Origin: Bacillus sp. SM2101
Lineage (GTDB): Bacteria > Bacillota > Bacilli > Bacillales > SM2101
Direction: 5' to 3'
NCBI RefSeq assembly: GCF_018588585.1
Contig: NZ_JAEUFG010000016.1
Location: 35,280 to 99,279, forward strand
DNA length: 64,000 bases
Part shown: positions 1 through 64,000 of the stretch, one piece after another
Position numbering within the stretch: position 1 is the stretch's first letter
How the letters are laid out: every line of letters starts with the position of its first letter
Translations under genes and position numbers: made by a program
The notes under the pieces: generated by a model
Told to the model about the DNA's origin: nothing
The model's input: only the letters and a program-made list of their open reading frames with translations
Database searches by the model: none

Positions 1-245
1 GTACTTATACTGTTGAACGTATTACAAGTAGTATGGCGAATCCAGTTATATTGTGTGAGTATGCTGTTAATGATAATAGGGCTGGTGGAATGTTTACATT
101 AACTCCGAACAACACTGTTTGTGATGAGCCAGGAGTCGGCTGTCATATGTATAGACTTACAATTGCAAATGATATGACAGATTTGGATACTGGAATTGAC
201 AGTAATTGTCGGAGCTTAAATGTTTCAACATTTCAAAAAGGGTGA
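1..245 (+). CDS. C-terminal part of an unrecognised Cys-containing protein (clipped by the window start)
   Basis: The reading frame is open from the first bases of the window (frame of position 3) to a TGA at 243-245, so the first visible Met at 33 is probably internal and the gene starts outside the window. About 80 residues are visible, with four cysteines in a background rich in N, T and D, and no membrane segment. The look (beta-rich, Cys-bearing, hydrophilic) is like a spore-surface or exported protein, but I recognise no family. It could also be a fragment of a larger beta-rich protein. No terminator was found; a MITE-like repeat begins 12 bases downstream. Confidence 0.5.
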   Translation, partial: TYTVERITSSMANPVILCEYAVNDNRAGGMFTLTPNNTVCDEPGVGCHMYRLTIANDMTDLDTGIDSNCRSLNVSTFQKG

Positions 246-256
246 GTGATAATCTA

Positions 257-373
257 GGTTCTTTTCGTAAAGTAATAGTTTTATAGGATTCTCAACTTTT
301 TGAAAGATGAAAAGATGTCACAGACGATTGGTTTATCTTTAAGTATGACAAACAAGTTTATGCGAAAACAGTG
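257..373 (+). repeat. MITE-like interspersed repeat, copy A
   Basis: Starts with GGTTCTTTTCGTAAAG and ends with TGCGAAAACAGTG, matching the inverted-end pattern (GGCTCTTTTCGTA / TACGAAAACAGCC) shared with other copies in the window. It has the internal box GAAAAGATG. It lies in the spacer between the clipped first gene and the minus-strand gene at 478-1050. No clear target duplication. Confidence 0.55.
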
Positions 374-477
374 AAAACTAAGAGAACGTAAGAAAAGGTC
401 AACGTTCTCCTAGTTTTTAAATTTGCATTATTAGTAATAAAATGCTCTTAATACAATCAATTTTTTAGAAGTATACT

Positions 478-1050
478 TTAGTGTTGAATGATAATCTGAT
501 TAGTGGAGGCAACTCCTTTTTTCAATTCCTGACTATAAAAGAATGCCTTTACCTTAAAAATAGGGACTTTCTGATTTAGGTGATAGGATATATGGAAATT
601 TGCGAAAGATAGTTGTTCTTCTGGTCGGATTTTTTTTGTTATTACTGGTTTTAACCAATACTCACCATTGTCTTCTACTTTGCTCTTAAGTGTGTCATTT
701 ACATAATCCCAAGCTTCTAATTGATATGGGTTGTCGTGGGGGTCATAATTTATATGTTCACCAATCTTACCGCTAATTAAAATGTCATTCGAAGGAGAAG
801 CGAGTAAGCAAATAATCGGCTCATTCACTTCAACGGTACCAATATTTTTAATGACGAATGATCCGAATACTTTTAGTGTATTTTCTTGATCCTTTGGTAG
901 CAGTACTGAATATTGAAAATAAGGAATAACGGATACAATTTCGTTGTTGTCAAGCTGATTTTTAGCTGAGAGATACTCTTCTTTAACAGCCTTTAAATCA
1001 GCTTCGTACTGCGCAAGTCGCTGCTCAATTTCACGAAACGATTCCTTCAT
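478..1050 (-). CDS. Coiled-coil / beta-domain protein of unknown function (190 aa)
   Basis: The chosen start is the ATG at 1050 (MKESFREIEQ...), which follows AGGAGG by nine bases; the longer frame from 1086 has no ribosome site. Residues about 3-35 form a charged helix with heptad character (IEQRLAQYEADLKAVKEEY). The rest, about residues 40-190, looks like beta sandwich with phrases such as FVIKNIGTVEVNEP and no Cys pairs, signal peptide or membrane segment. Such proteins occur in Bacillus without assigned function. It stands alone, with repeats on both sides. I do not recognise the family; a structural or spore-associated role is only a guess from the neighbourhood. Confidence 0.7.
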   Translation of the reverse strand: MKESFREIEQRLAQYEADLKAVKEEYLSAKNQLDNNEIVSVIPYFQYSVLLPKDQENTLKVFGSFVIKNIGTVEVNEPIICLLASPSNDILISGKIGEHINYDPHDNPYQLEAWDYVNDTLKSKVEDNGEYWLKPVITKKIRPEEQLSFANFHISYHLNQKVPIFKVKAFFYSQELKKGVASTNQIIIQH

Positions 1051-1180
1051 TTGTTTTATCCTCCTTTTAATAAAAGTGCTTACCATAACAAGAAATTAAT
1101 TGAAGTCAATATATATGTATGAAAAATAAGATTGTCTAACAAGTGAAAAATATAGTCGTAGTTAAAACTATTTTATGGAC

Positions 1181-1278
1181 GAGTGTTTTCCAAAATAGAT
1201 TTCGTGGCAGTTTCTTCTATAAAACGATCTTTATCTTCTATTTTAGGAGCTGAAGCAACAAAGTTTATGAAAATGGCC
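1181..1278 (-). repeat. MITE-like interspersed repeat, copy B
   Basis: Read on the minus strand it begins GGCCATTTTCATAAACTTTG and carries the conserved internal box ATCGTTTTATAGAAGAAA, ending near GGAAAACACTCG. It fills the spacer between two minus-strand genes. Confidence 0.5.
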
Positions 1279-1288
1279 TAAAAAATAA

Positions 1289-1316
1289 AAGTGCCTACAT
1301 ATACAGTAAGGCACTT
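1289..1316 (-). terminator. Rho-independent terminator of the Cys-rich gene at 1380-2066
   Basis: The 8-bp stem AAGTGCCT / AGGCACTT with a 12-base loop is followed on the minus strand by TTATTTTTT. It lies 63 bases past the stop of the minus-strand gene. Confidence 0.75.
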
Positions 1317-1379
1317 TCCGTTGATATCGTTAGAACTATGTTAGCTCACAAGTTTGTAAGAAGAGGTTATGAAATGTTG

Positions 1380-2066
1380 TCAACACAACGGAAACAGTTC
1401 ATCACATTGTGGAGGATTCGCTGGTGGGATGCAATCTAGGTCACACTTAATTTCTCCTCTAGGTTCGCAGAATTGAGCCCAAACTTTCAACACAACATCA
1501 AATTTCACCATGATGTTTTGGCAAGATTTAAGACAAACCCAAGTTGTTGCAGTACAAGTAAAAGTTCCATCAGAATTTGGCGTACATGAAATATTCATAA
1601 TCGGTTCGACTTTACAAGTTTTATGACCCTCTAGTTCAAACGGATCACAGCATACTTCTGTTCCAGGAGGTGCACATAGAAGCACTTCCTCACAAGTCGA
1701 AACCATTACTGTGTCAAATGTTACCCAAACCGTCTCTGTCATACCACTTGCATTCGTCCCTGTTGCTTCTACAGTAATATCGATGCAAAAAGTCTTCTTT
1801 AATGATACTTTCCATAAACGAATCTCTCTACCATCATGGAAACATAATACTTCAGTACGATCATCTGGGTCTGGCTCTTCACAAGCGACAAGTGACACAT
1901 CACACATCGTTTTGTCGATTGTTGCCATAGATAAATCAATCGGAGAATTTGAAGTCGTTAACTGTAATTCTCTGTCTGTAAGCTTTGTTAGTAAAGTGGT
2001 CCAGTCATACACTTTACAAACATGTATACATTCTTCCTTCCAAGAATCGTCAAGCTTAATTGCCAT
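1380..2066 (-). CDS. Cysteine-rich protein, probably spore-surface type (228 aa)
   Basis: The ATG at 2066 (MAIKLDDSW...) follows AAGGAAG by six bases and is preferred over the upstream in-frame ATG at 2084. About twenty cysteines are spread over the whole length, several in spaced pairs (CIHVCKVYDW near residue 14, CAPPGTEVCCDP mid-protein, CDLDCIPP near the C-terminus). There is no signal peptide or membrane segment. Such density in a non-secreted Bacillus protein fits a disulfide-linked spore coat or exosporium component assembled in the mother cell, but that is inference. It stands alone with its own terminator. The family is not recognised with certainty; a VYDW-containing N-terminus recurs in uncharacterised Bacillus Cys-rich proteins. 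Confidence 0.7.
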   Translation of the reverse strand: MAIKLDDSWKEECIHVCKVYDWTTLLTKLTDRELQLTTSNSPIDLSMATIDKTMCDVSLVACEEPDPDDRTEVLCFHDGREIRLWKVSLKKTFCIDITVEATGTNASGMTETVWVTFDTVMVSTCEEVLLCAPPGTEVCCDPFELEGHKTCKVEPIMNISCTPNSDGTFTCTATTWVCLKSCQNIMVKFDVVLKVWAQFCEPRGEIKCDLDCIPPANPPQCDELFPLC

Positions 2067-2276
2067 ACAAATCTTCCTTTCCATAAATTTTGAATCTACT
2101 TCATCTTATGAATTGACCGTTAGTATGTGATAAGATAAATGACTATTTTTTTATTTTTGAGCATGTGCACTTAATGATGTAAACATTTAAATAAATGTGC
2201 ATAAAATGTAGGTAAGGTTAAGTATAAAAAACATATTTCCTTTTACAAAATAGCACTTATAAAGGGGGGGAGGAAC

Positions 2277-4571
2277 TTGGATAACCATGATATCATTCAA
2301 GAAAATGAAGAGTTAAAAAAACAATTAGAAGGCTTACAATATATGCATGAAGTATATAAAGAATTAATTCAAATGAACGAGGAACGATTAAAAGTAAAGG
2401 ATGTCAAAAAGTTTAGTGATGAACAGTCAGATAAAAATAAAAATGAAGATGAGCAACGAACTCAAAAACAATTATCTGACTTTTATATAAAAATGTCTTC
2501 TCAATTTGCAAATGTTGAACAGGACTTGCTTGAACAGTTTTCAATGATTAAAGAAGTATTGAATCAATTAACAGAGCAAAGAGATATGTACGAAAATAAA
2601 ATTCACTCCTTAACAGATACATGTGAAAAATTAGAAGGTATTCAATCAACACTTGTAGATCAACTCGAATCAATAGAACTAAAAAAGAAAGATTATGAAA
2701 AGAGGCTGGTGGAAATGGAAAAGGAAAGTGAATCATTACAAGCTGATAATGAGAACCTACGAGGGAAAATCGATCAATTACTTTCAATTATCGCAAACCA
2801 ACAGGATAATGTACTGCAATTACAAGAAAACAAAAAAGTGGTTGCAGATAAAATAAAGAACGAGGAACAAGGTAGTATAAATGAACAAATCAAGACCTTA
2901 CTTGAGAAAATCAATAATATGGAACATAAAATTTCTAAGCTAAAACAAGAAGATATTCAAGCGCATAGTAACGAAAAAGATGAACAAGAGCTTTTTGAAT
3001 CAGCTCGCACACAAACCAACCAACCCCAAACAATATCTGATGTAAGTGTACCTGTTCAGGAACAATCGCCCATAATGGAAGTAAATCATACTTCAAACTT
3101 GATTAAGGAAAAAAACGGTCGGCAATCAGATTCTACTACTACTTCTACTACTACAAATAGCTTTATAAAACTAAGCGAAATTTTACGAAATTCTCCAGAA
3201 ACTATTGTATTAACTCAAAAAGATCAGGTTGAATCATCACAGCAAAGAACAAGTCATCAAAAAAATGTGGTACCTAAATATAAAATGCCAAGTTTAAAGA
3301 ATACAAATTATGTTGATCCGTTAACGCGTCTTAGAAAACAGTCCAACGAAACTAATCAGTCAGTAAATCAACAAAAAAAAAAACATAAAAACGAAAAAGC
3401 GGTAATAAACCCGAAAAAGCTAAAGATGAAAGGTAAAGAACAACACAATAATGACATGACCCACAAAATAGAAAATGTTGTTGTAGAGGAGAAAATAAGT
3501 AAAGAGCAAAGTACAAAAATGACACCTTCAGAGGCTGAACAACTAAGTACTTACGGACATGTGTCTGAAGACATCGCTCAAAATGGAGTAACACAACATA
3601 CGGTTTCAGAGAAGTTAGAGACTAATAATTTAATTCATCAGCAGTATAGTGAACAAAACGTTAAGGAAGAAGCTCTAGAAATAGAAGCTAGTAAAGATAT
3701 GTTAAGTACACAAGATCATGATGACTTTCAACTTAACAGTGCTACGGATTCTGATGTGCAACATACAAACGCTGAGCTTCACCTTGAACATAAGAATAAT
3801 ACAATAGTTGATATTGAAAATCTTCAAGAAGAAGAGAGTAGCATTGATGAACAACAAGTATCTACAAATGAAATTGACATGGAACAACAACATGCCAATA
3901 CAACCTCTCACCTCGAGCAAAAGAATAATGAAATAATTGATATTGAAAACCTTCAAGTGGAAGAAGTTAGCATTGACGAGCAACAAGTATTTTCTAATGA
4001 AATAGACATGGAAAAAGAACAACATGTTAATACAGCCCTTCATCTAGAACAAAAGGCAAGTAGTGAAAAGCTCAAAGAAGAAATGACTAGTAATTCTGTT
4101 GTTGAAAATGAAAGGGGAAAAAAACAACAGACAATAATTGAATTAAACGTAGAGTCTGATGAAAATTATAATGCAAATGATGAAGTGATGGATCAGAAAA
4201 ATCAAGGTGATTTAGATGAACAACAACTTGAAAATGTCGATAACGTTGAACATACAACTCACATGAACACTTCAACAGTTGGTTCACAACATGCTCAAGA
4301 ATCTGATGAAAGTACAGGCCAAGTTGAAAATACTGCTGGTACAACAATGCATCATACGATTTATACTAGTAAAGAACAGTTTAAAGATCATGTTGATGAA
4401 ATAGATCAAATAGAAACGAGTCTTAGCAATAAGGGACTAGTTACAAGAAGTGAAGATAATCTATTAAATCATTATTCAACTGACAACCCAAATAATAGCT
4501 CTCAAGAAAAGCAAAACAAAAAATCTTGGTTTGTTTCATTCTTAAAGAAAATAAAAATATATAACAAATAG
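2277..4571 (+). CDS. Large acidic coiled-coil protein with C-terminal repeats (764 aa)
   Basis: Starts at TTG 2277 behind GGGGGGAGGAAC, an unusually close Shine-Dalgarno (about three bases from the start). Residues about 5-240 are continuous coiled coil rich in E, K, Q and L. Residues about 240-400 are low-complexity with an S/T run. Residues about 495-595 (3760-4056) hold three degenerate copies of a roughly 43-residue unit containing HLEQKNN, DIENLQ and SIDEQQV. The C-terminus is a basic, aromatic tail (KKSWFVSFLKKIKIYNK) that could bind membrane or a partner. No signal peptide, no TM helix. Not recognised; it looks like a filament, scaffold or spore-structure protein. Spore-type genes follow downstream. 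Confidence 0.75.
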   Translation: MDNHDIIQENEELKKQLEGLQYMHEVYKELIQMNEERLKVKDVKKFSDEQSDKNKNEDEQRTQKQLSDFYIKMSSQFANVEQDLLEQFSMIKEVLNQLTEQRDMYENKIHSLTDTCEKLEGIQSTLVDQLESIELKKKDYEKRLVEMEKESESLQADNENLRGKIDQLLSIIANQQDNVLQLQENKKVVADKIKNEEQGSINEQIKTLLEKINNMEHKISKLKQEDIQAHSNEKDEQELFESARTQTNQPQTISDVSVPVQEQSPIMEVNHTSNLIKEKNGRQSDSTTTSTTTNSFIKLSEILRNSPETIVLTQKDQVESSQQRTSHQKNVVPKYKMPSLKNTNYVDPLTRLRKQSNETNQSVNQQKKKHKNEKAVINPKKLKMKGKEQHNNDMTHKIENVVVEEKISKEQSTKMTPSEAEQLSTYGHVSEDIAQNGVTQHTVSEKLETNNLIHQQYSEQNVKEEALEIEASKDMLSTQDHDDFQLNSATDSDVQHTNAELHLEHKNNTIVDIENLQEEESSIDEQQVSTNEIDMEQQHANTTSHLEQKNNEIIDIENLQVEEVSIDEQQVFSNEIDMEKEQHVNTALHLEQKASSEKLKEEMTSNSVVENERGKKQQTIIELNVESDENYNANDEVMDQKNQGDLDEQQLENVDNVEHTTHMNTSTVGSQHAQESDESTGQVENTAGTTMHHTIYTSKEQFKDHVDEIDQIETSLSNKGLVTRSEDNLLNHYSTDNPNNSSQEKQNKKSWFVSFLKKIKIYNK

Positions 4572-4665
4572 TTTGTGAGATTGCCTCTTTTGCTACAGAT
4601 GACAAGGTGCCAGAAATGCTATTAAGTCAGCTTTAAAAAATAAAGATAAAGCAAAGGTGAAATGA

Positions 4666-5016
4666 ATGTTAACTGTATTTGAATTCGTTATATTATTTCT
4701 TGCAAGCTTTAGGCTTACAAGATTAATCATTTATGACACAATTACAGCATTTCTTCGTAAACCATTTCATGAGGTGATCGAGGAAGAGCAACCAAATGGA
4801 GCTATTGTAACGTACATGCAGGTGAAGGGGACTGGGTTACGAGCTTGGATAGGAGAGCTGCTTAGTTGTTATTGGTGTAGCGGTATATGGTGTACGACCT
4901 TTTTTTATGTAGGTTATTTGTTCTGGCCTTTTTTATTCGAACCATTAATTTTTATTTTTGCCATTGCAGGCTGTGCTGCCATCATTGAAGTTATTATTTC
5001 TAGACTACTTGAGTAG
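4666..5016 (+). CDS. DUF1360 membrane protein (YngL-like)
   Basis: A 116-residue protein with an N-terminal hydrophobic helix followed by RLTRLIIYD, a central loop ending in the conserved CYWCSGIWC, and one or two C-terminal membrane helices. This arrangement matches the DUF1360 family of Bacillus (YngL), several of which belong to sporulation regulons. Function is not known. The ATG at 4666 overlaps an in-frame-shifted ATGA; the upstream GGTGA gives a plausible ribosome site. The next small Cys gene follows within 90 bases, so the two may be co-expressed in sporulation. Confidence 0.7.
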   Translation: MLTVFEFVILFLASFRLTRLIIYDTITAFLRKPFHEVIEEEQPNGAIVTYMQVKGTGLRAWIGELLSCYWCSGIWCTTFFYVGYLFWPFLFEPLIFIFAIAGCAAIIEVIISRLLE

Positions 5017-5048
5017 AGAAAGAGCATTAATTGCTCGTTTTCACTACA

Positions 5049-5075
5049 ACAGATTTATTTGTTAAGCATATAATA
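5049..5075 (+). promoter_or_regulatory. Possible sigma-K-type promoter for the small Cys gene
   Basis: CATATAATA at 5067-5075 matches the sigma-K -10 consensus CATAnnnTA, with AC at 5049-5050 sixteen bases upstream as a candidate -35. It is 28 bases before the GTG start. Such motifs occur by chance in AT-rich DNA, so support is moderate. Confidence 0.4.
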
Positions 5076-5102
5076 TTGCACAAAGAATTTGGAGGTGTTT
5101 TG

Positions 5103-5225
5103 GTGAAAAAAATCATAATGAAGCCAGTAAATAAACCATCACAAGGTAAATACGTAGCTTCCCCACCTCCTGCGACTCCTGTTTACAAAAAAACTGGTGG
5201 TTGTGGTTGTGGGAAGAGAAGATAG
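5103..5225 (+). CDS. Small basic Cys-tail peptide (40 aa), probable spore component
   Basis: GTG at 5103 follows GGAGGTGTTTTG, so it is preferred to the longer in-frame start at 5031. The product is basic, Pro/Lys-rich (KYVASPPPATPVYKK) and ends GGCGCGKRR. A Cys-Gly-Cys-Gly tail on a tiny basic peptide is typical of spore coat or crust morphogenetic peptides, though I cannot name the family. It sits between a DUF1360 gene and another gene with a sigma-K-like promoter, and has a possible sigma-K promoter of its own. Confidence 0.6.
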   Translation: MKKIIMKPVNKPSQGKYVASPPPATPVYKKTGGCGCGKRR

Positions 5226-5468
5226 TCTGATAAAGCTTAACATAAAGTGTATGAGTGAATGAGGTGGAGTGATCTCTAGCTTATTTAACAAATTTAAGAA
5301 ATATTTGTAATATGTTGTTGTCATATATGAGCTTTATTACTATTATTTCAAAATTCCCTAGAAAAAATGTTACTAAACGCTTGTTACTATAGGCGAGAAA
5401 AACAACTGTCAAATCAAAAATATTCAAAATATAAATTAGTTAGATCTGTTTAATTGAAAAGCCTATAC

Positions 5469-5494
5469 ACTAATATCATATATTGCATATGTTA
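5469..5494 (+). promoter_or_regulatory. Possible sigma-K-type promoter
   Basis: AC at 5469-5470, fifteen bases, then CATATGTTA at 5486-5494. This is the same spacing as in front of spoVIF and two of the Ena-like genes in this window. It is 36 bases before the ATG at 5531. Confidence 0.45.
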
Positions 5495-5530
5495 GAAGCG
5501 AGTAAAGATTTTTTCTCAGGAGGGTAGAAA

Positions 5531-5818
5531 ATGGCAGAAAAAAAACGGAAACCGAAAGAAATTCATGTAGAAAATTTAATCATTAAGGCAAATGAAGTAA
5601 TTATCCAAGATGAAGGTAGTAAGTCACAACAGCCACAGGAAGAAAGAAGGCCTTTCCGTGATCCTTGGGGATTTCGTCCAAGAAGACAACAAGAAGTAGC
5701 AACTGAAGAAGCAGATGAAACAGCAACTGATACAGAAGAAGTTAATGAAGATGATCAAAGTACTGAAGAGGAAAATGTTGAGCAACCCCAACAAAGAAGA
5801 CCGTTTTCTTGGTTTTAA
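5531..5818 (+). CDS. Small acidic protein with HVENLIIKA and RDPWGF motifs (95 aa)
   Basis: The start at 5531 follows CAGGAGGGTAGAAA. The N-terminal third has a basic head and a short beta-like stretch (EIHVENLIIKANEVII). A central RPFRDPWGFRPRR segment follows, then a very acidic E/D/T tail, ending QQRRPFSWF. I have a recollection of short Bacillus proteins with the same RDPWGF theme but no function. No membrane segment. Upstream lies a sigma-K-like promoter and downstream a strong terminator, so it is a single-gene transcription unit, probably made in the sporulating mother cell (inference). Confidence 0.65.
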   Translation: MAEKKRKPKEIHVENLIIKANEVIIQDEGSKSQQPQEERRPFRDPWGFRPRRQQEVATEEADETATDTEEVNEDDQSTEEENVEQPQQRRPFSWF

Positions 5819-5823
5819 TTTTG

Positions 5824-5853
5824 AAACAGAGCTCCTTACAAGAGCTCTGTTTT
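5824..5853 (+). terminator. Rho-independent terminator
   Basis: AAACAGAGCTC, a short loop, GAGCTCTGTTT and a T-rich tail, directly after the stop at 5818. It separates the 95-residue gene from the spoVA2mob-like operon. Confidence 0.85.
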
Positions 5854-5956
5854 ACTTTATATGAAGGCATGATGGTAAAAAAAGTTATTATAAAAAATGC
5901 GTAAACGATACAAGATAAGCAGTGAAAAGAAATTTCCAGCATAGGAGGACATTATT

Positions 5957-6160
5957 TTGACTGTTGCAACACAAGTTAAGCAGACGATAGCTGGTTTAAA
6001 AAGTGCACAAGCGAGCTTTGAGCAATTTGCGTTACAAACTGAAAATCAACAAGCTAAACAATTATATGAGCAAGCTGCACAGCAGGCACAACAAATTGTA
6101 GACCTTGTCAATCCACGCATGCAAGAAATTGAACAAGAGGAACCTCAGTACAGGCAATAA
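5957..6160 (+). CDS. DUF1657 protein, first gene of spoVA2mob-like operon
   Basis: A 67-residue helical protein starting at TTG 5957 behind ATAGGAGGAC. It has the DUF1657 pattern: VATQVKQTIAGLKSAQASF, LQTEN, repeated A/Q-rich helix, and the end EEPQYRQ. DUF1657 proteins are small helical products found beside spoVA2mob genes in Bacillaceae; biochemical role unknown. It heads the operon in the order known from Tn1546-borne spoVA2mob, which raises spore wet-heat resistance and slows germination in B. subtilis. A paralogue is gene 6 of the operon, and a related domain is fused at the end of gene 7. A hairpin follows the stop and may reduce read-through to the next genes. Confidence 0.88.
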   Translation: MTVATQVKQTIAGLKSAQASFEQFALQTENQQAKQLYEQAAQQAQQIVDLVNPRMQEIEQEEPQYRQ

Positions 6161-6186
6161 AGGTTGGTTGAATACCAGCCTTTTTT
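6159..6186 (+). terminator. Hairpin with T-run after the first DUF1657 gene (attenuator or terminator)
   Basis: AAGGTTGGT, five-base loop, ACCAGCCTT followed by TTTT (one G-T pair in the stem). It overlaps the stop codon region of the DUF1657 gene and precedes the lipoprotein gene by 58 bases, so the first gene may be transcribed in excess over the rest. Confidence 0.6.
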
Positions 6187-6243
6187 GGAAGAAGTGCTTG
6201 CACATACTAATTAAGCATTACATAAAGAATGGATTGGTTTTGA

Positions 6244-6720
6244 ATGAGAAAAAGTAGACTGCTTTTTTTAATGATCATTACCATAATAGCATCAAGCTGT
6301 ACAATGACGGAAAAAGAGTCAAACGAAGATAACCAAATGATAACAAAATTAAGTAGCACATCAAAGGAAAGACCTCCTGAACAAATTGTGATTGATCAAA
6401 CAATTTCGCAAAGAGTTATGAAGGAAATAGTAAAACAGGATAGGATTACGCAAGCTATTGCTGTAAATATTGATGAAGAAGTTGTCGTTAGTTTCAAGGT
6501 GAAACATGTTCACAGATGGTTTCTAGCTGATATAGAAGCGAAAGCAAAAAAAGCGTTAAAAAAAGAGTTTCCAGATTACAAAATTACCGTTTCTAGGGAC
6601 TTAAAAATCTTCATTGAATTGACGCGGCTTAAAAAGAAAATTGATGAAGATAAGCTTGATAAAAAGAAAGCTGAAAAAGAATTAAATGACATAACTTTAT
6701 TATCAAAAGAAGAAGCTTAA
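6244..6720 (+). CDS. YhcN/YlaJ-type sporulation lipoprotein
   Basis: 158 residues with a lipoprotein signal (hydrophobic residues 5-18, lipobox IASSC, Cys near 19). The body holds a YhcN/YlaJ-like domain (VVSFKVKHVHRWFLADIEAKAKKALKKE) and a Lys/Glu-rich tail. Members are spore inner-membrane lipoproteins linked to germination. It occupies position 2 in the spoVA2mob gene order, 13 bases before spoVAC. The ribosome site is weak (GGATTGG), so the start at 6244 is supported mainly by the complete signal peptide. Confidence 0.8.
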   Translation: MRKSRLLFLMIITIIASSCTMTEKESNEDNQMITKLSSTSKERPPEQIVIDQTISQRVMKEIVKQDRITQAIAVNIDEEVVVSFKVKHVHRWFLADIEAKAKKALKKEFPDYKITVSRDLKIFIELTRLKKKIDEDKLDKKKAEKELNDITLLSKEEA

Positions 6721-6733
6721 AAGGTGGTGAGAT

Positions 6734-7216
6734 ATGGTGGCAAATAATAAACTAAAAAACTTGACACCAACACAACAGGAATATCAACAATTTGAGAAGG
6801 TAAGAGAGACGAAGCGTCCTGTTTTGATGAATTGTATAAAAGCTTTTTTCGTAGGTGGATTTATTTGTATCATTGGTCAAGTGATTCAACTTTTTTATAT
6901 TTATCAATTTAATTTTACCGAGCAAACCGCTGGACATCCTACAGTCGCAACAATGGTTTTTATATCGATGCTTTTAACTGGTTTTGGAGTTTATGATAGG
7001 ATTGCACAATTTGGAGGTGCCGGAAGTGCAGTTCCGGTTACAGGATTTGGTAATGCAGTTATTTCTGCGTGTATTGAGCATCGTACGGAAGGTTTTGTGC
7101 TTGGTGTAGGAGGGAATATGTTTAAGCTTGCAGGATCAGTTATTCTGTTTGGTACATTTTCCGCATTTGTCGTTGGGTTAATTAAAACGATTGTTACACA
7201 ATGGGGTGGGCTATAA
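6734..7216 (+). CDS. spoVAC: Stage V sporulation protein AC (SpoVAC, 2mob type)
   Basis: 160 residues. SpoVAC is a membrane protein of the spore inner membrane, part of the channel that moves Ca-dipicolinic acid; the B. subtilis protein behaves as a mechanosensitive channel. Seen here: a hydrophilic N-terminus (LTPTQQEY), then FVGGFICIIGQ, the conserved GFGVYDRIAQFGGAGSAVPV loop with TGFGN, and a C-terminal membrane helix. ATG 6734 follows AAGGTGGTGAGAT. The stop abuts the spoVAD start with no gap, indicating translational coupling. Being inside the spoVA2mob gene order, it is probably an additional copy to a canonical spoVA operon elsewhere. Confidence 0.95.
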   Translation: MVANNKLKNLTPTQQEYQQFEKVRETKRPVLMNCIKAFFVGGFICIIGQVIQLFYIYQFNFTEQTAGHPTVATMVFISMLLTGFGVYDRIAQFGGAGSAVPVTGFGNAVISACIEHRTEGFVLGVGGNMFKLAGSVILFGTFSAFVVGLIKTIVTQWGGL

Positions 7217-8233
7217 ATGCTGAAAGGTCATCGTACATGGGTGTTTAATCATAAGCCTGTCATCATATCAACAGGTACCGTAGGTGGACCATTCGAAGCA
7301 AACGGGAAGCTAGCTGATCATTTTGACTTATTACACGAAGATTTGTGGCTTGGTGAGGACTCTTATGAAAAAGCTCACAAAATATTATTTGAAGAAGCAT
7401 GTTTTAAAACTCTTGAAAAAGCTCATTTACCAAAGGACAAGGTACAGTTTGTTATAGGTGGTGATTTAATTAACCAAATGACTCCCACAACATTTGCAAC
7501 ACAGTCTATTGGTGCACCATACTTAGGTGTTTTTAGTGCTTGTGCAACTTCAATGGAGGCATTAGCATTAAGTGCTTTTCTTGTAAATTATCAAGGTGCA
7601 AATTACGTGTTAACTGGTGCTACAAGTCATAATTCTGCCGTGGAAAAACAATTCCGTTATCCTACCGAATATGGAGGACAAAAGCCTCCAACAGCACAGT
7701 GGACTGTAACTGCATCAGGTGCTGCATTAGTGAGTAAAGAGGGGAAAGGACCGCGAATTACTTCAGCTACGATAGGAAGAGTCGTCGACATGGGTTTAAC
7801 TGATCCTTTTAATATGGGCGGAGCAATGGCACCTGCAGCTGTTGAAACGATAGAGGCTCATTTTCAGGATATGAATATTAACCCAGATCATTATGATTTA
7901 ATTATTACAGGTGATTTAGCACATATCGGAAGAGAGATTTCGCTCGATCTATTAAAAAAACATGGACTAGCTATCGAAGATCATAAGTATCAAGATTGTG
8001 GGTTACTTATCTATCGGGAGGGTCAGCCTGTATTGGCAGGCGCAAGTGGGGCAGGTTGTTCAGCTTCAGTTACGTACGGTTATTTACTTAATCGTATGAA
8101 AGCAGGTGAACTGAAAAGAATACTCGTCATTGCTACAGGTGCATTACTATCTCCTCTTTCATTTCAACAAGGAGAAACAATTCCTTGCATAGCGCATGCA
8201 GTAGCCATAGAGAATGGAGATGAGAATGAATGA
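7217..8233 (+). CDS. spoVAD: Stage V sporulation protein AD (SpoVAD, 2mob type)
   Basis: 338 residues, the usual length. SpoVAD has a thiolase-like fold without enzyme activity and binds dipicolinic acid directly on the inner spore membrane. Recognisable parts are the start [38 protein letters not shown] around the former active-site Cys, [11 protein letters not shown], and [17 protein letters not shown]. The start ATG follows the spoVAC stop directly, and the end overlaps spoVAE by four bases (ATGA). Forespore expression is expected from the family. Confidence 0.95.
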
Positions 8234-8586
8234 TTGCAACTTTCTTTTGGGCCTTTGTGATTGGTGGCTTAATATGTGTTATCGGACAAATTATGTTTGA
8301 TGTGTTTAAGTTAACTCCTGCACATACTTTAAGTATATTAGTTGTTGCTGGAGCCATACTTGATGGCGTTGGTTTATACGAACCTTTTATTGATTTTGCA
8401 GGTGCAGGTGCAACTATTCCGATTACAAGCTTTGGGAATTCTCTCGTTCACGGTGCGCTACAAGAAGCTGAAAAACATGGCATCATAGGAGTGCTGACAG
8501 GTATGTTTGAAGTAACTAGTGCGGGGATTTCAGCAGCTATCATATTCGGATTTATCGGAGCGTTACTCTTTAAACCAAAGGGATAG
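8230..8586 (+). CDS. spoVAE: Stage V sporulation protein AE (SpoVAEb, 2mob type)
   Basis: 118 residues, nearly all membrane: four hydrophobic segments with [35 protein letters not shown] and a C-terminal helix. It resembles SpoVAC over its length, as is normal for this family, and is part of the DPA channel complex. It overlaps the spoVAD stop by four bases, so translation is coupled. This is the short SpoVAEb form; no separate SpoVAEa, SpoVAB or SpoVAF is present, as expected for spoVA2mob. Confidence 0.93.
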
Positions 8587-8598
8587 GAGGTGATAGAT

Positions 8599-8805
8599 AT
8601 GACCGTTGGATCACAAGTAAAGCAAAGCTTAGCAAGTTTAAAGGGTATTCATGCAGGATTACAAAGTTTAGCACTAACATCAGTAGAGGGTGAGGCTAAA
8701 CGTAATTTTCATGAAGCGATGCTATTAACTGAAGACATTATTGAAGAAATCAAAGTACGTGTAGGAGAGTTAGAAGGGGAAGAGCCTCAATATAGAGGTT
8801 TTTAA
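8599..8805 (+). CDS. DUF1657 protein, sixth gene of spoVA2mob-like operon
   Basis: 68 residues from ATG 8599, which follows GGAGGTGATAGAT; the GTG at 8590 lies inside the ribosome site and is not used. It is paralogous to the product of 5957-6160: TVGSQVKQSLASLKGIHAGLQSLAL and the same terminal EEPQYRGF. It sits 12 bases after spoVAE and 24 before the 2Duf gene, matching the position of the second DUF1657 gene in spoVA2mob operons. Function unknown. Confidence 0.88.
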   Translation: MTVGSQVKQSLASLKGIHAGLQSLALTSVEGEAKRNFHEAMLLTEDIIEEIKVRVGELEGEEPQYRGF

Positions 8806-8829
8806 TATTTACGAGAAGGAGCTAACACT

Positions 8830-9690
8830 ATGCTTGATTGGATAGAGGTTGTCATCCGTTCTTTTTCAATCATTATTGGTTTATTTGTCATCACAAAAAT
8901 ATTAGGGAAAAAGCAATTATCCAAATTATCATTTTTTGAATATATAGTTGGGATTACAATTGGTGATATTGCCGGAACTCTCTCGATGGATCTTGGCCTA
9001 AACGTCATGCATGGATTAATAAGCATTTTTATTTGGTCATTGTTTCCTGTAGCTATTTCATTCCTATCTTTACATAATAAGAAGTTTAGAGATTTCGTAG
9101 AAGGAAACTCTACAGTTTTCATTAAGAACGGAAAAATCATGGAGGATAACTTAAAAAAGGAAAAATATACGCTAGATGAGCTATTAGAGCAACTGAGGAA
9201 GAAAGACGTCTTTAAATTTGCTGATGTTGAATTTGCTACATTAGAAACGAATGGAGATTTAAGCGTTTTACTAAAAAAGGAAAAGCAGCCACTTTCAGTT
9301 GAGGATGTTATTAATAATCCTCCTGCTATAAAGGAGCCGCAAACTGTTGTTATGGATGGACAAATCTTTGATGAGCCCCTTACGACGATAGGCTTAAATA
9401 GAAGGTGGTTAAAGGAAGAACTAGACAAAAAAGGAGTAGCTATAGAAAATGTGTTTCTTGCACAGGTCGACTCCTATGGACAGCTTACCATAGATGTTTA
9501 TGACGATAAAATAGAAATTCCTAAACCACAAGCAAAGCAATTGCTATTAGCCTCTATAAAAAAATGTGAAGCAGATTTTGAATTGTTTGCACTACAAACT
9601 AAAAATCGTACAGCAAAAGACATGTATGCTAGAAATGCACAAAAGCTTCAAGACATGCAGATAAAATTAACAGCATATTTGGAGCACTAA
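8830..9690 (+). CDS. DUF421 + DUF1657 fusion protein ('2Duf' of spoVA2mob)
   Basis: 286 residues. Residues about 1-75 hold three membrane helices with ITKILGKKQLSKLSFFEYIVG, typical of the DUF421/YetF family; about 80-235 is the soluble DUF421 region (VEFATLETNGDLSVLLKKEKQ, GLNRRWLKEEL). The last 55 residues (SIKKCEADFELFALQTKNRTAKDMY) align with DUF1657. This two-domain layout is that of the 2Duf protein, reported as the main contributor of spoVA2mob to wet-heat resistance through a changed inner spore membrane. It ends the operon; ATG 8830 follows AGAAGGAGCTAACACT. No transposase genes adjoin, so the operon looks fixed in the chromosome. Confidence 0.9.
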   Translation: MLDWIEVVIRSFSIIIGLFVITKILGKKQLSKLSFFEYIVGITIGDIAGTLSMDLGLNVMHGLISIFIWSLFPVAISFLSLHNKKFRDFVEGNSTVFIKNGKIMEDNLKKEKYTLDELLEQLRKKDVFKFADVEFATLETNGDLSVLLKKEKQPLSVEDVINNPPAIKEPQTVVMDGQIFDEPLTTIGLNRRWLKEELDKKGVAIENVFLAQVDSYGQLTIDVYDDKIEIPKPQAKQLLLASIKKCEADFELFALQTKNRTAKDMYARNAQKLQDMQIKLTAYLEH

Positions 9691-9732
9691 AGCAGTAGGT
9701 TTGAGTTCATGATACACCAAATAATTTCACTC

Positions 9733-9779
9733 AAAAAAAAAGCGCCTTATGAAGATAAGGTTTATGCAGATAGGCGCTT
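9733..9779 (-). terminator. Rho-independent terminator of the 44-aa minus-strand gene
   Basis: Arms AAGCGCCT and AGGCGCTT enclose a second small hairpin (CTTAT/ATAAG). On the minus strand the stem is followed by nine T. It starts 12 bases after the stop of the small gene at 9791-9925. Confidence 0.8.
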
Positions 9780-9790
9780 GTACGATCCCG

Positions 9791-9925
9791 TTAATATTCT
9801 ATATCTTCATAATCTTTAGGCTGTGGAGAAGGTTGGTTTGGGCTTTTTGTGTTTGTTTGTTGAATAAATTCTTTTTCTTGGTCCACTTTACTATTACTTT
9901 TTTTATTATCCTGTAATCGATCCAT
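9791..9925 (-). CDS. Small hydrophilic protein (44 aa), possible spore peptide
   Basis: ATG at 9925, TAA at 9791. The product starts MDRLQDNKKSNSKVDQEK and ends PQPKDYEDIEY; it is hydrophilic and rich in Q, N, K, D and P with no Cys. Support comes from a complete frame, a dedicated terminator 12 bases past the stop, and coding-like composition. The ribosome site (AAGGGG, about 13 bases upstream) is weak. It is similar in size and composition to Bacillus minor spore proteins, but I do not recognise it. It lies between the spoVA2mob operon and the thioredoxin gene, convergent with the former. Confidence 0.55.
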   Translation of the reverse strand: MDRLQDNKKSNSKVDQEKEFIQQTNTKSPNQPSPQPKDYEDIEY

Positions 9926-9993
9926 TATATGAGCAACCCCTTAGTAAGCATTACTTGTAGTATGAGAAGAACAACAAAATATATACTACAATA

Positions 9994-10022
9994 AAGCCAC
10001 TGCATAAATTCTGCAATGGCTC
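9994..10022 (-). terminator. Terminator of the thioredoxin-like gene
   Basis: Minus-strand hairpin AGCCATTGC / GCAGTGGCT with a short loop, followed by TTATTG; ten bases past the gene's stop. Confidence 0.7.
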
Positions 10023-10031
10023 TACTCATTA

Positions 10032-10343
10032 TTATTCATTTAGAAATTGTCTTACTTGTTCAGGTGTTTTAGCATTTGCACTATGCAGATGACTAAGTTT
10101 GTCACCATTTTTAAATATTAGCAAACTTGGAATTCCCATTACATCATATTTTTCCGCTAGTTCAGGGAAATCATCTTTATTTATCTCGAACCAGTTTAAT
10201 GAAGGATTTTCGTCAATAATTTCACCGATAAACATGTCCATACGTCTGCAATCTGGGCACCAATTTGTATAAAATTTGATGATAGATTTTTCGTCCCTCG
10301 CTGTAATATCGTTGAACTGATCAAGTGATGTGATTTTCTCCAT
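10032..10343 (-). CDS. ytpP: Thioredoxin-like protein (YtpP type)
   Basis: 103 residues from ATG 10343 behind AAAGGGAGAGATCATAC; upstream in-frame codons to 10412 lack a ribosome site. Seen: FYTNWCPDCRRMDMF with the redox CxxC motif at about residues 29-32, the cis-Pro loop VMGIPSLLIFKNG, and LHSANAKTPEQV at the end. This closely follows B. subtilis YtpP, a small thioredoxin-fold protein found in firmicutes. It probably reduces or exchanges disulfides of cytosolic partners or low-molecular-weight thiols. It is a single-gene unit with its own terminator. Confidence 0.88.
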   Translation of the reverse strand: MEKITSLDQFNDITARDEKSIIKFYTNWCPDCRRMDMFIGEIIDENPSLNWFEINKDDFPELAEKYDVMGIPSLLIFKNGDKLSHLHSANAKTPEQVRQFLNE

Positions 10344-10535
10344 GTATGATCTCTCCCTTTCATAATTAAATGACTTATTCAATGTACCATAAATAGATAA
10401 GATAAAGAACAAATTTGATTTGTGTTTGTTCTTCCTCCAAAGTATATCCTTAGATAGGTAGAATGTATGTAAGCTGTCTTACTGAAAAAGAGTAATGATG
10501 TCATTAGAATTGACATTATAAGGAGGGAATGAAAG

Positions 10536-10760
10536 TTGACAACGGTTTTATATACAATGGATGGGTGTTCATCTTGCCAGTATACAAGGAGTTTTTTACG
10601 AAAGAAAAATATACCATTTACAGAAAAAAATATTTTTCATCATAAAGAGTATTTACTTGAGTTACAACAACTCATTAATGAAATAACATTACCAATATTA
10701 CATCTAGATGATAAAGTGATTATTGGTAAAGACATTTTGAAAATGTTTCCTACAACGTAG
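10536..10760 (+). CDS. Glutaredoxin-like protein
   Basis: 74 residues, TTG start at 10536 behind AAGGAGGGAATGAAAG. The fold signature is VLYTMDGCSSCQYTRSFLRKKNIPFTEKNI: a beta strand, the CxxC motif at about residues 11-14, a helix and the second strand. LPILHLDDKVIIG follows with the cis-Pro. This is a minimal glutaredoxin/NrdH-like domain. Substrate unknown. It lies opposite the YtpP gene with about 190 bases between, which may hold divergent promoters. Confidence 0.8.
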   Translation: MTTVLYTMDGCSSCQYTRSFLRKKNIPFTEKNIFHHKEYLLELQQLINEITLPILHLDDKVIIGKDILKMFPTT

Positions 10761-11200
10761 ATGAGGTTTTAATAAATTGTTAATATATTCGTTATATATT
10801 CATAAGGTTCTTTTTGTAAACTTTGATTAAGGTTGTTGTCGTTAATTGTGTTGGAACAACAATGCAAATTGTGGGCAATTAAGATAATCTAGTTAAAGAA
10901 AGGTGCCTTTGTGCATGCCCTATGCCCTATTATAGTAGTCTATGCGATAATAGCATTTAACAAGGCTCTTTCCATAAACTTTCTTACTATTGGTACTAAA
11001 TTAGGGCAGTAAGAAGTGATAATGTTCAATTGTTATCATGTTATGGCTAAAAACCGAACAGGGTTTATACGTATTTTTACCTTTGTACGAATAAACCGAA
11101 GAGCAAAGAGCAATTGACAATGCACCCTTACTTAATAGTTGTACATTGGTAAATGTAATGTGCAGCTACTCTACTATATTGAAAAGCTTGTAATAGCTAC
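10761..11200. other. Intergenic stretch with degenerate MITE-like ends, no gene
   Basis: No supported reading frame. It holds partial repeat copies: GGTTCTTTTTGTAAACTTTG near 10805 and GGCTCTTTCCATAAACTTTC near 10966. Their 3' ends cannot be placed. Nothing else recognised. Confidence 0.4.
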
Positions 11201-11362
11201 GGCTCTTTTTGTGAACTTTGTTGCTATTGTTACCAAATTAGCACTATAAAAAGTGGGTTTATATGTTAGTCATCGTTGTAAAGAAGAAAAGATGCCAAGA
11301 ACTCTTGGAGTGTGCGTGTTTTTTTAAAAATACGAAAAACAACAACATATGTGAAAACAGCC
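11201..11362 (+). repeat. MITE-like interspersed repeat, copy C (162 bp)
   Basis: Begins GGCTCTTTTTGTGAACTTTG, has the box ATCGTTGTAAAGAAGAAAAG, and ends GTGAAAACAGCC, so both inverted ends are present. Flanks AATAGCTA and AAAAGCTA may be a decayed target duplication. Confidence 0.65.
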
Positions 11363-11447
11363 AAAAGCTAACAGGAAAATCAGGGAGAATACCTAGTAAG
11401 ATCCTCCTTGAAAGTGAAAATATTATATTTTTCTAGGAGGACAATAT

Positions 11448-12686
11448 ATGAAAAGTTTGAAGGTTTTATCAATTATTTTTCTCTTTCTACTATCTGCTTG
11501 TAACAACAATCAACCTAACCGACACGGAGCTGAGAATTTACTTCAGCAAGAATGGAAAGATATTATTGAACTTGCCAGTGGTACAGAAGTGAATATATTT
11601 ATGTGGGGTGGAGATGAAGGGATTAATTCTTACATTGATGATTGGGTTGCACCTAGACTACTTGAGAAGCATGACATAATTTTAACCCGCACACCGATGG
11701 ATACAGAGAATATTCTTCAAAAATTGTTAACTGAAAAAAAAGCAGGCAAAGATTCAGGAACAATTGATGTTATATGGGTTAATGGTGAAAATTTTAAAAA
11801 TGCTAAAGAAAATGAGTTATTACTAGGAGCATTTTCTAATAAGCTACCGAATGTCCAGCAATATGTCGATTTAGAAAGCTTAGATGTGCAATATGATTTT
11901 GGTACATCGACAGAAAACATGGAAGCACCATGGGGGAAAGTACAATTTGTATTAGCTTACAATTCAGCAAATATAGCTGAACCACCAAGAACTTTTGAAG
12001 AACTAAAGGTGTGGGTGCAGGAGAACGAAGGAAAATTCACATATCCAGAAGCGAGTGACTTTACAGGTAATGCGTTTTTACGGCATTTAATGTATGAAGC
12101 AGCAGGTGGAGTAGATCAATTGTTATCTCGAAGCTTTGATGAGCAATATATTTATACTCAAAGTCAAGAAATGTGGACTTATTTACGAGATATTAAACCT
12201 TTTCTATGGAGATCAGGAGAAACTTACCCTCAAGATTTAGCTGCACTAGATCGATTGTACAGTGATGGTGAGGTATGGATGACAATGGGCTATAATGAAG
12301 CACGTGTTGAGAGCTTGATCGAAAAAGGGATCTTTCCAGATTCAACAAAAACATTTGTGTTTGACTCTGGGTCGATTGGGAATACACATTTTTTAACGAT
12401 TCCATACAACAGTCCTAACGTGGGAGGGGCAATGGTTGCAATTAATTATTTATTATCACCTGAAGCCCAACTAAAGAAAATGGAGCCTTCTATGTGGGGA
12501 GAGAATATGGCACTAGACCCTACAAAGCTTTCCGAGGACTTACAAAAGCAATTACGACAAGTCAACAGAGGGGATTCTGTACTATCTTCAGAAGTCTTGA
12601 AGGATCACTTATTACCAGAAGTAGATTCTCTATATGTGAATTGGGTGAAGGAGACATGGCAAAATGAAGTGGTACAAACGCCATAA
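11448..12686 (+). CDS. ynjB: YnjB-type ABC transporter substrate-binding lipoprotein
   Basis: 412 residues with a lipoprotein signal (hydrophobic residues 4-16, lipobox LLSAC). The mature part follows the YnjB family: NIFMWGGDEGINSYIDDWV, IDVIWVNGENF, APWGKVQFVLAYNS, and a C-terminal helical half. It would capture an as yet unknown solute outside the cell and hand it to the two permeases encoded next. Start at 11448 follows CTAGGAGGACAATAT. The end overlaps the first permease gene by 23 bases. The order ynjB-permease-permease-ATPase followed by CDP-alcohol phosphatidyltransferase parallels the enterobacterial ynj locus; substrate is undefined there too. Confidence 0.85.
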   Translation: MKSLKVLSIIFLFLLSACNNNQPNRHGAENLLQQEWKDIIELASGTEVNIFMWGGDEGINSYIDDWVAPRLLEKHDIILTRTPMDTENILQKLLTEKKAGKDSGTIDVIWVNGENFKNAKENELLLGAFSNKLPNVQQYVDLESLDVQYDFGTSTENMEAPWGKVQFVLAYNSANIAEPPRTFEELKVWVQENEGKFTYPEASDFTGNAFLRHLMYEAAGGVDQLLSRSFDEQYIYTQSQEMWTYLRDIKPFLWRSGETYPQDLAALDRLYSDGEVWMTMGYNEARVESLIEKGIFPDSTKTFVFDSGSIGNTHFLTIPYNSPNVGGAMVAINYLLSPEAQLKKMEPSMWGENMALDPTKLSEDLQKQLRQVNRGDSVLSSEVLKDHLLPEVDSLYVNWVKETWQNEVVQTP

Positions 12687-13533
12687 CAAGACATTATTAT
12701 TATTTTTTCCTGTGACGTTGTTCTCAATTCTCTTGATATCGTATGGGGTTCTTCACGGAATTATTGAATCGTTACAGTCGACTGATGGTGGAGTATCACT
12801 GCACGTATATCAAGAGCTATTTAGCAATACAGTGTTTATACAATCAATTAAGTTCAGTTTAAGAGTAACAATGGTATCAACTGTCATGTCATTAATAATA
12901 GGCCTTATTAGTGCAAAGTTTATTTATCATTTGTTGCAAAAAAGTCACTTAAAGTTACTCGTATGGCTACCGATGATTTTTCCGCATTTCGTTGCAGCTT
13001 ACATGGTATTTAGTTTATTTTCATCTAGTGGTATTATTGCTTCTATTTTTTACTCAGTTGAGCTAATTAGTGATCAAAGTCAATTTCCAGTATTGACAAT
13101 GGATCGAGATGGTTTAGGTATAATGATGACTTATATATGGAAGGAAGTTCCCTTTGTAATTCTCATGCTCATTCCTGTTTTTTATGAAATTGACAATCGC
13201 TATGAGGATGTTGTACGTACTCTTGGTGGCAATAGTTGGAATGTATTTTGGACAGTCGAATGGAAATGGCTTCTCCCAGTTATCATTGAGACATTTATTA
13301 TCTTGTTTGCATTTATCGTAGCAGCTTACGAAGTACCCTTTCTAGTTGGAGCAACAAACCCGAAAATGATTGCAATTATTGCTTATCAGTGGTTTTTCGA
13401 AGGTGATTGGAGTAATCGTCCGCTTGCACTCGCTGCTTTTATTTGTATAACTTTACTTATTTTGGTCACAACAGCTGTAAGTTTTATGAGTATACAAAGG
13501 CTTAGAACAAGGCTTATAAGAGGAAAAATATAA
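12664..13533 (+). CDS. ABC transporter permease, YnjC N-half-like
   Basis: 289 residues, six predicted membrane helices. The binding-protein-dependent permease domain contains the EAA-type loop DVVRTLGGNSWNVFWTVEW near residues 180-200. In E. coli YnjC is a single long protein with two permease halves; here the halves are separate genes, this being the first. The start overlaps the preceding lipoprotein gene and the stop TAA shares its last base with the next ATG, so the three are translationally coupled. Confidence 0.85.
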   Translation: MKWYKRHNKTLLLFFPVTLFSILLISYGVLHGIIESLQSTDGGVSLHVYQELFSNTVFIQSIKFSLRVTMVSTVMSLIIGLISAKFIYHLLQKSHLKLLVWLPMIFPHFVAAYMVFSLFSSSGIIASIFYSVELISDQSQFPVLTMDRDGLGIMMTYIWKEVPFVILMLIPVFYEIDNRYEDVVRTLGGNSWNVFWTVEWKWLLPVIIETFIILFAFIVAAYEVPFLVGATNPKMIAIIAYQWFFEGDWSNRPLALAAFICITLLILVTTAVSFMSIQRLRTRLIRGKI

Positions 13534-14321
13534 TGACAAAGCTCACTAAAAATATCGGATTACTTATTATGATATCCCTTGTATGTTTACCAGTTTCCTT
13601 AATTGTAGTAAATAGCTTTGCATACGGTTGGCGTTTTGGTCAAGTTGTACCTGAACATTTTTCGGCTAGAGGCTGGATGACACTGTTTAAAGATCAAAAA
13701 CTAATTGAGGCGCTTCACACCACTATAAAAATTGGAATAGGTGTATTAATTCTAAACTTTATCATTGCGTTTCCTGCTGCGAAAGGGCTAGCACAAAAGA
13801 GTTTTTTTGGTAAATCAATGTTTGAAACACTGCTATTACTTCCTATTCTAATTCCAAGTTTAGCAGTAGCAATGGGATTACACATTACTTTTATTAAAGT
13901 GGGGTTAGCCGACCATTGGTTTGGTGTGACAATTGTTCATTTAATTCCAACCGTTCCTTATACTGTTAGAATTTTAAGAGCTGGATACGAACGTATTGGA
14001 GTGAAATGGGAAGAACAAGCTAAATCGTTAGGTGCATCACCGTTAAAAATATTTCTTACGATTACTTTACCATTACTATCAACTAGTGTACGTACCGCGT
14101 CATTTCTCGTATTTGTCATTTCGTTAAGTCAATACGTTTTAACAGCACTTATCGGAGGTGGTACGGTAGTGACGTTAGCGACGATTTACTACCCTTATTT
14201 TACTACAGTAGATGATGCGGTAATTGCTAGCTTTTCTATTCTATTTGCGATCCTCCCTATCGTGTTTATATTATGTATTGAACTAGTCATAAGAACAGTT
14301 ATATATGTTGCTAAAAGATAA
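13533..14321 (+). CDS. ABC transporter permease, YnjC C-half-like
   Basis: 262 residues with six hydrophobic helices and an EAA-type loop (EEQAKSLGASPLKIFLTITLPLL, about residues 167-189) that docks on the ATPase. It pairs with the preceding permease to form the membrane channel of the YnjBCD-type importer. TAATG overlap with the upstream gene; the ATPase gene starts 13 bases after its stop. Confidence 0.86.
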   Translation: MTKLTKNIGLLIMISLVCLPVSLIVVNSFAYGWRFGQVVPEHFSARGWMTLFKDQKLIEALHTTIKIGIGVLILNFIIAFPAAKGLAQKSFFGKSMFETLLLLPILIPSLAVAMGLHITFIKVGLADHWFGVTIVHLIPTVPYTVRILRAGYERIGVKWEEQAKSLGASPLKIFLTITLPLLSTSVRTASFLVFVISLSQYVLTALIGGGTVVTLATIYYPYFTTVDDAVIASFSILFAILPIVFILCIELVIRTVIYVAKR

Positions 14322-14334
14322 AGAGGTGCTATAA

Positions 14335-15309
14335 ATGGATGAATCATTTGTATCTTGCATAAACGTGTCAAAGCAGTATGGTAATACTTCAGTAATTGAC
14401 GACATTAATTTTCAACTTGATAAAGGAGAGATACTTAGTTTAGTTGGACCATCTGGTTCAGGAAAAACAACGATACTCCGCAGTATTGCGGGGTTAGAGC
14501 AAGTATCTACAGGAGAAATATGGGTAGATGGTATAAATGTAACTCATGACAAAGCGGAAAATAGACCTATTGTCATGATGTTTCAGCAGGCCCTCCTTTT
14601 CCCCCATTTAACAGTACTTGAAAACGTCATGTACGGTGCAAAAAAGCTGTATAACCAAAGAACAAATCGAATATATCATGCGAGACAGCTTCTAGAAAAA
14701 ATTGAATTAATAAATTATGAAAAGAAATATCCTTATGAGTTGTCAGGTGGCCAACAACAACGTGTAGCATTAGGACGGGCATTAATGACTAAACCGAAGC
14801 TGTTATTATTAGATGAACCATTTAGTAGCTTAGACCCTCAGCTGCGTTCATCAATAAGAGAATGGATCGTTTCACTATTGCAGAAAGAAAATATTACGAC
14901 AATTTTTGTTACACATGATAAAGAAGAAGCGATGACAATTGGGAATAGGGTGGCGATTGTTATGGAAAATAAAATCCAGCAATTAGGTGCGCCACTAGAT
15001 GTTTACAATCATCCAGTAAACGTGGAAGTAGCTAGATTTTTCAGTGATGGTCTTATCACAGATCATAACAAGTTTATACCTATCCAAGACTTGGAATTGC
15101 TTCCGAGCAATAATCAAATTGATCAGCACAAGCTAGCCTTTAGTGGAAAGGTAATGAATAGATTTATCAAACATGGCCAACTTTTTGATCAAATAGAAGT
15201 AGATCAAATAAATAAAAGTGTAACCGTTCCTTCAAACAGTCGTGTGAAAATAGGAGAAAAAGTAAAGCTAGAGACTAACCGAAGTAACGTACACACATTC
15301 CTTGATTAG
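14335..15309 (+). CDS. ABC transporter ATP-binding protein, YnjD-like
   Basis: 324 residues. Walker A GPSGSGKTT (about 38-46), Q-loop MMFQQALLFPHL, signature LSGGQQQRVALGRAL, Walker B LLLLDEPFSSLDP and the switch VTHDKEEA are all intact, so it should hydrolyse ATP. About 85 extra residues at the C-terminus form a TOBE-like regulatory domain, longer than E. coli YnjD and more like PotA/CysA-type importers. It follows AAAGAGGTGCTATAA and closes the importer operon. Confidence 0.9.
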   Translation: MDESFVSCINVSKQYGNTSVIDDINFQLDKGEILSLVGPSGSGKTTILRSIAGLEQVSTGEIWVDGINVTHDKAENRPIVMMFQQALLFPHLTVLENVMYGAKKLYNQRTNRIYHARQLLEKIELINYEKKYPYELSGGQQQRVALGRALMTKPKLLLLDEPFSSLDPQLRSSIREWIVSLLQKENITTIFVTHDKEEAMTIGNRVAIVMENKIQQLGAPLDVYNHPVNVEVARFFSDGLITDHNKFIPIQDLELLPSNNQIDQHKLAFSGKVMNRFIKHGQLFDQIEVDQINKSVTVPSNSRVKIGEKVKLETNRSNVHTFLD

Positions 15310-15357
15310 AAGTATATTTTTTATGCTGTTTTCACAATAACTTTTGCTTTTCAAAGA

Positions 15358-15471
15358 GGCTGTTTTCTTATAGAATGTTGATTTTCATTCTAACAAATAA
15401 GCACGTATACAACTAGGTTTCGGAGCATCTTTTCAATTTTAGTAACTAGCAACAAAATTTACGAAAAGAGC
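15358..15471 (-). repeat. MITE-like interspersed repeat, copy D (114 bp)
   Basis: On the minus strand it begins GCTCTTTTCGTAAATTTTG, contains GAAAAGATGCTCCGAA and CCTAGTTGTATACGTG, and ends TAAGAAAACAGCC. One of the best preserved copies; it separates the ABC operon from the TVP38 gene. Confidence 0.75.
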
Positions 15472-15503
15472 TTTTTTTAAAACGGAATGAACGGAGGAAG
15501 CAA

Positions 15504-16154
15504 ATGAAAAAGCAAACGATCGTAAAAATCATATTATTAATAGCTGTTCTTATTACTTTAATATGGATAAATAATAACTATTTAAATATTACTCCGACGT
15601 TAATAAGAGAATGGATATTATCATTTGGACTGTTTGCGCCAGTTATTTATGTCATTTTATATACTGTACGTCCACTTATCCTTTTTCCAGCTTCTATTCT
15701 TTCGTTAGCTGCTGGCTTAGCTTTTGGTGCTGTTAATGGCACCATTTATACAGTAGTAGGAGCAACATGTGGTGCCGCTTTATCATTTTGGGTTGCCCGT
15801 AAGCTAGGAAAAAATATTAGTAATAAAGAATGGACTGGAAAGGCGAAGTCTATTCAAACTCAAATAGAAAAACAAGGCTTTATATATGTCTTATTGTTAC
15901 GCCTGTTGCCAATTTTTAATTTCGACATGATTAGTTATATCGCAGGTATTTCAAAGGTTCGGTTTAAAGATTTTGTCATAGCAACGTTTATTGGTATTAT
16001 TCCTGGAACATTTGCTTATAACTTTTTAGGCTCAAGCTTTGCTCATGGAGATATGAAGATTGTTATGATAGCAGTTATCGTATTTCTACTCGCATTAATT
16101 ATTCCGATTTTTACAAGTAAGAAGCTTAAAAAAAGATTAGGTTTAACGAAGTAA
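15504..16154 (+). CDS. TVP38/TMEM64 family membrane protein
   Basis: 216 residues, about six hydrophobic segments, with the VTT/DedA-like core: RPLILFPASILSLAAGLAFGAVNG, then a soluble stretch and LRLLPIFNFDMISYIAG, and GIIPGTFAYNFLGSS. Relatives act in membrane or lipid homeostasis (scramblase-like activity is known in eukaryotic members). The start follows GGAGGAAGC. The next gene, a phosphatidyltransferase, is 31 bases away, suggesting a joint lipid-linked role. Confidence 0.85.
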   Translation: MKKQTIVKIILLIAVLITLIWINNNYLNITPTLIREWILSFGLFAPVIYVILYTVRPLILFPASILSLAAGLAFGAVNGTIYTVVGATCGAALSFWVARKLGKNISNKEWTGKAKSIQTQIEKQGFIYVLLLRLLPIFNFDMISYIAGISKVRFKDFVIATFIGIIPGTFAYNFLGSSFAHGDMKIVMIAVIVFLLALIIPIFTSKKLKKRLGLTK

Positions 16155-16185
16155 TCAATTTCAATTAATTAACGGAGGTGTAATC

Positions 16186-16767
16186 ATGCTTGATACACAT
16201 GCGAGAAAGTACGTACAGCCTATCTTTCAAAGATCGGCAAAAGGTTTGTTGAAAATAGGTTTGTCTGCAAATCAAACAACTGTGATTTCGTTTGTTATTG
16301 GTATAACGACTGGTGTTTTTATTTATTTTGATTATACCGTATTAGCACTGGTCGCTTTATGGACTTCTGGTTTTTTAGATGCAGTTGATGGCACAATGGC
16401 ACGACTAACTAAACCATCGCCATTTGGTACGGTCCTAGATGTAACATTCGATCGCATTGTAGAGATTAGTGTTATTTTAGGATTGGCATTTCGTTACCCT
16501 GAAGCGATGTGGAGCCTTTTATTATTAAGTGTTTCAATCATTGTTGCAATGACAATTTTCTTAACAGTCGGTGCAGTCACAGAGAAAGAAGGCATTAAAT
16601 CTTTTTATTACCAACCTGGTTTAGCAGAGCGAACAGAAGGATTTTTACTTTTTTCAGCAATGATGATATTTACGAATGTGCTTGTATGGTTGACATTACT
16701 GTTTCTAGTGATTGAAATTTTTACAACAGTTCAGCGGTTATTAGAAGCAAAAAGAATTTTATCATAA
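16186..16767 (+). CDS. CDP-alcohol phosphatidyltransferase (YnjF-like)
   Basis: 193 residues. The catalytic motif of the family is present as DAVDGTMARLTKPSPFG followed by TVLDVTFD (about residues 65-90), giving the four aspartates that bind metal and CDP-linked donor; several membrane helices follow. The enzyme would join an alcohol head group to a CDP-diacylglycerol type lipid; the acceptor is unknown. Enterobacterial ynjF lies next to ynjBCD, the same association as here. Start follows GGAGGTGTAATC. Confidence 0.85.
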   Translation: MLDTHARKYVQPIFQRSAKGLLKIGLSANQTTVISFVIGITTGVFIYFDYTVLALVALWTSGFLDAVDGTMARLTKPSPFGTVLDVTFDRIVEISVILGLAFRYPEAMWSLLLLSVSIIVAMTIFLTVGAVTEKEGIKSFYYQPGLAERTEGFLLFSAMMIFTNVLVWLTLLFLVIEIFTTVQRLLEAKRILS

Positions 16768-16782
16768 GGTGGAGAGAGAACA

Positions 16783-18210
16783 GTGAAAAAATACGACCTA
16801 GTAGTTATTGGTGGCGGTGCAGGTGGACTAACAGTCGCAGCGGGTGCTAGTTCATTAGGTGCAAAAGTAGCGTTGATTGAAAAGGAAGAACAGCCTGGTG
16901 GAGATTGCTTGCATTATGGCTGTGTTCCATCGAAAGCATTAATAGAGTCAGCTAAGATCGTACATCATGCGAAAACGCAAACTGATCAATTCGGACTACA
17001 ATTACAAGGGAAACCATCGCTAGACGCAGCAATGACAAGAGTAAAAGTAGCAATTAATACGATAGCAAAACATGATGATGCCGATAGATTTCGGAGTATG
17101 GGAGTAGACGTATATATCGGTATCGGAAGCTTTCGATCCTCTCACGAAATCGAAATTAGTACAGGAGAAGTTGTGTACGGAAAGAGAGTTGTCATATCTC
17201 CTGGATCAAGGCCGTTTATTCCACCAATCAAAGGAATCAATGATATTGATTATATAACGAATGAAACAATCTTTTCTTTGAAAGAAGCTCCTGGTCGATT
17301 ATTGGTCATTGGTGGAGGTCCTATTGGTTTAGAGCTTGCACAATCTTTGGCTCGCTTTGGTAGCGAGGTTACTGTAGTTGAGAGAAGTGATAGGCTGTTA
17401 TCAAAAGAAGATGAAGAAATCGTTCCGTATGTACAAAAACATCTTGAAGATGAAATGACGATTTTTACGAATGCAACAGTAGAAGAGGTTAGTAAACAGT
17501 CTGGACATATATCCGTTTCTATAAAAAAGGACGATGGTCAGGTACAGTTGCAAGTAGACCAAATTCTCATTGCCTCTGGAAGAACTCCAAATACAGCAAA
17601 GCTAAATTTATCAGCTGCGGGTGTCCACGTTGATCAACGCGGCACTATTGTCGTAGACGACTATTTACGAACAAATATTAAACATATATTTGCGGTTGGG
17701 GATGTGAATGGAAGGTTTCCATTTACACATGTAGCCGGTATGGAAGGTAAGTTAATCGTACAAAATGCTGTGTTAGGAATCTCAAAAAAGGTCAATTATG
17801 ATAACGTCCCATGGGTAACTTATACTGATCCAGAGGTGTTTCATCTAGGGTTGACTGAGAGGGAAGCAAAAGAGACATATGGAGATATTTCGGTATTCTC
17901 TCAACCTCTAGCTGATGTAGACAGGTTTGTAAGTGACCATAACACAAATGGTATGGTTAAAATTATTGCGAATAACAAAGGTAAAATAATCGGTGCTCAT
18001 GCAGTAGGTGCAGGTGCAGGAGATTGGATGCAAGAAATCGTGTACGCAAAACAATATAAACAAAAAATTGGCTCAGTTTCTCAAGTAATACACCCATATC
18101 CAAACCATGCTGCAGCTGTACAGCGGACAACTGATTTGTATTGGCGTGAAAAGCTGTTTAATAGCTCGTTACCGAAAATTACAGAAAAGTATATAAAATG
18201 GTTTCGATAA
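16783..18210 (+). CDS. FAD/NAD(P)-dependent disulfide oxidoreductase, MerA/RclA-like
   Basis: 475 residues. FAD site VVIGGGAGGLTVA, redox pair in GGDCLHYGCVPSK (Cys42, Cys47), NAD(P) site VIGGGPIGLELAQSLARFG, second FAD motif FAVGDVNGRFPFTHVAGMEG, and the C-terminal dimerisation domain with HPYPNHAAAV. It lacks a MerA N-terminal heavy-metal domain and the C-terminal vicinal Cys of true mercuric reductases, so a metal-, quinone- or reactive-chlorine-related reductase of the RclA/YkgC sort is more likely. GTG start behind GGTGGAGAGAGAACA, 15 bases after the phosphatidyltransferase stop. Confidence 0.88.
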   Translation: MKKYDLVVIGGGAGGLTVAAGASSLGAKVALIEKEEQPGGDCLHYGCVPSKALIESAKIVHHAKTQTDQFGLQLQGKPSLDAAMTRVKVAINTIAKHDDADRFRSMGVDVYIGIGSFRSSHEIEISTGEVVYGKRVVISPGSRPFIPPIKGINDIDYITNETIFSLKEAPGRLLVIGGGPIGLELAQSLARFGSEVTVVERSDRLLSKEDEEIVPYVQKHLEDEMTIFTNATVEEVSKQSGHISVSIKKDDGQVQLQVDQILIASGRTPNTAKLNLSAAGVHVDQRGTIVVDDYLRTNIKHIFAVGDVNGRFPFTHVAGMEGKLIVQNAVLGISKKVNYDNVPWVTYTDPEVFHLGLTEREAKETYGDISVFSQPLADVDRFVSDHNTNGMVKIIANNKGKIIGAHAVGAGAGDWMQEIVYAKQYKQKIGSVSQVIHPYPNHAAAVQRTTDLYWREKLFNSSLPKITEKYIKWFR

Positions 18211-18294
18211 TTTTATGAATATGTACAATTATGATTTATTGAACAACCTGCATTCATCACGAATATATTATGGTAACTTTACAGGAAATGAGTG

Positions 18295-18531
18295 ATGAAT
18301 GTGCCAGATTTTTGGAAGGAGTTAGCAAAATTTCTATCAGATATAACAGGAGAAGCTGAAACAAACGAAAAACCACCTCCTAAAGTTGATCAGTGGGCAA
18401 GGGAGCTTGATTCAGATTTAGGTAAACTTGACAATACAAGTGATTCTTTTTGGAGAAAATTTGAGAATATGATGGAAAAGGGAGAAAGGTACTTTGAGCA
18501 AAAGCAAAATGAAATAGATAGGAAGTTTTAA
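18295..18531 (+). CDS. Small hydrophilic protein, unknown (78 aa)
   Basis: ATG 18295 (GTG 18292 is possible) behind ACAGGAAATG. The product is acidic and helical with several Trp/Phe (VPDFWKELAKFLSDITG, SFWRKFENMMEKGERYF) and no membrane segment or Cys. Not recognised. It follows the flavoprotein by 85 bases and may be the last gene of that unit. Confidence 0.55.
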   Translation: MNVPDFWKELAKFLSDITGEAETNEKPPPKVDQWARELDSDLGKLDNTSDSFWRKFENMMEKGERYFEQKQNEIDRKF

Positions 18532-18740
18532 ACAAGCTATATCTTTTTCTCGTATATTTAGTATGAATTTTCACTACATGAGAACAGCTAACTGAATTCA
18601 TAAATTTTAATGTCTCAGTATCAAAAGCATCTTAAAAGTGTAAACAGCAAATATTAAAGCCTCTTTTTACATCCTTTACATCAATTGATAAAATTCCTAG
18701 ACATCTCCGCGTTTATCCATATCGTTATTTGACTAGTCAT

Positions 18741-18749
18741 CATACAGTA
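18741..18749 (+). promoter_or_regulatory. Possible sigma-K-type -10 box upstream of the YjcZ-like gene
   Basis: CATACAGTA fits CATAnnnTA, 34 bases before the ATG at 18784. No convincing AC at the -35 distance, so support is low. Confidence 0.3.
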
Positions 18750-18783
18750 ATAGTGATGATATACAGGGAGGTGTTAAAAGGGT

Positions 18784-18918
18784 ATGTATTGCGGATCTGG
18801 TTGTTATGGATATCCTGGTTATGGATATGGTGGACCATACGGTGGGTCGTCATTTGTATTACTTGTAATATTGTTTATCCTATTAATAATCGTAGGTGCG
18901 ACCGTATTTATGTATTAG
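18784..18918 (+). CDS. YjcZ-family sporulation peptide (44 aa)
   Basis: Begins MYCGSGCYGYPGYGYGG and continues with a single hydrophobic helix FVLLVILFILLIIVGATVF, ending MY. A Gly/Tyr-rich head plus one C-terminal membrane helix is the hallmark of the YjcZ family, small peptides made during sporulation. ATG 18784 is preceded by AGGGAGGTGTTAAAAGGGT. B. subtilis yjcZ lies near spoVIF, as here. The reading frame starting at 18729 on the same strand is a shadow. Confidence 0.8.
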   Translation: MYCGSGCYGYPGYGYGGPYGGSSFVLLVILFILLIIVGATVFMY

Positions 18919-19004
18919 TTTAAAGGTTGGAAAACTAAGTAAGTCCATTAGAAGCTACCTCTTTTAGGTTATATGTAAGACGTACCTTTATAAAAAGCAT
19001 CAAA

Positions 19005-19031
19005 ACGGATGAGATAAAAAATCTCATCCGT
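19005..19031. terminator. Terminator hairpin after the YjcZ-like gene
   Basis: ACGGATGAGAT / ATCTCATCCGT, 11-bp perfect stem with a five-base loop and A/T tails on both sides, so it may work in both directions. Confidence 0.7.
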
Positions 19032-19083
19032 CTATTATTATTTTAACATTTATTTTGCTCTTCCTCTTGCTAGAAAACAAATT

Positions 19084-19218
19084 GCTGTTTTCGTATGGAA
19101 TGTTGTTTTCATTTTAAAAAAATAATCACGTATACAACTAGGTTTCCGGGCAGCCTTTTCTTTTCTAAAGATTATACAAATCCTATCATCAGCAACACAA
19201 ATGTAAGACAAAAATGCA
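19084..19218 (-). repeat. MITE-like interspersed repeat, copy E
   Basis: Contains on the plus strand GCTGTTTTCGTATGGAATG, CACGTATACAACTAGG and CAGCAACACAAATGTAAG, i.e. the reverse complement of the family consensus. The outer end is degraded. Confidence 0.5.
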
Positions 19219-19301
19219 CTAAAAGCTTTAAATCCACGAATACAACTATTTTGTTTTCTAATTGAATCGCTGTAGCAACAAAAAAATAATATTAGCCCTC
19301 T

Positions 19302-19991
19302 TTATAGGTACTGACTATTAATGTGTTTGTTTACATTGTCGACATGGATTGCTAATGAACGAATTCCTTTCTTAAGAAACCCTTCTTTCTTAAGCTGGCT
19401 TATGATTGTACTTGTTGTCTCACGAGTCGATCCGACCATTGTAGCAATATCCTGGTGTGTAAGTTTCATTTCAATTGTTTGCCACTCGTTTTTTCTTTTT
19501 CCGGATTTTTCACTAAGTTTCAGTAATAAATATAAGACACGATATTTTACATCGCCGAGTGCTATTTTTTCACTCATTTCGTAAATATCTTTTAAGCGAG
19601 CAGAAAGTATTGAAATAAACTTCAAGGCAATTTTCGGATTTTTCTCGATAAATGATTCAAATTCTGATTTCCCCATCACACATAAATATGTGTCAGTCAT
19701 TGCTTGTGCATATACTTGGTCATCTATAAGAGAGAGGGTAGATGTTTCTCCGAAAATATTTCCATCAGTTAAAATATCTAACGTAAACTCTTTTCCTTGT
19801 GCATTCATACGATATAGGCGAACTTGTCCCTTTTTTAAAAAAAACAAAGCTTTTATCGGAAGATTAGGATCTATGATAATTGTTCCTTTTTTGACTGGCT
19901 TCATCGAACTTAATTCATCAATTACTTGCAACTCTTCATTTGATAATTCTTCTAACAAACTAATTTGAGATAAGAATAATAATTTATCCAT
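19302..19991 (-). CDS. Crp/Fnr-family transcription regulator
   Basis: 229 residues from ATG 19991. The N-terminal half is a cyclic-nucleotide-binding-like beta barrel (LPIKALFFLKKGQVRLYRM, GNIFGETSTLSL), then a long dimer helix. A Crp-type winged helix follows (LTHQDIATMVGSTRETTSTIISQLKKEG). No Cys cluster for a [4Fe-4S] centre is seen, so it is not an Fnr oxygen sensor; the ligand is unknown. Divergent from spoVIF, whose start is about 130 bases away. The start choice is uncertain because no strong ribosome site is visible (frame open to 20060). Confidence 0.85.
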   Translation of the reverse strand: MDKLLFLSQISLLEELSNEELQVIDELSSMKPVKKGTIIIDPNLPIKALFFLKKGQVRLYRMNAQGKEFTLDILTDGNIFGETSTLSLIDDQVYAQAMTDTYLCVMGKSEFESFIEKNPKIALKFISILSARLKDIYEMSEKIALGDVKYRVLYLLLKLSEKSGKRKNEWQTIEMKLTHQDIATMVGSTRETTSTIISQLKKEGFLKKGIRSLAIHVDNVNKHINSQYL

Positions 19992-20076
19992 GTGAGTCCC
20001 ACTTTCCTTTGAAAGTATATTTTCTAGTATACAAAAATTTTGATGATACGAACAGAACATTTATAGTGACGGTCAC

Positions 20077-20102
20077 ACCTGAGCATATCAAGTCATATGA
20101 TA
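20077..20102 (+). promoter_or_regulatory. Sigma-K-type promoter of spoVIF
   Basis: AC at 20077-20078, fifteen bases, CATATGATA at 20094-20102, 23 bases before the ATG. The B. subtilis counterpart (yjcC/spoVIF) is a late mother-cell gene, which agrees. Confidence 0.6.
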
Positions 20103-20124
20103 TATCACGTTAGGAGGCTTAGGG

Positions 20125-20379
20125 ATGGATAATAATTTATTTAAAAATATTGAGAAGAAAACAGGAGTTAAAATGAAGGATGTTTTCGAATTAGCCAATT
20201 CAGTACAACATGCAAACTTCCAAGATGAAAAACAAGTTAGGCAAATTGTGAAAAGAGTAGCTGAGTTAGCTAGACGTGACGTTCCAAAAGAGCTTGAGGA
20301 TAAAATCGTCAGTTCTATTATTAATGATGGGAAAAAGATTGATTTTGGAACGATAGCGAATATGTTAAACAAGAAGTGA
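20125..20379 (+). CDS. spoVIF: Stage VI sporulation protein F
   Basis: 84 residues: NNLFKNIEKKTGVKMKDVFELANSVQHANFQDEKQVRQIV, DVPKELEDKIVSSI and a KK end, closely matching SpoVIF (YjcC) of B. subtilis, a late mother-cell protein needed for proper spore coat assembly and resistance. ATG 20125 behind TTAGGAGGCTTAGGG. A sigma-K-like promoter lies just upstream. Together with yjcZ-, yjcD-, yjcF-, yjcG- and yjcH-like genes it anchors this part of the window to the B. subtilis yjc region. Confidence 0.93.
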   Translation: MDNNLFKNIEKKTGVKMKDVFELANSVQHANFQDEKQVRQIVKRVAELARRDVPKELEDKIVSSIINDGKKIDFGTIANMLNKK

Positions 20380-20408
20380 CTTCCTTCAAGCTAAACTAAC
20401 TTTACGTT

Positions 20409-20508
20409 CAGGTGGGCAACAAGCTCCACCTGATTTTAAGTTGTAACTATTTAATGAGTAATGATCCTCATCAATAATTAAACTCCCTTCCAGTTGGAAG
20501 TTTTTTTG
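20409..20508 (+). terminator. Two hairpins after spoVIF, the second with a T-run
   Basis: First hairpin CAGGTGG / CCACCTG at 20409-20432; second CTTCC / GGAAG at about 20487-20500, followed by TTTTTTTG. The second is the likely terminator. Confidence 0.65.
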
Positions 20509-21047
20509 TTTTATTCCTAGCATACTTTTATAACATCATTCAAAGAGGTTGAGACAAAGGGAGGTAACGGATTTTTACTAAATCTTAAATAAGTTTTCTT
20601 TATAGTTGTTCTACGTCCTTTCCTAACTTATAGTTGAAAACTTGCGCGCTTATTAATAATTATATTTTAGTGACGACGAAATTTTTTGACACACATAATT
20701 TTCATTGGTTATAGAGCACGTATGAGCATTTTTCTTTGTAAATTTGATAGCTTTTATACTAAATTACGGCGTGTAGTAGTGGCGTTATAGTTTATGAGTA
20801 TCGTACAAGAAAAGATTATATTTGTATCGATATATGTTTACATATTTTTTGATCAATAGAAACCCGTTTTTGTTTAGTTATATTATCGAGCTAGAGTTTA
20901 CATGTATAACCTCACATATACAAGTGCAGCTTAGTGTGCGATTTATTCCTTGTGTATTATTTCTCTACATGAAATTGTGAAAACCTGTGTCAACTCCCCA
21001 ATATTTGAATAAAATAGCATAGAAAAATATAAGGGAGGTATGAACTG
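20509..21047. other. Intergenic region, no gene seen
   Basis: AT-rich stretch of 540 bases before the heptad-repeat gene. No coding frame with a ribosome site, and no clear repeat copy apart from a faint CTTTGTAAATTTGATAGC near 20734. It must hold the promoter of the next gene, but no box stands out. Confidence 0.4.
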
Positions 21048-21971
21048 TTGAATCATTATTATCCACATATGCATAACCAGATGCACAATCCAATGCATGG
21101 AAATGTCATGCCTTGGCATGGGAATATGATGCCTTGGAACGGTAACGTCATGCCAGCGCATGAAAATGTAATGCCGATGTATGAGAACGTCATGCCAGCG
21201 CATGAAAATGTAATGCCAATGTATGAGAATGTGATGCCAGCGCATGAAAATGTAATGCCAATGTATGAGAATGTGATGCCAGCGCATGAAAATGTAATGC
21301 CAATGTATGAGAATGTGATGCCAGCGCATGAAAATGTAATGCCAATGTATGAGAATGTGATGCCAGCGCATGAAAATGTAATGCCAATGTATGAGAATGT
21401 GATGCCAGCGCATGAAAATGTGATGCCAGCGCATGAAAATGTGATGCCGATGTACGAGAACGTCATGCCAGCACAAGAAAATGTAATGCCGATGTACGAG
21501 AACGTCATGCCAGCACAAGAAAATGTAATGCCGATGTACGAGAACGTCATGCCGGCACAAGAAAATGTAATGCCAATGCAAGAGAACATCATGCCAGCAC
21601 AAGAAAATGTAATGCCAATGCAAGAAAACGTCATGCCAGCACACGAGAAAGTAATGCCAGCTCACAGTCCCGAAGAAATGAAGGACTTTTGTAGAAAGTA
21701 TAAGCACCACTTTGTCTGTGTAGAAATGAAAGATGGACGCCATTATGACGGAATTATTGTAGGTACGCAAGGAGATTCAGTAGTGATGTTAGTTCCAATG
21801 GGGGAAGTTGCGAACAGAGATGAGCAACAACAATTTGTTAACGACCCTAATGGAGGATTTGGCTACGGTTTTGGTGGTTTTGGAGGCTATCCACGAAGAT
21901 TCCGTAGATTTGGTCGTTTTGGATTTCCTTTCTTTGGAATAAGACGCTTCGGTTTCCCGTTCTTTTATTAA
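21048..21971 (+). CDS. Heptad-repeat protein with LSM-like module and Gly/Arg/Phe tail, probable spore-surface protein (307 aa)
   Basis: TTG 21048 behind AAGGGAGGTATGAACTG. After a His/Met-rich head (residues 1-18), residues 19-207 are 27 tandem heptads of the type ENVMPMY / ENVMPAH, with late units ENVMPAQ and MQE. Then comes a folded-looking segment (FVCVEMKDGRHYDGIIVGTQGDSVVMLVPMGE) that resembles a small Sm-like beta domain, then Gly/Phe/Tyr/Arg-rich sequence ending FGFPFFY. Repeats plus an aromatic GFG tail suggest a self-associating spore coat or crust protein. It lies between spoVIF and yjcD. Not a named family to me; repeat number is likely variable among strains. Confidence 0.7.
   Translation: MNHYYPHMHNQMHNPMHGNVMPWHGNMMPWNGNVMPAHENVMPMYENVMPAHENVMPMYENVMPAHENVMPMYENVMPAHENVMPMYENVMPAHENVMPMYENVMPAHENVMPMYENVMPAHENVMPAHENVMPMYENVMPAQENVMPMYENVMPAQENVMPMYENVMPAQENVMPMQENIMPAQENVMPMQENVMPAHEKVMPAHSPEEMKDFCRKYKHHFVCVEMKDGRHYDGIIVGTQGDSVVMLVPMGEVANRDEQQQFVNDPNGGFGYGFGGFGGYPRRFRRFGRFGFPFFGIRRFGFPFFY
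21102..21668. repeat. 21-bp tandem repeat (27 units; 42-bp higher-order unit) inside the heptad-repeat gene
   Basis: Units alternate AATGTAATGCCAATGTATGA and AATGTGATGCCAGCGCATGA, with later units turning to GCACAA. Because the period is a multiple of three and lacks stops, long open frames also appear on the minus strand; they are shadows. Central units are near-identical, which indicates recent expansion or homogenisation. Confidence 0.9.
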
Positions 21972-22536
21972 CGCAGTGCTCACATAGTTTGAGATATCTT
22001 AATGTTAAGCAGTAAGAAATAATTATACCTTCATCTAGCTGTGTATATCTAATTCAGGAATAATAACAAAGGTGTATGTATAAGGTAAAGGATATAAATA
22101 TTGATGAAATTAAGAGGACTGATGTGCCCTAGAATATGAAGGTAACCAAGTGCATGTTTAAAGAACGAAGAGCTAGGATGACTGTATCCCTAGCTCTGTA
22201 TTGATTCTTGATTATTTTCAAAACGATAAACCCTTGGATGACGCTCAAGTTATACAGCTCCAACGACTATCCCCTAAGTGGACAAGGCAAAAGGTGCTCA
22301 AGTGATAACTAATGCTTTCAAGACCAAATGAGCTGCTGTGTATCGGTAGTTGCTCAATCAAATATTTGTAATCTCTGGTTGTATTCACATTTAAAAGTAT
22401 TTTTCGTACTAAGAAATAAACAAGATGAAACTAGATTTCGTAGCATTTCTTCTTTTTATTTAGAACCATGAAAATGGCATAAAATCTTGTTCAATGGTAG
22501 TCATTTTATAAATGTACAAAAAGTTTAAAAAGCTTT
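21972..22536. other. Intergenic region with one hairpin and a decayed repeat
   Basis: A hairpin AGAGCTAGG / CCTAGCTCT at 22169-22197 may terminate the heptad-repeat gene. At about 22378-22482 a degraded minus-strand MITE copy is visible (CCATTTTCATGG, GCTACGAAATCTAG). No coding frame. Confidence 0.45.
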
Positions 22537-24807
22537 TTATCTTATTATTGAAGCTAAGAAACGTGAACGCTTAGCTTTTTTACCACGTCGCATATGAGGT
22601 ATAGACAAGTATAAAGAGTCTTGCGCACGTGTCATTGCAACATATAATAAGCGTCGCTCTTCCTCAAGGATACGAATATCGCCATTTCGAAACGATTCTA
22701 ATGCATAATCGTGTGGAAGGCTACCGTCCACAGCCCCTAACACGTATACGTTTTTATACTCTAGCCCCTTCGCTCGATGGATAGTTGATAAAGTAATTGA
22801 GTTGTTATATTGCTTACTAAGTTCCTTCATTTCTTTATTCATTGCAATCATGTGATCAATGTGCTCAATGAGTTGGGGAAGATTTGTAAATTTCTTAGCA
22901 ACAACCTTTAGGTCACGTACATCATCTGACCCTCTTTCAATAGCATTGCCTTCATTCCCTCTTTTTTTAAGAAATTCAGCAAAGCTCATCTCTTGTTCGA
23001 TTTTTTCTATAGCTTGGATAGGTGGTAGGTTAGCTAAAGTTTTAAACAAAGGAACTATTTTTTGTAACTTTCTTTTTTGAAAAGGTTGGACATTTTGAAG
23101 ATATGCTAGTCCATCTACAAATGAACAATCTTCTAATATAGTAATTGCTTTCAAATCTTGATAGATTGATTGCTTTAAAAACTGTGCAGTTAAGATATCC
23201 CGAATAGCATTGCTATTATTTGGGTCTAAGCTTAAGCGTAAATGTGCAACTAAGCTTTTAACAGTTCTCCTTTGATAAAAAGATTCACTATCCTGTTCAA
23301 TAGTGAAAGGTAAGCTAGACTGTGTCAACCTCTCAAATATGGCTCTAGAAGCGGAGTGGGTTCGATAAAAGATGGCAAAATCATTTGGCCCTGCCCCATT
23401 TGCAATTTTTTCTTTTAAATCAGTGACAATCATTGTCGCTTCCTCTTCTTCATCATAAGGATAAAAAACAGTTGGTACATGTTGATTATTATTTTGTGAT
23501 ATCATATTTTTTTGATGACGAATACTATTCTCTGATATTACCGTATTTGCACTTTGGACAATATGATGTGTAGAACGATAGTTTTCTGCTAATATAACTG
23601 TTTTGCAATTAGGGTAATCTGTAGAGAAATGTAAAATAAACGATGGGTCACTTCCTCGAAAGGCATAAATAGATTGATCATCATCCCCAACTACACAAAG
23701 GTTTTTCGTATGATTTGAGAGCAATTGAATGATCTTGTATTGGACTTTATTAATATCTTGAAATTCATCGATTAAAAAATAGTGGAAGCGTTGCTGATAC
23801 TTTTTTAACAGTTGTTCATTATGTTGGAAAAGCTGTAAGCAACCAACAAGCATATCGTCAAAGTCGAATAAAGATTTTTCCTTTTTCAATTGTTCGTAGC
23901 GCAAATATAAAAATCCTAGCTTTTCTTCCCATTCGTCTGTAGGTTTTATATCCATCGGTTCCAACAATGTGTTTTTCCAATAACTAATTTTTTGAAGGGC
24001 TTCGTCGTAAGCAAACTGCTTTTCATCTAAATTGATTTCCATCCCCGCTTGTTTAACAAGCTGTTCTCTTTGCCATTCCCATTTGATGAGTTTGTCGCTT
24101 TGCCATTGCTCAGGGGTGTGGTGTAGAAGTATTTTGTAAAAAATACTATGGAAAGTTCCTATTACCATTCGACTGATCGTTGCTGATGATATCCCGTAAG
24201 AAAGTAGGCGTTGTTTCATTTCTTTTGCCGCTTTAGTTGTAAATGTAACGAGTATCATGCTAGCTGGATCTACTTTTTTATCTTTAATCATATAGAGTGT
24301 TCTTGTAGTTAAGACACGAGTCTTTCCACTCCCAGCACCAGCAAGAATAAGAAGTGGACCTTCTGTATGCTTTACCGCATCCCATTGTAATGAATCTAGC
24401 TGAATGTTGGTTGCGTATTTAACGTACTCTTTTGTTGTATCATTTTTAAATGTTTGGATTGTTTTTACGGTTTTTGCAGGCTGCCATATCATTTGCTTTT
24501 CCAAGACCGTTGATGAAATAGTACGTGATTTTGGTATGCGAAATCCATTTTGTTCAACAAAATTAATAGTGCTATCAGCCTCGTTTTCTTTTGGTTGATG
24601 AACTGGTACCACCTTGACGTTTTGACAGGATGTCGTTTTGTGATAAAAATGTGGTTGCTTTGACATGCCTAGATATAATCGAACTTCTGCACCACAATCT
24701 TTACACGTAATTTCTCCTCGAAGACTATTTTCATAGAGGCGCTGGAGATTTTCTCTATGCTGAGAATCTAGTTCAATAAGGCGATCATGATGTATTGCAC
24801 AGTCCAT
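22537..24807 (-). CDS. yjcD: UvrD/Rep-type DNA helicase (YjcD)
   Basis: 756 residues from ATG 24807 behind AGGAGGGTCCTTC; B. subtilis YjcD has nearly the same length. Residues about 30-65 form a CoiA-like zinc-finger head (ITCKDCGAEVRLYLGMSK, HFYHK). The superfamily-1 motifs follow: Walker A LAGAGSGKTRVLT (about 156-168), FLIDEFQDIN, VVGDDDQSIYAFRGS, LAENYRS, LSTIHRAKGLEYKNVYV and LLYVAMTRAQD. It should unwind DNA 3'-5' with ATP; role in the cell is not established. All motifs are intact. Confidence 0.93.
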   Translation of the reverse strand: MDCAIHHDRLIELDSQHRENLQRLYENSLRGEITCKDCGAEVRLYLGMSKQPHFYHKTTSCQNVKVVPVHQPKENEADSTINFVEQNGFRIPKSRTISSTVLEKQMIWQPAKTVKTIQTFKNDTTKEYVKYATNIQLDSLQWDAVKHTEGPLLILAGAGSGKTRVLTTRTLYMIKDKKVDPASMILVTFTTKAAKEMKQRLLSYGISSATISRMVIGTFHSIFYKILLHHTPEQWQSDKLIKWEWQREQLVKQAGMEINLDEKQFAYDEALQKISYWKNTLLEPMDIKPTDEWEEKLGFLYLRYEQLKKEKSLFDFDDMLVGCLQLFQHNEQLLKKYQQRFHYFLIDEFQDINKVQYKIIQLLSNHTKNLCVVGDDDQSIYAFRGSDPSFILHFSTDYPNCKTVILAENYRSTHHIVQSANTVISENSIRHQKNMISQNNNQHVPTVFYPYDEEEEATMIVTDLKEKIANGAGPNDFAIFYRTHSASRAIFERLTQSSLPFTIEQDSESFYQRRTVKSLVAHLRLSLDPNNSNAIRDILTAQFLKQSIYQDLKAITILEDCSFVDGLAYLQNVQPFQKRKLQKIVPLFKTLANLPPIQAIEKIEQEMSFAEFLKKRGNEGNAIERGSDDVRDLKVVAKKFTNLPQLIEHIDHMIAMNKEMKELSKQYNNSITLSTIHRAKGLEYKNVYVLGAVDGSLPHDYALESFRNGDIRILEEERRLLYVAMTRAQDSLYLSIPHMRRGKKAKRSRFLASIIR

Positions 24808-25251
24808 GAAGGACCCTCCTAATGACTTGTATATTTTTAACCTTTCTATCATAACAAAATGATGAATGGAGGAAAAGTTGAATTGTAGAATTTGGTGATA
24901 CTTCTGGGTTACTTGCAAACTATTTCTATAATTTTCATATGTAAAGCTACGTATTTTGGCCCTAAAACTTTGTAGAGATTTCCCATTCGTAGTAAACAGG
25001 TGTGGGATGCTTTAATTGAGTGTCTCTGTTTGAAGTAAACATTGTTGATTTGAAAACAATCATAAGAAGTAGTTTTATACGTTTGCACGTTTTACAGAAG
25101 AAAGTATGCATGAACATTTTAAGTATATGTGGTGCGAAAAAGAGCAATCAAATGATTTGTGTTTAAGTAAGAAGTTTTGGAATATTATGAGTTATTAAAG
25201 GAAAAAACTTGCATCTTATCGAATGTTTATATATAAAGGAAGGTGATAGCT

Positions 25252-25494
25252 ATGACTTTAATTGCACCTATTAATCATGAGCAATACAGTTTATACGCAC
25301 TTCGCACCATTCCGTTCAAGCAAGATATGATGAAATTTAATCCAGTTTATAAGTCTTCAATAGATGCACGGCTACAGGAACAATCATTTCCAATTTCGAT
25401 ACTTCAAAAAAGAAAATACGAAGTGAAAGAAAATGAAGAAAAACTATATTACGAAATTACTGGTAAAGGGAAATATATAAATGAACTAGTCTGA
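25252..25494 (+). CDS. Small conserved-looking protein of the yjc region (80 aa)
   Basis: ATG 25252 follows AAGGAAGGTGATAGCT; the in-frame GTG at 25243 is inside the ribosome site. The sequence MTLIAPINHEQYSLYALR...FNPVYKSSIDARLQEQ is amphipathic, without Cys or membrane segment. By position after the yjcD gene it could correspond to yjzB of B. subtilis, but I cannot confirm similarity. The MBL gene follows 22 bases later, likely co-transcribed. Confidence 0.6.
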   Translation: MTLIAPINHEQYSLYALRTIPFKQDMMKFNPVYKSSIDARLQEQSFPISILQKRKYEVKENEEKLYYEITGKGKYINELV

Positions 25495-25515
25495 ATAATG
25501 GGGGCGTACTACTAA

Positions 25516-26415
25516 ATGAAGTTATGCAACATTCAACACGATTCTTATTATTTTCATGCTGCGGTCAATATTGGTTATGTGAAAGCGGGTGACCAAGGGT
25601 TGTTGATTGACGCAGGTCTCGATAAGAGTTCAATAAAAAAAGTAATTAAAGAGCTTGATAAAGAACAGTTACCTCTTACTCACCTATTTATTACTCATGC
25701 ACATGCGGACCACTTTGGAGGTGCTGCGCATTTACAAAAAACAAAAGACGTATTTACGATGGCTCCGCCACTTGAGGAGGCAGTTTTACGGTATCCTATT
25801 TTGGAGCCAATATATTTATTTCAAGGAAACCATCCTTTACCAGAAATGAGAAATAAGTTCTTGGAAGGTGAAGCTATCAGAATTGACCAAGTACTAAATG
25901 AAGGTAACCATGAAATAGATGCTTTTACGTTTGAATGTATCTCATTTCCAGGGCATAGTGAAAATCAAATGGGTATAAAAATCAATGAAATTTTATATTG
26001 CGGTGATGCTTATTTTAGTATAGAGCAGCTTCAAAAACATAAAATCCCTTATATTGTAGATTGCCAACATACAATAAATACATTAGAGAAGTGTTTGGGA
26101 ATTGATTGTTACGGGGCAGTACCTGGACACGGCGAATTTGAAACTTCTTTTCAACGGACTATTAGAGGCAATATCGTATACCACCATCAAATATTAGATT
26201 GGATGAGTGACTACTTTAAGTTGAAAGAAGCCGGTGTTAGTCATGAAGAATTAGTTAGAGATGCATGTGAGGCCTGGGAGGTTTCTTTGCCATTCGTATC
26301 ATCGTGGATGCTGTATCGTACAGCGATAACAGCGTACGCAACTAAGCTAGTAAAAGACGACTTAGTAGAGTTATCAATAAAAGATTTTGCGCTATCATTT
26401 AACTGGAAAAGCTAG
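25516..26415 (+). CDS. MBL-fold metallo-hydrolase
   Basis: 299 residues. Metal-binding motif FITHAHADHFGG (about residues 57-68) gives HxHxDH; the second-site residues appear as SFPGHSENQMG, YCGDAYF and GAVPGHGEFE. The domain is complete, so a hydrolase (glyoxalase-II-like or related) is expected; substrate unknown. C-terminal about 75 residues are helical (DWMSDYFKLKEAG), as in larger MBL hydrolases. Start behind GGGGGCGTACTACTAA, a weak site. A strong terminator follows at 26514. Confidence 0.85.
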   Translation: MKLCNIQHDSYYFHAAVNIGYVKAGDQGLLIDAGLDKSSIKKVIKELDKEQLPLTHLFITHAHADHFGGAAHLQKTKDVFTMAPPLEEAVLRYPILEPIYLFQGNHPLPEMRNKFLEGEAIRIDQVLNEGNHEIDAFTFECISFPGHSENQMGIKINEILYCGDAYFSIEQLQKHKIPYIVDCQHTINTLEKCLGIDCYGAVPGHGEFETSFQRTIRGNIVYHHQILDWMSDYFKLKEAGVSHEELVRDACEAWEVSLPFVSSWMLYRTAITAYATKLVKDDLVELSIKDFALSFNWKS

Positions 26416-26513
26416 AGAATGTTTGGACTAGCTTAATGCATCCAAAGTGCTGTATGTGCTCCGCCACTTGTTGTTTGCTGAAATTAACATTCTGTTTGTA
26501 AACAGTAGAAAGC

Positions 26514-26555
26514 AAAGTATTAGCTGTTATTTAATAATACAGCTAATACTTTTTT
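26514..26555 (+). terminator. Rho-independent terminator of the MBL gene
   Basis: AAAGTATTAGCTGT / ACAGCTAATACTTT with an 11-base loop, ending in six T. Confidence 0.9.
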
Positions 26556-26885
26556 ATGATGTGATAAGTATTGTTGCTTTTATTTGCGTTACTTTTTCTG
26601 CTTGTCTCTTTTTGAAATATATTAAATGGACCTTGTAATATATGAGAATAGACGCCACGACTAGATTTGTAGGGGGGTATCTTTGTACGAGGCTAGTAGT
26701 GCGAAATCAACCTTTGAAAGACAGGAACATGTAAGAAAACGATCTATTGACTACAAAAAAAGTCCAATAACTATCGGACTCTAAGAGAGAGGTGTGTCTT
26801 AAATACCGTTCATATCAAATAAGATACATTATAAAGATGAGAAAAATATGTGACGATGATGGGAAATTGTGTGAATATTTGAAAT

Positions 26886-27045
26886 GGCTCCTTTTACAAA
26901 CTTTGTTGCTTTTGTTATAAAAAATGGACGGGGTGAAGAGCTTTTATAAAACCTCAATAAATGTAAAAGTAGATAAGGTGCCACGAAGCCTATGGTTATA
27001 CGTGCTTATCTATTAGAGGAAAAAGCTAGTCACGGAGAAAACTGC
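26886..27045 (+). repeat. MITE-like interspersed repeat, copy F (160 bp)
   Basis: Begins GGCTCCTTTTACAAACTTTG, contains AAGGTGCCACGAAGCCTATG and TATACGTGCTTATC, and ends GGAGAAAACTGC. It lies in the gene-free stretch 26556-27134, where nothing else is seen except a weak hairpin AGTCC / GGACT at 26761-26780. Confidence 0.6.
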
Positions 27046-27134
27046 TTTAACAAAGGCATTAAGCAGAACTATGCAGTGTAATACAATAACAAAATACTTA
27101 GTAAGTGATAAATATCGTCCGCAAATATGTCTAA

Positions 27135-27434
27135 CTAGTTGTCGGTTTGAACATCTATTTTTAACCCCTCAGCACTTGCGGGCCCTTTTAGAATAATTCG
27201 TAGGATTTGTTTAGACATATGTTCAGGTGAGGGATAAGGTTCTTCTTTTAGCCACCAAGTGAGAACACCTATAAAAGCTGAACTAGCAAAGTGAAGAAGC
27301 AGTTCTTCAGGAAGGAGTAGGTCATTTTTTTCCATACCAAGCTCCGTTAAATTGTCTTTGAATTTGTTGCTTTTAGCTGGATCAAACTTAAGAAAGTCTC
27401 TCCAATTAATTTTCGTGTTCTGGAAAGAAATCAT
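27135..27434 (-). pseudogene. C-terminal remnant of a TetR-family regulator
   Basis: About 100 residues end with LLLHFASSAFIGVLTWWLKEEPYPSPEHMSKQI and ILKGP, the helix 8-9 ligand/dimer region of many Bacillus TetR regulators. The N-terminal helix-turn-helix is absent: the open frame upstream of the first Met (to about 27490) shows no TetR sequence. No ribosome site. It is therefore a truncated regulator that cannot bind DNA; the genes it once controlled are not identifiable, though the nearby DUF421 gene and the lost upstream part are candidates. Confidence 0.75.
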
Positions 27435-27609
27435 TTGATCATGGCTTAGGTATATTAGGTTGGAGTGGAGTAGTGAGTTTGATGTTGATGTTTGTAGCTG
27501 TTTTGAAGTGGAAAAATGGAATAAATGAAGCAGGTAGTCAGTTGAGTATAGACAGTCAAAATTGAACAGAAAGTACTTGTTTTAAGTTGCCTAATAGAAA
27601 GGAGAGGCA

Positions 27610-28284
27610 TTAATACTTCTGAACGTGTAATCCCTCTCCTTCTTTCCATTCTGCGTATAGTATTTCTGAATACTTTGTTGCACCGTGAACTTGAATTTGC
27701 CCTTGAAGCCACTTTGTATCGAAGCCAACCTCCTCTAAATTTTCCCATAGCACTTCCCCGTCACTAATTAGTGTGTTTGAAAGTACAACATTTTCTTTAG
27801 ATAAATTCATATCACCACGTGTGGGAGCTGCATATTTGGATTTTTTAAGCACGTTAACAGTTCCATCTGTTTCTAGTAATGCGTATTCAACTTCCCGAAT
27901 AGAGAATGCATCCTTTGTTCGTAGAAGGTGCTGTAATTGATTAATATCAAGTTTATTTTTCTTTAATTCATTGTAATTAATTTGTCCTTTGTTAATAACG
28001 ATTGATGGCTTACCTTCAAGAAAAGCTCTTGTTCTCTTCCATTTTTGAGTGATCATTTCCATCGTGTAAATTAATAACCCCCAAATTGCAACCGAATAAA
28101 TAATTTGCCCTAACCCTGTATTCTCATCAAATAGTGCGTTTCCAACTAATTCGCCGAGGACAAGTGCAGATATGAAATCAAAAGTTGTAATTTGAGTGAT
28201 TTGTGATTTCCCTAACATTTTTGTGACCAAAAATAACGCAATAAAGCCAAAAAAAATCTCGATTGTAATATGATAATAATCCAT
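27610..28284 (-). CDS. DUF421 membrane protein (YetF-like), stand-alone
   Basis: 224 residues from ATG 28284 behind AAAGGTGTGCATAAC. Three N-terminal helices (IEIFFGFIALFLVTKMLGKSQITQITTFDFISALVLGE split over residues 8-45 and beyond), then the soluble DUF421 core (VEYALLETDGTVNVLKK, DTKWLQGQI). Unlike the protein at 8830-9690 it has no DUF1657 extension. Members include B. subtilis YetF and YkjA; function unclear, some are spore membrane proteins. Its stop lies inside an AAGGAGAGG / CCTCTCCTT hairpin that may serve as terminator. Confidence 0.88.
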   Translation of the reverse strand: MDYYHITIEIFFGFIALFLVTKMLGKSQITQITTFDFISALVLGELVGNALFDENTGLGQIIYSVAIWGLLIYTMEMITQKWKRTRAFLEGKPSIVINKGQINYNELKKNKLDINQLQHLLRTKDAFSIREVEYALLETDGTVNVLKKSKYAAPTRGDMNLSKENVVLSNTLISDGEVLWENLEEVGFDTKWLQGQIQVHGATKYSEILYAEWKEGEGLHVQKY

Positions 28285-28705
28285 GTTATGCACACCTTTA
28301 TATATGAATCAAAAAATATGCTGCTTATAGTTAACTAGGTATTATGCAATTGCTATTAGTGGATATGTTTTTTAATAAATTTTGTTACTAACGTGACAAT
28401 ATTATAGCGGCAAAAAATGATTTGTTAGCTGTTTGACATCATTTTTATGTTAATGTTTAAGTACGAAAAATTACAATCAATGCAAAAATACTTTATAAAA
28501 AAAATATTTAATTGTAACTTCTTAAGTCAGAAACAGCGTTTCAAAATGACAAGGGTATGTACGAATGATTATTAAGAACGTCGCTCTGCTATTCCTATAA
28601 GTTCATTATTATGATGTACAGACAGGGATTTTTTATGATCTTTTCAAAGGCTTTATTTTGGAGTAGACGAATAGTAAGGCACTTTTTATTAATTTTATGA
28701 AAAGG

Positions 28706-29147
28706 AACAGGGAGATAAAGACATTAGACTCTAAACATAGAATTTCAAGCGTGTTAGATTGAAAATTACAGTATTAGATTGAAAATTACAGAATTGACCG
28801 ATAAAATGCCGGATTTGACCAGGAAATCACAGTATTTGACCCGAAAATGACAGTATTAGACCTATAAAATGCCGGATTTGACCAGGAAATCACGGTATTA
28901 GACCCATAAAATGCTGGATTTGACCCGAAAATGACAGTATTAGACCCATAAAATGCTGGATTTGACCCGAAAAACACAGAATTTGACCCGAAAATGACAG
29001 TATTAGACCGATAAAATGCCGGATTTGACCAGGAAATCACGGTATTTGACCCGAAAATGACAGTATTAGACCCATAAAATGCTGGATTTGACCCGAAAAA
29101 CACAGAATTTGACTTGTAAAACACCATATAAACAGGGAGATAAAGAC
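28706..29147. repeat. 21-bp tandem array flanked by 17-bp direct repeats
   Basis: About 18 units of 21 bp from roughly 28753 to 29126. They alternate types such as AAAATGACAGTATTAGACCC and AAAATGCYGGATTTGACC. The array is bounded by identical copies of AACAGGGAGATAAAGAC at 28706-28722 and 29131-29147. The minus strand has an open frame through the array (28786-29127), but it lacks a ribosome site and reads only a heptapeptide repeat, so I do not call it a gene. Confidence 0.85.
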
Positions 29148-29435
29148 TTTATCTGGTTCAATATGTTTAGGTGTTTATATTTATGTACGAAAATCAACCA
29201 GAAAATAGTCTTTATTAAATTTTCGTTAATTTACAATAATTAGTCCGAAAAATGAATTTGAGATGATTGTCGTCGTCATATCGAAGTTGGGTAGGAAAGA
29301 GTAGTCTAATCATATCATCATCGTCTAGAATTGCTGAACAAGAACTTGTAGTAATATTATAATATTGAAACGAATATATGTTCTTGTTATTGTGCTTATG
29401 ATAAAATATAAAGAAAATAAGGAGCAAAAAAGACT

Positions 29436-29912
29436 ATGGATAAAATTAATTGCATTGAGTTAAAACATTTTTCTGATGAATATTTGGAAACCCTATCTTC
29501 TTTTAAACTCCCTGAAGAACAAGTGAAATTTACTGCATTACCAAGTAAGGTTTTGGAGGTGACAGAAGGACAACATCGAATTATCATTGTTAATAATAAT
29601 GTACCTGTAGGTTTCTTTTTATTGCATTCAACTGAACGAGTAAGGGAGTATTCAGTTAATCCGAAAGCTATGTTGTTAACCGCATTATCTGTTGACCATG
29701 CACATCAAGGAAAAGGTTATGCCAAACATGGTATGATCGTCTTAAGCGATTTTGTTAAAGCTGAATTTCCTAATTGTAATGAAATTGTTTTAGCTGTGAA
29801 TCATAAAAATGTTCCTGCACAACAGCTGTATGCAACAGTAGGGTTTGAAGACACTGGCACGCGAAAAAGCGGTCCAATTGGGGAACAGTTTGTTATGAAA
29901 TTATCGCTGTGA
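29436..29912 (+). CDS. GNAT-family acetyltransferase
   Basis: 158 residues behind AATAAGGAGCAAAAAAGACT. The acetyl-CoA binding motif A is seen in LTALSVDHAHQGKGYAKHGM (about residues 86-105, Q/RxxGxG/A), followed by VNHKNVPAQQLYATVGFEDTG. N-terminal part IELKHFSDEYLETL. Acceptor unknown. Single gene; convergent with the minus-strand yjcF-G-H genes. Confidence 0.85.
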   Translation: MDKINCIELKHFSDEYLETLSSFKLPEEQVKFTALPSKVLEVTEGQHRIIIVNNNVPVGFFLLHSTERVREYSVNPKAMLLTALSVDHAHQGKGYAKHGMIVLSDFVKAEFPNCNEIVLAVNHKNVPAQQLYATVGFEDTGTRKSGPIGEQFVMKLSL

Positions 29913-30210
29913 AATACACCATTTGTTATAAAATGTTATTCAACAATTGCCGTATTTCTGTAATGGATCAAAGAGTTTTTTCAATGGTTTTAAATACTGA
30001 AAATAGATGGAATTTATTACCATAACTATAAAATAATAGGTGAAAATCATTATGATGAAAAATAGTAAAAAGGGAAAGTTTTTCTATTGTTGAAGCTTTA
30101 ACGAAAGTCGCATCCGAAGGAATTTTATATAATTTGGTTGGTTATTAAACATCGGTAACATAGTTAAAATCTAACCTGAAAACATCGCTTTTTGTAAGGA
30201 ATATCAATAA

Positions 30211-30243
30211 AAAAGCGCTAATAACCATTTCTCGTTATTAGCG
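30211..30243 (-). terminator. Terminator of the yjcFG genes
   Basis: CGCTAATAAC / GTTATTAGCG with an eight-base loop; six T follow shortly after the stem on the minus strand. It starts 25 bases past the yjcF-like stop. Confidence 0.85.
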
Positions 30244-30268
30244 TAATGTACATTGTATTTTATAGACA

Positions 30269-30694
30269 TTATGTTAATTGTTTGACCATCGTTACGTGAG
30301 GAATTCCTGCATCCATAAAAACTTCAGAGACTGTTTCATACCCAAGTTTTTTATAAAATTGTTCTGCATGGGTTTGAGAATTTAACTTTAATTTATCAAT
30401 TCCTTGATCAATGGCAAATTGTTCAATTTTGTCCATAATCATTTTTCCACTACCTTTTTTACGGCTAGTTGAAAGAACACAAATACGCTCTACTTTACCA
30501 GTGTTTTCTAATTCGCGAAAGCGACCCGCACCAATTGGTTGATTTTGATCATACAAAACAAAATGTGTTGCTTCATTTTCTAAGTTGTCTATTTCTTCTT
30601 CTTCAGAAACTTGTTGTTCTTCGATAAAGACCTGTCTGCGGACCAATAATGCATCGTTATATTCTTCGTTAGTAGTAGCTATTTTTACTTTCAA
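30269..30694 (-). CDS. yjcF: GNAT-family acetyltransferase YjcF
   Basis: 141 residues. VRRQVFIEEQQVSEEEEID at the N-terminus and ERICVLSTSRKKGSGKMIMDK (acetyl-CoA site) are typical of the YjcF/ElaA-like GNAT group; ends GIPHVTMVKQL. Substrate unknown. The start lies four bases after the stop of the yjcG-like gene, so the two are coupled; the order yjcF-yjcG-yjcH is as in B. subtilis. Confidence 0.88.
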   Translation of the reverse strand: MKVKIATTNEEYNDALLVRRQVFIEEQQVSEEEEIDNLENEATHFVLYDQNQPIGAGRFRELENTGKVERICVLSTSRKKGSGKMIMDKIEQFAIDQGIDKLKLNSQTHAEQFYKKLGYETVSEVFMDAGIPHVTMVKQLT

Positions 30695-30698
30695 TCAG

Positions 30699-31214
30699 TT
30701 AACAATCCTTTCCAAACTGAAATGTTTCATAAACAGTCCATTGTCCATTGTCTAATTGATATAATAAATGGAAACGGTCAATTTTTTCTTCGAAATTTAC
30801 ATTTGTCATTTTTAATCTACCAAAAACATCAGAATGTTCATCATTCGATAGTTTTTGTCCTATCGTAATATGAGGTACAAATGCATATTCAGGTTCGTCT
30901 GAAAATAAGCCAGAATGAAGCATTTCATTTAGATTTAATAATTCAGGTGTAGGGTTAACTTTTAAATAAATGACATTATTGACAGGTGAAAACGAGCTAA
31001 ATTTATACACGTGTAGATTAAACGGCTGAACTTTTTCAGTTATATCCTTTAATTGTTCAACCATCTCTTTCATATCGTTATCATCTGATTCAAATGACGC
31101 TTTAAGCGTAATATGTGGCGGAATAAGTGAATAATTAGGGTCATATCTCTTTCGGTATGAGTTCGCTTTATCTTGAAGTTGTTTTGAAGGGAATAATACA
31201 ATTCCGTATTTCAT
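30699..31214 (-). CDS. yjcG: 2H phosphoesterase superfamily protein YjcG
   Basis: 171 residues, the length of B. subtilis YjcG. The two catalytic HxT motifs are intact: [10 protein letters not shown] (about residues 33-42) and [10 protein letters not shown] (about 119-128). This fold cleaves or ligates 2',5'-phosphodiester or cyclic phosphate bonds, but the natural substrate of YjcG is not known. ATG 31214 behind AAAAGGAGCTGAAATC. Upstream of yjcF in the same operon. Confidence 0.92.
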
Positions 31215-31424
31215 GATTTCAGCTCCTTTTCTTAAAATGGATTTCTTTAATTATACTCATCTTTTACACATATGTTTGTACATCGGCAGGCTCCGAAACA
31301 ATCAATTAGAAAAAATGCATTTACCTCTTTGACTACATGCTATTAAAATGTTTGAATATAATAATTTCTATTATAGCAAAATAAGTGAAAATTATATATA
31401 TTAGCTATTTAAAGAATTATCTTG

Positions 31425-32153
31425 TCACATAGACAGCATCATTTTAAGTGCGCGACTAAGATCAGGTTGCCAATAAGTCCACGTATGGTCCCCATCAAAT
31501 TCATCATAAAAGATCGGATAGGATTTCTTCTTCATCACGTCATGTAACTCTCTGTTCGGATATACAAAATCCTTTATTTTTCCATCGGTTGTCTTTACTT
31601 CTGTTTCTTGTTTTCCAATTACGTGATAAAGCTCCAATTGATGAGGATGTTTGAAATCTTTTACCTTATCAATTACATGGCTGTTCACATATGGGGACTG
31701 CATGATGATTTTTCCAAATGTATGTGGATATGTTAGTGCAGCTAACAAAGATACAGTTCCACCTAATGAATCACCTAATAGTATACGCCCCATACCCATA
31801 TTGAATGTTGGATATTCTTTATCAATATATGGTGTTAACTCATCTGCTAGAAAGCGTATATATTGCTGATGTTTTTGTCCATTTGGATGATACTTTTCTT
31901 TTCGGTCGATCACATCTTTATAAGGTATAGCTACTATAATCGTGTTATCTATTTGTTTTATAGAGAGTAGATGATCTGTCACTCTGGCAATTTTACCTAG
32001 ATTTAAGTAATCTTGGCCATCCTGTGCGATTAATACGTGATACTTATACAGTGGTGAAAAATTCGCAGGTTCATATATGAGAATTTGTACTTCTTCATTA
32101 AGGGCTTCACTCGTTAAAGTCACTTCTTTAATTTTGCCTTTTATACCGTTCAT
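31425..32153 (-). CDS. yjcH: Esterase-family protein YjcH
   Basis: 242 residues of the enterochelin-esterase-like alpha/beta-hydrolase type. ALNEEVQILIYEP at the start, YHVLIAQDGQDYL, nucleophile elbow LLGDSLGGTVSLL (Ser about residue 128), and a C-terminal DGDHTWTYW supplying His. It should hydrolyse an ester; substrate unknown. ATG 32153 follows TAGGAGGTTTATCAC. Separated from yjcG by 210 bases containing no gene. Confidence 0.88.
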   Translation of the reverse strand: MNGIKGKIKEVTLTSEALNEEVQILIYEPANFSPLYKYHVLIAQDGQDYLNLGKIARVTDHLLSIKQIDNTIIVAIPYKDVIDRKEKYHPNGQKHQQYIRFLADELTPYIDKEYPTFNMGMGRILLGDSLGGTVSLLAALTYPHTFGKIIMQSPYVNSHVIDKVKDFKHPHQLELYHVIGKQETEVKTTDGKIKDFVYPNRELHDVMKKKSYPIFYDEFDGDHTWTYWQPDLSRALKMMLSM

Positions 32154-32369
32154 GTGATAAACCTCCTACAGCTGTCATAGTACGTTAATATCATCAAATT
32201 GTACCATAAACAACGGTATAATGCTGTTAAAATGATAGGAGGATGTGATAGATCATAAATGACAGAATAAAGTTAAGGGAAGTAAAAAGGGAAGCGGAAG
32301 GGAACACCATCGGTATGCCCGCTTAATCGACATGTATATGACGGTGGGTAATTGAAGTAGTTGCTGTCA

Positions 32370-32909
32370 TTAATTGGCTTCTTTTAAATTAGTGGTATTT
32401 TGTAAATAACGATCAATGAGTGAATCTAAGTTTTTGATTTTTACTAGCGCCAGCTTTTTCTCGATTGTTCGATAGTGATGTTTACCATTTGGTTCTTCGT
32501 CAGCCTCATCAGCTAATTTTACAACCTGTTGTAAGCCATCTGTATTTAGCTTGCCTTCAGGAAGGTAAGAATCTGTGTGTAGCAACACTGCTAATGCAAT
32601 TTGCTTGGCATTCGTAGGTTTTTCTCCTAATCGGATTAATAGTTTATGTGCACGTTCAGCTCCTTTTATCGCATGTATATCATTTTGGCGATATTGCTCA
32701 AAGTCCCATTTGCCGTCTTGATACCACTCATAATGGCCGATATCGTGTAAGAGTGCTGCTTTTGTAGCTAAATCTACATCAACTTTATACTGTATTGCTA
32801 AATGAAAGGCATGGTAGGAGGTGGAAATTGCATGAGCAACTCCAGAACGATTAAGATATTTTTGAGCAATCGGATGTAAAAAAAGGTCTGTTAAGGTCAC
32901 TTCTCTCAT
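32370..32909 (-). CDS. HD-domain phosphohydrolase
   Basis: 179 residues. Metal-binding HD motif ALLHDIGHYEWY at about residues 47-58, upstream His in GVAHAISTSYHAF, and later ALAVLLHTDSYLPEG. Small stand-alone HD proteins of this sort are phosphohydrolases of unknown substrate. ATG 32909 behind GGAGGAGAGCACCT. Single gene. Confidence 0.8.
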   Translation of the reverse strand: MREVTLTDLFLHPIAQKYLNRSGVAHAISTSYHAFHLAIQYKVDVDLATKAALLHDIGHYEWYQDGKWDFEQYRQNDIHAIKGAERAHKLLIRLGEKPTNAKQIALAVLLHTDSYLPEGKLNTDGLQQVVKLADEADEEPNGKHHYRTIEKKLALVKIKNLDSLIDRYLQNTTNLKEAN

Positions 32910-33080
32910 AGGTGCTCTCCTCCATTCTATTGTAGTTTAATAAAAAAGTGTTTCTTTTTAGATTAACAAAAAAACAAGGTGATTGGAATAGTTCTTTTGT
33001 ATTAATTGTGGATTTTTACGGTGTTTTCACATTGTTTAGTCGCGTTGCACAATAGCCACTTATACATCTATTCTATTTTG

Positions 33081-33245
33081 GGTTTCTCGTAAATTTTGTT
33101 GTTGTCGTTCCTAAAATAACAGATAAAAACCTCGTTTTTCTCAAGAATCATAATTTTATAGAAGGAAAGATGCAATGCCCCGAACCTTAGTTGTATACAT
33201 GATTATTTTAATAGAGAAAAAACAACAATTTATACGAAAACAGCC
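33081..33245 (+). repeat. MITE-like interspersed repeat, copy G (165 bp), with further fragments beside it
   Basis: Begins GGTTTCTCGTAAATTTTGTTG, contains TTTTATAGAAGGAAAGATGC and CCTTAGTTGTATACATG, ends TATACGAAAACAGCC. Further pieces lie at 33014-33050 and 33338-33356 (AAAGTTTACGAAACGAGCC, an opposite end), so insertions appear nested here. Confidence 0.7.
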
Positions 33246-33363
33246 TATAAAAAAAGCAACAATTGATGTGAAAGCAGCCCCTAATTTAAAAGATAGAAGT
33301 TTTAGATAATGATGTTCATCTAAATAATGACAAAATACAAAGTTTACGAAACGAGCCTTATTT

Positions 33364-33567
33364 TCATTGTGAAACTGGGATTGCCGATAAAATATTTGCT
33401 AAATTAAAAGTTCGTTGTTCATGACGTAACAGACAATATGCTTTGACATAGCTCGGTGTTACTTGTTCAACCCGTAAAATCCTTTGTGTTATTTGACCAG
33501 ATTTAGACATGTATATGACTTCTATCGGTTGCTTTAGCTCTAAACATCTTAAAAATAATCGATACAA
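33364..33567 (-). CDS. Short WYL-like domain protein (67 aa)
   Basis: TTG start behind AAGGGGTTGTTACATC. The sequence LKQPIEVIYMSKSGQITQRILRVEQV and YVKAYCLLRHEQRTFNLANI reads like a minimal WYL domain: strand, the ligand-binding turn, then the R-rich strand before the end. WYL domains usually sit on transcription regulators and bind nucleotides or nucleic acid; this one has no HTH. Small stand-alone versions occur in Bacillaceae. Function unknown. Confidence 0.65.
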   Translation of the reverse strand: MYRLFLRCLELKQPIEVIYMSKSGQITQRILRVEQVTPSYVKAYCLLRHEQRTFNLANILSAIPVSQ

Positions 33568-33679
33568 GATGTAACAACCCCTTATAGATTAATAAACTGT
33601 TTTTAGATAAGATCTCAAAAAGCTTCTTTTCATATAGGAGAAAAAAACAGAAAATATGTTCTTTGTTACTTTATTATTG

Positions 33680-35554
33680 TCAATTTTCTGTCAATATATA
33701 ATTTGACAGTGCTATTAGTGGGAAAATTGTATTGTAGCTATGGTATTGGGTGTAAAATTGACCGGGTAAGCCGGTGCCTGTAAGATAAGTATGTTGGGTA
33801 GAAGAATAGTTATTTGTAGTTAAAAATTGTATTCCAGTTTGAATCGATCTTTCCATTTTTGAATTAGAAGTGAGCAATGCATCTAAAGCCCATGCAGTTT
33901 GAGAAGGTGTACTAAATTGCAAAGGTACGAATCGTTCGACTTCAGCACTGCGACAAGACTCTCCCCATCCACCATCATTATTTTGAATATTTTTAAGCCA
34001 ACGAATTGCCTTACGTATACAAGGGTGATTTGCTTGGATACCAACTGCCCTCAAACCTGTAACAGCAGCCCATGTGCCATAAATGTAACAAATACCCCAT
34101 TTCCCATACCAAGAGCCATTCTCTTCTTGATTGTTAATTAACCAATTCACAGCTTGTTTTACTTGTGGATGTTCTTCGTCATAGCCAGCGAAGTTTCCAA
34201 GATATTCAAGTGTACGTCCTGTTAAATCCGCTGTTGATGAGTCACGCAATGTAAAATTAGCGTTTTCGATCGGTAACGTAGCTAACCATTTTTGGTCAAC
34301 GTTTTTTTCAAATGATGGCCAGCCACCGTCATTATTTTGCATAGACAGAAGCCACTTCTGCCCTTTCGATAAAGCGACTTGAAAAGGATGTTGTGTTTGA
34401 GCCGTTGATGTGATGGCTCTTAGTGCTGCAGTTGTATCATCAATATCTGGAATAATCGTGTTTATATCTGAGAAACCCCAGCCTCCTGGTTCTGTATTGG
34501 GGTTGTGTACTGTCCAGTCTCCATATTTTTTGTGTTGACGGGATAGTAGGTATTCATTAGCACGATGTATCATTGAAACATCTGCACTTACTCCTGCTTT
34601 TTGGAGGGCATAACTTAATAAGGCTGTATCCCATACAGTTGAGGGTGAGTTTTGAATATGAACTTGGTCGTTAGCTGGGCAACTGAGAGATTTCAATCCT
34701 TTAATTGCTTTTTGGATAATCGGCGAATCTTTCGTGTATCCCAATGCTAAAAGTGCAAAAACCATGACGACAGTTGAGGTAGCGTAACTATACAAAGTCC
34801 CATTACTTTCAATTCTGTCTAGTAAAAACTTCTCAGCTTTTTTTAATCCTTGTTCATGGATATGTAGCGGATAGCTAGCAAGTTTTTTAAGCTGCGTTAA
34901 GAACTCATGTGAAAGTCTACTTTCTCTAATCCAGCTTTGTGTGAATAAAGAAGGAGGTGTGGTGAATAGATGACTTACATCTGGTGTACTATTAGAACGA
35001 AGTGAAAGGCGTTTGTTTCCACAAATAGCCATAGGAATAAAATGAATACGGGCATAATTACTAATTGAATAAATGCTAAGTGGCGAAAATTTTGGAAGCA
35101 TTAATATGGACATAGGAATGTAAAATGCTGTAGGCCAAGGATATTGGCCACATACAGAGAGAATAAACTTAGTTGTAAAATGAGCCTTAGTCAACCCACC
35201 TTGTGATTTAATGTATCGTTCTGCTTTCTTCATATTTGTATCACTTTTTTTCGCAGCTTTAGAGCATAATAAGGCGAAGTAACATTGAATGGTAGCAGAT
35301 AAATTTCCATCTTGCTCATCTTCATACAGCTTCCAAGTACCATTTTCACTTTGTATACTCAATAATCGATCTGCAAGTTTTGATATTAATGATTCATCAC
35401 CTATACCAAGGCAATGTAACAAAATAATAGTATAACAATCCGTTAATGGAGGACCTTCAAAGCAAAATCGCCAAGTCCCATCTGTATATTGTGTTTCATG
35501 GAGGTCATGCACCATAGTTGTAATTTCTTCACGAATTTCTTCGTTTGAAAACAA
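33680..35554 (-). CDS. sqhC: Sporulenol synthase / squalene-hopene cyclase family
   Basis: 624 residues, near the 632 of B. subtilis SqhC. The acid motif PDIDDTTAAL (about residue 369) provides the catalytic Asp. QW-type repeats are numerous: DGTWRFCFEGP, QSENGTWKLYE, QNNDGGWPSFE, NQEENGSWYGKWG and QNNDGGWGES. The enzyme cyclises a linear terpenoid (tetraprenyl-beta-curcumene to sporulenol in B. subtilis), giving spore lipids that protect from oxidation. Start: TTG 35554 with AAGGAG eight bases upstream; the GTG at 35563 lies within that site. The N-terminal domain is complete and no break is seen. Confidence 0.9.
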   Translation of the reverse strand: MFSNEEIREEITTMVHDLHETQYTDGTWRFCFEGPPLTDCYTIILLHCLGIGDESLISKLADRLLSIQSENGTWKLYEDEQDGNLSATIQCYFALLCSKAAKKSDTNMKKAERYIKSQGGLTKAHFTTKFILSVCGQYPWPTAFYIPMSILMLPKFSPLSIYSISNYARIHFIPMAICGNKRLSLRSNSTPDVSHLFTTPPSLFTQSWIRESRLSHEFLTQLKKLASYPLHIHEQGLKKAEKFLLDRIESNGTLYSYATSTVVMVFALLALGYTKDSPIIQKAIKGLKSLSCPANDQVHIQNSPSTVWDTALLSYALQKAGVSADVSMIHRANEYLLSRQHKKYGDWTVHNPNTEPGGWGFSDINTIIPDIDDTTAALRAITSTAQTQHPFQVALSKGQKWLLSMQNNDGGWPSFEKNVDQKWLATLPIENANFTLRDSSTADLTGRTLEYLGNFAGYDEEHPQVKQAVNWLINNQEENGSWYGKWGICYIYGTWAAVTGLRAVGIQANHPCIRKAIRWLKNIQNNDGGWGESCRSAEVERFVPLQFSTPSQTAWALDALLTSNSKMERSIQTGIQFLTTNNYSSTQHTYLTGTGLPGQFYTQYHSYNTIFPLIALSNYILTEN

Positions 35555-35799
35555 AAGAATCACTCCTTATAAAGTGGTTAGCCTGGGAGAAGGGTTGATC
35601 AGCTTTTTAAAACAACCTTCTTACTATATATTCGTGAATGCTTGTACATATTGACGAGACAGGAAAACAATACTATAAAAAAACATTTTAATACTGAGAA
35701 TAGATTCGTATGAGTAAGAAATGAAAGAAAATGTACTTACATGCATTTTCATACGAACAACTTCTAATACATTTAGTAATATTATCAGTCAATCATTAG

Positions 35800-35943
35800 G
35801 GCTCTTTTCGTAAACGTTGTTGCTACAGTTCCAAGGAGAAAATGTCCCTTTATTCAACAGTCATCGTTTTATAGAAGAAAGATGCAACGAAAATTAGTTC
35901 GTGTTTATTTTTTAGTAAACACAACATTCTATAAGAAAACAGC
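35800..35943 (+). repeat. MITE-like interspersed repeat, copy H (144 bp)
   Basis: Begins GGCTCTTTTCGTAAACGTTG, contains ATCGTTTTATAGAAGAAAGA, ends TAAGAAAACAGC. Flanks AATCATTA and AATCAGTA differ at one position and may be an 8-bp target duplication. Confidence 0.75.
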
Positions 35944-36159
35944 AATCAGTAAAGAATGTTTACCATCATTAGTTGTGGAGATGATTGTTTGGAACAAGAG
36001 GGGAGCTTTTTGTAAACTTTGTAGATTAGAACATTTAAATGAAATTAAGGTGTAAATGTAAAGGTATGGAAAAAATAGTGTCATTGGGTTTAGGTGTATA
36101 TGATTTAGTTCTTTGTAGGATAAGCAACAGAAATAATTGTAATTGTGAGGTGGGTATAA

Positions 36160-36894
36160 ATGAAGTGGGTTCGTATTTTATGTGGCTTGTTAGTATTTGT
36201 ACTTATGTTATGTCAAATCGCAGCCCCTGTATTTGCTTATAATGAGTCGAGTGGAAAAGTAATCAAATTTTCAAGCAAGAGTCATGTTCAAGATAGAATA
36301 AAAGTAGCTAATTTACCTGATGCTAATGTTACATTGCTAGCGATTAAAGAAGACAAGTGGTTTAAATATTTTCAGCTTACAGTAGGAAAACGAAACAAAG
36401 AGTTTGTACATTGGATGAATGTCACAGATCATGACTTTCAGCCAAAATTGTACTCTATTGATGTAACAAATACTGGTCAAGAGGAAATTATTGTCGTCCT
36501 CACGACAGACCGAGACAAAGGTGTATATATAAATGAAGCACATGTATTAGAAAGAACATTAGTAGACAAAACAGATGTAGTGAAAGAAATTTATATTGAG
36601 AATCCACGAATCATCGCCGCTCAAAAAGTTAATATGAAGAGAACGAAGAGAGGAGTAGTTTTAGTAGTAGATGGTAAAAGTACATTCATTCCAAATAATA
36701 AGCTAGATTCTAAAGAAGAGTTACCTCAACTATCAATGGAACATTTTGTGAAATTTACGATAGAAGACAATACACTTAAGGCTATATTATTGGTAGAAGA
36801 AAAACCGAACCATTATTATGGTAACATCGTCATTACATACGAATATGATAATGGCATCATGAAAGCTGAAAAAGTAGAGCTTCGATTAGGGTAA
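36160..36894 (+). CDS. Secreted protein of unknown function (244 aa)
   Basis: Signal peptide: KWVRI, a hydrophobic core to about residue 22, and a likely cleavage after APVFA. The mature part of about 215 residues is beta-rich without Cys, with phrases KWFKYFQLTVGKRNKEF, SIDVTNTGQEEIIVVLTTDRDKGVYINEAHVLE and ITYEYDNGIMKAEKVEL. ATG 36160 follows GTGAGGTGGGTATAA. Not recognised. Its own unit; no partner genes nearby. Confidence 0.75.
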   Translation: MKWVRILCGLLVFVLMLCQIAAPVFAYNESSGKVIKFSSKSHVQDRIKVANLPDANVTLLAIKEDKWFKYFQLTVGKRNKEFVHWMNVTDHDFQPKLYSIDVTNTGQEEIIVVLTTDRDKGVYINEAHVLERTLVDKTDVVKEIYIENPRIIAAQKVNMKRTKRGVVLVVDGKSTFIPNNKLDSKEELPQLSMEHFVKFTIEDNTLKAILLVEEKPNHYYGNIVITYEYDNGIMKAEKVELRLG

Positions 36895-37398
36895 CAATAG
36901 CGAGTATCAGAAAAAACCTGTAAGTTTCCATGAGTAGGGAAGGGGGAATATTACACAAGAAAATTTTTTAGCAATACATGATTAGATATGTCTATAAATA
37001 ATGAAAGGTCAGGAAACATGATTTTAATTTAAAGAATAACATTTAACCTATTAGATGGTCATTCAACAAATTTATTAATATGTCTAATAGCTGTTGGATA
37101 TTCAGAACTACAATTCAATCGTAGCTACATAGTTCTTTAGCATTCTGTTCTTAAAAAGTGTTGCTTGATTTTATGCAAATGTCATTTGCATGAAGGAAGA
37201 ACAAGTGCTTGTATTTCTGAGCAAGAAATACAACCCTAAACAAAAGCTAATACAACAGCTTTCTTACTATATAATCATATTTTTTCTAATATGATACTGA
37301 GAACGTAGTATAGATTACAAACTAAAAAAGAAACTACAATGCAAATGTACTTCGCAAAGTAGTTGATGTATACAATCTATTTTGAACACATTACCAAA
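36895..37398. other. Intergenic region, no gene seen
   Basis: AT-rich, no coding frame with a ribosome site. A weak AATCATATT / AATATGAT hairpin at about 37275-37296 is the only structure noted. Confidence 0.4.
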
Positions 37399-39213
37399 CT
37401 ATGAAGAGCCTTTGCAATTACAAGACGGCATTCCAGGTACAACTCCACTTGATGGTGATAGTCTCTTTTGGCTACATTGCTCTTCAAGAGCTGAAATAAG
37501 AAGGTTCTGGACTATTATTGATTCTGGGGTTTCGAAGGCAGGGTTAGCTAGGTTTTTTTCTTCTAACGGATCATTAGTAAGGTTGTATAGTTCATATTGA
37601 TCTGGAACTGGATTATTTTTTGTTTTCGTTAAGCAAAGGTAGCATTGCTCATTTGATGTCGTATTAATCGCAGAGCTCTGGACAGTTGTGTTGTCCTCAC
37701 ACCCAGGATCACTCCAAAATTGTGGATTATCATAATAACGACTAAGCTTCCACCTCTCTCTTTTTTTATCCATACCAGTAGGTAACATCGTAATAATCGC
37801 TTCAATATGATTTGGCTGGACGACTGATTCATACGGCTCACCTGATAATGTGACCTGATTCAATCCCCTTGTCACATCATCATCACTCATAAAATAAATC
37901 GGTTCATCATCACGGTAAAAATCTTTTCTTCCTTTTAGCAAAGGGGTAAGGTCACGACCAACTAGAGGGTGTACTTCAGTATGAGCTGGCCTCAGCTTTT
38001 CTTGTATTTCCATTGGGTTAATACCTGCTAAGCCTAGCATAGTTGGCAGAACATCAACGTGACTCGTTATACTGTCTGTACTTTGTCGACCAGAGAACAG
38101 CCTAGGACTGTGGATGATCATAGGGACATGAATCGACTCTTCGTATGTGTTATACCACTTTTGAAATAATCCACCGTGTGCACCTAATAATTCTCCATGG
38201 TCAGATAAGAAAATGACAATTGTATTTTCATAAAAATTAGATTTCTGAAGTGCTTGAAATACTTTCAACATTTCCTGATCGGCTTCTTTTTGTAAAGAGT
38301 AATACAACTGGCGATAAAAAAGTGTGTCTCTTAGAGGCTGCAAAGCTTTCTGATAAGTAACTCGGTAGCTATCTTGTGCGATGGGTTTTGTAGATAGTGA
38401 TTCCTTTGCCGTTGGAGCAGGAGGAATGAACGGAACAGAAGGGTCTACTTTAAAATTATACAGTGCACTTAATTCTGTAACGATTCCGAATAATGCGATA
38501 TCATGTGGATTTACAAATGAGCTCATAATCAACCATGGTGCATCATTTTCTTCTTGTAATTCGAGAGACCGAATCAATGCAACAACTTCTGCAGAATAGA
38601 CAACATCTCGCCCACTGACACCTATGGCTGCTGAACATCCTGAATTTCGAGGAGCTGAACCATGAGGCTCAGGACCCACCCAGCCAGAGAACCCAAACTT
38701 ATCCAATTGATCAGCGCTCAAATACTTTCGAACCTTCTCTTCATCAGGTATTCCTGTCAATGTATAGCTTGGGTAAGCATCTTTTGTACCAGGAATGAGA
38801 ATATCTTCATCAGAAGCATGCCACTTTCCTTTCCAAAAAGTACGGTACCCAGCAGCTCTAAAATAGTCACCCATCGTTGGAACGCTATTTGGGTCTAACC
38901 AGAATAAATCTGGGTCAAACGCGGTTTTAGCTACACCGCTCGTTTGTGTTACCCCATGTAGGGAAGGGTATTGCCCAGTATACAATGTCGCACGACTTGG
39001 TGAGCAAGCTGTACTCCCAGCATAATGATTGTTAAATTCAAATCCATTTTTACGTAAAAGCTCTTGTGCAATAATATTTTCTTTCCGCCATAACTTTAGT
39101 TCTTCGTTTTCATAAATTGATGGAAATCTTTCCTGGTCGACCATTAAAATAAGAAAGTTTGGCTTTTCTTCTTGGACATTTTTGCGGTCTGAACTTGTTG
39201 TCGCTTGATTCAC
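37399..39213 (-). CDS. Sulfatase-family hydrolase (Cys-type)
   Basis: 604 residues, GTG start behind TGGAGGTTATGTTAA. Metal and active-site features of the alkaline-phosphatase-fold sulfatases: NFLILMVDQ (first Asp), CSPSRATLYTGQ with Cys70 to be turned into formylglycine, KWHASDEDI, FVNPHD and FLSDHGELLGAHG. There is no signal peptide, so it would act in the cytoplasm or via another export path. The C-terminus is Cys-bearing (SCNCKGSS). No formylglycine-generating enzyme is coded nearby. Substrate unknown; a phosphonate/phosphate ester hydrolase of the same fold cannot be excluded. Confidence 0.88.
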   Translation of the reverse strand: MNQATTSSDRKNVQEEKPNFLILMVDQERFPSIYENEELKLWRKENIIAQELLRKNGFEFNNHYAGSTACSPSRATLYTGQYPSLHGVTQTSGVAKTAFDPDLFWLDPNSVPTMGDYFRAAGYRTFWKGKWHASDEDILIPGTKDAYPSYTLTGIPDEEKVRKYLSADQLDKFGFSGWVGPEPHGSAPRNSGCSAAIGVSGRDVVYSAEVVALIRSLELQEENDAPWLIMSSFVNPHDIALFGIVTELSALYNFKVDPSVPFIPPAPTAKESLSTKPIAQDSYRVTYQKALQPLRDTLFYRQLYYSLQKEADQEMLKVFQALQKSNFYENTIVIFLSDHGELLGAHGGLFQKWYNTYEESIHVPMIIHSPRLFSGRQSTDSITSHVDVLPTMLGLAGINPMEIQEKLRPAHTEVHPLVGRDLTPLLKGRKDFYRDDEPIYFMSDDDVTRGLNQVTLSGEPYESVVQPNHIEAIITMLPTGMDKKRERWKLSRYYDNPQFWSDPGCEDNTTVQSSAINTTSNEQCYLCLTKTKNNPVPDQYELYNLTNDPLEEKNLANPAFETPESIIVQNLLISALEEQCSQKRLSPSSGVVPGMPSCNCKGSS

Positions 39214-39554
39214 TTAACATAACCTCCATGTATTGTGATTAGGGTAAAAGGTACTCTCGTATGCTTTAATTCATCTTCACTATATGATGGTTATAAAGTT
39301 ATCATTCTAGAATCATTATGAATAAGCTGTATAACACTCGATGTCCCAAGATGGGTAGGAAACACCTTTCATTGTTTCTAAAATATATACAAATAGAGTG
39401 TAGGCATCATTTTTTCAAATATCAGTCTCAATTGCCAAAGAATAAACACTGTTTTTACAAAGTGTTGGTTTCATTGAGCGTAATAAACAATATATATCGA
39501 AAAACTCGAAATATTGATAAAATGATTGTTAAATAGTTGTATTGGAGGATAATA

Positions 39555-40055
39555 ATGAGAAATAAAGTGACAGGTGTTTTACGATTTTTAGGCGTATTTA
39601 CTATTTGTGTAGGGATAATTATAGGGGCTTGGTTGGCAAATGATACACAACTATTATCTTTTGGAGGGGCTTTTTTAATTGCCTGTGTTATAAATAGTTT
39701 TTTGTTATTTGGTCTTGCTGAAGTAATGAATGTGGTATTCAAGATCTATGAAAATATGGGCGGTTCGACACTCAAAAAACTTGAAATATCTGGCTCACTA
39801 GAAAGTGTACAAGCGAATAGTAAAACAAAACGAATCGGTATAAGCGATAGGAAGACGATTGAAATGTTTTATGTTGATTCACATAGTAAAACAGCAATTG
39901 AGGTAGTAGGCACCCCATTTGAGGATTTCTTTTTGGTGAGAAACAGTGACGGAGGAATAGATATAGTAGAATTAGGTGGTTTTAAGCCGCAAATACTAAG
40001 CGCAGAAAGTATAATAAATCATCCTCAATTAAAAGATTGGTATGAGTCATTATAG
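39555..40055 (+). CDS. Two-helix membrane protein of unknown function (166 aa)
   Basis: ATG 39555 follows TTGGAGGATAATA and is better than the TTG at 39537. Residues about 7-30 and 38-62 are membrane helices (FLGVFTICVGIIIGAWLA, FGGAFLIACVINSFLLFGLAEV). The rest is a soluble domain with KRIGISDRKTIEMFYVDS and GGIDIVELGGFKPQI. Family not recognised; the layout resembles small PH-like or sensor proteins of Bacillus. Confidence 0.65.
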   Translation: MRNKVTGVLRFLGVFTICVGIIIGAWLANDTQLLSFGGAFLIACVINSFLLFGLAEVMNVVFKIYENMGGSTLKKLEISGSLESVQANSKTKRIGISDRKTIEMFYVDSHSKTAIEVVGTPFEDFFLVRNSDGGIDIVELGGFKPQILSAESIINHPQLKDWYESL

Positions 40056-40586
40056 TTAAAAAACAGTTATCGAATACATGCAATCTCTTCGATTCTTCAA
40101 ATATCGTCATATAAATCTAGATAAGAGAAAAGAAAGTACAACGGGTTTCAACTATAGCATAGGTACGAAATAGCTACATATTTTTGTTTCTAGTAAACTT
40201 ACACTCAAGGACTACCTAATTAGCTTATAGATTTTTAATCGTGGGTGTTCTAAAATATTTGGAAATCAATATATTTAATCAATAGGTACAATGTGAAATC
40301 TTGATTACAATTTTATTAATCATGGAAAATAACTTCAAAAATTATTAAGTAAAAAGATGCTGCGAACGAAAAAAAGCCTAGTATAAAATCAATAATCTGT
40401 GCGAAAACAAGCAGCACATAAAAAATATGTTATGTATTCACTTGAAATGCCTTAAGATAATGTCTAAATCCTTAAATAATACCTCATCATGGGAGGATCT
40501 CGTAATTGGTTAGTCAGTTATACAAGAACCATTTTACAGTTTATAGCTATTATCCTGTCATGAGACCAAAAAAAGGAGTGAAAGCA
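40056..40586. other. Intergenic region with a decayed repeat
   Basis: A degenerate MITE copy is visible at about 40325-40415 (AAAAAGATGCTGCGAACG, TGTGCGAAAACAAGCAGC). An open frame from 40506 extends into the next gene but has no ribosome site. Confidence 0.4.
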
Positions 40587-40796
40587 TTGTTAACGAAGGA
40601 GGAACAATTTATACTGGACGAACTAAAAGTTATTTTTAAAAATGAAGGCAAAGCAGCAGTTGAATTCAATAGACGAGAATTAGTAGAACATTTTTCAGAC
40701 ATCAATGTTCCAGTTGTTATAAAATCTCTAGTGATCAATGGCTATTTAAGTATTGAACATCTGCCAAAGGGGAAACTCTTACTAACCATCTTGTAG
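40587..40796 (+). CDS. Small protein, winged-helix-like (69 aa)
   Basis: TTG 40587 sits seven bases behind AAAAAAAGGAG, which makes it a better start than 40506. The sequence TKEEQFILDELKVIFKNEG, VEFNRRELVEHFSDINVPVVIKSLVINGYLSIEHLPKGKLLLTI (two stretches) has a helix-turn-helix plus beta-hairpin pattern such as small winged-helix DNA-binding proteins show. Not a recognised family. Confidence 0.5.
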   Translation: MLTKEEQFILDELKVIFKNEGKAAVEFNRRELVEHFSDINVPVVIKSLVINGYLSIEHLPKGKLLLTIL

Positions 40797-41487
40797 ATTA
40801 ATAAATAGAAGTTAAAGCCTTGAGGAGATATTGTCTGTTTACAGGATGCCAAAAAAACACAAAGAAAATAAAGAGTATCGGATATCTATATAACTATTGT
40901 TGTATATGTATCCGTTACTTAACGCTAACACTCATAGGGAACAGTCTTCATTAGATTAGAACAAATACATACCTCCTTTACGTTATCGTTGTTCATAATT
41001 AACGATGTAATATTTGTTTGTATTATAAACTGTGTTTGGGTGAACATTGTTTCCAAAACTATTGTATGAAAAGTGACGAGCCACTTGAAAAATTATAGGA
41101 TTCGTAGATGAGTCCTATAATAATTAAGTACGTTGGCTGGTCTTTTTGTTGTGCATGAATAATATTGATTTCTAGATAGTAGCTTGATTATAGGTTGCTA
41201 AAACTAATTCGGATATGGTTTTCTTTTGGTTATATATACAAGAGCCTTTACATGTGTAAGATCCATTTATATTTTCTTTCTTATGAACTTGTATTACACC
41301 TTCCTTACTGTTGTTGAGACTTAACAACTATTTTATTTGAATCCAAAATCTCCATAAAAACTTTAAAATTTCATTCTATAATAACTCTGTTGAACTAACT
41401 AAAAGGCTTGCCACAAGGATAACCTTTTATTAATTATTGGGGTGTGAAAATTGAAAAAGGTGGTTCAGTGTAAACTATATAAAATGG
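40797..41487. other. Intergenic region of 0.69 kb, nothing identified
   Basis: No coding frame, no clear repeat copy. AT-rich with scattered short inverted repeats only. The promoter of the AbrB-like gene must lie at its right end. Confidence 0.4.
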
Positions 41488-41817
41488 GTGAGTTCAGTGT
41501 TGAGTAATATGCGTAAAAAAGAAAATAAAATAATATTTATTACTAAAGGGTATGCTGTGACAATACCAAAAAAACTTAGGGATTATTGTAATATGGAACC
41601 TGGGCAAGTAGTGGATGTTTACTATAGTGATATGTGGATAGAAATAACGAGCAATAGAAGAGATGAAAGTTTAGAAAATCAAGTAGTTATTGGTTCCAGA
41701 GGTTCAATATATATACCAAAAGAAATACGGAAATTTACGAATATTAATGAAAGCACTAAATTTAAAATTTGTATTAACGAAAATTTAAAATCAATCAAAC
41801 TAATACCTTTTGTTTAG
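41488..41817 (+). CDS. Tandem SpoVT-AbrB-domain transcription regulator
   Basis: 109 residues. Two swapped-hairpin AbrB half-domains in a row: YAVTIPKKLRDYCNMEPGQVVDVYY (about 24-48) and GSRGSIYIPKEIRKFTNI with FKICINEN (about 72-100). Canonical AbrB has one such domain and dimerises; a tandem pair in one chain could form an intrachain barrel. DNA target unknown. It lies upstream of the copper genes and could regulate them, but that is speculation. The start is uncertain (GTG 41488, TTG 41500 or ATG 41509); none has a good ribosome site. Confidence 0.7.
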   Translation: MSSVLSNMRKKENKIIFITKGYAVTIPKKLRDYCNMEPGQVVDVYYSDMWIEITSNRRDESLENQVVIGSRGSIYIPKEIRKFTNINESTKFKICINENLKSIKLIPFV

Positions 41818-41978
41818 GGCAATAGACTTGGACTATAGTGTACATAGGTGTGTTACATCATTCATCAAATTAATTTTTTAAAAAAATACATTATTTCTTC
41901 AAAAAAAATCCTTTAAATCTGCATATTCCCTCGATATTTTTAGAATGTAAAAAAAATATCTTCATAGAGGAGTTAGGG

Positions 41979-43637
41979 ATGTTAAAGAAAGTATCAGCAT
42001 TTAGCCTACTCGTAGTGTTACTAAGCATAGGGATAGTCGTATATGCAGATGGAGGGGATGCGGGAAATTATGAAGACATTTCATCAGTTATTAACGGTTT
42101 TAGAGGAGAAAATACTTTAATAGAACAAAAAAATCAACTCTTTGAACTATCCGATGGTCATGCTCACGGTGAAGAGATTGTAATTGTAGATTCTCCAAAT
42201 TATGTTGTTTTAGGAATATTTGGGACAATTATCTTCTTGTTTTTAGTGTTGGGTCTCACTTTAAAATTACATAAGAGAAAAATGGAAGAAGCATATATTC
42301 AAAGAATACATATGAAGAACTTGTTGTCTCATCCCATTATAAGCAGTTTTCTTAAAAGTAAATGGTATCCTGGGATTTTTCAATGGACAGCCATTGTTGT
42401 GTTTTCAGTCATTGTATTTCAGTTAGTTGCGGGTACAACAAATGGTCATAAGAATTTTGGAACGACAATGACATGGGTTCTTTGGTGGCCTATTATTCCG
42501 CTTTTATTTATCTTATTTGGAAGGTTTTGGTGTGCAGTTTGTCCATTCGGCAAAATAAGTGACATTGTTCGAAAATACTTTGGTAGTGAACTCCCCGTAC
42601 CAAAATTTCTAAAACAGTATGGTATTTGGTTAATTGATTTATTTTTTATTTTAATTACATGGAGTGATCACGTTTTTGGTATTGTCGATTCACCTAGAGG
42701 ATCTGGATATTTATTATTAATCTTGTTGACAATGGTCATCATCACATCTGTTTTTTACGAAAGAAGAACTTTTTGTAAGACACTATGCTTTCTAGGTGGT
42801 CTTGCAGGTAATTATTCTAGAGCTGGTATTGTTGAATTAAAAGGGACAGAGGAAATTTGTAAAAGCTGCAAAACTCAATCATGTTATCGGGGTAACAGCA
42901 AAGTTGAAGGTTGTCCTATGTTTCAATTTCCAAGAACAATGGATTCAAGTGCGGATTGTAACTTATGTGCGAATTGTATTAAAGCTTGTCCTAATAATTC
43001 GATTCAAGTTTCAATTCGTAAACCTACTAGTGAGTTATGGGGTATAAAAAAGCCAAGGTTAGAGCATACCGCATTAGCAGCTATCATTATGGGAATCGTA
43101 TTTGTTCAAAATATTACGATGTTGTCTGTATGGGAAGATATTCTACAATACATAAGTCAATTAACGAGAACAACGAGCTATGCAATTAATTTTACAGTTG
43201 CATTTATAGTATCAATGGTTATTCCATTATTCCTTTTGTGGTTTGCTTCTTTTATAGCATCTAATAAAAAGGACATGCAAACAATTAAAGAGTATTTTGT
43301 AATTTTTGGTTATGCCATTATTCCGCTGGATTTGGCAGGGCATATGGCACATAATTTATTTCATATTTTGACCGAGGGGAAAGCAATTTGGTACAATACG
43401 CTCCAGTTGTTTGGTATTAAAGCGAGTGGTGATTTAGCTATTAGTTCAGGTTTAACAGTACAAATATTACAGTATGCAATTATAGTTTTAGGATTGCTTG
43501 GCTCGATTTATACCGTACATCGTATAGGGAACAATAATGGTATTCAGAAGAAGCTACCTTTTTATGTGTTAATGATAGTATTTACAGTAGTCAATATTTA
43601 TCTGTTTGCACTGCCAATGGATCACCGAGTTCATTAA
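41979..43637 (+). CDS. NapH/CcoG-like 4Fe-4S membrane protein
   Basis: 552 residues. N-terminal signal-like helix ending YADGGD, a short exported His-containing part (DGHAHGEE), then about ten membrane helices. Conserved FWCAVCPFG, TFCKTLCFLGG, EEICKSCKTQSC...CP and NLCANCIKACPNNS give two to three Cys clusters typical of NapH/NosR/CcoG polyferredoxin membrane proteins. Electron transfer across the membrane, for instance to the copper-handling thiol proteins coded next, is a reasonable inference. ATG 41979 behind GAGGAGTTAGGG. Confidence 0.8.
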   Translation: MLKKVSAFSLLVVLLSIGIVVYADGGDAGNYEDISSVINGFRGENTLIEQKNQLFELSDGHAHGEEIVIVDSPNYVVLGIFGTIIFLFLVLGLTLKLHKRKMEEAYIQRIHMKNLLSHPIISSFLKSKWYPGIFQWTAIVVFSVIVFQLVAGTTNGHKNFGTTMTWVLWWPIIPLLFILFGRFWCAVCPFGKISDIVRKYFGSELPVPKFLKQYGIWLIDLFFILITWSDHVFGIVDSPRGSGYLLLILLTMVIITSVFYERRTFCKTLCFLGGLAGNYSRAGIVELKGTEEICKSCKTQSCYRGNSKVEGCPMFQFPRTMDSSADCNLCANCIKACPNNSIQVSIRKPTSELWGIKKPRLEHTALAAIIMGIVFVQNITMLSVWEDILQYISQLTRTTSYAINFTVAFIVSMVIPLFLLWFASFIASNKKDMQTIKEYFVIFGYAIIPLDLAGHMAHNLFHILTEGKAIWYNTLQLFGIKASGDLAISSGLTVQILQYAIIVLGLLGSIYTVHRIGNNNGIQKKLPFYVLMIVFTVVNIYLFALPMDHRVH

Positions 43638-43665
43638 ATTTCTTTCTAGAAGGAGACTATTATAT

Positions 43666-44601
43666 ATGAAAATGTTAAAGACAATTACTCCAATTTTATT
43701 AGTAGGAGTAGTACTTGTGGGCTGTAATTCCAATGAACAAACTACAGAACCTACAAAAATAGAAGGTGGCAAAAAAATTGAACATATGCACGGGTTATCA
43801 TATCAGGATGATACGATCTTTGTTGCTACACATGAAGGAATGATTTCCACTAGTGATAAAGGAGAATCATGGTATACTGTTAGCTCTCATGATAATGATT
43901 TTATGGGTTATCATGCACTATCGAATGGTGAAATGATTACAAGTGGTCATCCAGGGAAGTCATCAAACCTTCCAGATCCTCTAGGACTTTTAAAAAGTAC
44001 TGATAATGGAATTACATGGGAAGAAGTATCGTTACAAGGCAAGATTGATTTTCACATTTTAGATGCAAATTATTCAAATACTGATATTATATATGGTTTG
44101 AATCAAATGGGTAGTGGCAAATATGGGGCAGGTATATTTAAATCAATTGATGGTGGCGAAAATTGGGATAAAATTGAGCCAGTTGGCTTACCAGATGACC
44201 TTCATAAAATTTACACATTAATCTCACTGCCGAATAATGATAGTGAACTACTGGCTGGAACACAGAATGGTGTCATGCGTTCTGAAGATAGTGGAGAGAC
44301 ATGGGAGTTATTAGATGGAAATCGCTTAATTACTGCAATTACAGTTATGCCAAATGAAAGCAAGGACTTAGTGAGCTACTCAATTACACAAGATGAAGCA
44401 GGTATTATGAAAAGTAGCGACAATGGGCAGACTTGGGATTACATTGGTCTAGACTTGGGAGAGGTCGCAGTCAATAATATATCTATAAATACAGATAATA
44501 ATAACTTAATGTCAGTAACAACATTTAACAACTCTGTGTATGTGACTGAAGATGGTGGGGGAAATTGGAAGCAAACGATAGATGCTGGAACTATTAAATA
44601 A
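43666..44601 (+). CDS. BNR-repeat lipoprotein (F510_1955-like, sialidase-fold)
   Basis: 311 residues from ATG 43666 behind AGAAGGAGACTATTATAT; the frame start at 43606 overlaps the previous gene. Lipobox LVGC near residue 19. The mature protein is a beta-propeller with BNR-type repeats: STSDKGESWYTV, KSTDNGITWEEV, KSIDGGENWDKI, RSEDSGETWELL, KSSDNGQTWDYI and VTEDGGGNWKQT. Near the N-terminus is HMHGLSYQDD. Relatives are found in firmicute metal/copper clusters; no enzyme activity is established. A terminator follows. Confidence 0.82.
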   Translation: MKMLKTITPILLVGVVLVGCNSNEQTTEPTKIEGGKKIEHMHGLSYQDDTIFVATHEGMISTSDKGESWYTVSSHDNDFMGYHALSNGEMITSGHPGKSSNLPDPLGLLKSTDNGITWEEVSLQGKIDFHILDANYSNTDIIYGLNQMGSGKYGAGIFKSIDGGENWDKIEPVGLPDDLHKIYTLISLPNNDSELLAGTQNGVMRSEDSGETWELLDGNRLITAITVMPNESKDLVSYSITQDEAGIMKSSDNGQTWDYIGLDLGEVAVNNISINTDNNNLMSVTTFNNSVYVTEDGGGNWKQTIDAGTIK

Positions 44602-44611
44602 CAGCTATAGA

Positions 44612-44641
44612 AGAGACTCGACATATTAGTTGGGTCTTTTC
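44612..44641 (+). terminator. Terminator after the BNR lipoprotein gene
   Basis: AGACTC / GGGTCT stem (one G-T pair), 12-base loop, then TTTTCT. Confidence 0.55.
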
Positions 44642-44897
44642 TATATTTAAGAAATGATGGGTATTACATATTTGAAATTAATAAAATGCTTTAAGAATCT
44701 GCAAAATTTTTCAATTAATTTCGAAGATAGTAATGATAAATAACATAAGCTTGTTGCATAAACTTTGTTGCTACTATTTTTTCACTATTAGCAACACAAA
44801 CGTATTGAACATATGCAATTGAAAGTTATGAATGAAGTTCAATAAATCTGCAAAAATTCTTGCTAGTATAAGAGCAAACGAATGGAGTGAACTGATC

Positions 44898-45134
44898 ATG
44901 ATGGGATGGCTCGATAGCTGCTCTGGTTTTCAAGGAGGAAGTATGATGATGCTAGGGATGTTTATTTTTTGGGGAGGCTTACTTTTCTTGGGGTTTTATC
45001 TTCTGAAAAAATATCTGAATGGCAATAACCATTCATACCAACATCCGATAAATATTTTAAATGAAAGGTTTGCAAAGGGTGAAATTTCTGAAAAAGAATA
45101 TGACCATTTAAAAGCAAAAATAAGAAGTAAATAA
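44898..45134 (+). CDS. SHOCT-domain membrane peptide (78 aa)
   Basis: ATG 44898 follows TGGAGTGAACTGATC; the in-frame ATG at 44832 lacks a site. One membrane helix (MLGMFIFWGGLLFLGFYLLKK split around residue 20-38) followed by the short SHOCT helix pair: ILNERFAKGEISEKEYDHLKA. SHOCT proteins are small, often oligomeric membrane-linked proteins common next to copper and heavy-metal genes in firmicutes. A Met-rich stretch could touch Cu(I). Role unknown. Confidence 0.82.
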   Translation: MMGWLDSCSGFQGGSMMMLGMFIFWGGLLFLGFYLLKKYLNGNNHSYQHPINILNERFAKGEISEKEYDHLKAKIRSK

Positions 45135-45256
45135 CAAAAACTGCTTCTATCTTTTATAAGTAGTTGGGCTAAACAAGTTTAATTTTGACAACGGAGTATT
45201 GTGGAAAATCAATGGAAGATTAGTAGATAATGAACTTAACCAAAGGGGTGAAAGGT

Positions 45257-46744
45257 TTGGGGAAGTTTAGGTTATTGACACTTATAATTGGGGGAATTTC
45301 TTTCATATTAGTTGGGTGTCAACAAACAACTTCAAATGACAATTCAACATCTATAAATATATTAGATATACCAAAGGAAACTCCAAATGAAGAGGAGGTT
45401 GTTACATTTGATATTATTGCTCAATCAACTGTTTGGGAAATAAAAGGTACACGATTTGAAGCTTGGACTTATAATAACGAAATTCCTGGAGAGGAGATTC
45501 GTGTAACCGAGGGAGATTTCATACGTGTTAATTTAAAGAACAACCTTGATGAGCCAGTAACGATTCATTGGCACGGCATGGTTCTCCCTAACATGATGGA
45601 CGGTGTAGCTGGTGTGACACAAAATGCAGTGCAGCCTGATGAGGAATATACCTATGAGTTTGAGGCAATAGAAGCAGGGACGTATTGGTATCATTCTCAC
45701 CAAGATAGTGGTAATCAAGTAGATAGAGGTTTATATGGCGCGCTAATCGTTGAACCTATGGAGAAATCTTATGACCAAGATGTTGTACTAATGGTAGATG
45801 AATGGTCTATAGGTGAAAGTGGTGGAATGATGGACCATATGTCCGGTGGCACACCTGGAGAGATGGACTCACAGATGACCTATGGAACCTTTACTGTAAA
45901 TGGTAAAAGTGCCCCAAATATCGACCCTATTGTTGCTAATTTTGGGGAAAGAGTAAGACTGCGTCTAGTGAATGCTGGATATCAAAAACACTATTTTTAT
46001 TTACAAGGGAACTCTTATAATTTAGTTGCAAATGACGGTAAAGAAGTAATTGGGGCACCGCTAACTTCTGATGTAATTGAGATAGCTCCTGGTGAGCGGC
46101 TAGATATTGAGTTTAACGCTAATCAGAGTAATAATTGGTATATTTCTAGCGTGAACAATGTGGAAGGTGCCAACGATATAAGAATTCCTATCATCGTAAA
46201 TCACGTTGAAAAGCAAGTGGAAGATATAGATCCTGTTGTAGAAGGAAAAAAGGAGTTATCACTTATTGATTTTACAAACATTGGTGAAATGGAGTCGATT
46301 ATTAGCTCAGAAGCCGAGCCAGACCTGATATACGAAATGGATTTGAACGTTGGGATGGGTATGATGGCAGGTGGTATGACTTACAAGATTAATGGGAAAA
46401 CATTTCCTAATACTGATCCTATTAAAGTTCAGAAAGGTGACGTAGTAAAAGTAACGATTATAAATAATAGTATGTTAGACCATCCGATGCATTTACACGG
46501 TCACTACTTTCAAGTGATAACGAGAAATGGAGAGAGGTTAAAAAATCCATTAGTAAAAGACTTAATTAATGTTAAACCACATGAACAATATGAGATATTA
46601 TTTACTGCTGATAACCCAGGAGAATGGGTCTTTCATTGCCATGACCTTGTCCATGCTGGAAATGGGATGGTAACAGTTGTTAAATACAATGGATATTATT
46701 CACCATTTGAATTAGAAGGAGAGTACTTCAATAAACCCGAATAA
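45257..46744 (+). CDS. mco: Multicopper oxidase, lipoprotein type
   Basis: 495 residues from TTG 45257, which follows AAAGGGGTGAAAGG and gives a normal lipoprotein signal (lipobox LVGC); an ATG 27 bases upstream at 45230 is possible. All four copper-binding segments are present: HWHGM (about residue 104), YHSHQDSG (about 145), HPMHLHGHYF (about 410) and HCHDLVHAGNGM (about 460). Three cupredoxin domains. A Met-rich loop (GGMMDHMSGGTPGEMDSQM) points to cuprous-oxidase activity like CueO. It would oxidise Cu(I) to less toxic Cu(II) outside the membrane, working with CopB. Confidence 0.92.
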   Translation: MGKFRLLTLIIGGISFILVGCQQTTSNDNSTSINILDIPKETPNEEEVVTFDIIAQSTVWEIKGTRFEAWTYNNEIPGEEIRVTEGDFIRVNLKNNLDEPVTIHWHGMVLPNMMDGVAGVTQNAVQPDEEYTYEFEAIEAGTYWYHSHQDSGNQVDRGLYGALIVEPMEKSYDQDVVLMVDEWSIGESGGMMDHMSGGTPGEMDSQMTYGTFTVNGKSAPNIDPIVANFGERVRLRLVNAGYQKHYFYLQGNSYNLVANDGKEVIGAPLTSDVIEIAPGERLDIEFNANQSNNWYISSVNNVEGANDIRIPIIVNHVEKQVEDIDPVVEGKKELSLIDFTNIGEMESIISSEAEPDLIYEMDLNVGMGMMAGGMTYKINGKTFPNTDPIKVQKGDVVKVTIINNSMLDHPMHLHGHYFQVITRNGERLKNPLVKDLINVKPHEQYEILFTADNPGEWVFHCHDLVHAGNGMVTVVKYNGYYSPFELEGEYFNKPE

Positions 46745-46788
46745 GTTTATGTCATATAACGAGTTTCTTATTTTTCTATACTTTCTTT

Positions 46789-46924
46789 ATAATTATGGCT
46801 CTTTTCATAAACTTTACTCATCAGTCATCGTTTTATAGAAGAATAGTTACCTAAAGCCTAGTTGTATACGTGTTTGTTATTTCGTACGAAAAACAACATT
46901 CTATACGAAAACAGTCATAATTAT
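46789..46924 (+). mobile_element. MITE-like repeat copy I with perfect 8-bp target duplication
   Basis: Element 46797-46916 (120 bp): starts GGCTCTTTTCATAAAC, contains ATCGTTTTATAGAAGAATAG and CCTAGTTGTATACGTG, ends TATACGAAAACAGTC. It is flanked on both sides by ATAATTAT (46789-46796 and 46917-46924), a perfect target-site duplication. No transposase inside, so it would move in trans. Confidence 0.82.
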
Positions 46925-46976
46925 TGTATTTAGTGAGCATAAAAGTGTTAACTTGAAAATTAAAGGTGGTTTTGTT

Positions 46977-47708
46977 GTGTATGCTTTATTTAGTCAGATA
47001 AGTAACTTTTTTAGTCAGCCTTTTATGAATATTGCGTATAGCGTTGAAGGTATTCCGCTGGCATCTGCATTTGTTTTGGGCATTGTTGGTGCAATGGCAC
47101 CTTGTCAATTTACAGGGAATATTGGTGCAATTACTCTTTACGGGAATCGGTCCATGCAAGAAAAACTTGCATGGAAAGAAGTGATCTATTTCATTATCGG
47201 GAAAATAACTGCATTTTCTTTACTAGGATTATTAGTATGGTTGCTAGGACGTGAGTTTCAGCAAAGTCTAACCTTATATTTTCCTTGGTTTAGGAAAGTA
47301 ATTGGGCCAATTTTAATATTAATGGGTATTTATTTAATGGGGTTTTTCAAAATGACTTGGAATCTGCAGCTAATTAACATACCAGACAGTTATTTTAAAA
47401 AAAGTAAATTTGGCTCATTTCTAATGGGATTAAGCTTCTCCTTAGCATTCTGTCCAACGATGTTCATCTTATTTTTTGTTACATTAATGCCAATCGTTCT
47501 ATCTACTTCTTATGGAGTTATTTTACCAACAATTTTTGCTTTAGGTACGTCTATCCCTGTTCTAATAGCGTTGTTTTTAATATGGTATTTTGGCTTGGGA
47601 GGTTCATTAATGAAAAAAGGTAGAAAACTAGGGAAACGAATTCAAATGATTGCTGGTATTATCATTATTATAATAGGTATCTTTGATACAATAACTTATT
47701 GGGCTTAA
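46977..47708 (+). CDS. CcdA/DsbD-like thiol transport membrane protein
   Basis: 243 residues from GTG 46977 behind AAAGGTGGTTTTGTT. Six membrane helices; the paired redox Cys appear as GAMAPCQFTGNIG (about residue 42) and LAFCPTMFILFF (about 160), the CcdA signature of Pro-flanked cysteines in helices 1 and 4. It should pass reducing power from cytoplasmic thioredoxin to the outside. In a copper cluster it may keep Cys of copper proteins reduced. A MITE insertion sits right before it and may have separated it from its original promoter. Confidence 0.85.
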   Translation: MYALFSQISNFFSQPFMNIAYSVEGIPLASAFVLGIVGAMAPCQFTGNIGAITLYGNRSMQEKLAWKEVIYFIIGKITAFSLLGLLVWLLGREFQQSLTLYFPWFRKVIGPILILMGIYLMGFFKMTWNLQLINIPDSYFKKSKFGSFLMGLSFSLAFCPTMFILFFVTLMPIVLSTSYGVILPTIFALGTSIPVLIALFLIWYFGLGGSLMKKGRKLGKRIQMIAGIIIIIIGIFDTITYWA

Positions 47709-47711
47709 ACT

Positions 47712-47750
47712 ATAGTCATAGCAGCAACAGACTGCTATGACTATTTTATT
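47712..47750 (+). terminator. Strong terminator after the CcdA-like gene
   Basis: ATAGTCATAGCAG / CTGCTATGACTAT, 13-bp perfect stem with a seven-base loop and TTTTATTT tail. Confidence 0.9.
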
Positions 47751-47814
47751 TAGGACATTTTTTAGAGGAAGTTATGTCATATGGTCAAAGTAAAAGATAA
47801 ATAAAATATTTAAG

Positions 47815-47843
47815 TTGACAATTACCATAGGGGGGTATAGTAT
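47815..47843 (+). promoter_or_regulatory. copB promoter with CsoR-like operator
   Basis: TTGACA at 47815-47820 and TAGTAT at 47838-47843 (17-base spacer). Between them lies TACCATAGGGGGGTATAG, close to the Bacillus CsoR operator pattern TACCC-TA-GGGGGTA. The repressor would sit on the promoter and be released by Cu(I). No csoR gene is coded in the window. Confidence 0.7.
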
Positions 47844-47946
47844 AAAAGTAAGAAAACAACATAAGGTTATTAATTAAGAGTAAGGCTAAAGGCTATTCAA
47901 ATTTTACTTCAACATAAATTCCAATTATGGAAAGGGCGGGTTATTG

Positions 47947-50250
47947 ATGATGAAAGGTAAAAAGACTCATCAAAATGTGGGTAATCCTGAAAGACATACA
48001 CATCAAGAACATGATGACCATAAACAACATGGACATGTAGGACATAATCACCTGGAACATAATAGTCATAATCACCGAGAACATAATAGTCATAATCATA
48101 ACGAGCACGATGGTCATAATCATCAAGAACATAATAGTCATAATCATAACGAACACGATGGTCATAATCACCGAGAACATAATAGTCATAATCACCGAGA
48201 ACATAATAGTCATAATCATAACGAACATGATGGTCATAATCACCGAGAACATAATAATCATAATCATAACGAACACGGGGGGCATAATCACCAAGGCCAT
48301 GGAGGGCATAATCATGGGCATATGATTGCTGACTTTAAGAGGAGATTCTATATTTCTTTAATAGTAACAATACCAATATTAATTTTTTCTCCAATGATCC
48401 AATCGATTTTAGGGTATGAATTAAGTTTTTATGGAGTAAATTATGCTCTGTTTATTTTAGCAACATTCATTTTTTTCTATGGGGGAAAGCCTTTTTTAAC
48501 AGGTTCTTACGATGAGCTGAAACAAAAGAGCCCTGGAATGATGACCTTAATAGCACTTGCGATTGTAGTGGCGTATATATATAGTACCTTGACTGTCTTT
48601 GGTTTATCAGGAAATAATTTCTTCTGGGAATTAGCCACCCTCATTGACATTATGTTATTAGGGCACTGGATAGAAATGCGATCAGTAATGGGAGCTTCTA
48701 ATGCTCTGGAAGAATTAGCGAAAATGATTCCTTCAGAGGCTCATCTGATAGATGAAAATGGAGAAATAACAGATGTTAACATTAGTCATTTAACCCAAGG
48801 AAATAAAGTTCTAGTAAAACCTGGTGAAAAGGTCCCTGTTGATGGAACTATTATTAAGGGGAACTCTTCCATCAACGAATCTATGCTGACAGGTGAATCA
48901 GTACCAGTTGAAAAAACAATAGACGATGGGGTGATTGCAGGATCCATAAATGGAGAAGGATCTTTAACCATACAAGTAGAAAAAACGGGAGAAGATAGCT
49001 ATCTTTCCCAAGTAGTAAAGATGGTTAAAGAAGCCCAAGAATCAAGATCCAAAACACAGGATTTAGCTAATCGAGCTGCTAAATGGTTATTTTATCTAGC
49101 ACTAATTGCTGGGTTCGTTACATTGGTAACATGGTTATTGCTGGGGTACCCTTTTGTTTATGCGTTAGAACGTATGGTAACTGTAATGGTAATTGCTTGT
49201 CCTCATGCTTTAGGTTTAGCAGCTCCATTAGTTGTAGCTAGATCTACAGCATTAGCTGCAAAGCAAGGGTTATTAATCAGAAACCGTGCTAACTTTGAAG
49301 AAGCACGAAATATTCAATCCATTGTCTTTGATAAAACGGGTACTTTAACCGAGGGTGAATTTGGTGTAACTGATATCATGACTGAAAATGGCTATGAAAA
49401 GAAGGATGTTTTACAACTTGCAGCTTCTCTAGAAGTATTGTCTGAACACCCGATTGCTAAAGGGATAGTTGGAGAAGCAAAAGCTCAAAAATTAACTTTT
49501 TATCAGCCAGATGAGTTTGAATCGATGACAGGTAAAGGGCTAAAGGGAATTGTAAAAGGTAAAGAGATTTTACTAGTCAGCCCTGGTTTTGTTAAAGCAA
49601 ATAATATAAGATTTCAACAAGAAACGTTTGAGAGATTATCTGAGCAAGGAAAAACTGTAATCTTTGTATTAATTAATAGTGAAGTAGCTGGAATGATTGC
49701 ACTTGCTGATAAAGTTAGAGAAAGTGCTGAACGTGCAATCGCACGTTTGAAGAATATCAATGTCCAATCGTTGATGTTAACTGGAGATAATTACAAAGTA
49801 GCTCAATGGGTTGGAAAGCAATTGAATTTAGATGATGTAGTTGCAGAGGTATTACCACATGAAAAAGCAGACAAGATAAAAGAACTAAAAGCAACCGGTT
49901 TAAAAATAGCAATGACAGGGGATGGGGTCAATGATGCACCTGCTTTGGCAAACGCTGATCTCGGAATAGCTGTAGGAGCAGGTACTGATGTTGCAATGGA
50001 GACTGCAGATGTTATTTTAGTAAAAAGTAATCCTGAAGATGTTGTGTCCATCCTTGAGCTTTCAAAATCAACATATAGAAAAATGATTCAGAATCTTTGG
50101 TGGGCAACAGGGTATAATATTGTCGCGATTCCACTTGCAGCTGGAATCCTATCACCAATAGGAATCGTATTAAGTCCAGCAGTAGGAGCTGTATTAATGT
50201 CTCTAAGTACTGTAATTGTTGCGATAAACGCACGATTGTTCAAAGGTTAA
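47947..50250 (+). CDS. copB: Copper-translocating P1B-type ATPase, CopB class, with His-rich N-terminus
   Basis: 767 residues. Residues about 10-125 are a His/Asn-rich arm of repeats such as EHNSHNHNEHDGHNH, an extended metal-binding region. The ATPase core follows: TGES (about 316), the CPH motif of CopB-class pumps in CPHALGLAAP (about 418), phosphorylation site DKTGTLTEG (about 462) and TGDGVNDAP (about 657). CPH-type pumps export Cu(II)/Cu(I) or Ag. TTG/ATG starts cluster at 47944-47950 behind AAAGGGCGGG; 47947 is taken. A CsoR-like operator precedes it. Confidence 0.93.
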   Translation: MMKGKKTHQNVGNPERHTHQEHDDHKQHGHVGHNHLEHNSHNHREHNSHNHNEHDGHNHQEHNSHNHNEHDGHNHREHNSHNHREHNSHNHNEHDGHNHREHNNHNHNEHGGHNHQGHGGHNHGHMIADFKRRFYISLIVTIPILIFSPMIQSILGYELSFYGVNYALFILATFIFFYGGKPFLTGSYDELKQKSPGMMTLIALAIVVAYIYSTLTVFGLSGNNFFWELATLIDIMLLGHWIEMRSVMGASNALEELAKMIPSEAHLIDENGEITDVNISHLTQGNKVLVKPGEKVPVDGTIIKGNSSINESMLTGESVPVEKTIDDGVIAGSINGEGSLTIQVEKTGEDSYLSQVVKMVKEAQESRSKTQDLANRAAKWLFYLALIAGFVTLVTWLLLGYPFVYALERMVTVMVIACPHALGLAAPLVVARSTALAAKQGLLIRNRANFEEARNIQSIVFDKTGTLTEGEFGVTDIMTENGYEKKDVLQLAASLEVLSEHPIAKGIVGEAKAQKLTFYQPDEFESMTGKGLKGIVKGKEILLVSPGFVKANNIRFQQETFERLSEQGKTVIFVLINSEVAGMIALADKVRESAERAIARLKNINVQSLMLTGDNYKVAQWVGKQLNLDDVVAEVLPHEKADKIKELKATGLKIAMTGDGVNDAPALANADLGIAVGAGTDVAMETADVILVKSNPEDVVSILELSKSTYRKMIQNLWWATGYNIVAIPLAAGILSPIGIVLSPAVGAVLMSLSTVIVAINARLFKG

Positions 50251-50288
50251 GATTGGAAAATATTGATAAAAAATATTAATAAGTTAAG

Positions 50289-50330
50289 AAACGCCACTAA
50301 AGACTAAATAGTTTTGAGGTGGTGTTTTTT
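50289..50330 (+). terminator. Terminator after copB
   Basis: AACGCCAC / GTGGTGTT stem with a long loop and seven T. Confidence 0.75.
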
Positions 50331-50453
50331 TGTAGGTGAAAGATTACCCAACACTTTTCTTTCGAAAAACTTTATAGTAAATTCCAATCTTCATAAAAAA
50401 TCTATAATTTTCTATTATAATAGCACTGTATTCGAAGGAGGGGTCATATTTTA

Positions 50454-50604
50454 GGCTGTTTTCGCATTGATAGTTGTTTACGTGCTAAGAAATAAATACG
50501 GTATAACTTTAGTGAGTGGTACCTTTCTGCTATAAAACCAGAAAAACCCCCCCGTTATAGTGGTTTAAATTAGCAAAATAACAACAAAGAGTAGGAAACG
50601 GACC
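50454..50604 (-). repeat. MITE-like interspersed repeat, copy J (about 150 bp)
   Basis: On the plus strand: GGCTGTTTTCGCATTG at the left, TTTACGTGCTAAGAAATAAA and CTGCTATAAAACCAG inside, and AACAACAAAGAGTAGGAAACGGACC at the right (positions 50580-50604); this is the reverse of the family. The ends are partly decayed. Confidence 0.55.
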
Positions 50605-50656
50605 TTTATTTAAGCTAGTATGACTAGAAATAATTTAATGAAGAGAGGAATTTTTG

Positions 50657-51484
50657 ATGAAACCCATATTTAGTATAGGTCCGCTTTCAATATATTTTTT
50701 CGGTTTAATGATAGCTATTGGTGTAATGGCAGGTTTAGCTATTTTAACTAGAGAAGCAAAACGTAGGGGACTTAATTATAAATTATTGATAGATGGTGCA
50801 ATCTACTCTTTCATTGGTGGAGTAATAGGAGCTCGAATTATTTATGTATTCATGTACGATCCTATCTATTTTATTAATAATCCATTAGAAATTATATTCA
50901 TTCATAACGGCGGACTCTCAATACATGGTGGTATTTTAGGTGGTCTTGCTGTTGGGTATATATTTTTGAAGCGTCACAAGATGCCGATTTGGGAAACATT
51001 AGATATTGTCGCGCCAGCATTAATATTAGCTCAAGGGATTAGTAGAATTGGTTGTGATGTATTTGGTGGTCCAATTTCACAGGCATTACCTTGGGGAATG
51101 GAAGTAAATGGAGAGTATCTTCATCCATCTCAAGCATACGAATTTTTATTAGATTATTTGTTATTTGGGTACCTATGGTTACGCTTGAAAAAATCATCTT
51201 ACCATGGGCAAATCTTTATTCATTATTTAATTGGTTATATGATCATACGAGCAATTGTGGAATTCTCAAGAATTAATCCGATGATATTAGGTACGATATC
51301 TGTTAGTCATTTAATGAGTATTGTAGGTATAACCATCGGAATATTCTTAATGAAATATTTGAAACCAAGAACCACTATTAATAATGATAATGTAATAACA
51401 GCAAAAGATTATTATAAAACAATATTTGCAGTAATTGTATTGATGCTTTTATCGGTCATTATTTATTTTGGGGTACAGGGGTGA
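50657..51484 (+). CDS. lgt: Prolipoprotein diacylglyceryl transferase (second Lgt, copper-island type)
   Basis: 275 residues from ATG 50657 behind AAGAGAGGAATTTTTG. Seven membrane helices; family elements GGLSIHGGILGG, ISRIGCDVFGG (the usual RIGNF/NGE region is changed to RIGCDVFGG) and HPSQAYEFLLDY, plus GLMIAIGV at the start. The enzyme transfers diacylglycerol onto lipobox Cys. Extra Lgt copies are known in firmicute copper-resistance islands, where they probably serve the copper lipoproteins such as the oxidase and BNR protein coded here. The Cys in the signature is odd. Confidence 0.9.
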   Translation: MKPIFSIGPLSIYFFGLMIAIGVMAGLAILTREAKRRGLNYKLLIDGAIYSFIGGVIGARIIYVFMYDPIYFINNPLEIIFIHNGGLSIHGGILGGLAVGYIFLKRHKMPIWETLDIVAPALILAQGISRIGCDVFGGPISQALPWGMEVNGEYLHPSQAYEFLLDYLLFGYLWLRLKKSSYHGQIFIHYLIGYMIIRAIVEFSRINPMILGTISVSHLMSIVGITIGIFLMKYLKPRTTINNDNVITAKDYYKTIFAVIVLMLLSVIIYFGVQG

Positions 51485-51857
51485 AGATCAGCTTAATAGT
51501 TGAAAAAACACCTTTCACACAGTTGAGAACATATATGCATTTTATCTGCAGAAAAAACAATTAACATATAAAGATATTATAAAAGGTTATGGTATTGAGA
51601 CGGGAGTGATGGTTCAGAAATTCATAATTAATAGCATATTGTTAGATCGGCCCTTTTCTAAAATTTTGTTTAAGTTATTAAATTGAACAGCATGGTGAAG
51701 CTATATGATACTTTCATCCTTAAACTAGTAGGAAAAGAGCCACTAACGTCAGTTAGTATGCCCATTTAGTTTTAAGTACAAAAAAATAACACCGTTCAAA
51801 GTTTACAGTCATTTGACATATGACTTCATTATTAAAATTGATCTATGGGAGGTATTA
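51485..51857. other. Intergenic region, decayed repeat only
   Basis: No gene. CGGCCCTTTTCTAAAATTTTG near 51649 and ACCGTTCAAAGTTTAC near 51792 look like worn MITE ends in opposite orientation. Confidence 0.35.
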
Positions 51858-52151
51858 ATGATGGAATGGATTTTACTTTTACTGCTTCTTTTATGTCCAT
51901 TATCAATGGTCTTTATGATGAAAGGTCATAATCATGGAAAACATCAACATGGTCATCGTCATGGGAAACATCAATTTGGTCATAATGCTACTGTACAAAG
52001 TGATTTATCGAGTGAAGAAGAACAGTCTTCTAGATTAGACAGCTATAAAGTTAAGCAATTAGAAGGTGAACTTACTATGTTAAGAGAACAACATGAATTG
52101 CTTAAAGAAAAATTTGATGACTCTATCGAAAGTAATGCAAAGAATAAGTAA
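51858..52151 (+). CDS. His-rich single-pass membrane peptide (97 aa)
   Basis: ATG 51858 follows TGGGAGGTATTA. One membrane helix at the start (EWILLLLLLLCPLSMVFMM), then HNHGKHQHGHRHGKHQFGH, a dense His cluster for metal binding, then an acidic coiled-coil helix (QLEGELTMLREQHELLKEK). Small Met/His-rich membrane peptides with this plan (DUF2933-like) accompany copper pumps in Bacillaceae. It may buffer or hand over copper. A stretch of 390 bases without a gene follows. Confidence 0.72.
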   Translation: MMEWILLLLLLLCPLSMVFMMKGHNHGKHQHGHRHGKHQFGHNATVQSDLSSEEEQSSRLDSYKVKQLEGELTMLREQHELLKEKFDDSIESNAKNK

Positions 52152-52636
52152 AGCTGGAGAAGGAGTCAACAGGGTGAAGAATCTAATGATGTAGTTAAAT
52201 AAATCGAACTACAAAGGAGATCATTGATAGAACCCTGTATACCAAGAAGCTCATGAAATCTCATGTCAATCACTTATAAAGTGGTGGATGTAATTAATAT
52301 GGAAGCTACCCACCTTGTAAATGAATAACAATTAAATGATTGCAGGTTGATGTTGATTTAACTACTCATTCAGGTGATTTGACCGAATTAAAGCTAGATA
52401 AGAATATTTTTTGAGTAGATGATTAGCACAAAGTATGTGTTAGAAATTTTGTTATCCAAAGGTCAATTCAAAATTTTATCTTCAAATAAATAACTTTTAT
52501 ATTAATACCGTAGTTTTGGATTACACGTCTAGGTGATTTAAGTTGAATCATCTGATGTTTGTAGGGATATCTGTACTAGTTGCAATAGTAAATGCATATA
52601 TTGATGTACATGCTATTAAACTAGGATGTGATAAAT
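52152..52636. other. Intergenic region, no supported gene
   Basis: Open frames here are short and lack ribosome sites. One from 52543 overlaps the next gene in another frame and is not supported. Confidence 0.35.
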
Positions 52637-53395
52637 ATGATTATGTCAAAAGCGTTATTAATGACAATTATAACACCACTCTTATTAACCTTTTATATTT
52701 CCTTATGCTTGGTTATACAAAGAAAAAACATAACAAGTATGACTAGTATGACGATTACAATGACAGTCGGTATGATGAATGGTTTGTTAAGTGGAGTGAT
52801 CTTTGGGGTTTTTTTAAATGGAAATCTCTTTTTATCTACTGTCTTAGGAATGGGTGTTGGGTTTATATGTGGAAGTATGGTTGGGCTACTGAATGGAATC
52901 ATACCAGTATTAAATGGAATGTTGTCAGGTTTAATGGGAGGAATGATGGGAGCAATGTTAGGTGAGATGGTAATGGTTCAATATCAGGAATCAACCATCA
53001 AAATTTTTTTTACATTAGTGATTGTTTCTCTCATTCTAGCTTTAAATTTGTTGAATGAAGAAACGCAAAAACCTTTCACTCAGCCCTTCAATAAAATGCT
53101 TGAACATCCAATAGCTTCAGCTATTATTCTTATTGGATTTTTCTATATATACAATAATATGGGACTAATAGTTAACACTGAGTCGTTACAAGTTGATTTA
53201 GATATAGAACATAATCACATAATTGATAATTGTAGAGACCTGCTAATGGTGAGGGTTAGAGGGATTAGAACAATTTATAGGCGCTATGCAATAAATTATC
53301 ATAGTAAGGAAGGATTTGAATATATTGATCATAGTTTCAGAAGAAATGATGTCTCCAAGGATATTTGTGTATATATATATTACTTAATTCGATAA
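52637..53395 (+). CDS. Gly/Met-rich multi-pass membrane protein of the copper island (252 aa)
   Basis: ATG 52637 follows AGGATGTGATAAAT. About six membrane helices with glycine-zipper stretches (VGMMNGLLSGVIFGVFL, NGMLSGLMGGMMGAMLGEM) up to residue about 180. The last 60 residues are charged and Arg-rich (RDLLMVRVRGIRTIYRRYA), unlike the front part, so the end may be a frameshifted or replaced tail. Similar Met/Gly-rich membrane proteins occur next to copper genes in Bacillaceae; function unknown. Confidence 0.6.
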   Translation: MIMSKALLMTIITPLLLTFYISLCLVIQRKNITSMTSMTITMTVGMMNGLLSGVIFGVFLNGNLFLSTVLGMGVGFICGSMVGLLNGIIPVLNGMLSGLMGGMMGAMLGEMVMVQYQESTIKIFFTLVIVSLILALNLLNEETQKPFTQPFNKMLEHPIASAIILIGFFYIYNNMGLIVNTESLQVDLDIEHNHIIDNCRDLLMVRVRGIRTIYRRYAINYHSKEGFEYIDHSFRRNDVSKDICVYIYYLIR

Positions 53396-53505
53396 TGAGA
53401 AAACAGCCCTAAAAAATAGAGATCATTTAAGTTGAAGTCATGAAAAGATATTGACATTTCAAATATATCAAGCTATTATATTAATTATTCACGACAATAT
53501 ATTGT

Positions 53506-53578
53506 GATTCCGTAGCTCAGCTGGGAGAGCGCTACCTTGACAGGGTAGAGGTCGCTGGTTCGAGACCAGTCGGAATCA
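53506..53578 (+). tRNA. tRNA-Val (GAC)
   Basis: 73 nt. Acceptor GATTCCG / CGGAATC, D arm GCTCAGCTGGGAGAGC, anticodon stem CTACC / GGTAG with loop TTGACAG (anticodon GAC), T arm CTGGTTCGAGACCAG, discriminator A; CCA not encoded. A terminator follows. Prophage remnants begin just downstream, so it may mark the attachment site. Confidence 0.95.
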
Positions 53579-53581
53579 TCC

Positions 53582-53624
53582 TAACGCTAGAATCCTTGAT
53601 AAATCAATGGTTCTAGCGTTTTTT
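53582..53624 (+). terminator. Terminator of tRNA-Val
   Basis: AACGCTAGAA / TTCTAGCGTT with T-run, directly after the tRNA. Confidence 0.9.
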
Positions 53625-53814
53625 ATTTCCGTTGACTTGTGCTTTGGCTTAGTCGCAGGGTTACGCTCCCATTAACCCGCAAGGCAGCGGTGCTAGATGC
53701 GTAAACAAAGCCTCTTAAATCGATTACTCCGAATCAAAAATATGGGGGGTAGCGGTGCTGTAGAGGTATTTATCCATCATATTCCTTTAGTTAATTTACT
53801 TAAAGGAGACGAAT

Positions 53815-54175
53815 ATTAAGGCAACAAAACGACGTGGTAAAGCTACTAAAAACGCAAGAGTAATCGGGCAACAGAAATCTATCAACGATTTAGAAGAATT
53901 GTTTTCACGATTTAAAGCGATTAAAATAGCCGAAGGTCGTGCGGAGAAAACTCTAAAACAGTACGATCACAACTACGGTTTTATTCGTGATTATTTAGGG
54001 TGCAACGGAATTGATGGAAATATAAAATGTATTAGAAAAATACCATTAGAGACTCTATTGTATTTATGCGTGAAAGACTAGTGAAATTAAGATCATAAAT
54101 ATAAAACCGATAAGGACAAGGAAGTCGGGTTATCTCCAGTGACTATTAATACGCGTCTAAAAATGGTCGTCCTCA
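53815..54175 (+). pseudogene. Tyrosine integrase N-terminal remnant (prophage)
   Basis: The frame from 53821 reads RRGKATKNARVIGQQKS, then LEELFSRFKAIKIAEGRAEKTLKQYDHNY, the SAM-like N-terminal domain of tyrosine recombinases, and stops at 54081. After a frameshift, GLSPVTINTRLK, another integrase hallmark, is read near 54133-54168. The catalytic domain is missing. A good ribosome site (AAAGGAG) is followed by ATT where ATG is expected (53815), so the start codon also seems lost. It lies 240 bases past tRNA-Val, as integrases often do. Confidence 0.75.
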
Positions 54176-54246
54176 ACGAAGATAATTTTGTCTGAGAGCG
54201 ATTGGTCAATATTAGTTAAAGGAGGCGGTCAGTGCGCGAGTTAACG

Positions 54247-54672
54247 CTATCTCACAGGACTGCTTGAAACAACAGTGTTAGATATACATCTTTCAGTGAT
54301 AGTAAAGTTATAATTTATCACACAAATTTCTCCTGTACTTCCATTAGTACATGTTAAAGTTATTTGAGTGACGTTTCTATATGAGATGCATATAACATCT
54401 CCTTCAATACAAGGACCTAAAGGAAAATCCATCCCGTTTGAGGTTACTACTATTAGTATTTCACACGTTGTAGTAGGTTCTATGGTAATTGTACCGTTTA
54501 CAGATCCTATAGTATTTCCATTAAAAAAGGAAAATGTTGGACTGCCGCACTCTCGCTCAATTCTCCCTGAGCATTGGTCGGTAATTACTGGACAATCACA
54601 ACAAGCAGTTTGTTCTTTGGCTGTAGATACAGTACTACCGCAACATGATGATTTTGAAACATACGCGCTCAT
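54247..54672 (-). CDS. Ena-like (DUF3992-type) spore appendage subunit candidate 1
   Basis: 141 residues, ATG 54672 behind GAGGTAGAATA. N-terminal Cys connector SSCCGST (Cys10-11) and ACCDCP (Cys24, 25, 27), then a beta-rich core (NGNTIGSVNGTITIEP, ILIVVTSNG, GDVICISYRNVTQITLTC) and a Cys-bearing C-terminal strand (GEICVINYNFTI). A Cys-Cys N-terminal arm plus a jelly-roll-like core is the plan of S-Ena endospore appendage subunits, which crosslink into fibres by disulfides. Its promoter layout matches the three plus-strand paralogues. Assignment rests on motif layout only. Confidence 0.62.
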   Translation of the reverse strand: MSAYVSKSSCCGSTVSTAKEQTACCDCPVITDQCSGRIERECGSPTFSFFNGNTIGSVNGTITIEPTTTCEILIVVTSNGMDFPLGPCIEGDVICISYRNVTQITLTCTNGSTGEICVINYNFTITERCISNTVVSSSPVR

Positions 54673-54703
54673 TATTCTACCTCATTTCATAGTTTGTTTG
54701 CGG

Positions 54704-54738
54704 TATTGTATGGTTAATCAATTCGTTTTGATTAGACG
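54704..54738 (-). promoter_or_regulatory. Sigma-K-type promoter of Ena-like gene 1
   Basis: On the minus strand CGTCTAATCA (54729-54738), sixteen bases, CATACAATA (54704-54712), then 31 bases to the ATG. The same two boxes precede the other Ena-like genes. Confidence 0.55.
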
Positions 54739-54823
54739 ATTGAGTAAATATTTTGGTGTTTTACAGCTAATCGCATTCAGCGTGGTTGGCTTTTTTAGAT
54801 TCCGAAAAAGGAGTCAATCTAAC

Positions 54824-55006
54824 ATGGCGCAAACACAGCGCGAAGTTGGCGAATTCACAGTGAAATTAAACGTTGAGGTGTCTGATGTTATTACTGGGTT
54901 AAAGGCTATTCAACGTGAAGCAAAGAAAGCAACGCAGGCACTTCGGGAGTTGGAGAGTATTTGCTTATCGTTAATACGGTCGGCTTTTTATATTGTGAAA
55001 GGTTAA
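54824..55006 (+). CDS. Small phage-type helical protein (60 aa), possibly truncated
   Basis: ATG 54824 behind AAAAAGGAGTCAATCTAAC. REVGEFTVKLNVEVSDVITGLKAIQREAKKATQALREL is typical of short accessory proteins in Bacillus phage early or packaging regions. The last 15 residues look non-native. After the stop, another phage-like fragment is read out of frame (VGNEPERYTFNPSVFYRQNKK..., about 55030-55110), so this stretch is decayed. Function unknown. Confidence 0.55.
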   Translation: MAQTQREVGEFTVKLNVEVSDVITGLKAIQREAKKATQALRELESICLSLIRSAFYIVKG

Positions 55007-55461
55007 CGCAAGCAGGGTGCGAGGATTAAAGTTGGCAATGAGCCGGAGCGATACACGTTTAATCCTAGCGTGTTTTATCGTCAGAATAAGAAGCCGGACG
55101 ATACATTACTCGCCATGTTTAACGTGAAGAAAAGGTATTTATTCTCAATTAGAATAACGTAAATGATAATGAGTGTGACCTTATTCCCATAACCAAAAAC
55201 AGGGTTCACCATAGAGCGACAAGGGATGTAGAGATTTTTAGTGCGAAATTATATCTTAATCTTTGTCTACTAACCAAGATTGCGCCTCATTCGTTTCTCT
55301 CATTCGTCGCTGTCCTCTTTATCGCTGGTTATTAAATTATCGGCGAGGAAAGGTATTAATGGACAGTGATGACTTGAGCAAGGCGAAAGGCGGCACAATG
55401 GTTTTGAACTTATTAAATCGGTATGTATTCGCAAAGTATTACGGAAAGGAGGGCGTTAATT

Positions 55462-55855
55462 ATGGTACGGAATTTAACAAAAGCACAAATAACGGCAATT
55501 AAGATATTAGCAATGCCGAAAAGAAACAGAATGAAGTACGCTGAAATAGCCGAAGAGGTAGGCGTTACAGAACTTACATAACAAAGGATGGCGTAAGCTC
55601 GATCACTTTAACGAAGAATTACATCGTCAGATTATGCGCAATACAGTCGATAGATTACCGGAAGTAATGGAGTCGATATACCCGATCACATAAACAAGGA
55701 TAGTAATGCTGCGATGTTTAGGACGTTGTTTCAGGTGCATAGTAGTTAACGGAGAAGGTCGAAATCGATTCGATAGATAAAGAGGAAGGCGTTAGTATGT
55801 CGGATGTGAGAGTGAAGATCGAACGGTTTAAGCAAACGGTAGACACTGACGAATA
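55462..55855 (+). pseudogene. phBC6A51-type terminase small subunit remnant
   Basis: From ATG 55462 (behind GGAGGGCGTTAATT) reads LTKAQITAIKILAMPKRNRMKYAEIAEEVGVTE, the HTH head of phBC6A51 family (terminase-small-like) phage proteins, then stops. After shifts it continues WRKLDHFNEELHRQIMRNTVDRLPEVMES and MSDVRVKIERFKQT up to a stop near 55855. At least two frameshifts. Copies of its last 60 bases recur before the next two Ena-like genes. Confidence 0.7.
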
Positions 55856-55900
55856 GATAGCGGAATTGTAGGGTGAACTTGATGTCGGTTGAGGTCGTAC

Positions 55901-55933
55901 GTCCAATCAGGGTAAAAATACGAGCATATTATA
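55901..55933 (+). promoter_or_regulatory. Sigma-K-type promoter of Ena-like gene 2
   Basis: GTCCAATCA (55901-55909) and CATATTATA (55925-55933), spaced fifteen bases, one less than in the sister promoters. 30 bases to the ATG. Confidence 0.5.
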
Positions 55934-55963
55934 TCGTAAATCTGTGATTATGGAGGTTGAGCG

Positions 55964-56359
55964 ATGTCTCAGTATAAGAAAGTAAGTACGTGTTGTGGAA
56001 GTACAATCGTAAAGGATGAAAAAGCGTGCGATTGTCCTTGTCTATTGTTTACTGGTGATATTACTTCAAATTTCTCGGTAGATAGCGTCAATACAACATC
56101 GGAATTATATAATGGAAAAGCAATTGGAATTGTAGGTACGGTGCTATTAACTTTAGCAACATTAAACTTGAATGATGTAGTCGTATTTAACTTTTTTTCA
56201 AATGGTACATTAAACAAGTCTATAACTTTAAATGCCAATCAATTTAACAAATTTTTCACATGCGATAATGTAACTAGAATTGAAGTAGTGTTTGTGGCTG
56301 GTACGGACCCTGTAGAAGGGTTAATGCGTTGGGGAGCAGTGAATGAGCCTTGTAAGTAA
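55964..56359 (+). CDS. Ena-like (DUF3992-type) spore appendage subunit candidate 2
   Basis: 131 residues, start behind TGGAGGTTGAGCG. Cys arm: VSTCCGST (Cys10-11) and ACDCPC (22, 24, 26). The core carries VNTTSELYNGKAIGIVG, VVVFNFFSNGTLNKSITLNAN and NVTRIEVVFVAG, ending EPCK with a C-terminal Cys. It is a paralogue of the products at 58383 and 59043 (same start QYKKVSTCCGS, same ELYNGxxxG and FxSNGxxxxITL positions). Probable self-assembling, disulfide-linked surface fibre subunit (inference). Frame intact although its phage surroundings are broken. Confidence 0.65.
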   Translation: MSQYKKVSTCCGSTIVKDEKACDCPCLLFTGDITSNFSVDSVNTTSELYNGKAIGIVGTVLLTLATLNLNDVVVFNFFSNGTLNKSITLNANQFNKFFTCDNVTRIEVVFVAGTDPVEGLMRWGAVNEPCK

Positions 56360-56466
56360 ATAAGTCTACAAGCCGAACCTGACGCGCGGTACCTCGAACA
56401 CTTCCACCTTAAAACGGAAGGTTAATTGTATGCACTATTTTAGCGAGTAAAGGGAGTTCGACAAGC

Positions 56467-56549
56467 TAGAAACGCGGTCATATCAACGATGTATAAAATC
56501 GTGTATGATTGATAAATTTACGTGAGTTAGAAACGCGGTCATATCAACG
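56467..56549. repeat. Direct repeat pair in the module spacer
   Basis: A 22-base sequence beginning TAGAAACGCGGTCATATC occurs at 56467-56488 and 56528-56549, 61 bases apart. A weaker third start (TAGAAACGAATGACG) follows near 56591. The copy-2 spacer keeps one altered unit near 60002. Purpose unknown; between genes, no coding potential seen from 56360 to 56778. Confidence 0.7.
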
Positions 56550-56778
56550 GTTATGACCACGTATTGGTTCCTATAGTTACTATTATGTAAACTAGAAACG
56601 AATGACGTATACAGCGATATACACGAATCGGAGTGAGGTCGCAAAGGGAAAACGACTGCCCCCAAAGCGCGCCCAACGAATAGCCCTTATTAGACGGAAA
56701 AACAATGCGGATTCAAAAAATCACTTTGACCTTGCGCTCACATACACTAGTAAAAACGATTGTAAGGAGGTCGGTACA

Positions 56779-57829
56779 ATGGTACTGGCTTATGTTGTGA
56801 ATGCCAGGTAACAGAGTTTCCGTTATTGATACGAAAACACAATCTGTAATTGCTACCGTTTTGGTGGGGGCAGGGGCTAATAATATTGCGATTTCACCTG
56901 ACGGGAAACTAGCTTATGTTACTTTCACTAGAGATGTGATAAGTGGTGTGTCAGTTATTGATACGAAAACACACTCGGTTATTGCAAATATTCAATTAGG
57001 GGTTGGAGCCGTAGGTATCGCTTTTACACCTGATAGTAAACTTGCCTATATTGTAATCGATTCAGGTGATATATCAGCGATCGACACGAAAACTCATTCT
57101 GTTATTGCAACTGTCCCAGTAGGTGCCGATCCGGAAGCAATAGCAATCACACCAAATGGGAAACTAGCTTATGTCGCAAATCGAGGAACAATTAATGAAC
57201 CAGCTACTGTGTCAATCATAGATATTAAAACTCATAGTGTGATCGCGACAGTAGTTGTGAGTATGGGGGGAGATCCGTTTGCAGTTGAAATCACAACTAG
57301 ATTATAATGTAAATCGACTTGTAGACAGTATAGCAGTTATCGATACAAAGACGCACTCTATTGTTGCAACTATTCAAGTAGGAGACGGTCCACAAGATGT
57401 TAAATCTACACCTGACGGGAAACTAGCTTATGTTGTAAATCAAGGTGATGATGTAATTTCTGGCTCTGTTACAGTAATTGATGTGAAAACGCATTCTATA
57501 GTGGCTACAATTTCAATAGCATCTCCCGATGAAAGCCCAGTTAATATGACCGAGTGAGTTTTTGTATCAATTACACATACAGTACTATCCCTTTCATTAC
57601 CCACATAAGCTAATTTCCCATCTGGGGTAAACTCTAAAAAACGAAGGTTGTTGTCTACTTGAAAAATGGTAGCTATGATTGATTGTGTTTTTACATCGAT
57701 GGCAGTAATCGTATTTCCGTCACGAGCATCTACATAAACAAGTTTTCCATCAGGTGTAATAGCAATGGTCATCGCAAACGTTCCTGTCGGTACTAATCCT
57801 GAGGCGATTGCATTCAGCCCTAACTAACC
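56779..57829 (+). pseudogene. YVTN beta-propeller protein, disrupted (two frameshifts plus an internal inversion)
   Basis: ATG 56779 behind AAGGAGGTCGGTACA opens MVLAYVVNA and stops; one base later the frame continues VSVIDTKTQSVIATVLVG with repeated blades of the type VIDTKTHSVIATxxVGxxP / ITPDGKLAYVxN. A second shift lies near 57290 (loss of about ten bases). At 57546-57772 the sequence is inverted, and the last blade (PVGTNPEAIAFSPN) reads plus-strand again. Propellers of this type are surface or exported proteins, often repetitive. A terminator follows at 57843. Not functional as it stands. Confidence 0.8.
57546..57772. other. Precise inversion inside the propeller gene, bounded by ATGACC / GGTCAT
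   Basis: Between ATGACC (57546-57551) and GGTCAT (57767-57772) the propeller coding sequence runs on the minus strand (TIAITPDGKLVYVDARDG ... VCVIDTKTHSV). Turning the segment back restores one continuous frame at both joints: SPVN-MTIAITPDGK and THSV-IANVPVG. Confidence 0.85.
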
Positions 57830-57842
57830 TAAACTAAATTCA

Positions 57843-57870
57843 CGCTCGCTCATCAACCGGCGAGCTTTTT
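57843..57870 (+). terminator. Terminator after the YVTN propeller gene
   Basis: GCTCG / CGAGC with 12-base loop and five T. The copy-2 equivalent is at about 60772-60798. Confidence 0.6.
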
Positions 57871-57903
57871 CGCGTGAACTAACACGGAATGGAGGACGAT
57901 CTT

Positions 57904-58176
57904 ATGGCGTGGGAAAATGGCGAATGGCTAGATTATGATGAGCGCCAGCACAAAATTGAAGAAATAAACGAAATTATCACGTTAATTGACGCTGAGTATA
58001 ATTCAGCCGAAGATATGCCGGTCGAAATTGTGCAAGACTACTTCGAACTAATCGAAAAGTTAGAGCGTTTTAACCGAATTCACCGTGTCGAACGCGACTT
58101 GCTTTACTGTGCATACGAATATTTCGCCGAAAACTTGAACCCGGAAAACTCCGATAACTGGATTCCGAGGCAGTAA
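57904..58176 (+). CDS. Phage-type acidic helical protein (90 aa)
   Basis: ATG 57904 follows GGAGGACGATCTT. MAWENGEWLDYDERQHKIEE, then three acidic helices (IITLIDAEYNSAEDMP, YFELIEKLERFNRIHRVERDLL) and the end NSDNWIPRQ. No Cys, no membrane segment. Composition is like small proteins near phage packaging genes. A truncated copy lies at 60832-60927, fused to terminase sequence. Function unknown. Confidence 0.6.
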   Translation: MAWENGEWLDYDERQHKIEEINEIITLIDAEYNSAEDMPVEIVQDYFELIEKLERFNRIHRVERDLLYCAYEYFAENLNPENSDNWIPRQ

Positions 58177-58320
58177 CAAAACGTTGAGTGTGTGGGATAT
58201 TAAAGAGAAGATCAAGCGGTTTAAGGGCGGTAAAGAGGAGGATGAATAGAGTTTTCGCTTATCGATAGAATAGTAGACAGGACATAAGCAAATGTAAGTA
58301 GTTGTTTCGTTTTTGCGTCC

Positions 58321-58350
58321 AATCACGGTTATAAATACCGGCATAATATA
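58321..58350 (+). promoter_or_regulatory. Sigma-K-type promoter of Ena-like gene 3
   Basis: CGTCCAATCA (58316-58325) overlapping AC (58325-58326), fifteen bases, CATAATATA (58342-58350). 32 bases to the ATG. The preceding 100 bases are nearly identical to those before Ena-like gene 4. Confidence 0.6.
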
Positions 58351-58382
58351 CCGTATTAAACTGTGATAGCGGAGGTCGAACG

Positions 58383-58793
58383 ATGAGTCAATATAAAAAA
58401 GTGAGTACCTGTTGCGGGAGTACAATCAAGGAAGGAAAAACGTGTGATTGTCCGTGTCAATTGCTCGCGGATGTTATAAGTGCTCAAAATAACGGTTTAA
58501 ATAGTACGAATAATAATATAGCAGAAGTATACAACGGTAGAGCAGTTGGAATACATGGTAAGGCAGAGTTAAAAGATGGTATAACAAATCCTACTGGGAT
58601 GGGTGAAGTCGTTATTAATTTTACTTCAAATGGTATTTTACAGCCTATAACCTTAAAATTAAAGGGTGTAGGCAGTATCTCTAGTAAAATTTTTTCATTC
58701 CTAAATGTAACCAAAATAGAAGTGATAGTTATGAGTGGAGTGGACCTAAATGTACTTGTATCTCTCGATGGAATGACAGAGTTATGTAGTTAA
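58383..58793 (+). CDS. Ena-like (DUF3992-type) spore appendage subunit candidate 3
   Basis: 136 residues, ATG 58383 behind GCGGAGGTCGAACG. Cys10-11 in VSTCCGST, then CDCPC (21, 23, 25), linker, and the beta core AEVYNGRAVGIHGKAEL, VINFTSNGILQPITLKL, FSFLNVTKIEVIVMSG, ending DGMTELCS. Closest relative here is the second domain of the next gene (same VYNGRA, INFTSNGI, QPITL, FLNVTKI phrases). Intact frame; promoter region duplicated with the gene. Confidence 0.68.
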   Translation: MSQYKKVSTCCGSTIKEGKTCDCPCQLLADVISAQNNGLNSTNNNIAEVYNGRAVGIHGKAELKDGITNPTGMGEVVINFTSNGILQPITLKLKGVGSISSKIFSFLNVTKIEVIVMSGVDLNVLVSLDGMTELCS

Positions 58794-58975
58794 GCCTGCA
58801 AGCCTAACCCTTTCGCCTTGAATCAGAAGGTTAATCGTATGCAGGATAATGTAGTAAAGCGTAGGTAGATCAAGCGGTTTAAGGGCGGTAAAGAGGAGGA
58901 TGAATAGGGTTATCGCTTATCGATAGAATAGTAGACAGGACATAAGCAAATGTAAGTGTAGTTGTTTCGGTTTTA

Positions 58976-59010
58976 CGTCCAATCACGGTTATAAATATTG
59001 GCATAATATA
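58976..59010 (+). promoter_or_regulatory. Sigma-K-type promoter of Ena-like gene 4
   Basis: CGTCCAATCA (58976-58985), AC (58985-58986), fifteen bases, CATAATATA (59002-59010). 32 bases to the ATG. Confidence 0.6.
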
Positions 59011-59042
59011 CTTTATTAATCTGTGATTGTGGAGGAATAACA

Positions 59043-59837
59043 ATGGGTCAATACAAGAAAGTAAGTACATGTTGCGGGAGTGCTACTGATAAGGAAAAAA
59101 CGTGTGATTGTCCGTGTTTATTGATTGTAGATAATATAATTACTTTAAACAGGAATATGAATGATTCAACTAATAATACAGCTGAAGTATACAACGGTAG
59201 GCCAGTTGGATTGCAAGGTGAGGTCGAATTAACGTCGGAATCGGGAGTACCTATGGGTGTCGGGATTGTAATAATTAATTTTACATCAAACGGTATTGTA
59301 CAGCCTATAACATTAGATCTATCTTCTAGAAACACTAACAAAATATTTTCGTTGTTAAATGTAACTAAAATAGAAGTGAATGTTATGACTGGTGAGAATC
59401 TGAATGTGTGTGTAACTTGTGATGGAATGACAGAACCGTGTAAAAGGGGCAGTATAGGCTATAGTGCAGTTGAAAAAGTAACGCAATGCGATTGTTCGTG
59501 TCAGCTACTTGCCGACGATATAGGTACCACAAATACTGGCTTAAATAGTGTGACTAATAATTTGGTGGAAGTATACAACGGCAGAGCAATTGGATTTCAC
59601 GGTGAGGTCGTTTTAAGAGAAGATCAAACAGACCTAGACGGTGTAGCAGAGGTAATTATTAATTTTACTTCAAATGGGATTATACAGCCTATAACTTTAA
59701 ATTTAAACGAGGTTGACACTACCGCTCACAAAATGTTTTCATTTTTAAATGTAACTAAAATAGACATAATGGTTTTGAGTGGGGAAAATTTAGCAGTAGA
59801 TATAGATATTGATGGAATGACAGAACCGTGTAGCTAG
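59043..59837 (+). CDS. Two-domain fusion of Ena-like subunits, candidate 4
   Basis: 264 residues, ATG 59043 behind TGGAGGAATAACA. Domain 1 (residues 1-138): VSTCCGS, CDCPC, AEVYNGRPVGLQG, IINFTSNGIVQPITLDL, ending GMTEPCK. A short join GSIGYSAVEKV leads to domain 2 (about 150-264): TQCDCSCQLL, VEVYNGRAIGFHG, IINFTSNGIIQPITLNL, GMTEPCS. Domain 2 has lost the first Cys-Cys pair of the arm but keeps CDCSC. It looks like two tandem genes fused by an in-frame deletion. A covalent double subunit would change how fibres assemble (inference). Confidence 0.68.
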   Translation: MGQYKKVSTCCGSATDKEKTCDCPCLLIVDNIITLNRNMNDSTNNTAEVYNGRPVGLQGEVELTSESGVPMGVGIVIINFTSNGIVQPITLDLSSRNTNKIFSLLNVTKIEVNVMTGENLNVCVTCDGMTEPCKRGSIGYSAVEKVTQCDCSCQLLADDIGTTNTGLNSVTNNLVEVYNGRAIGFHGEVVLREDQTDLDGVAEVIINFTSNGIIQPITLNLNEVDTTAHKMFSFLNVTKIDIMVLSGENLAVDIDIDGMTEPCS

Positions 59838-60247
59838 ATCTGCAAGTCGAATTCGACGCGAGGTACCTCTAACACTTTCAACTTAAAAAAGAAGGTTAAT
59901 CGTATGCACTATTTTAGCGTAGTAATGGACGACCGATACGCCACAAATGTCTTCAAATCATCGATGTATAAAATCGTGTATAATTGATATATTTACGCGC
60001 GTTAGAAACACTGTCATATCAACGGTTATGAGCGCGTATTGGTTCCTATAGCTACTATTATGTAAATTAAAAACGAATGACGTATACAGCGATATACATC
60101 AATTGGAGTGAGGCTGCAAAGGGGAAACGACTGACTCCCAAGCCCCCCTGACCAAAAGCCTTTATCTGACGAAGAAACTATGCGTATTCAAAAAATCACT
60201 TTCACTTTACACTCGCATACACTGCTAGAAAGGACATAGGTCGGACG

Positions 60248-60745
60248 ATGGTACGGGCTTACGTTGTTAACGAAACTTCAACCGGTAATGTTTCTGTGAT
60301 TGATGTGAATACACATAGCGAGATTGCAAGGGTTACAGTTAGTGGTTTACCAATATAGCGGTCACACCGTTCGTAAAACTTGCGTATATTACGAACGGTG
60401 GTTCCGGTACTAATTCGGTAACAGTCATCGATACTAAAACACATTCCGTTATAGCAAGAGTACTGGTCGAAAGTTGCAATTACCTCGAATGGTAAATTTG
60501 CGTATGTAGTTACTCGAAATGGAAATACAGTCACGGTCATTGGTACTAAAACCCATTCAATCATAGCAGTAGTCGGAGTGGATAGCTAACAACGTTTTGT
60601 TTCTTTTACACCCGACGGAAAACCTGCTTATGTCGGAAATAATGGTAGTAATAATGTTTCAGTAATTGACGTAAAAACTCATTCACTAATTGCTATAGTT
60701 CCCGTATATACTGAACCAACTGCTATCGCATTCACACCGTGTTAA
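60248..60745 (+). pseudogene. YVTN beta-propeller remnant, copy 2
   Basis: MVRAYVVNETSTGNVSVIDVNTHSEIARVTVSG opens well (unlike copy 1) and stops at 60357. Further blades are readable in other frames: AYITNGGSGTNSVTVIDTKTHSVIARVLV, then NGNTVTVIGTKTHSIIAV, and FTPDGKPAYVGNNGSNNVSVIDVKTHS. The last ends at a TAA at 60743. At least three frameshifts or deletions; shorter than copy 1 and without the inversion. Confidence 0.75.
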
Positions 60746-60831
60746 TGTAATTTATCTTAAAAAAAATTTACGCTCGTTCATCAATCGGCGAGCTTTTTCG
60801 AGTGAACTAAAACGGAAAGGAGGACGATCTT

Positions 60832-60927
60832 ATGGAGTGGAAAAGTGGCGAATGGCTTGATTATGACGAGCGCAAACATAAAATTGAAAAAATAAACGAA
60901 ATTAACACGTTAATTGACGCTGAGTGA
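60832..60927 (+). pseudogene. Truncated copy of the 90-aa GEWLDYDER gene
   Basis: Starts like 57904 behind the same GGAGGACGATCTT and reads WKSGEWLDYDERKHKIEKINEINTLIDAE, then TGA. Directly after the break, terminase sequence begins, which places the duplication endpoint at about 60925. Confidence 0.75.
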
Positions 60928-60929
60928 TT

Positions 60930-61735
60930 TATCGCCCAATACTATTTCACCCCAAAAACATGGCGTTATGGGAACAATGTTGCGATATCTATCAAGATCG
61001 CAATAACGCGATCGGAGCCGATCACGCACTCGCATTTTACGAAACCAATCACCAGGAAATGGATGATGGTGCCGACGTGCTTTGGCCGGATGTTCAGCCG
61101 TTGTACAAGCTGATGAAATGAAAGTGGGACAACGGGTCAAATGCGTTCAACACCGCGTATCAAAATAATCCACTCGATGATATTTGTTTCAGAGCACCTT
61201 TCGTATTGGAATGAGAACACATCAAAGTTTGATTACAAATCAAACTAATTTTTAATAAAGATGGGCGTTGACTTTGTGATGGGTAAAAAGAAAGACGAGT
61301 ACTCGGCTATTGGTGATGTTGCGAAGGATAAAACAACGAACACATTTTACGTTATTGATTCCTGGGGCGAAGGTGTGTTAAGCCCGACGTATTTATGAAA
61401 AAGATCATTGAAATGACGCTAAAATATCAGCCCCACGGTATAGCAGCCGAGGCGCAAATGGCGCAGGAATTCTTTGTCGATGAACTGAAAAAGGCATTAA
61501 GAATAGTTAATTACCCGGCACACTCACGCGTTCATAAAATTCAGCAAAGATAACGAAAAGATCTTCGAATCGAGGTGGTTTTTCCAGATGTTGGAATCGC
61601 AGGTAAGATAATCACGCCCTGTTGCTCGAACAATTTGAACGATATGGAACGGGTGAGGTTGACGACTTAATTGACGCAATGGAGCAGGCGATTTCAATAT
61701 CGAAGAAGGTGAGAGCGCGGGTAATGGAAAAACCA
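60930..61735 (+). pseudogene. Phage terminase large subunit remnant
   Basis: First part: YRPILFHPKNMALWEQ, ALAFYETNHQEMDDGADVLWPDVQPLYKLMK, then a stop and YQNNPLDD. After a gap the nuclease domain is seen: GVDFVMGKKKDEYSAIGDVAKDKTTNTFYVIDSWGEG (with the catalytic-type Asp), VFMKKIIEMTLKYQPHGIAAEAQMAQEFFVDELKK, and further pieces to about 61735. The ATPase half is missing and there are several frame breaks. Identifies the element as a tailed-phage relic. Confidence 0.75.
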
Positions 61736-61748
61736 GCATGGTTGTAGC

Positions 61749-61961
61749 TTATTCGTTATTATGCTGTTTTTCTAATAACCTATCAGTCTTAGCTGATATT
61801 TTATAAAGATTCTCACTTATTTCGTTAAGTAGATATATACCTCTAAATAAACAACCAAGAATGATACCAAAAGCGATAATTGCAGAAAAAATTGGGCCAG
61901 TAAAAAAGATGAAAATATAGCTTAATATTGTAGTTAAAATTATTATAAATACCAAATACAC
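61749..61961 (-). CDS. Small membrane protein (70 aa)
   Basis: GTG start at 61961 behind AAGGGGGTTTTAAT. Two hydrophobic helices (FIIILTTILSYIFIFFTG, IFSAIIAFGIILGCLF) and an amphipathic tail ENLYKISAKTDRLLEKQHN. Opposite to the phage genes and of AT-rich composition, so it may be a later insertion or a lysogeny-type gene. Not recognised. Confidence 0.55.
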   Translation of the reverse strand: MYLVFIIILTTILSYIFIFFTGPIFSAIIAFGIILGCLFRGIYLLNEISENLYKISAKTDRLLEKQHNNE

Positions 61962-62017
61962 ATTAAAACCCCCTTACAGTCTATTAATTATATTACTTAA
62001 AGAAAGGAGGCGGTGCA

Positions 62018-62206
62018 ATGTTCGAAATAGGTAAGCAGTTTCCACCGGCAGTTGAAGTTGAACGCTTAGCAAAATATAAACGCGGTAAATCGTTCTTTGA
62101 CGGCAAACAACACGAAGTCTATCAACGCGCATCGGAACTATTAAAAGACACACCTTTTGCGTTTAAAATGGAAAAGATATATATCGCGATTAACGGTAAT
62201 TATTAA
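62018..62206 (+). pseudogene. Phage portal protein N-terminal fragment
   Basis: ATG 62018 behind AAAGGAGGCGGTGCA. FEIGKQFPPAVEVERLAKYKRGKSFFDGKQHEVYQRASELLKD and FAFKMEKIYIAIN resemble the start of SPP1-type portal proteins, but the frame ends after 62 residues. It follows terminase large, the usual order. It marks the last recognisable piece of the prophage relic. Confidence 0.55.
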
Positions 62207-62817
62207 CTTTAATTGTAACGGTAAAGAATGTGGAGTAAGCCTTATATTATGTGGTAGTTTTCAAAATTATGAAGTTAAATAAGAGATGTTGTATTAATTT
62301 GCTAATTCAACAATTGGGCCATATTGTTGAATAACCAGATTTTTTGATTTGTAGATTTTTACTGATTAATAATTTTAAGAATTATAAATCCTAATTGCAA
62401 TATTATCCACTATGTTAAATTACATGTTGTTTTATTTATAAAGTGATCAAGTTGTTTTATTGGGTAACCTAATTTATAAATATAAGTAGAACAAATTTAT
62501 TTATCGAAGAGTACCTTCAAATAGAGTCGATAAAGTAACAGAATTTCATTTTAATATCAAAACTGCTAAAAAAAAAGACCATAAAAAACCCTTTTATAGT
62601 AAAAATATTATAAAAATTGTAATTATTTTCACTATTCCCCCCCTTAAAGATAGTCATTTTGTATAGATTTTCACAATGATAATTGACTGATATTTTGAAT
62701 TTTTATAAAATTAAGTTATTTATTTATACAGGGTAAGTTTTTTATTTAATTAAACTTATCTTATATGAGAACTAGTACTTTGATGATAGACTAGTAAAAT
62801 AATAATGAGGTGAAACA
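62207..62817. other. Intergenic region, strongly AT-rich
   Basis: No coding frame. Contains a CCCCCCC run near 62637 and A/T tracts. Presumably holds the right end of the prophage and the protease promoter; no copy of the tRNA-Val 3' end was found by eye. Confidence 0.4.
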
Positions 62818-64000
62818 ATGAAAAAGAAAAAAATTAGTTACCACTGTATTGGCCAGTTCATTAGCTTTAGGAGCTTTTGTTGCTCCTTCTGTGAATTATG
62901 TAACAGCTCAGTCTAATAATCAACTAGAAAAGGTAAATTGGAGTGAGAAGGTTAAAGCACCTGAATTTGTTTCTGGTAAATTGACAGAACCTTCAAATAA
63001 TAATAGTGAAGATATACTCTTTAGCTATATTGATAGTAAAAAAGAATTATTTAAGATTAATGATATTGCAAAGAATTCGTTTATCGTTAAAGAAAGTAAG
63101 AAGGATGGTTTAGGGTATACGTTTATCCGTTTGCAACAAGTATTTAAAGGTACACCAGTATTTGGTGCCACGTTGACAGCACATATTGATCAAGATGGTG
63201 TTTTGACAGCAATTTCTGGAACCGCACTTCCAGAGCTAGATAAAAAGAATTCATTAAAAAAAGAGCAAAAAGTAGCTAAAAAAGATGCTGTTGCGATAGC
63301 GGAAGAGAACTTATTAGCATCCTTAGCTGACGCACCTGAATACGAAAAAAATCCGAAGGCAGAACTAGTCATCTATACTGATGGTGAAATAGCTAACTAT
63401 GCATATGCAGTAAACTTCCTTTTCTTTTATCCTGAATTAGGAAACGTTGATTATTTTGTAGATGCTGTTACAGGTGAAGTGCTAGCGAAACATAACAATA
63501 TTCATACTGCAGAAGATTCAGTTGGAACTGGTGTTGGTGTGTTGGGGGATCAAAAGTCTTTAAATACTTCTTTTGATGGAACTTCATACTCATTAATTGA
63601 TAATACTCGCGGGAGTGGAATATTTACCTATGATGCTGAAAATAAAATTAATGAAAATAACTACTTTGCTAAGCTCCCTGGTAGTCTTTGGGTAGATACT
63701 GATAATTTATTCACAGATAGTTATGACAGCGCCGCAGTTGATGCTCATTATTATGCTGGCATCACGTATGATTATTTTAAAGATGTCTTTGGAAGAGATA
63801 GCTATGATGGAAATGGTGCACCAATAAAATCTACAGTACATTTTGGTAGAAGTTATAATAACGCTGCTTGGGTAGGCACCCAAATGATTTATGGAGACGG
63901 TGATGGGAGACAATTCCTACCTCTATCAGGGTCACTTGATGTAGTTGGACATGAGTTGACACATGCAGTAACGGATTTTAGTGCAAATTTAATTTATCAA
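62818..64000 (+). CDS. Thermolysin-family (M4) neutral protease, partial, with a frameshift in the signal peptide
   Basis: ATG 62818 behind GAGGTGAAACA, then AAAAAGAAAAAAA. In the ATG frame the text is nonsense after five codons. One base shifted (frame of 62834) it reads [20 protein letters not shown], an ideal signal peptide, then the FTP/PepSY propeptide ([20 protein letters not shown]) and mature bacillolysin sequence to the zinc motif [13 protein letters not shown] at about 63940-63978. The frame stays open to the window end, so the C-terminal half is missing. The extra A lies in a run of seven: sequencing error, slippage or real inactivation. Extracellular protease. Confidence 0.88.

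Follow-up and report, generated by a model that had tools for sequence, protein, structure and literature searches.

Organization of the Ena-like locus

Four Ena-like genes, numbered 1 to 4 in order of position, lie in the window, the 64,000-nucleotide stretch of Bacillus sp. SM2101 analysed here, where they are interspersed with the remnants of phage genes and with two broken beta-propeller genes. The features are given below in window coordinates; C16 is the window's contig, C33 an element elsewhere in the same genome, and G001 a same-genus comparison genome.

53505..53581, plus strand: tRNA-Val(gac) (ARAGORN), likely attachment site; tRNA-Val(gac) also precedes the island in G001:C14
53821..54078, plus strand: integrase remnant with stops beyond; 73 aa align at 41% identity with the annotated Bacillus phage vB_BauS_KLEB27-1 integrase (E 2e-8)
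54247..54672, minus strand: Ena-like gene 1, 141 aa, with a CCGST arm and an ACCDCP cluster; AlphaFold2 model best matches Ena3A, Ena2A, Ena1C and Ena1B
54704..54712, minus strand: sigma-K/E-like -10 of gene 1, CATACAATA
54824..55006, plus strand: small phage ORF remnant (phrog_27153; containing ORF, PHROG 3.1e-11); a copy adjoins the C33 integrase
55462..55856, plus strand: terminase small subunit (terS) remnant, frame-broken, three-frame translation with stops; DNA 73% to the C33 terS region
55903..55933, plus strand: conserved promoter-like block CCAATCA...CATATTATA, preceding gene 2
55964..56359, plus strand: Ena-like gene 2, 131 aa, CDCPC type
56779..57787, plus strand: broken beta-propeller (YVTN/YncE) gene with its 3' part inverted (C16:92095-93066)
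57889..58176, plus strand: terminase large subunit (terL) N-terminal piece, cut at 58176
58319..58350, plus strand: promoter-like block CCAATCA...CATAATATA, preceding gene 3
58383..58793, plus strand: Ena-like gene 3, 136 aa, CDCPC type
58979..59010, plus strand: promoter-like block CCAATCA...CATAATATA, preceding gene 4
59043..59837, plus strand: Ena-like gene 4, 264 aa, two tandem cores
60404..60739, plus strand: second broken beta-propeller gene (C16:95683-96018), three stops
60753..61708, plus strand: second set of terL pieces, a copy of 57825-57997 (repeat D5) followed by middle and C-terminal parts, with C33 terL matches
62018..62206, plus strand: portal N-terminal piece, cut at 62206; 55 aa align at 56% identity with the vB_BauS_KLEB27-1 portal

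The four Ena-like genes

As described in the first-pass annotation, all four reading frames run unbroken from ATG to stop, and each product has an N-terminal arm, a second cysteine cluster, an SNG turn and a C-terminal cysteine. Cys10 and Cys11 are present in all four proteins, the second cluster is at residues 24/25/27, 22/24/26, 21/23/25 and 21/23/25 in genes 1–4, respectively, and the last cysteine is close to the C-terminus (residues 129, 130, 135 and 263). By position only, the core cysteines are residues 24 and 108 in gene 1 and 24 and 100 in gene 2, and by the same measure gene 3 has no cysteine between residues 25 and 135 as a core partner; the second core of gene 4 has a CDCSC cluster and no CCGS arm. 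The N-terminal arm is 78% identical and the cores 41%.

A family-profile search of the same genome finds 14 places at E<=1e-3, corresponding to 13 genes, one of which is two-domained, and a 15th place at E 0.16. Across seven comparisons involving window genes dN/dS is 0.26–0.39 (0.366 for gene 2 and its G001 partner, 0.264 for gene 4 and its G001:C31 partner); the earlier proposal that the genes are kept by selection agrees with these values, which are well under 1, and by this measure all four window genes are under purifying selection. The profile matches and the dN/dS ratios together rule out chance ORFs. Cytobacillus sp. IB215316 has a protein, P0001, with 94% identity to that of gene 3, and two G001 copies of family genes contain stops.

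Relationship to Ena proteins

The assignment of these proteins to the DUF3992/Ena family does not hold as membership: none of the four matches PF13157 (Enas) at E<=1 or reaches the Pfam cut-off, so we class them as Ena relatives and not as members, and no NCBIfam spore model matches any of them at E<=0.1. The same genome does contain genes above the PF13157 cut-off, namely a paralogue on C20 (38.0 bits) and further genes on C8 and C24, and its canonical Ena-like protein matched 7a02 in a PDB sequence search; gene 3, A2 and A3, used directly as queries against PDB sequences, found no Ena.

For the predicted model of gene 1, built on an alignment that included two PF13157 proteins, the five best PDB chains in Foldseek and the four best VIA entries are all Ena. 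Fold searches with the gene 3 model listed no Ena, but this is a low-confidence model (pLDDT 69) that excludes nothing; the proposed jelly-roll is predicted for gene 1 and lacks an Ena match for gene 3. Residues 1–27 and 1–24 fall under pLDDT 50 in the models of genes 1 and 3, respectively, and with Cys10-Cys11 in all four proteins this agrees with the proposed N-terminal connector. Profile comparisons made with the arm removed tie genes 2–4 to gene 1 and, weakly, to true Enas. The claimed kinship therefore stands through the gene 1 fold match and this profile chain, if not as PF13157 membership, and the four window proteins are, on models and sequence comparison, divergent relatives of Ena spore-appendage subunits. 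Three other sets of matches were treated as noise: a tRNA_anti-like match of gene 2 (18.3 bits, with 23.5 needed), an H-type SASP match of the C33 protein (18.4 bits, with 47.9 needed), and weak PHROG matches of genes 2 and 4 (E 0.003–0.2).

Promoter-like block

A conserved block with the sigma-K/E-like CATANNNTA is located upstream of 14 of the 21 family genes, compared with 2 of 176 other ORFs, and CATANNNTA is absent before the other seven family genes. This enrichment would be expected if the genes are expressed in the mother cell. The idea that the propeller genes share CATANNNTA was dropped, as it is present in only 1/15. By eye, CATACANTG is found in 7/15 propeller genes, with a near variant in several others.

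Decayed prophage and beta-propeller genes

The broken phage neighbours reported by the first-pass annotation are all seen: the integrase piece, terS with stops, and the cut terL and portal genes. The integrase remnant (53821–54078) has no Pfam or PHROG match. The terS remnant gives a tail score of 107, against a shuffled maximum of 40; the terL piece at 57889–58176 is 41–42% identical to terL of Paenibacillus phages, among the matches listed, and its DNA is 88% identical to the C33 propeller end and terL start, while 61395–61553 has a weak PHROG terL match (E 7e-4). A prophage island occupies the same tRNA-Val in G001. Judged by these remnants, the surroundings of the four genes are a decayed prophage at tRNA-Val, with its right att site out of view because the contig ends where the window ends. 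The suggestion that a terS tail precedes every plus-strand window gene was rejected, as the protein test detects it upstream of genes 2 and 3 only; the tail at gene 4 is visible only through a 91-nt DNA repeat, and none is detectable upstream of the G001 partner of gene 2.

The window propellers are spread over several frames and partly inverted, and are therefore broken, as claimed, but they are not phage genes: 104 propeller-matching pieces are spread over the chromosome, and by sequence the propellers belong to a host-wide YVTN/YncE family.

The C33 element and other copies

The C33 element is 10.2 kb long, is flanked by 41-bp att repeats, and has the order terS, Ena-like gene, propeller and terL, with junctions that resemble those of the window; the terS/Ena and propeller/terL junctions are common to two elements at different tRNAs, tRNA-Val in the window and tRNA-Leu for C33. 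Its site is empty in G001, whereas the window locus has no such empty counterpart, as G001 also has the tRNA-Val island. With att repeats on both sides and an empty site in G001, C33 shows that one or more Ena-like genes sit inside a phage element. The description of these genes as phage cargo is supported by this copy; the window itself, with its right att site out of view, does not add to that support, and neither do a C4 copy outside a prophage and several copies among host genes. Since this second, sharply bounded element has the same gene order, phages likely moved such spore genes between chromosomal sites.

Other copies have different settings. The C9 copy is among host-type genes (pyrroline-5-carboxylate reductase and zinc-uptake genes), as are, by eye, those on C1 and C20; the C4 gene is just beyond attR of a 38.9-kb intact-looking prophage, outside the att repeats; and on C26 a family copy adjoins a gene that is collagen-like and weakly matches BclA_C. 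Shared sequence around gene 4 and its G001:C31 partner reaches only some 70 nt to the upstream side and 45 nt to the downstream side, so that the gene moves alone with its promoter. A genome-wide preference of the cassettes for tRNAs was dropped, as only C16, C33, C26 and C4 of many propeller clusters are near one by eye. The C26 tRNA is a tRNA scar.

Among 50,697 phage records there is no match for genes 1, 2 or 3, the C20 paralogue or the canonical Ena-like protein, and among plasmids none for gene 3. Viral contigs gave no match for profile A3 and a genome-contig scan found nothing, in sets that may exclude this genome and near ones. The titles and abstract openings searched contain no link between Ena genes and phages.

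Interpretation

We consider it reasonably probable that the window holds four Ena-relative genes, predicted to encode late mother-cell fibre subunits, amid what is left of a temperate phage, the likely carrier of the cassette. Late in sporulation the mother cell would produce the proteins, under a sigma factor suggested by the promoter-like block, and they would likely link through their common N-terminal cysteine arm into spore-surface fibres, with cross-linking as in Ena1B; the conserved arm may let subunits with unlike cores mix in one fibre. The phage likely had Ena-like and beta-propeller genes between its two terminase genes, a cassette presumably in place prior to integration, and the propeller may also be on the spore. 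More tentatively, and with the odds somewhat against it, the genus may have temperate phages whose cargo converts the spore surface: an Ena-like subunit and a beta-propeller, lying between terS and terL and driven by a sporulation promoter of their own. Lysogeny would then remodel the spore coat, and a conserved docking arm with swapped cores would let each new subunit join fibres already present.

The copies among host genes (C9, C1 and C20) and the location of the C4 copy make cassette entry into resident prophages a serious, if rather unlikely, rival: chromosomal spore genes would multiply in the genome and enter prophages that are victims and not vectors. The many propeller pieces genome-wide, the short flanks common to gene 4 and G001:C31, and the lack of matches in the phage records and viral contigs are consistent with such a history, whereas the C33 copy within att repeats at a site empty in G001, the junctions common to two elements at different tRNAs, and the terS tails remaining before genes 2 and 3 argue against it. 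It is likewise doubtful, though plausible, that the proteins belong to the coat or exosporium, where they would be linked by cysteines, with the arm as an anchor and no appendages. The missing core partner cysteine of gene 3, the unreached Pfam cut-off, and the collagen-like gene near C26, a surface setting that does not require fibres, point this way; the predicted fold of gene 1, like that of fibre-forming Enas, and the Cys10-Cys11 pair in all four proteins point to fibres. That they are phage structural or decoration proteins (tail or head fibre) with a chance resemblance to Ena, as location between packaging genes and the weak PHROG matches might suggest, is very improbable and was rejected on the absence of matches in the phage records searched and the sporulation-type promoter block, and the C20 paralogue, above the Enas cut-off among host-type genes, also speaks against it.

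Comparison with known systems

Morons are the lysogenic conversion cargo of temperate phages. The C33 gene resembles them in being a non-phage gene with its own promoter-like block between phage genes in an att-bounded element; unlike them, the cargo here would act on the spore surface, and no intact carrier phage is present in the records searched. SP-beta in spsM is a prophage that touches a spore surface gene by excision, and likewise a phage element tied to the spore envelope (PMC4191935), but SP-beta interrupts a host gene whereas the phage element here itself carries a spore-type gene.

Gene 1 is like the S-Ena and L-Ena subunits (Ena1A/B/C, Ena2A and Ena3A) in its predicted jelly-roll core and flexible N-terminal arm with Cys10-Cys11. 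In Ena1B, connector residues Cys10 and Cys11 bond to earlier subunits with Cys24 and Cys109 as partners, and Cys24 and Cys108 of gene 1 are positioned near these (PMC8619143). The window proteins differ in falling under the Pfam cut-off, in the extra CDCPC cluster of genes 2–4 and the tandem cores of gene 4, in that the clade of genes 2–4 has been seen only in the genus, and in that window-type genes often adjoin beta-propellers, partly in prophage remains. F-ENA, a spore appendage with F-Anchor and collagen-like F-BclA partners, is similar in its hook-type N-terminal docking and collagen-like neighbours (PMC11952670), but belongs to another family (DUF4183), to which the window proteins have no Pfam match.

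Spore appendages have functions that 'remain poorly understood' (PMC12921279). If phages ferry Ena-like genes, infection can change spore surfaces, and comparing spores that have the C33 element with spores that lack it would be a direct probe of what appendages are for. The constant arm and variable cores are a natural set for finding the residues behind fibre docking. Should temperate phages indeed carry a spore-surface conversion cassette, the surface of the dormant cell would be diversified, possibly affecting adhesion or exposure to phages.

The four Ena-like genes

The first-pass annotation had placed four intact reading frames within a decayed phage, and all four are unbroken:

54247-54672, minus strand: gene 1, member of a second clade, with ACCDCP
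55964-56359, plus strand: gene 2
58383-58793, plus strand: gene 3
59043-59837, plus strand: gene 4, a tandem of two cores, the second without the CCGS arm

Genes 2-4 form a single clade, with an arm of type MSQYKKVSTCCGST..CDCPC followed by a beta-rich core and an end that is mostly GMTE.C. Cys10 and Cys11 are present in all four proteins; gene 1 codes for 13 cysteines (including 10, 11, 24 and 108), gene 2 for seven (including 10, 11, 24 and 100), and gene 3 only for those at 10, 11, 21, 23, 25 and 135. In Ena1B, Cys10 and Cys11 in one subunit's connector bond Cys109 and Cys24 of earlier subunits (PMC8619143). The gene 1 cysteines fit this scheme by position, whereas gene 3 would require a different pairing, perhaps with the CDCPC cluster.

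The proposal that these are S-Ena/DUF3992 subunits holds in part. None of the four proteins matches Pfam Enas (PF13157) at E<=1 or the NCBIfam spore models at E<=0.1, but profile comparison does tie the gene 1 clade and, weakly, the genes 2-4 clade to Enas. Arms were removed beforehand to rule out the cysteine arm as the sole driver of kinship, and 60 column shuffles per pair served as control. The arm-less cores of the two clades score 60.3 against each other (shuffle maximum 18.8), and the gene 1 clade scores 50.6 against 20 Enas (maximum 24.8). The genes 2-4 clade scores 32.0 against Enas (probability 73%; maximum 20.3), the weakest of the three links, and this kinship is only suggestive because column shuffling also wipes out strand periodicity.

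PF13157 finds 14 places in the genome at E<=10, seven of them above the cut-off; strong ones lie on contigs C8 and C24, and a sequence search of the PDB with a C8 protein finds Ena1B (7a02; E 1.4e-6). The window-family profile likewise finds 14 places (E<=1e-3). A protein on C20 matches this profile and also exceeds the PF13157 cut-off; its 49% relative in Bacillus sp. SCS-151 is named 'S-Ena type endospore appendage'. Multi-core proteins at G000:C42:24111-24977 and G000:C44:6300-6491 perhaps form another Ena-related branch; PF13157 matches them at four places, mostly weakly, with one above the cut-off.

Selection and a shared upstream block

Coding comparisons gave dN/dS of 0.13-0.39 in 13 of 14 cases, the remaining one (C1 against contig C2 of the same-genus genome G001) being 0.575 from three changes. 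The seven comparisons with window genes (0.264, 0.366, 0.344, 0.278, 0.332, 0.305 and, for the two cores of gene 4 against each other, 0.392) bear out the suggestion that the four genes are selectively maintained, with dS saturated in the two that involve gene 1. Decay does occur in the family too, since two G001 copies have stop codons. Across 27 pairs from eight copies, with one closely similar pair omitted, the arm has 78% identity, dN 0.12 and dS 0.85, and the core 41% identity, dN 0.54 and dS 1.53: selection keeps the arm, not recent copying alone. A constant arm with variable cores may allow mixed fibres.

The block TACGTCCAATCA...CATANNNTA is conserved upstream, and the DNA ahead of it falls to 22-38% identity. 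The element CATANNNTA lies 20-55 nt upstream of 14 of 21 family genes, which are related and thus not independent; among 176 ORFs outside the family that have 150 codons or more, it does so for 2. The joint pattern occurs nine times in the genome, five of them upstream of Ena-like genes (reversed control, one). CATANNNTA reads as a putative sigma-K/sigma-E -10 element. Sigma-K is argued from timing to be the likely driver of ena genes (PMC12921279, 2026), and PMC5749712 refers to a sigma-K consensus in connection with the C. taeniosporum appendage region.

Propellers and other neighbors

The propeller genes, initially listed among broken phage genes, are ruled out as such: they belong to a YVTN/YncE-type family whose matched pieces number 104 in this genome and 61 in G001, against zero in the further genome G055. 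The expansion is very large genome-wide (e.g. C9, C14, C42, C43, C57 and C73). A propeller piece lies within 1 kb of four of the six loci of the genes 2-4 clade (C16, which holds the window, C4, C26 and C33), while 2.6% of the genome is comparably near any of 95 of this genome's pieces; at the remaining four loci, which all belong to the gene 1 clade, there is none within 1 kb.

Collagen-like (GPPGPPG) genes lie near Ena-like and propeller genes at L050:13446-13994, L050:14273-14842 and L051:1830-2375 (L-numbers are locus extracts); the one tested, near the C26 Ena-like gene, matches BclA_C weakly (21.9 vs 38 bits). By eye, the C1 Ena-like gene adjoins sugar-nucleotide/polysaccharide-looking ORFs (L056:3700-9411), the first resembling a spore polysaccharide cytidylyltransferase. 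Genes at 43600-50300 of the window resemble, again by eye, a copper-handling cluster:

45230-46744: multicopper oxidase-like
47944-50250: P-type ATPase-like, His-rich N-terminus

The decayed phage in the window

The broken phage genes reported around the Ena-like genes were found as pieces: behind a tRNA-Val lie an integrase piece, a broken terS, two sets of terL pieces and a portal piece. The integrase piece and the portal piece both have matches in Bacillus phage vB_BauS_KLEB27-1, whose terL is like the C33 copy (41%). The array arose in part by duplication, and the window ends at the contig end, so that any right att site would lie outside the available sequence.

G001 shares the left flank, although the match is interrupted by an 11.7-kb gap, and has tRNA-Val(gac) and behind it an Ena-propeller-terL-portal island, in which three propellers appear to be intact and three Ena-like genes are unbroken; the island is therefore likely older than the split of the two genomes. 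On C26 of the window's own genome, the 3' end of tRNA-Val plus following DNA recurs as a 153-nt copy (88%), directly ahead of a further Ena-like gene, a pair of propellers and a scrap of terL. Adjoining the G001 island is a 577-aa ORF (L043:3399-5132) that by eye resembles a fusion of reverse transcriptase and trypsin-like protease and is possibly a defence gene; a BsrG-type RNA lies nearby (L043:1978-2231; Rfam RF01412, 100.7 bits).

A bounded element and the possible origin of the cassette

A 10.2-kb element on C33 lies between tRNA-Leu(taa) and tRNA-Leu(caa), ends in 41-bp direct repeats of the tRNA-Leu(caa) 5' part, and contains:

integrase: both integrase domains found
terS: PHROG, 1.2e-18
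Ena-like gene and propeller
terL: frame-shifted; Bacillus and Paenibacillus phages match it at about 62%
amidase and second propeller

In G001, on a contig that starts within tRNA-Leu(taa), the end of this tRNA gene passes directly into a complete tRNA-Leu(caa) without the element; 119 nt at 99% span the left junction, ending where the repeat ends. Window and C33 element agree across the terS/Ena (73%), Ena/propeller (78%) and propeller/terL (88%) junctions, unlike the Ena core, which has diverged. The same host-type gene insertion is thus common to elements at two separate tRNA genes. This makes it more likely that the phage already had the cassette prior to integration, although recombination between prophages within the cell could also have produced the shared junctions.

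Several loci instead speak for host cassettes having entered resident prophages. An intact-looking 38.9-kb prophage on C4, bounded by 51-bp repeats at tRNA-Ala(ggc) (G000:C4:8254-47138), holds no Ena-like match and none of the listed propeller matches between its repeats, and the C4 Ena-like gene and four propeller ORFs start 0.35 kb past attR. The C9 copy has a pyrroline-5-carboxylate reductase gene on one side and zinc-uptake genes on the other, and no phage gene is evident by eye around C1, where the neighbors are sugar-nucleotide and tRNA-synthetase-like ORFs, or C20. Gene 4 and its G001 partner are alike in little besides the gene and promoter, and no terS tail was detected 5' of gene 2's partner in G001. 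A search of 50,697 phage records with genes 1, 2 and 3, the C20 paralogue and a canonical Ena-like protein gave no match; plasmids gave none for gene 3, and viral contigs none for the family profile A3. The idea of phage cargo is supported by the C33 copy, inside its att-bounded element, but not by the window itself, the C4 copy or a match in the phage records searched.

Distribution and implications

Among 397 genomes of the order, 2, own genome counted, have the genes 2-4 clade, when no more than 10 candidates are scored in each, and both genomes of the genus have it; a profile including gene 1 finds 3 of 61, own genome again counted. Named relatives occur in Cytobacillus sp. IB215316, IB215665 and Hm23 and in Bacillus sp. 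SCS-151. Among the listed titles and abstract beginnings from mostly open literature on appendages, DUF3992, S-ENA/L-ENA, prophage and spore surfaces, none concerned Ena genes in phages; no word starting with 'phage' stands in the main text of PMC11952670, PMC12921279 or PMC8619143, and passages of PMC5749712 treat C. taeniosporum appendage genes and prophages separately. The genes 2-4 thus represent a divergent Ena-like clade, found in one genus only, with at least one copy within a bounded phage element, and the natural presence/absence pair opens the role of appendages to testing.
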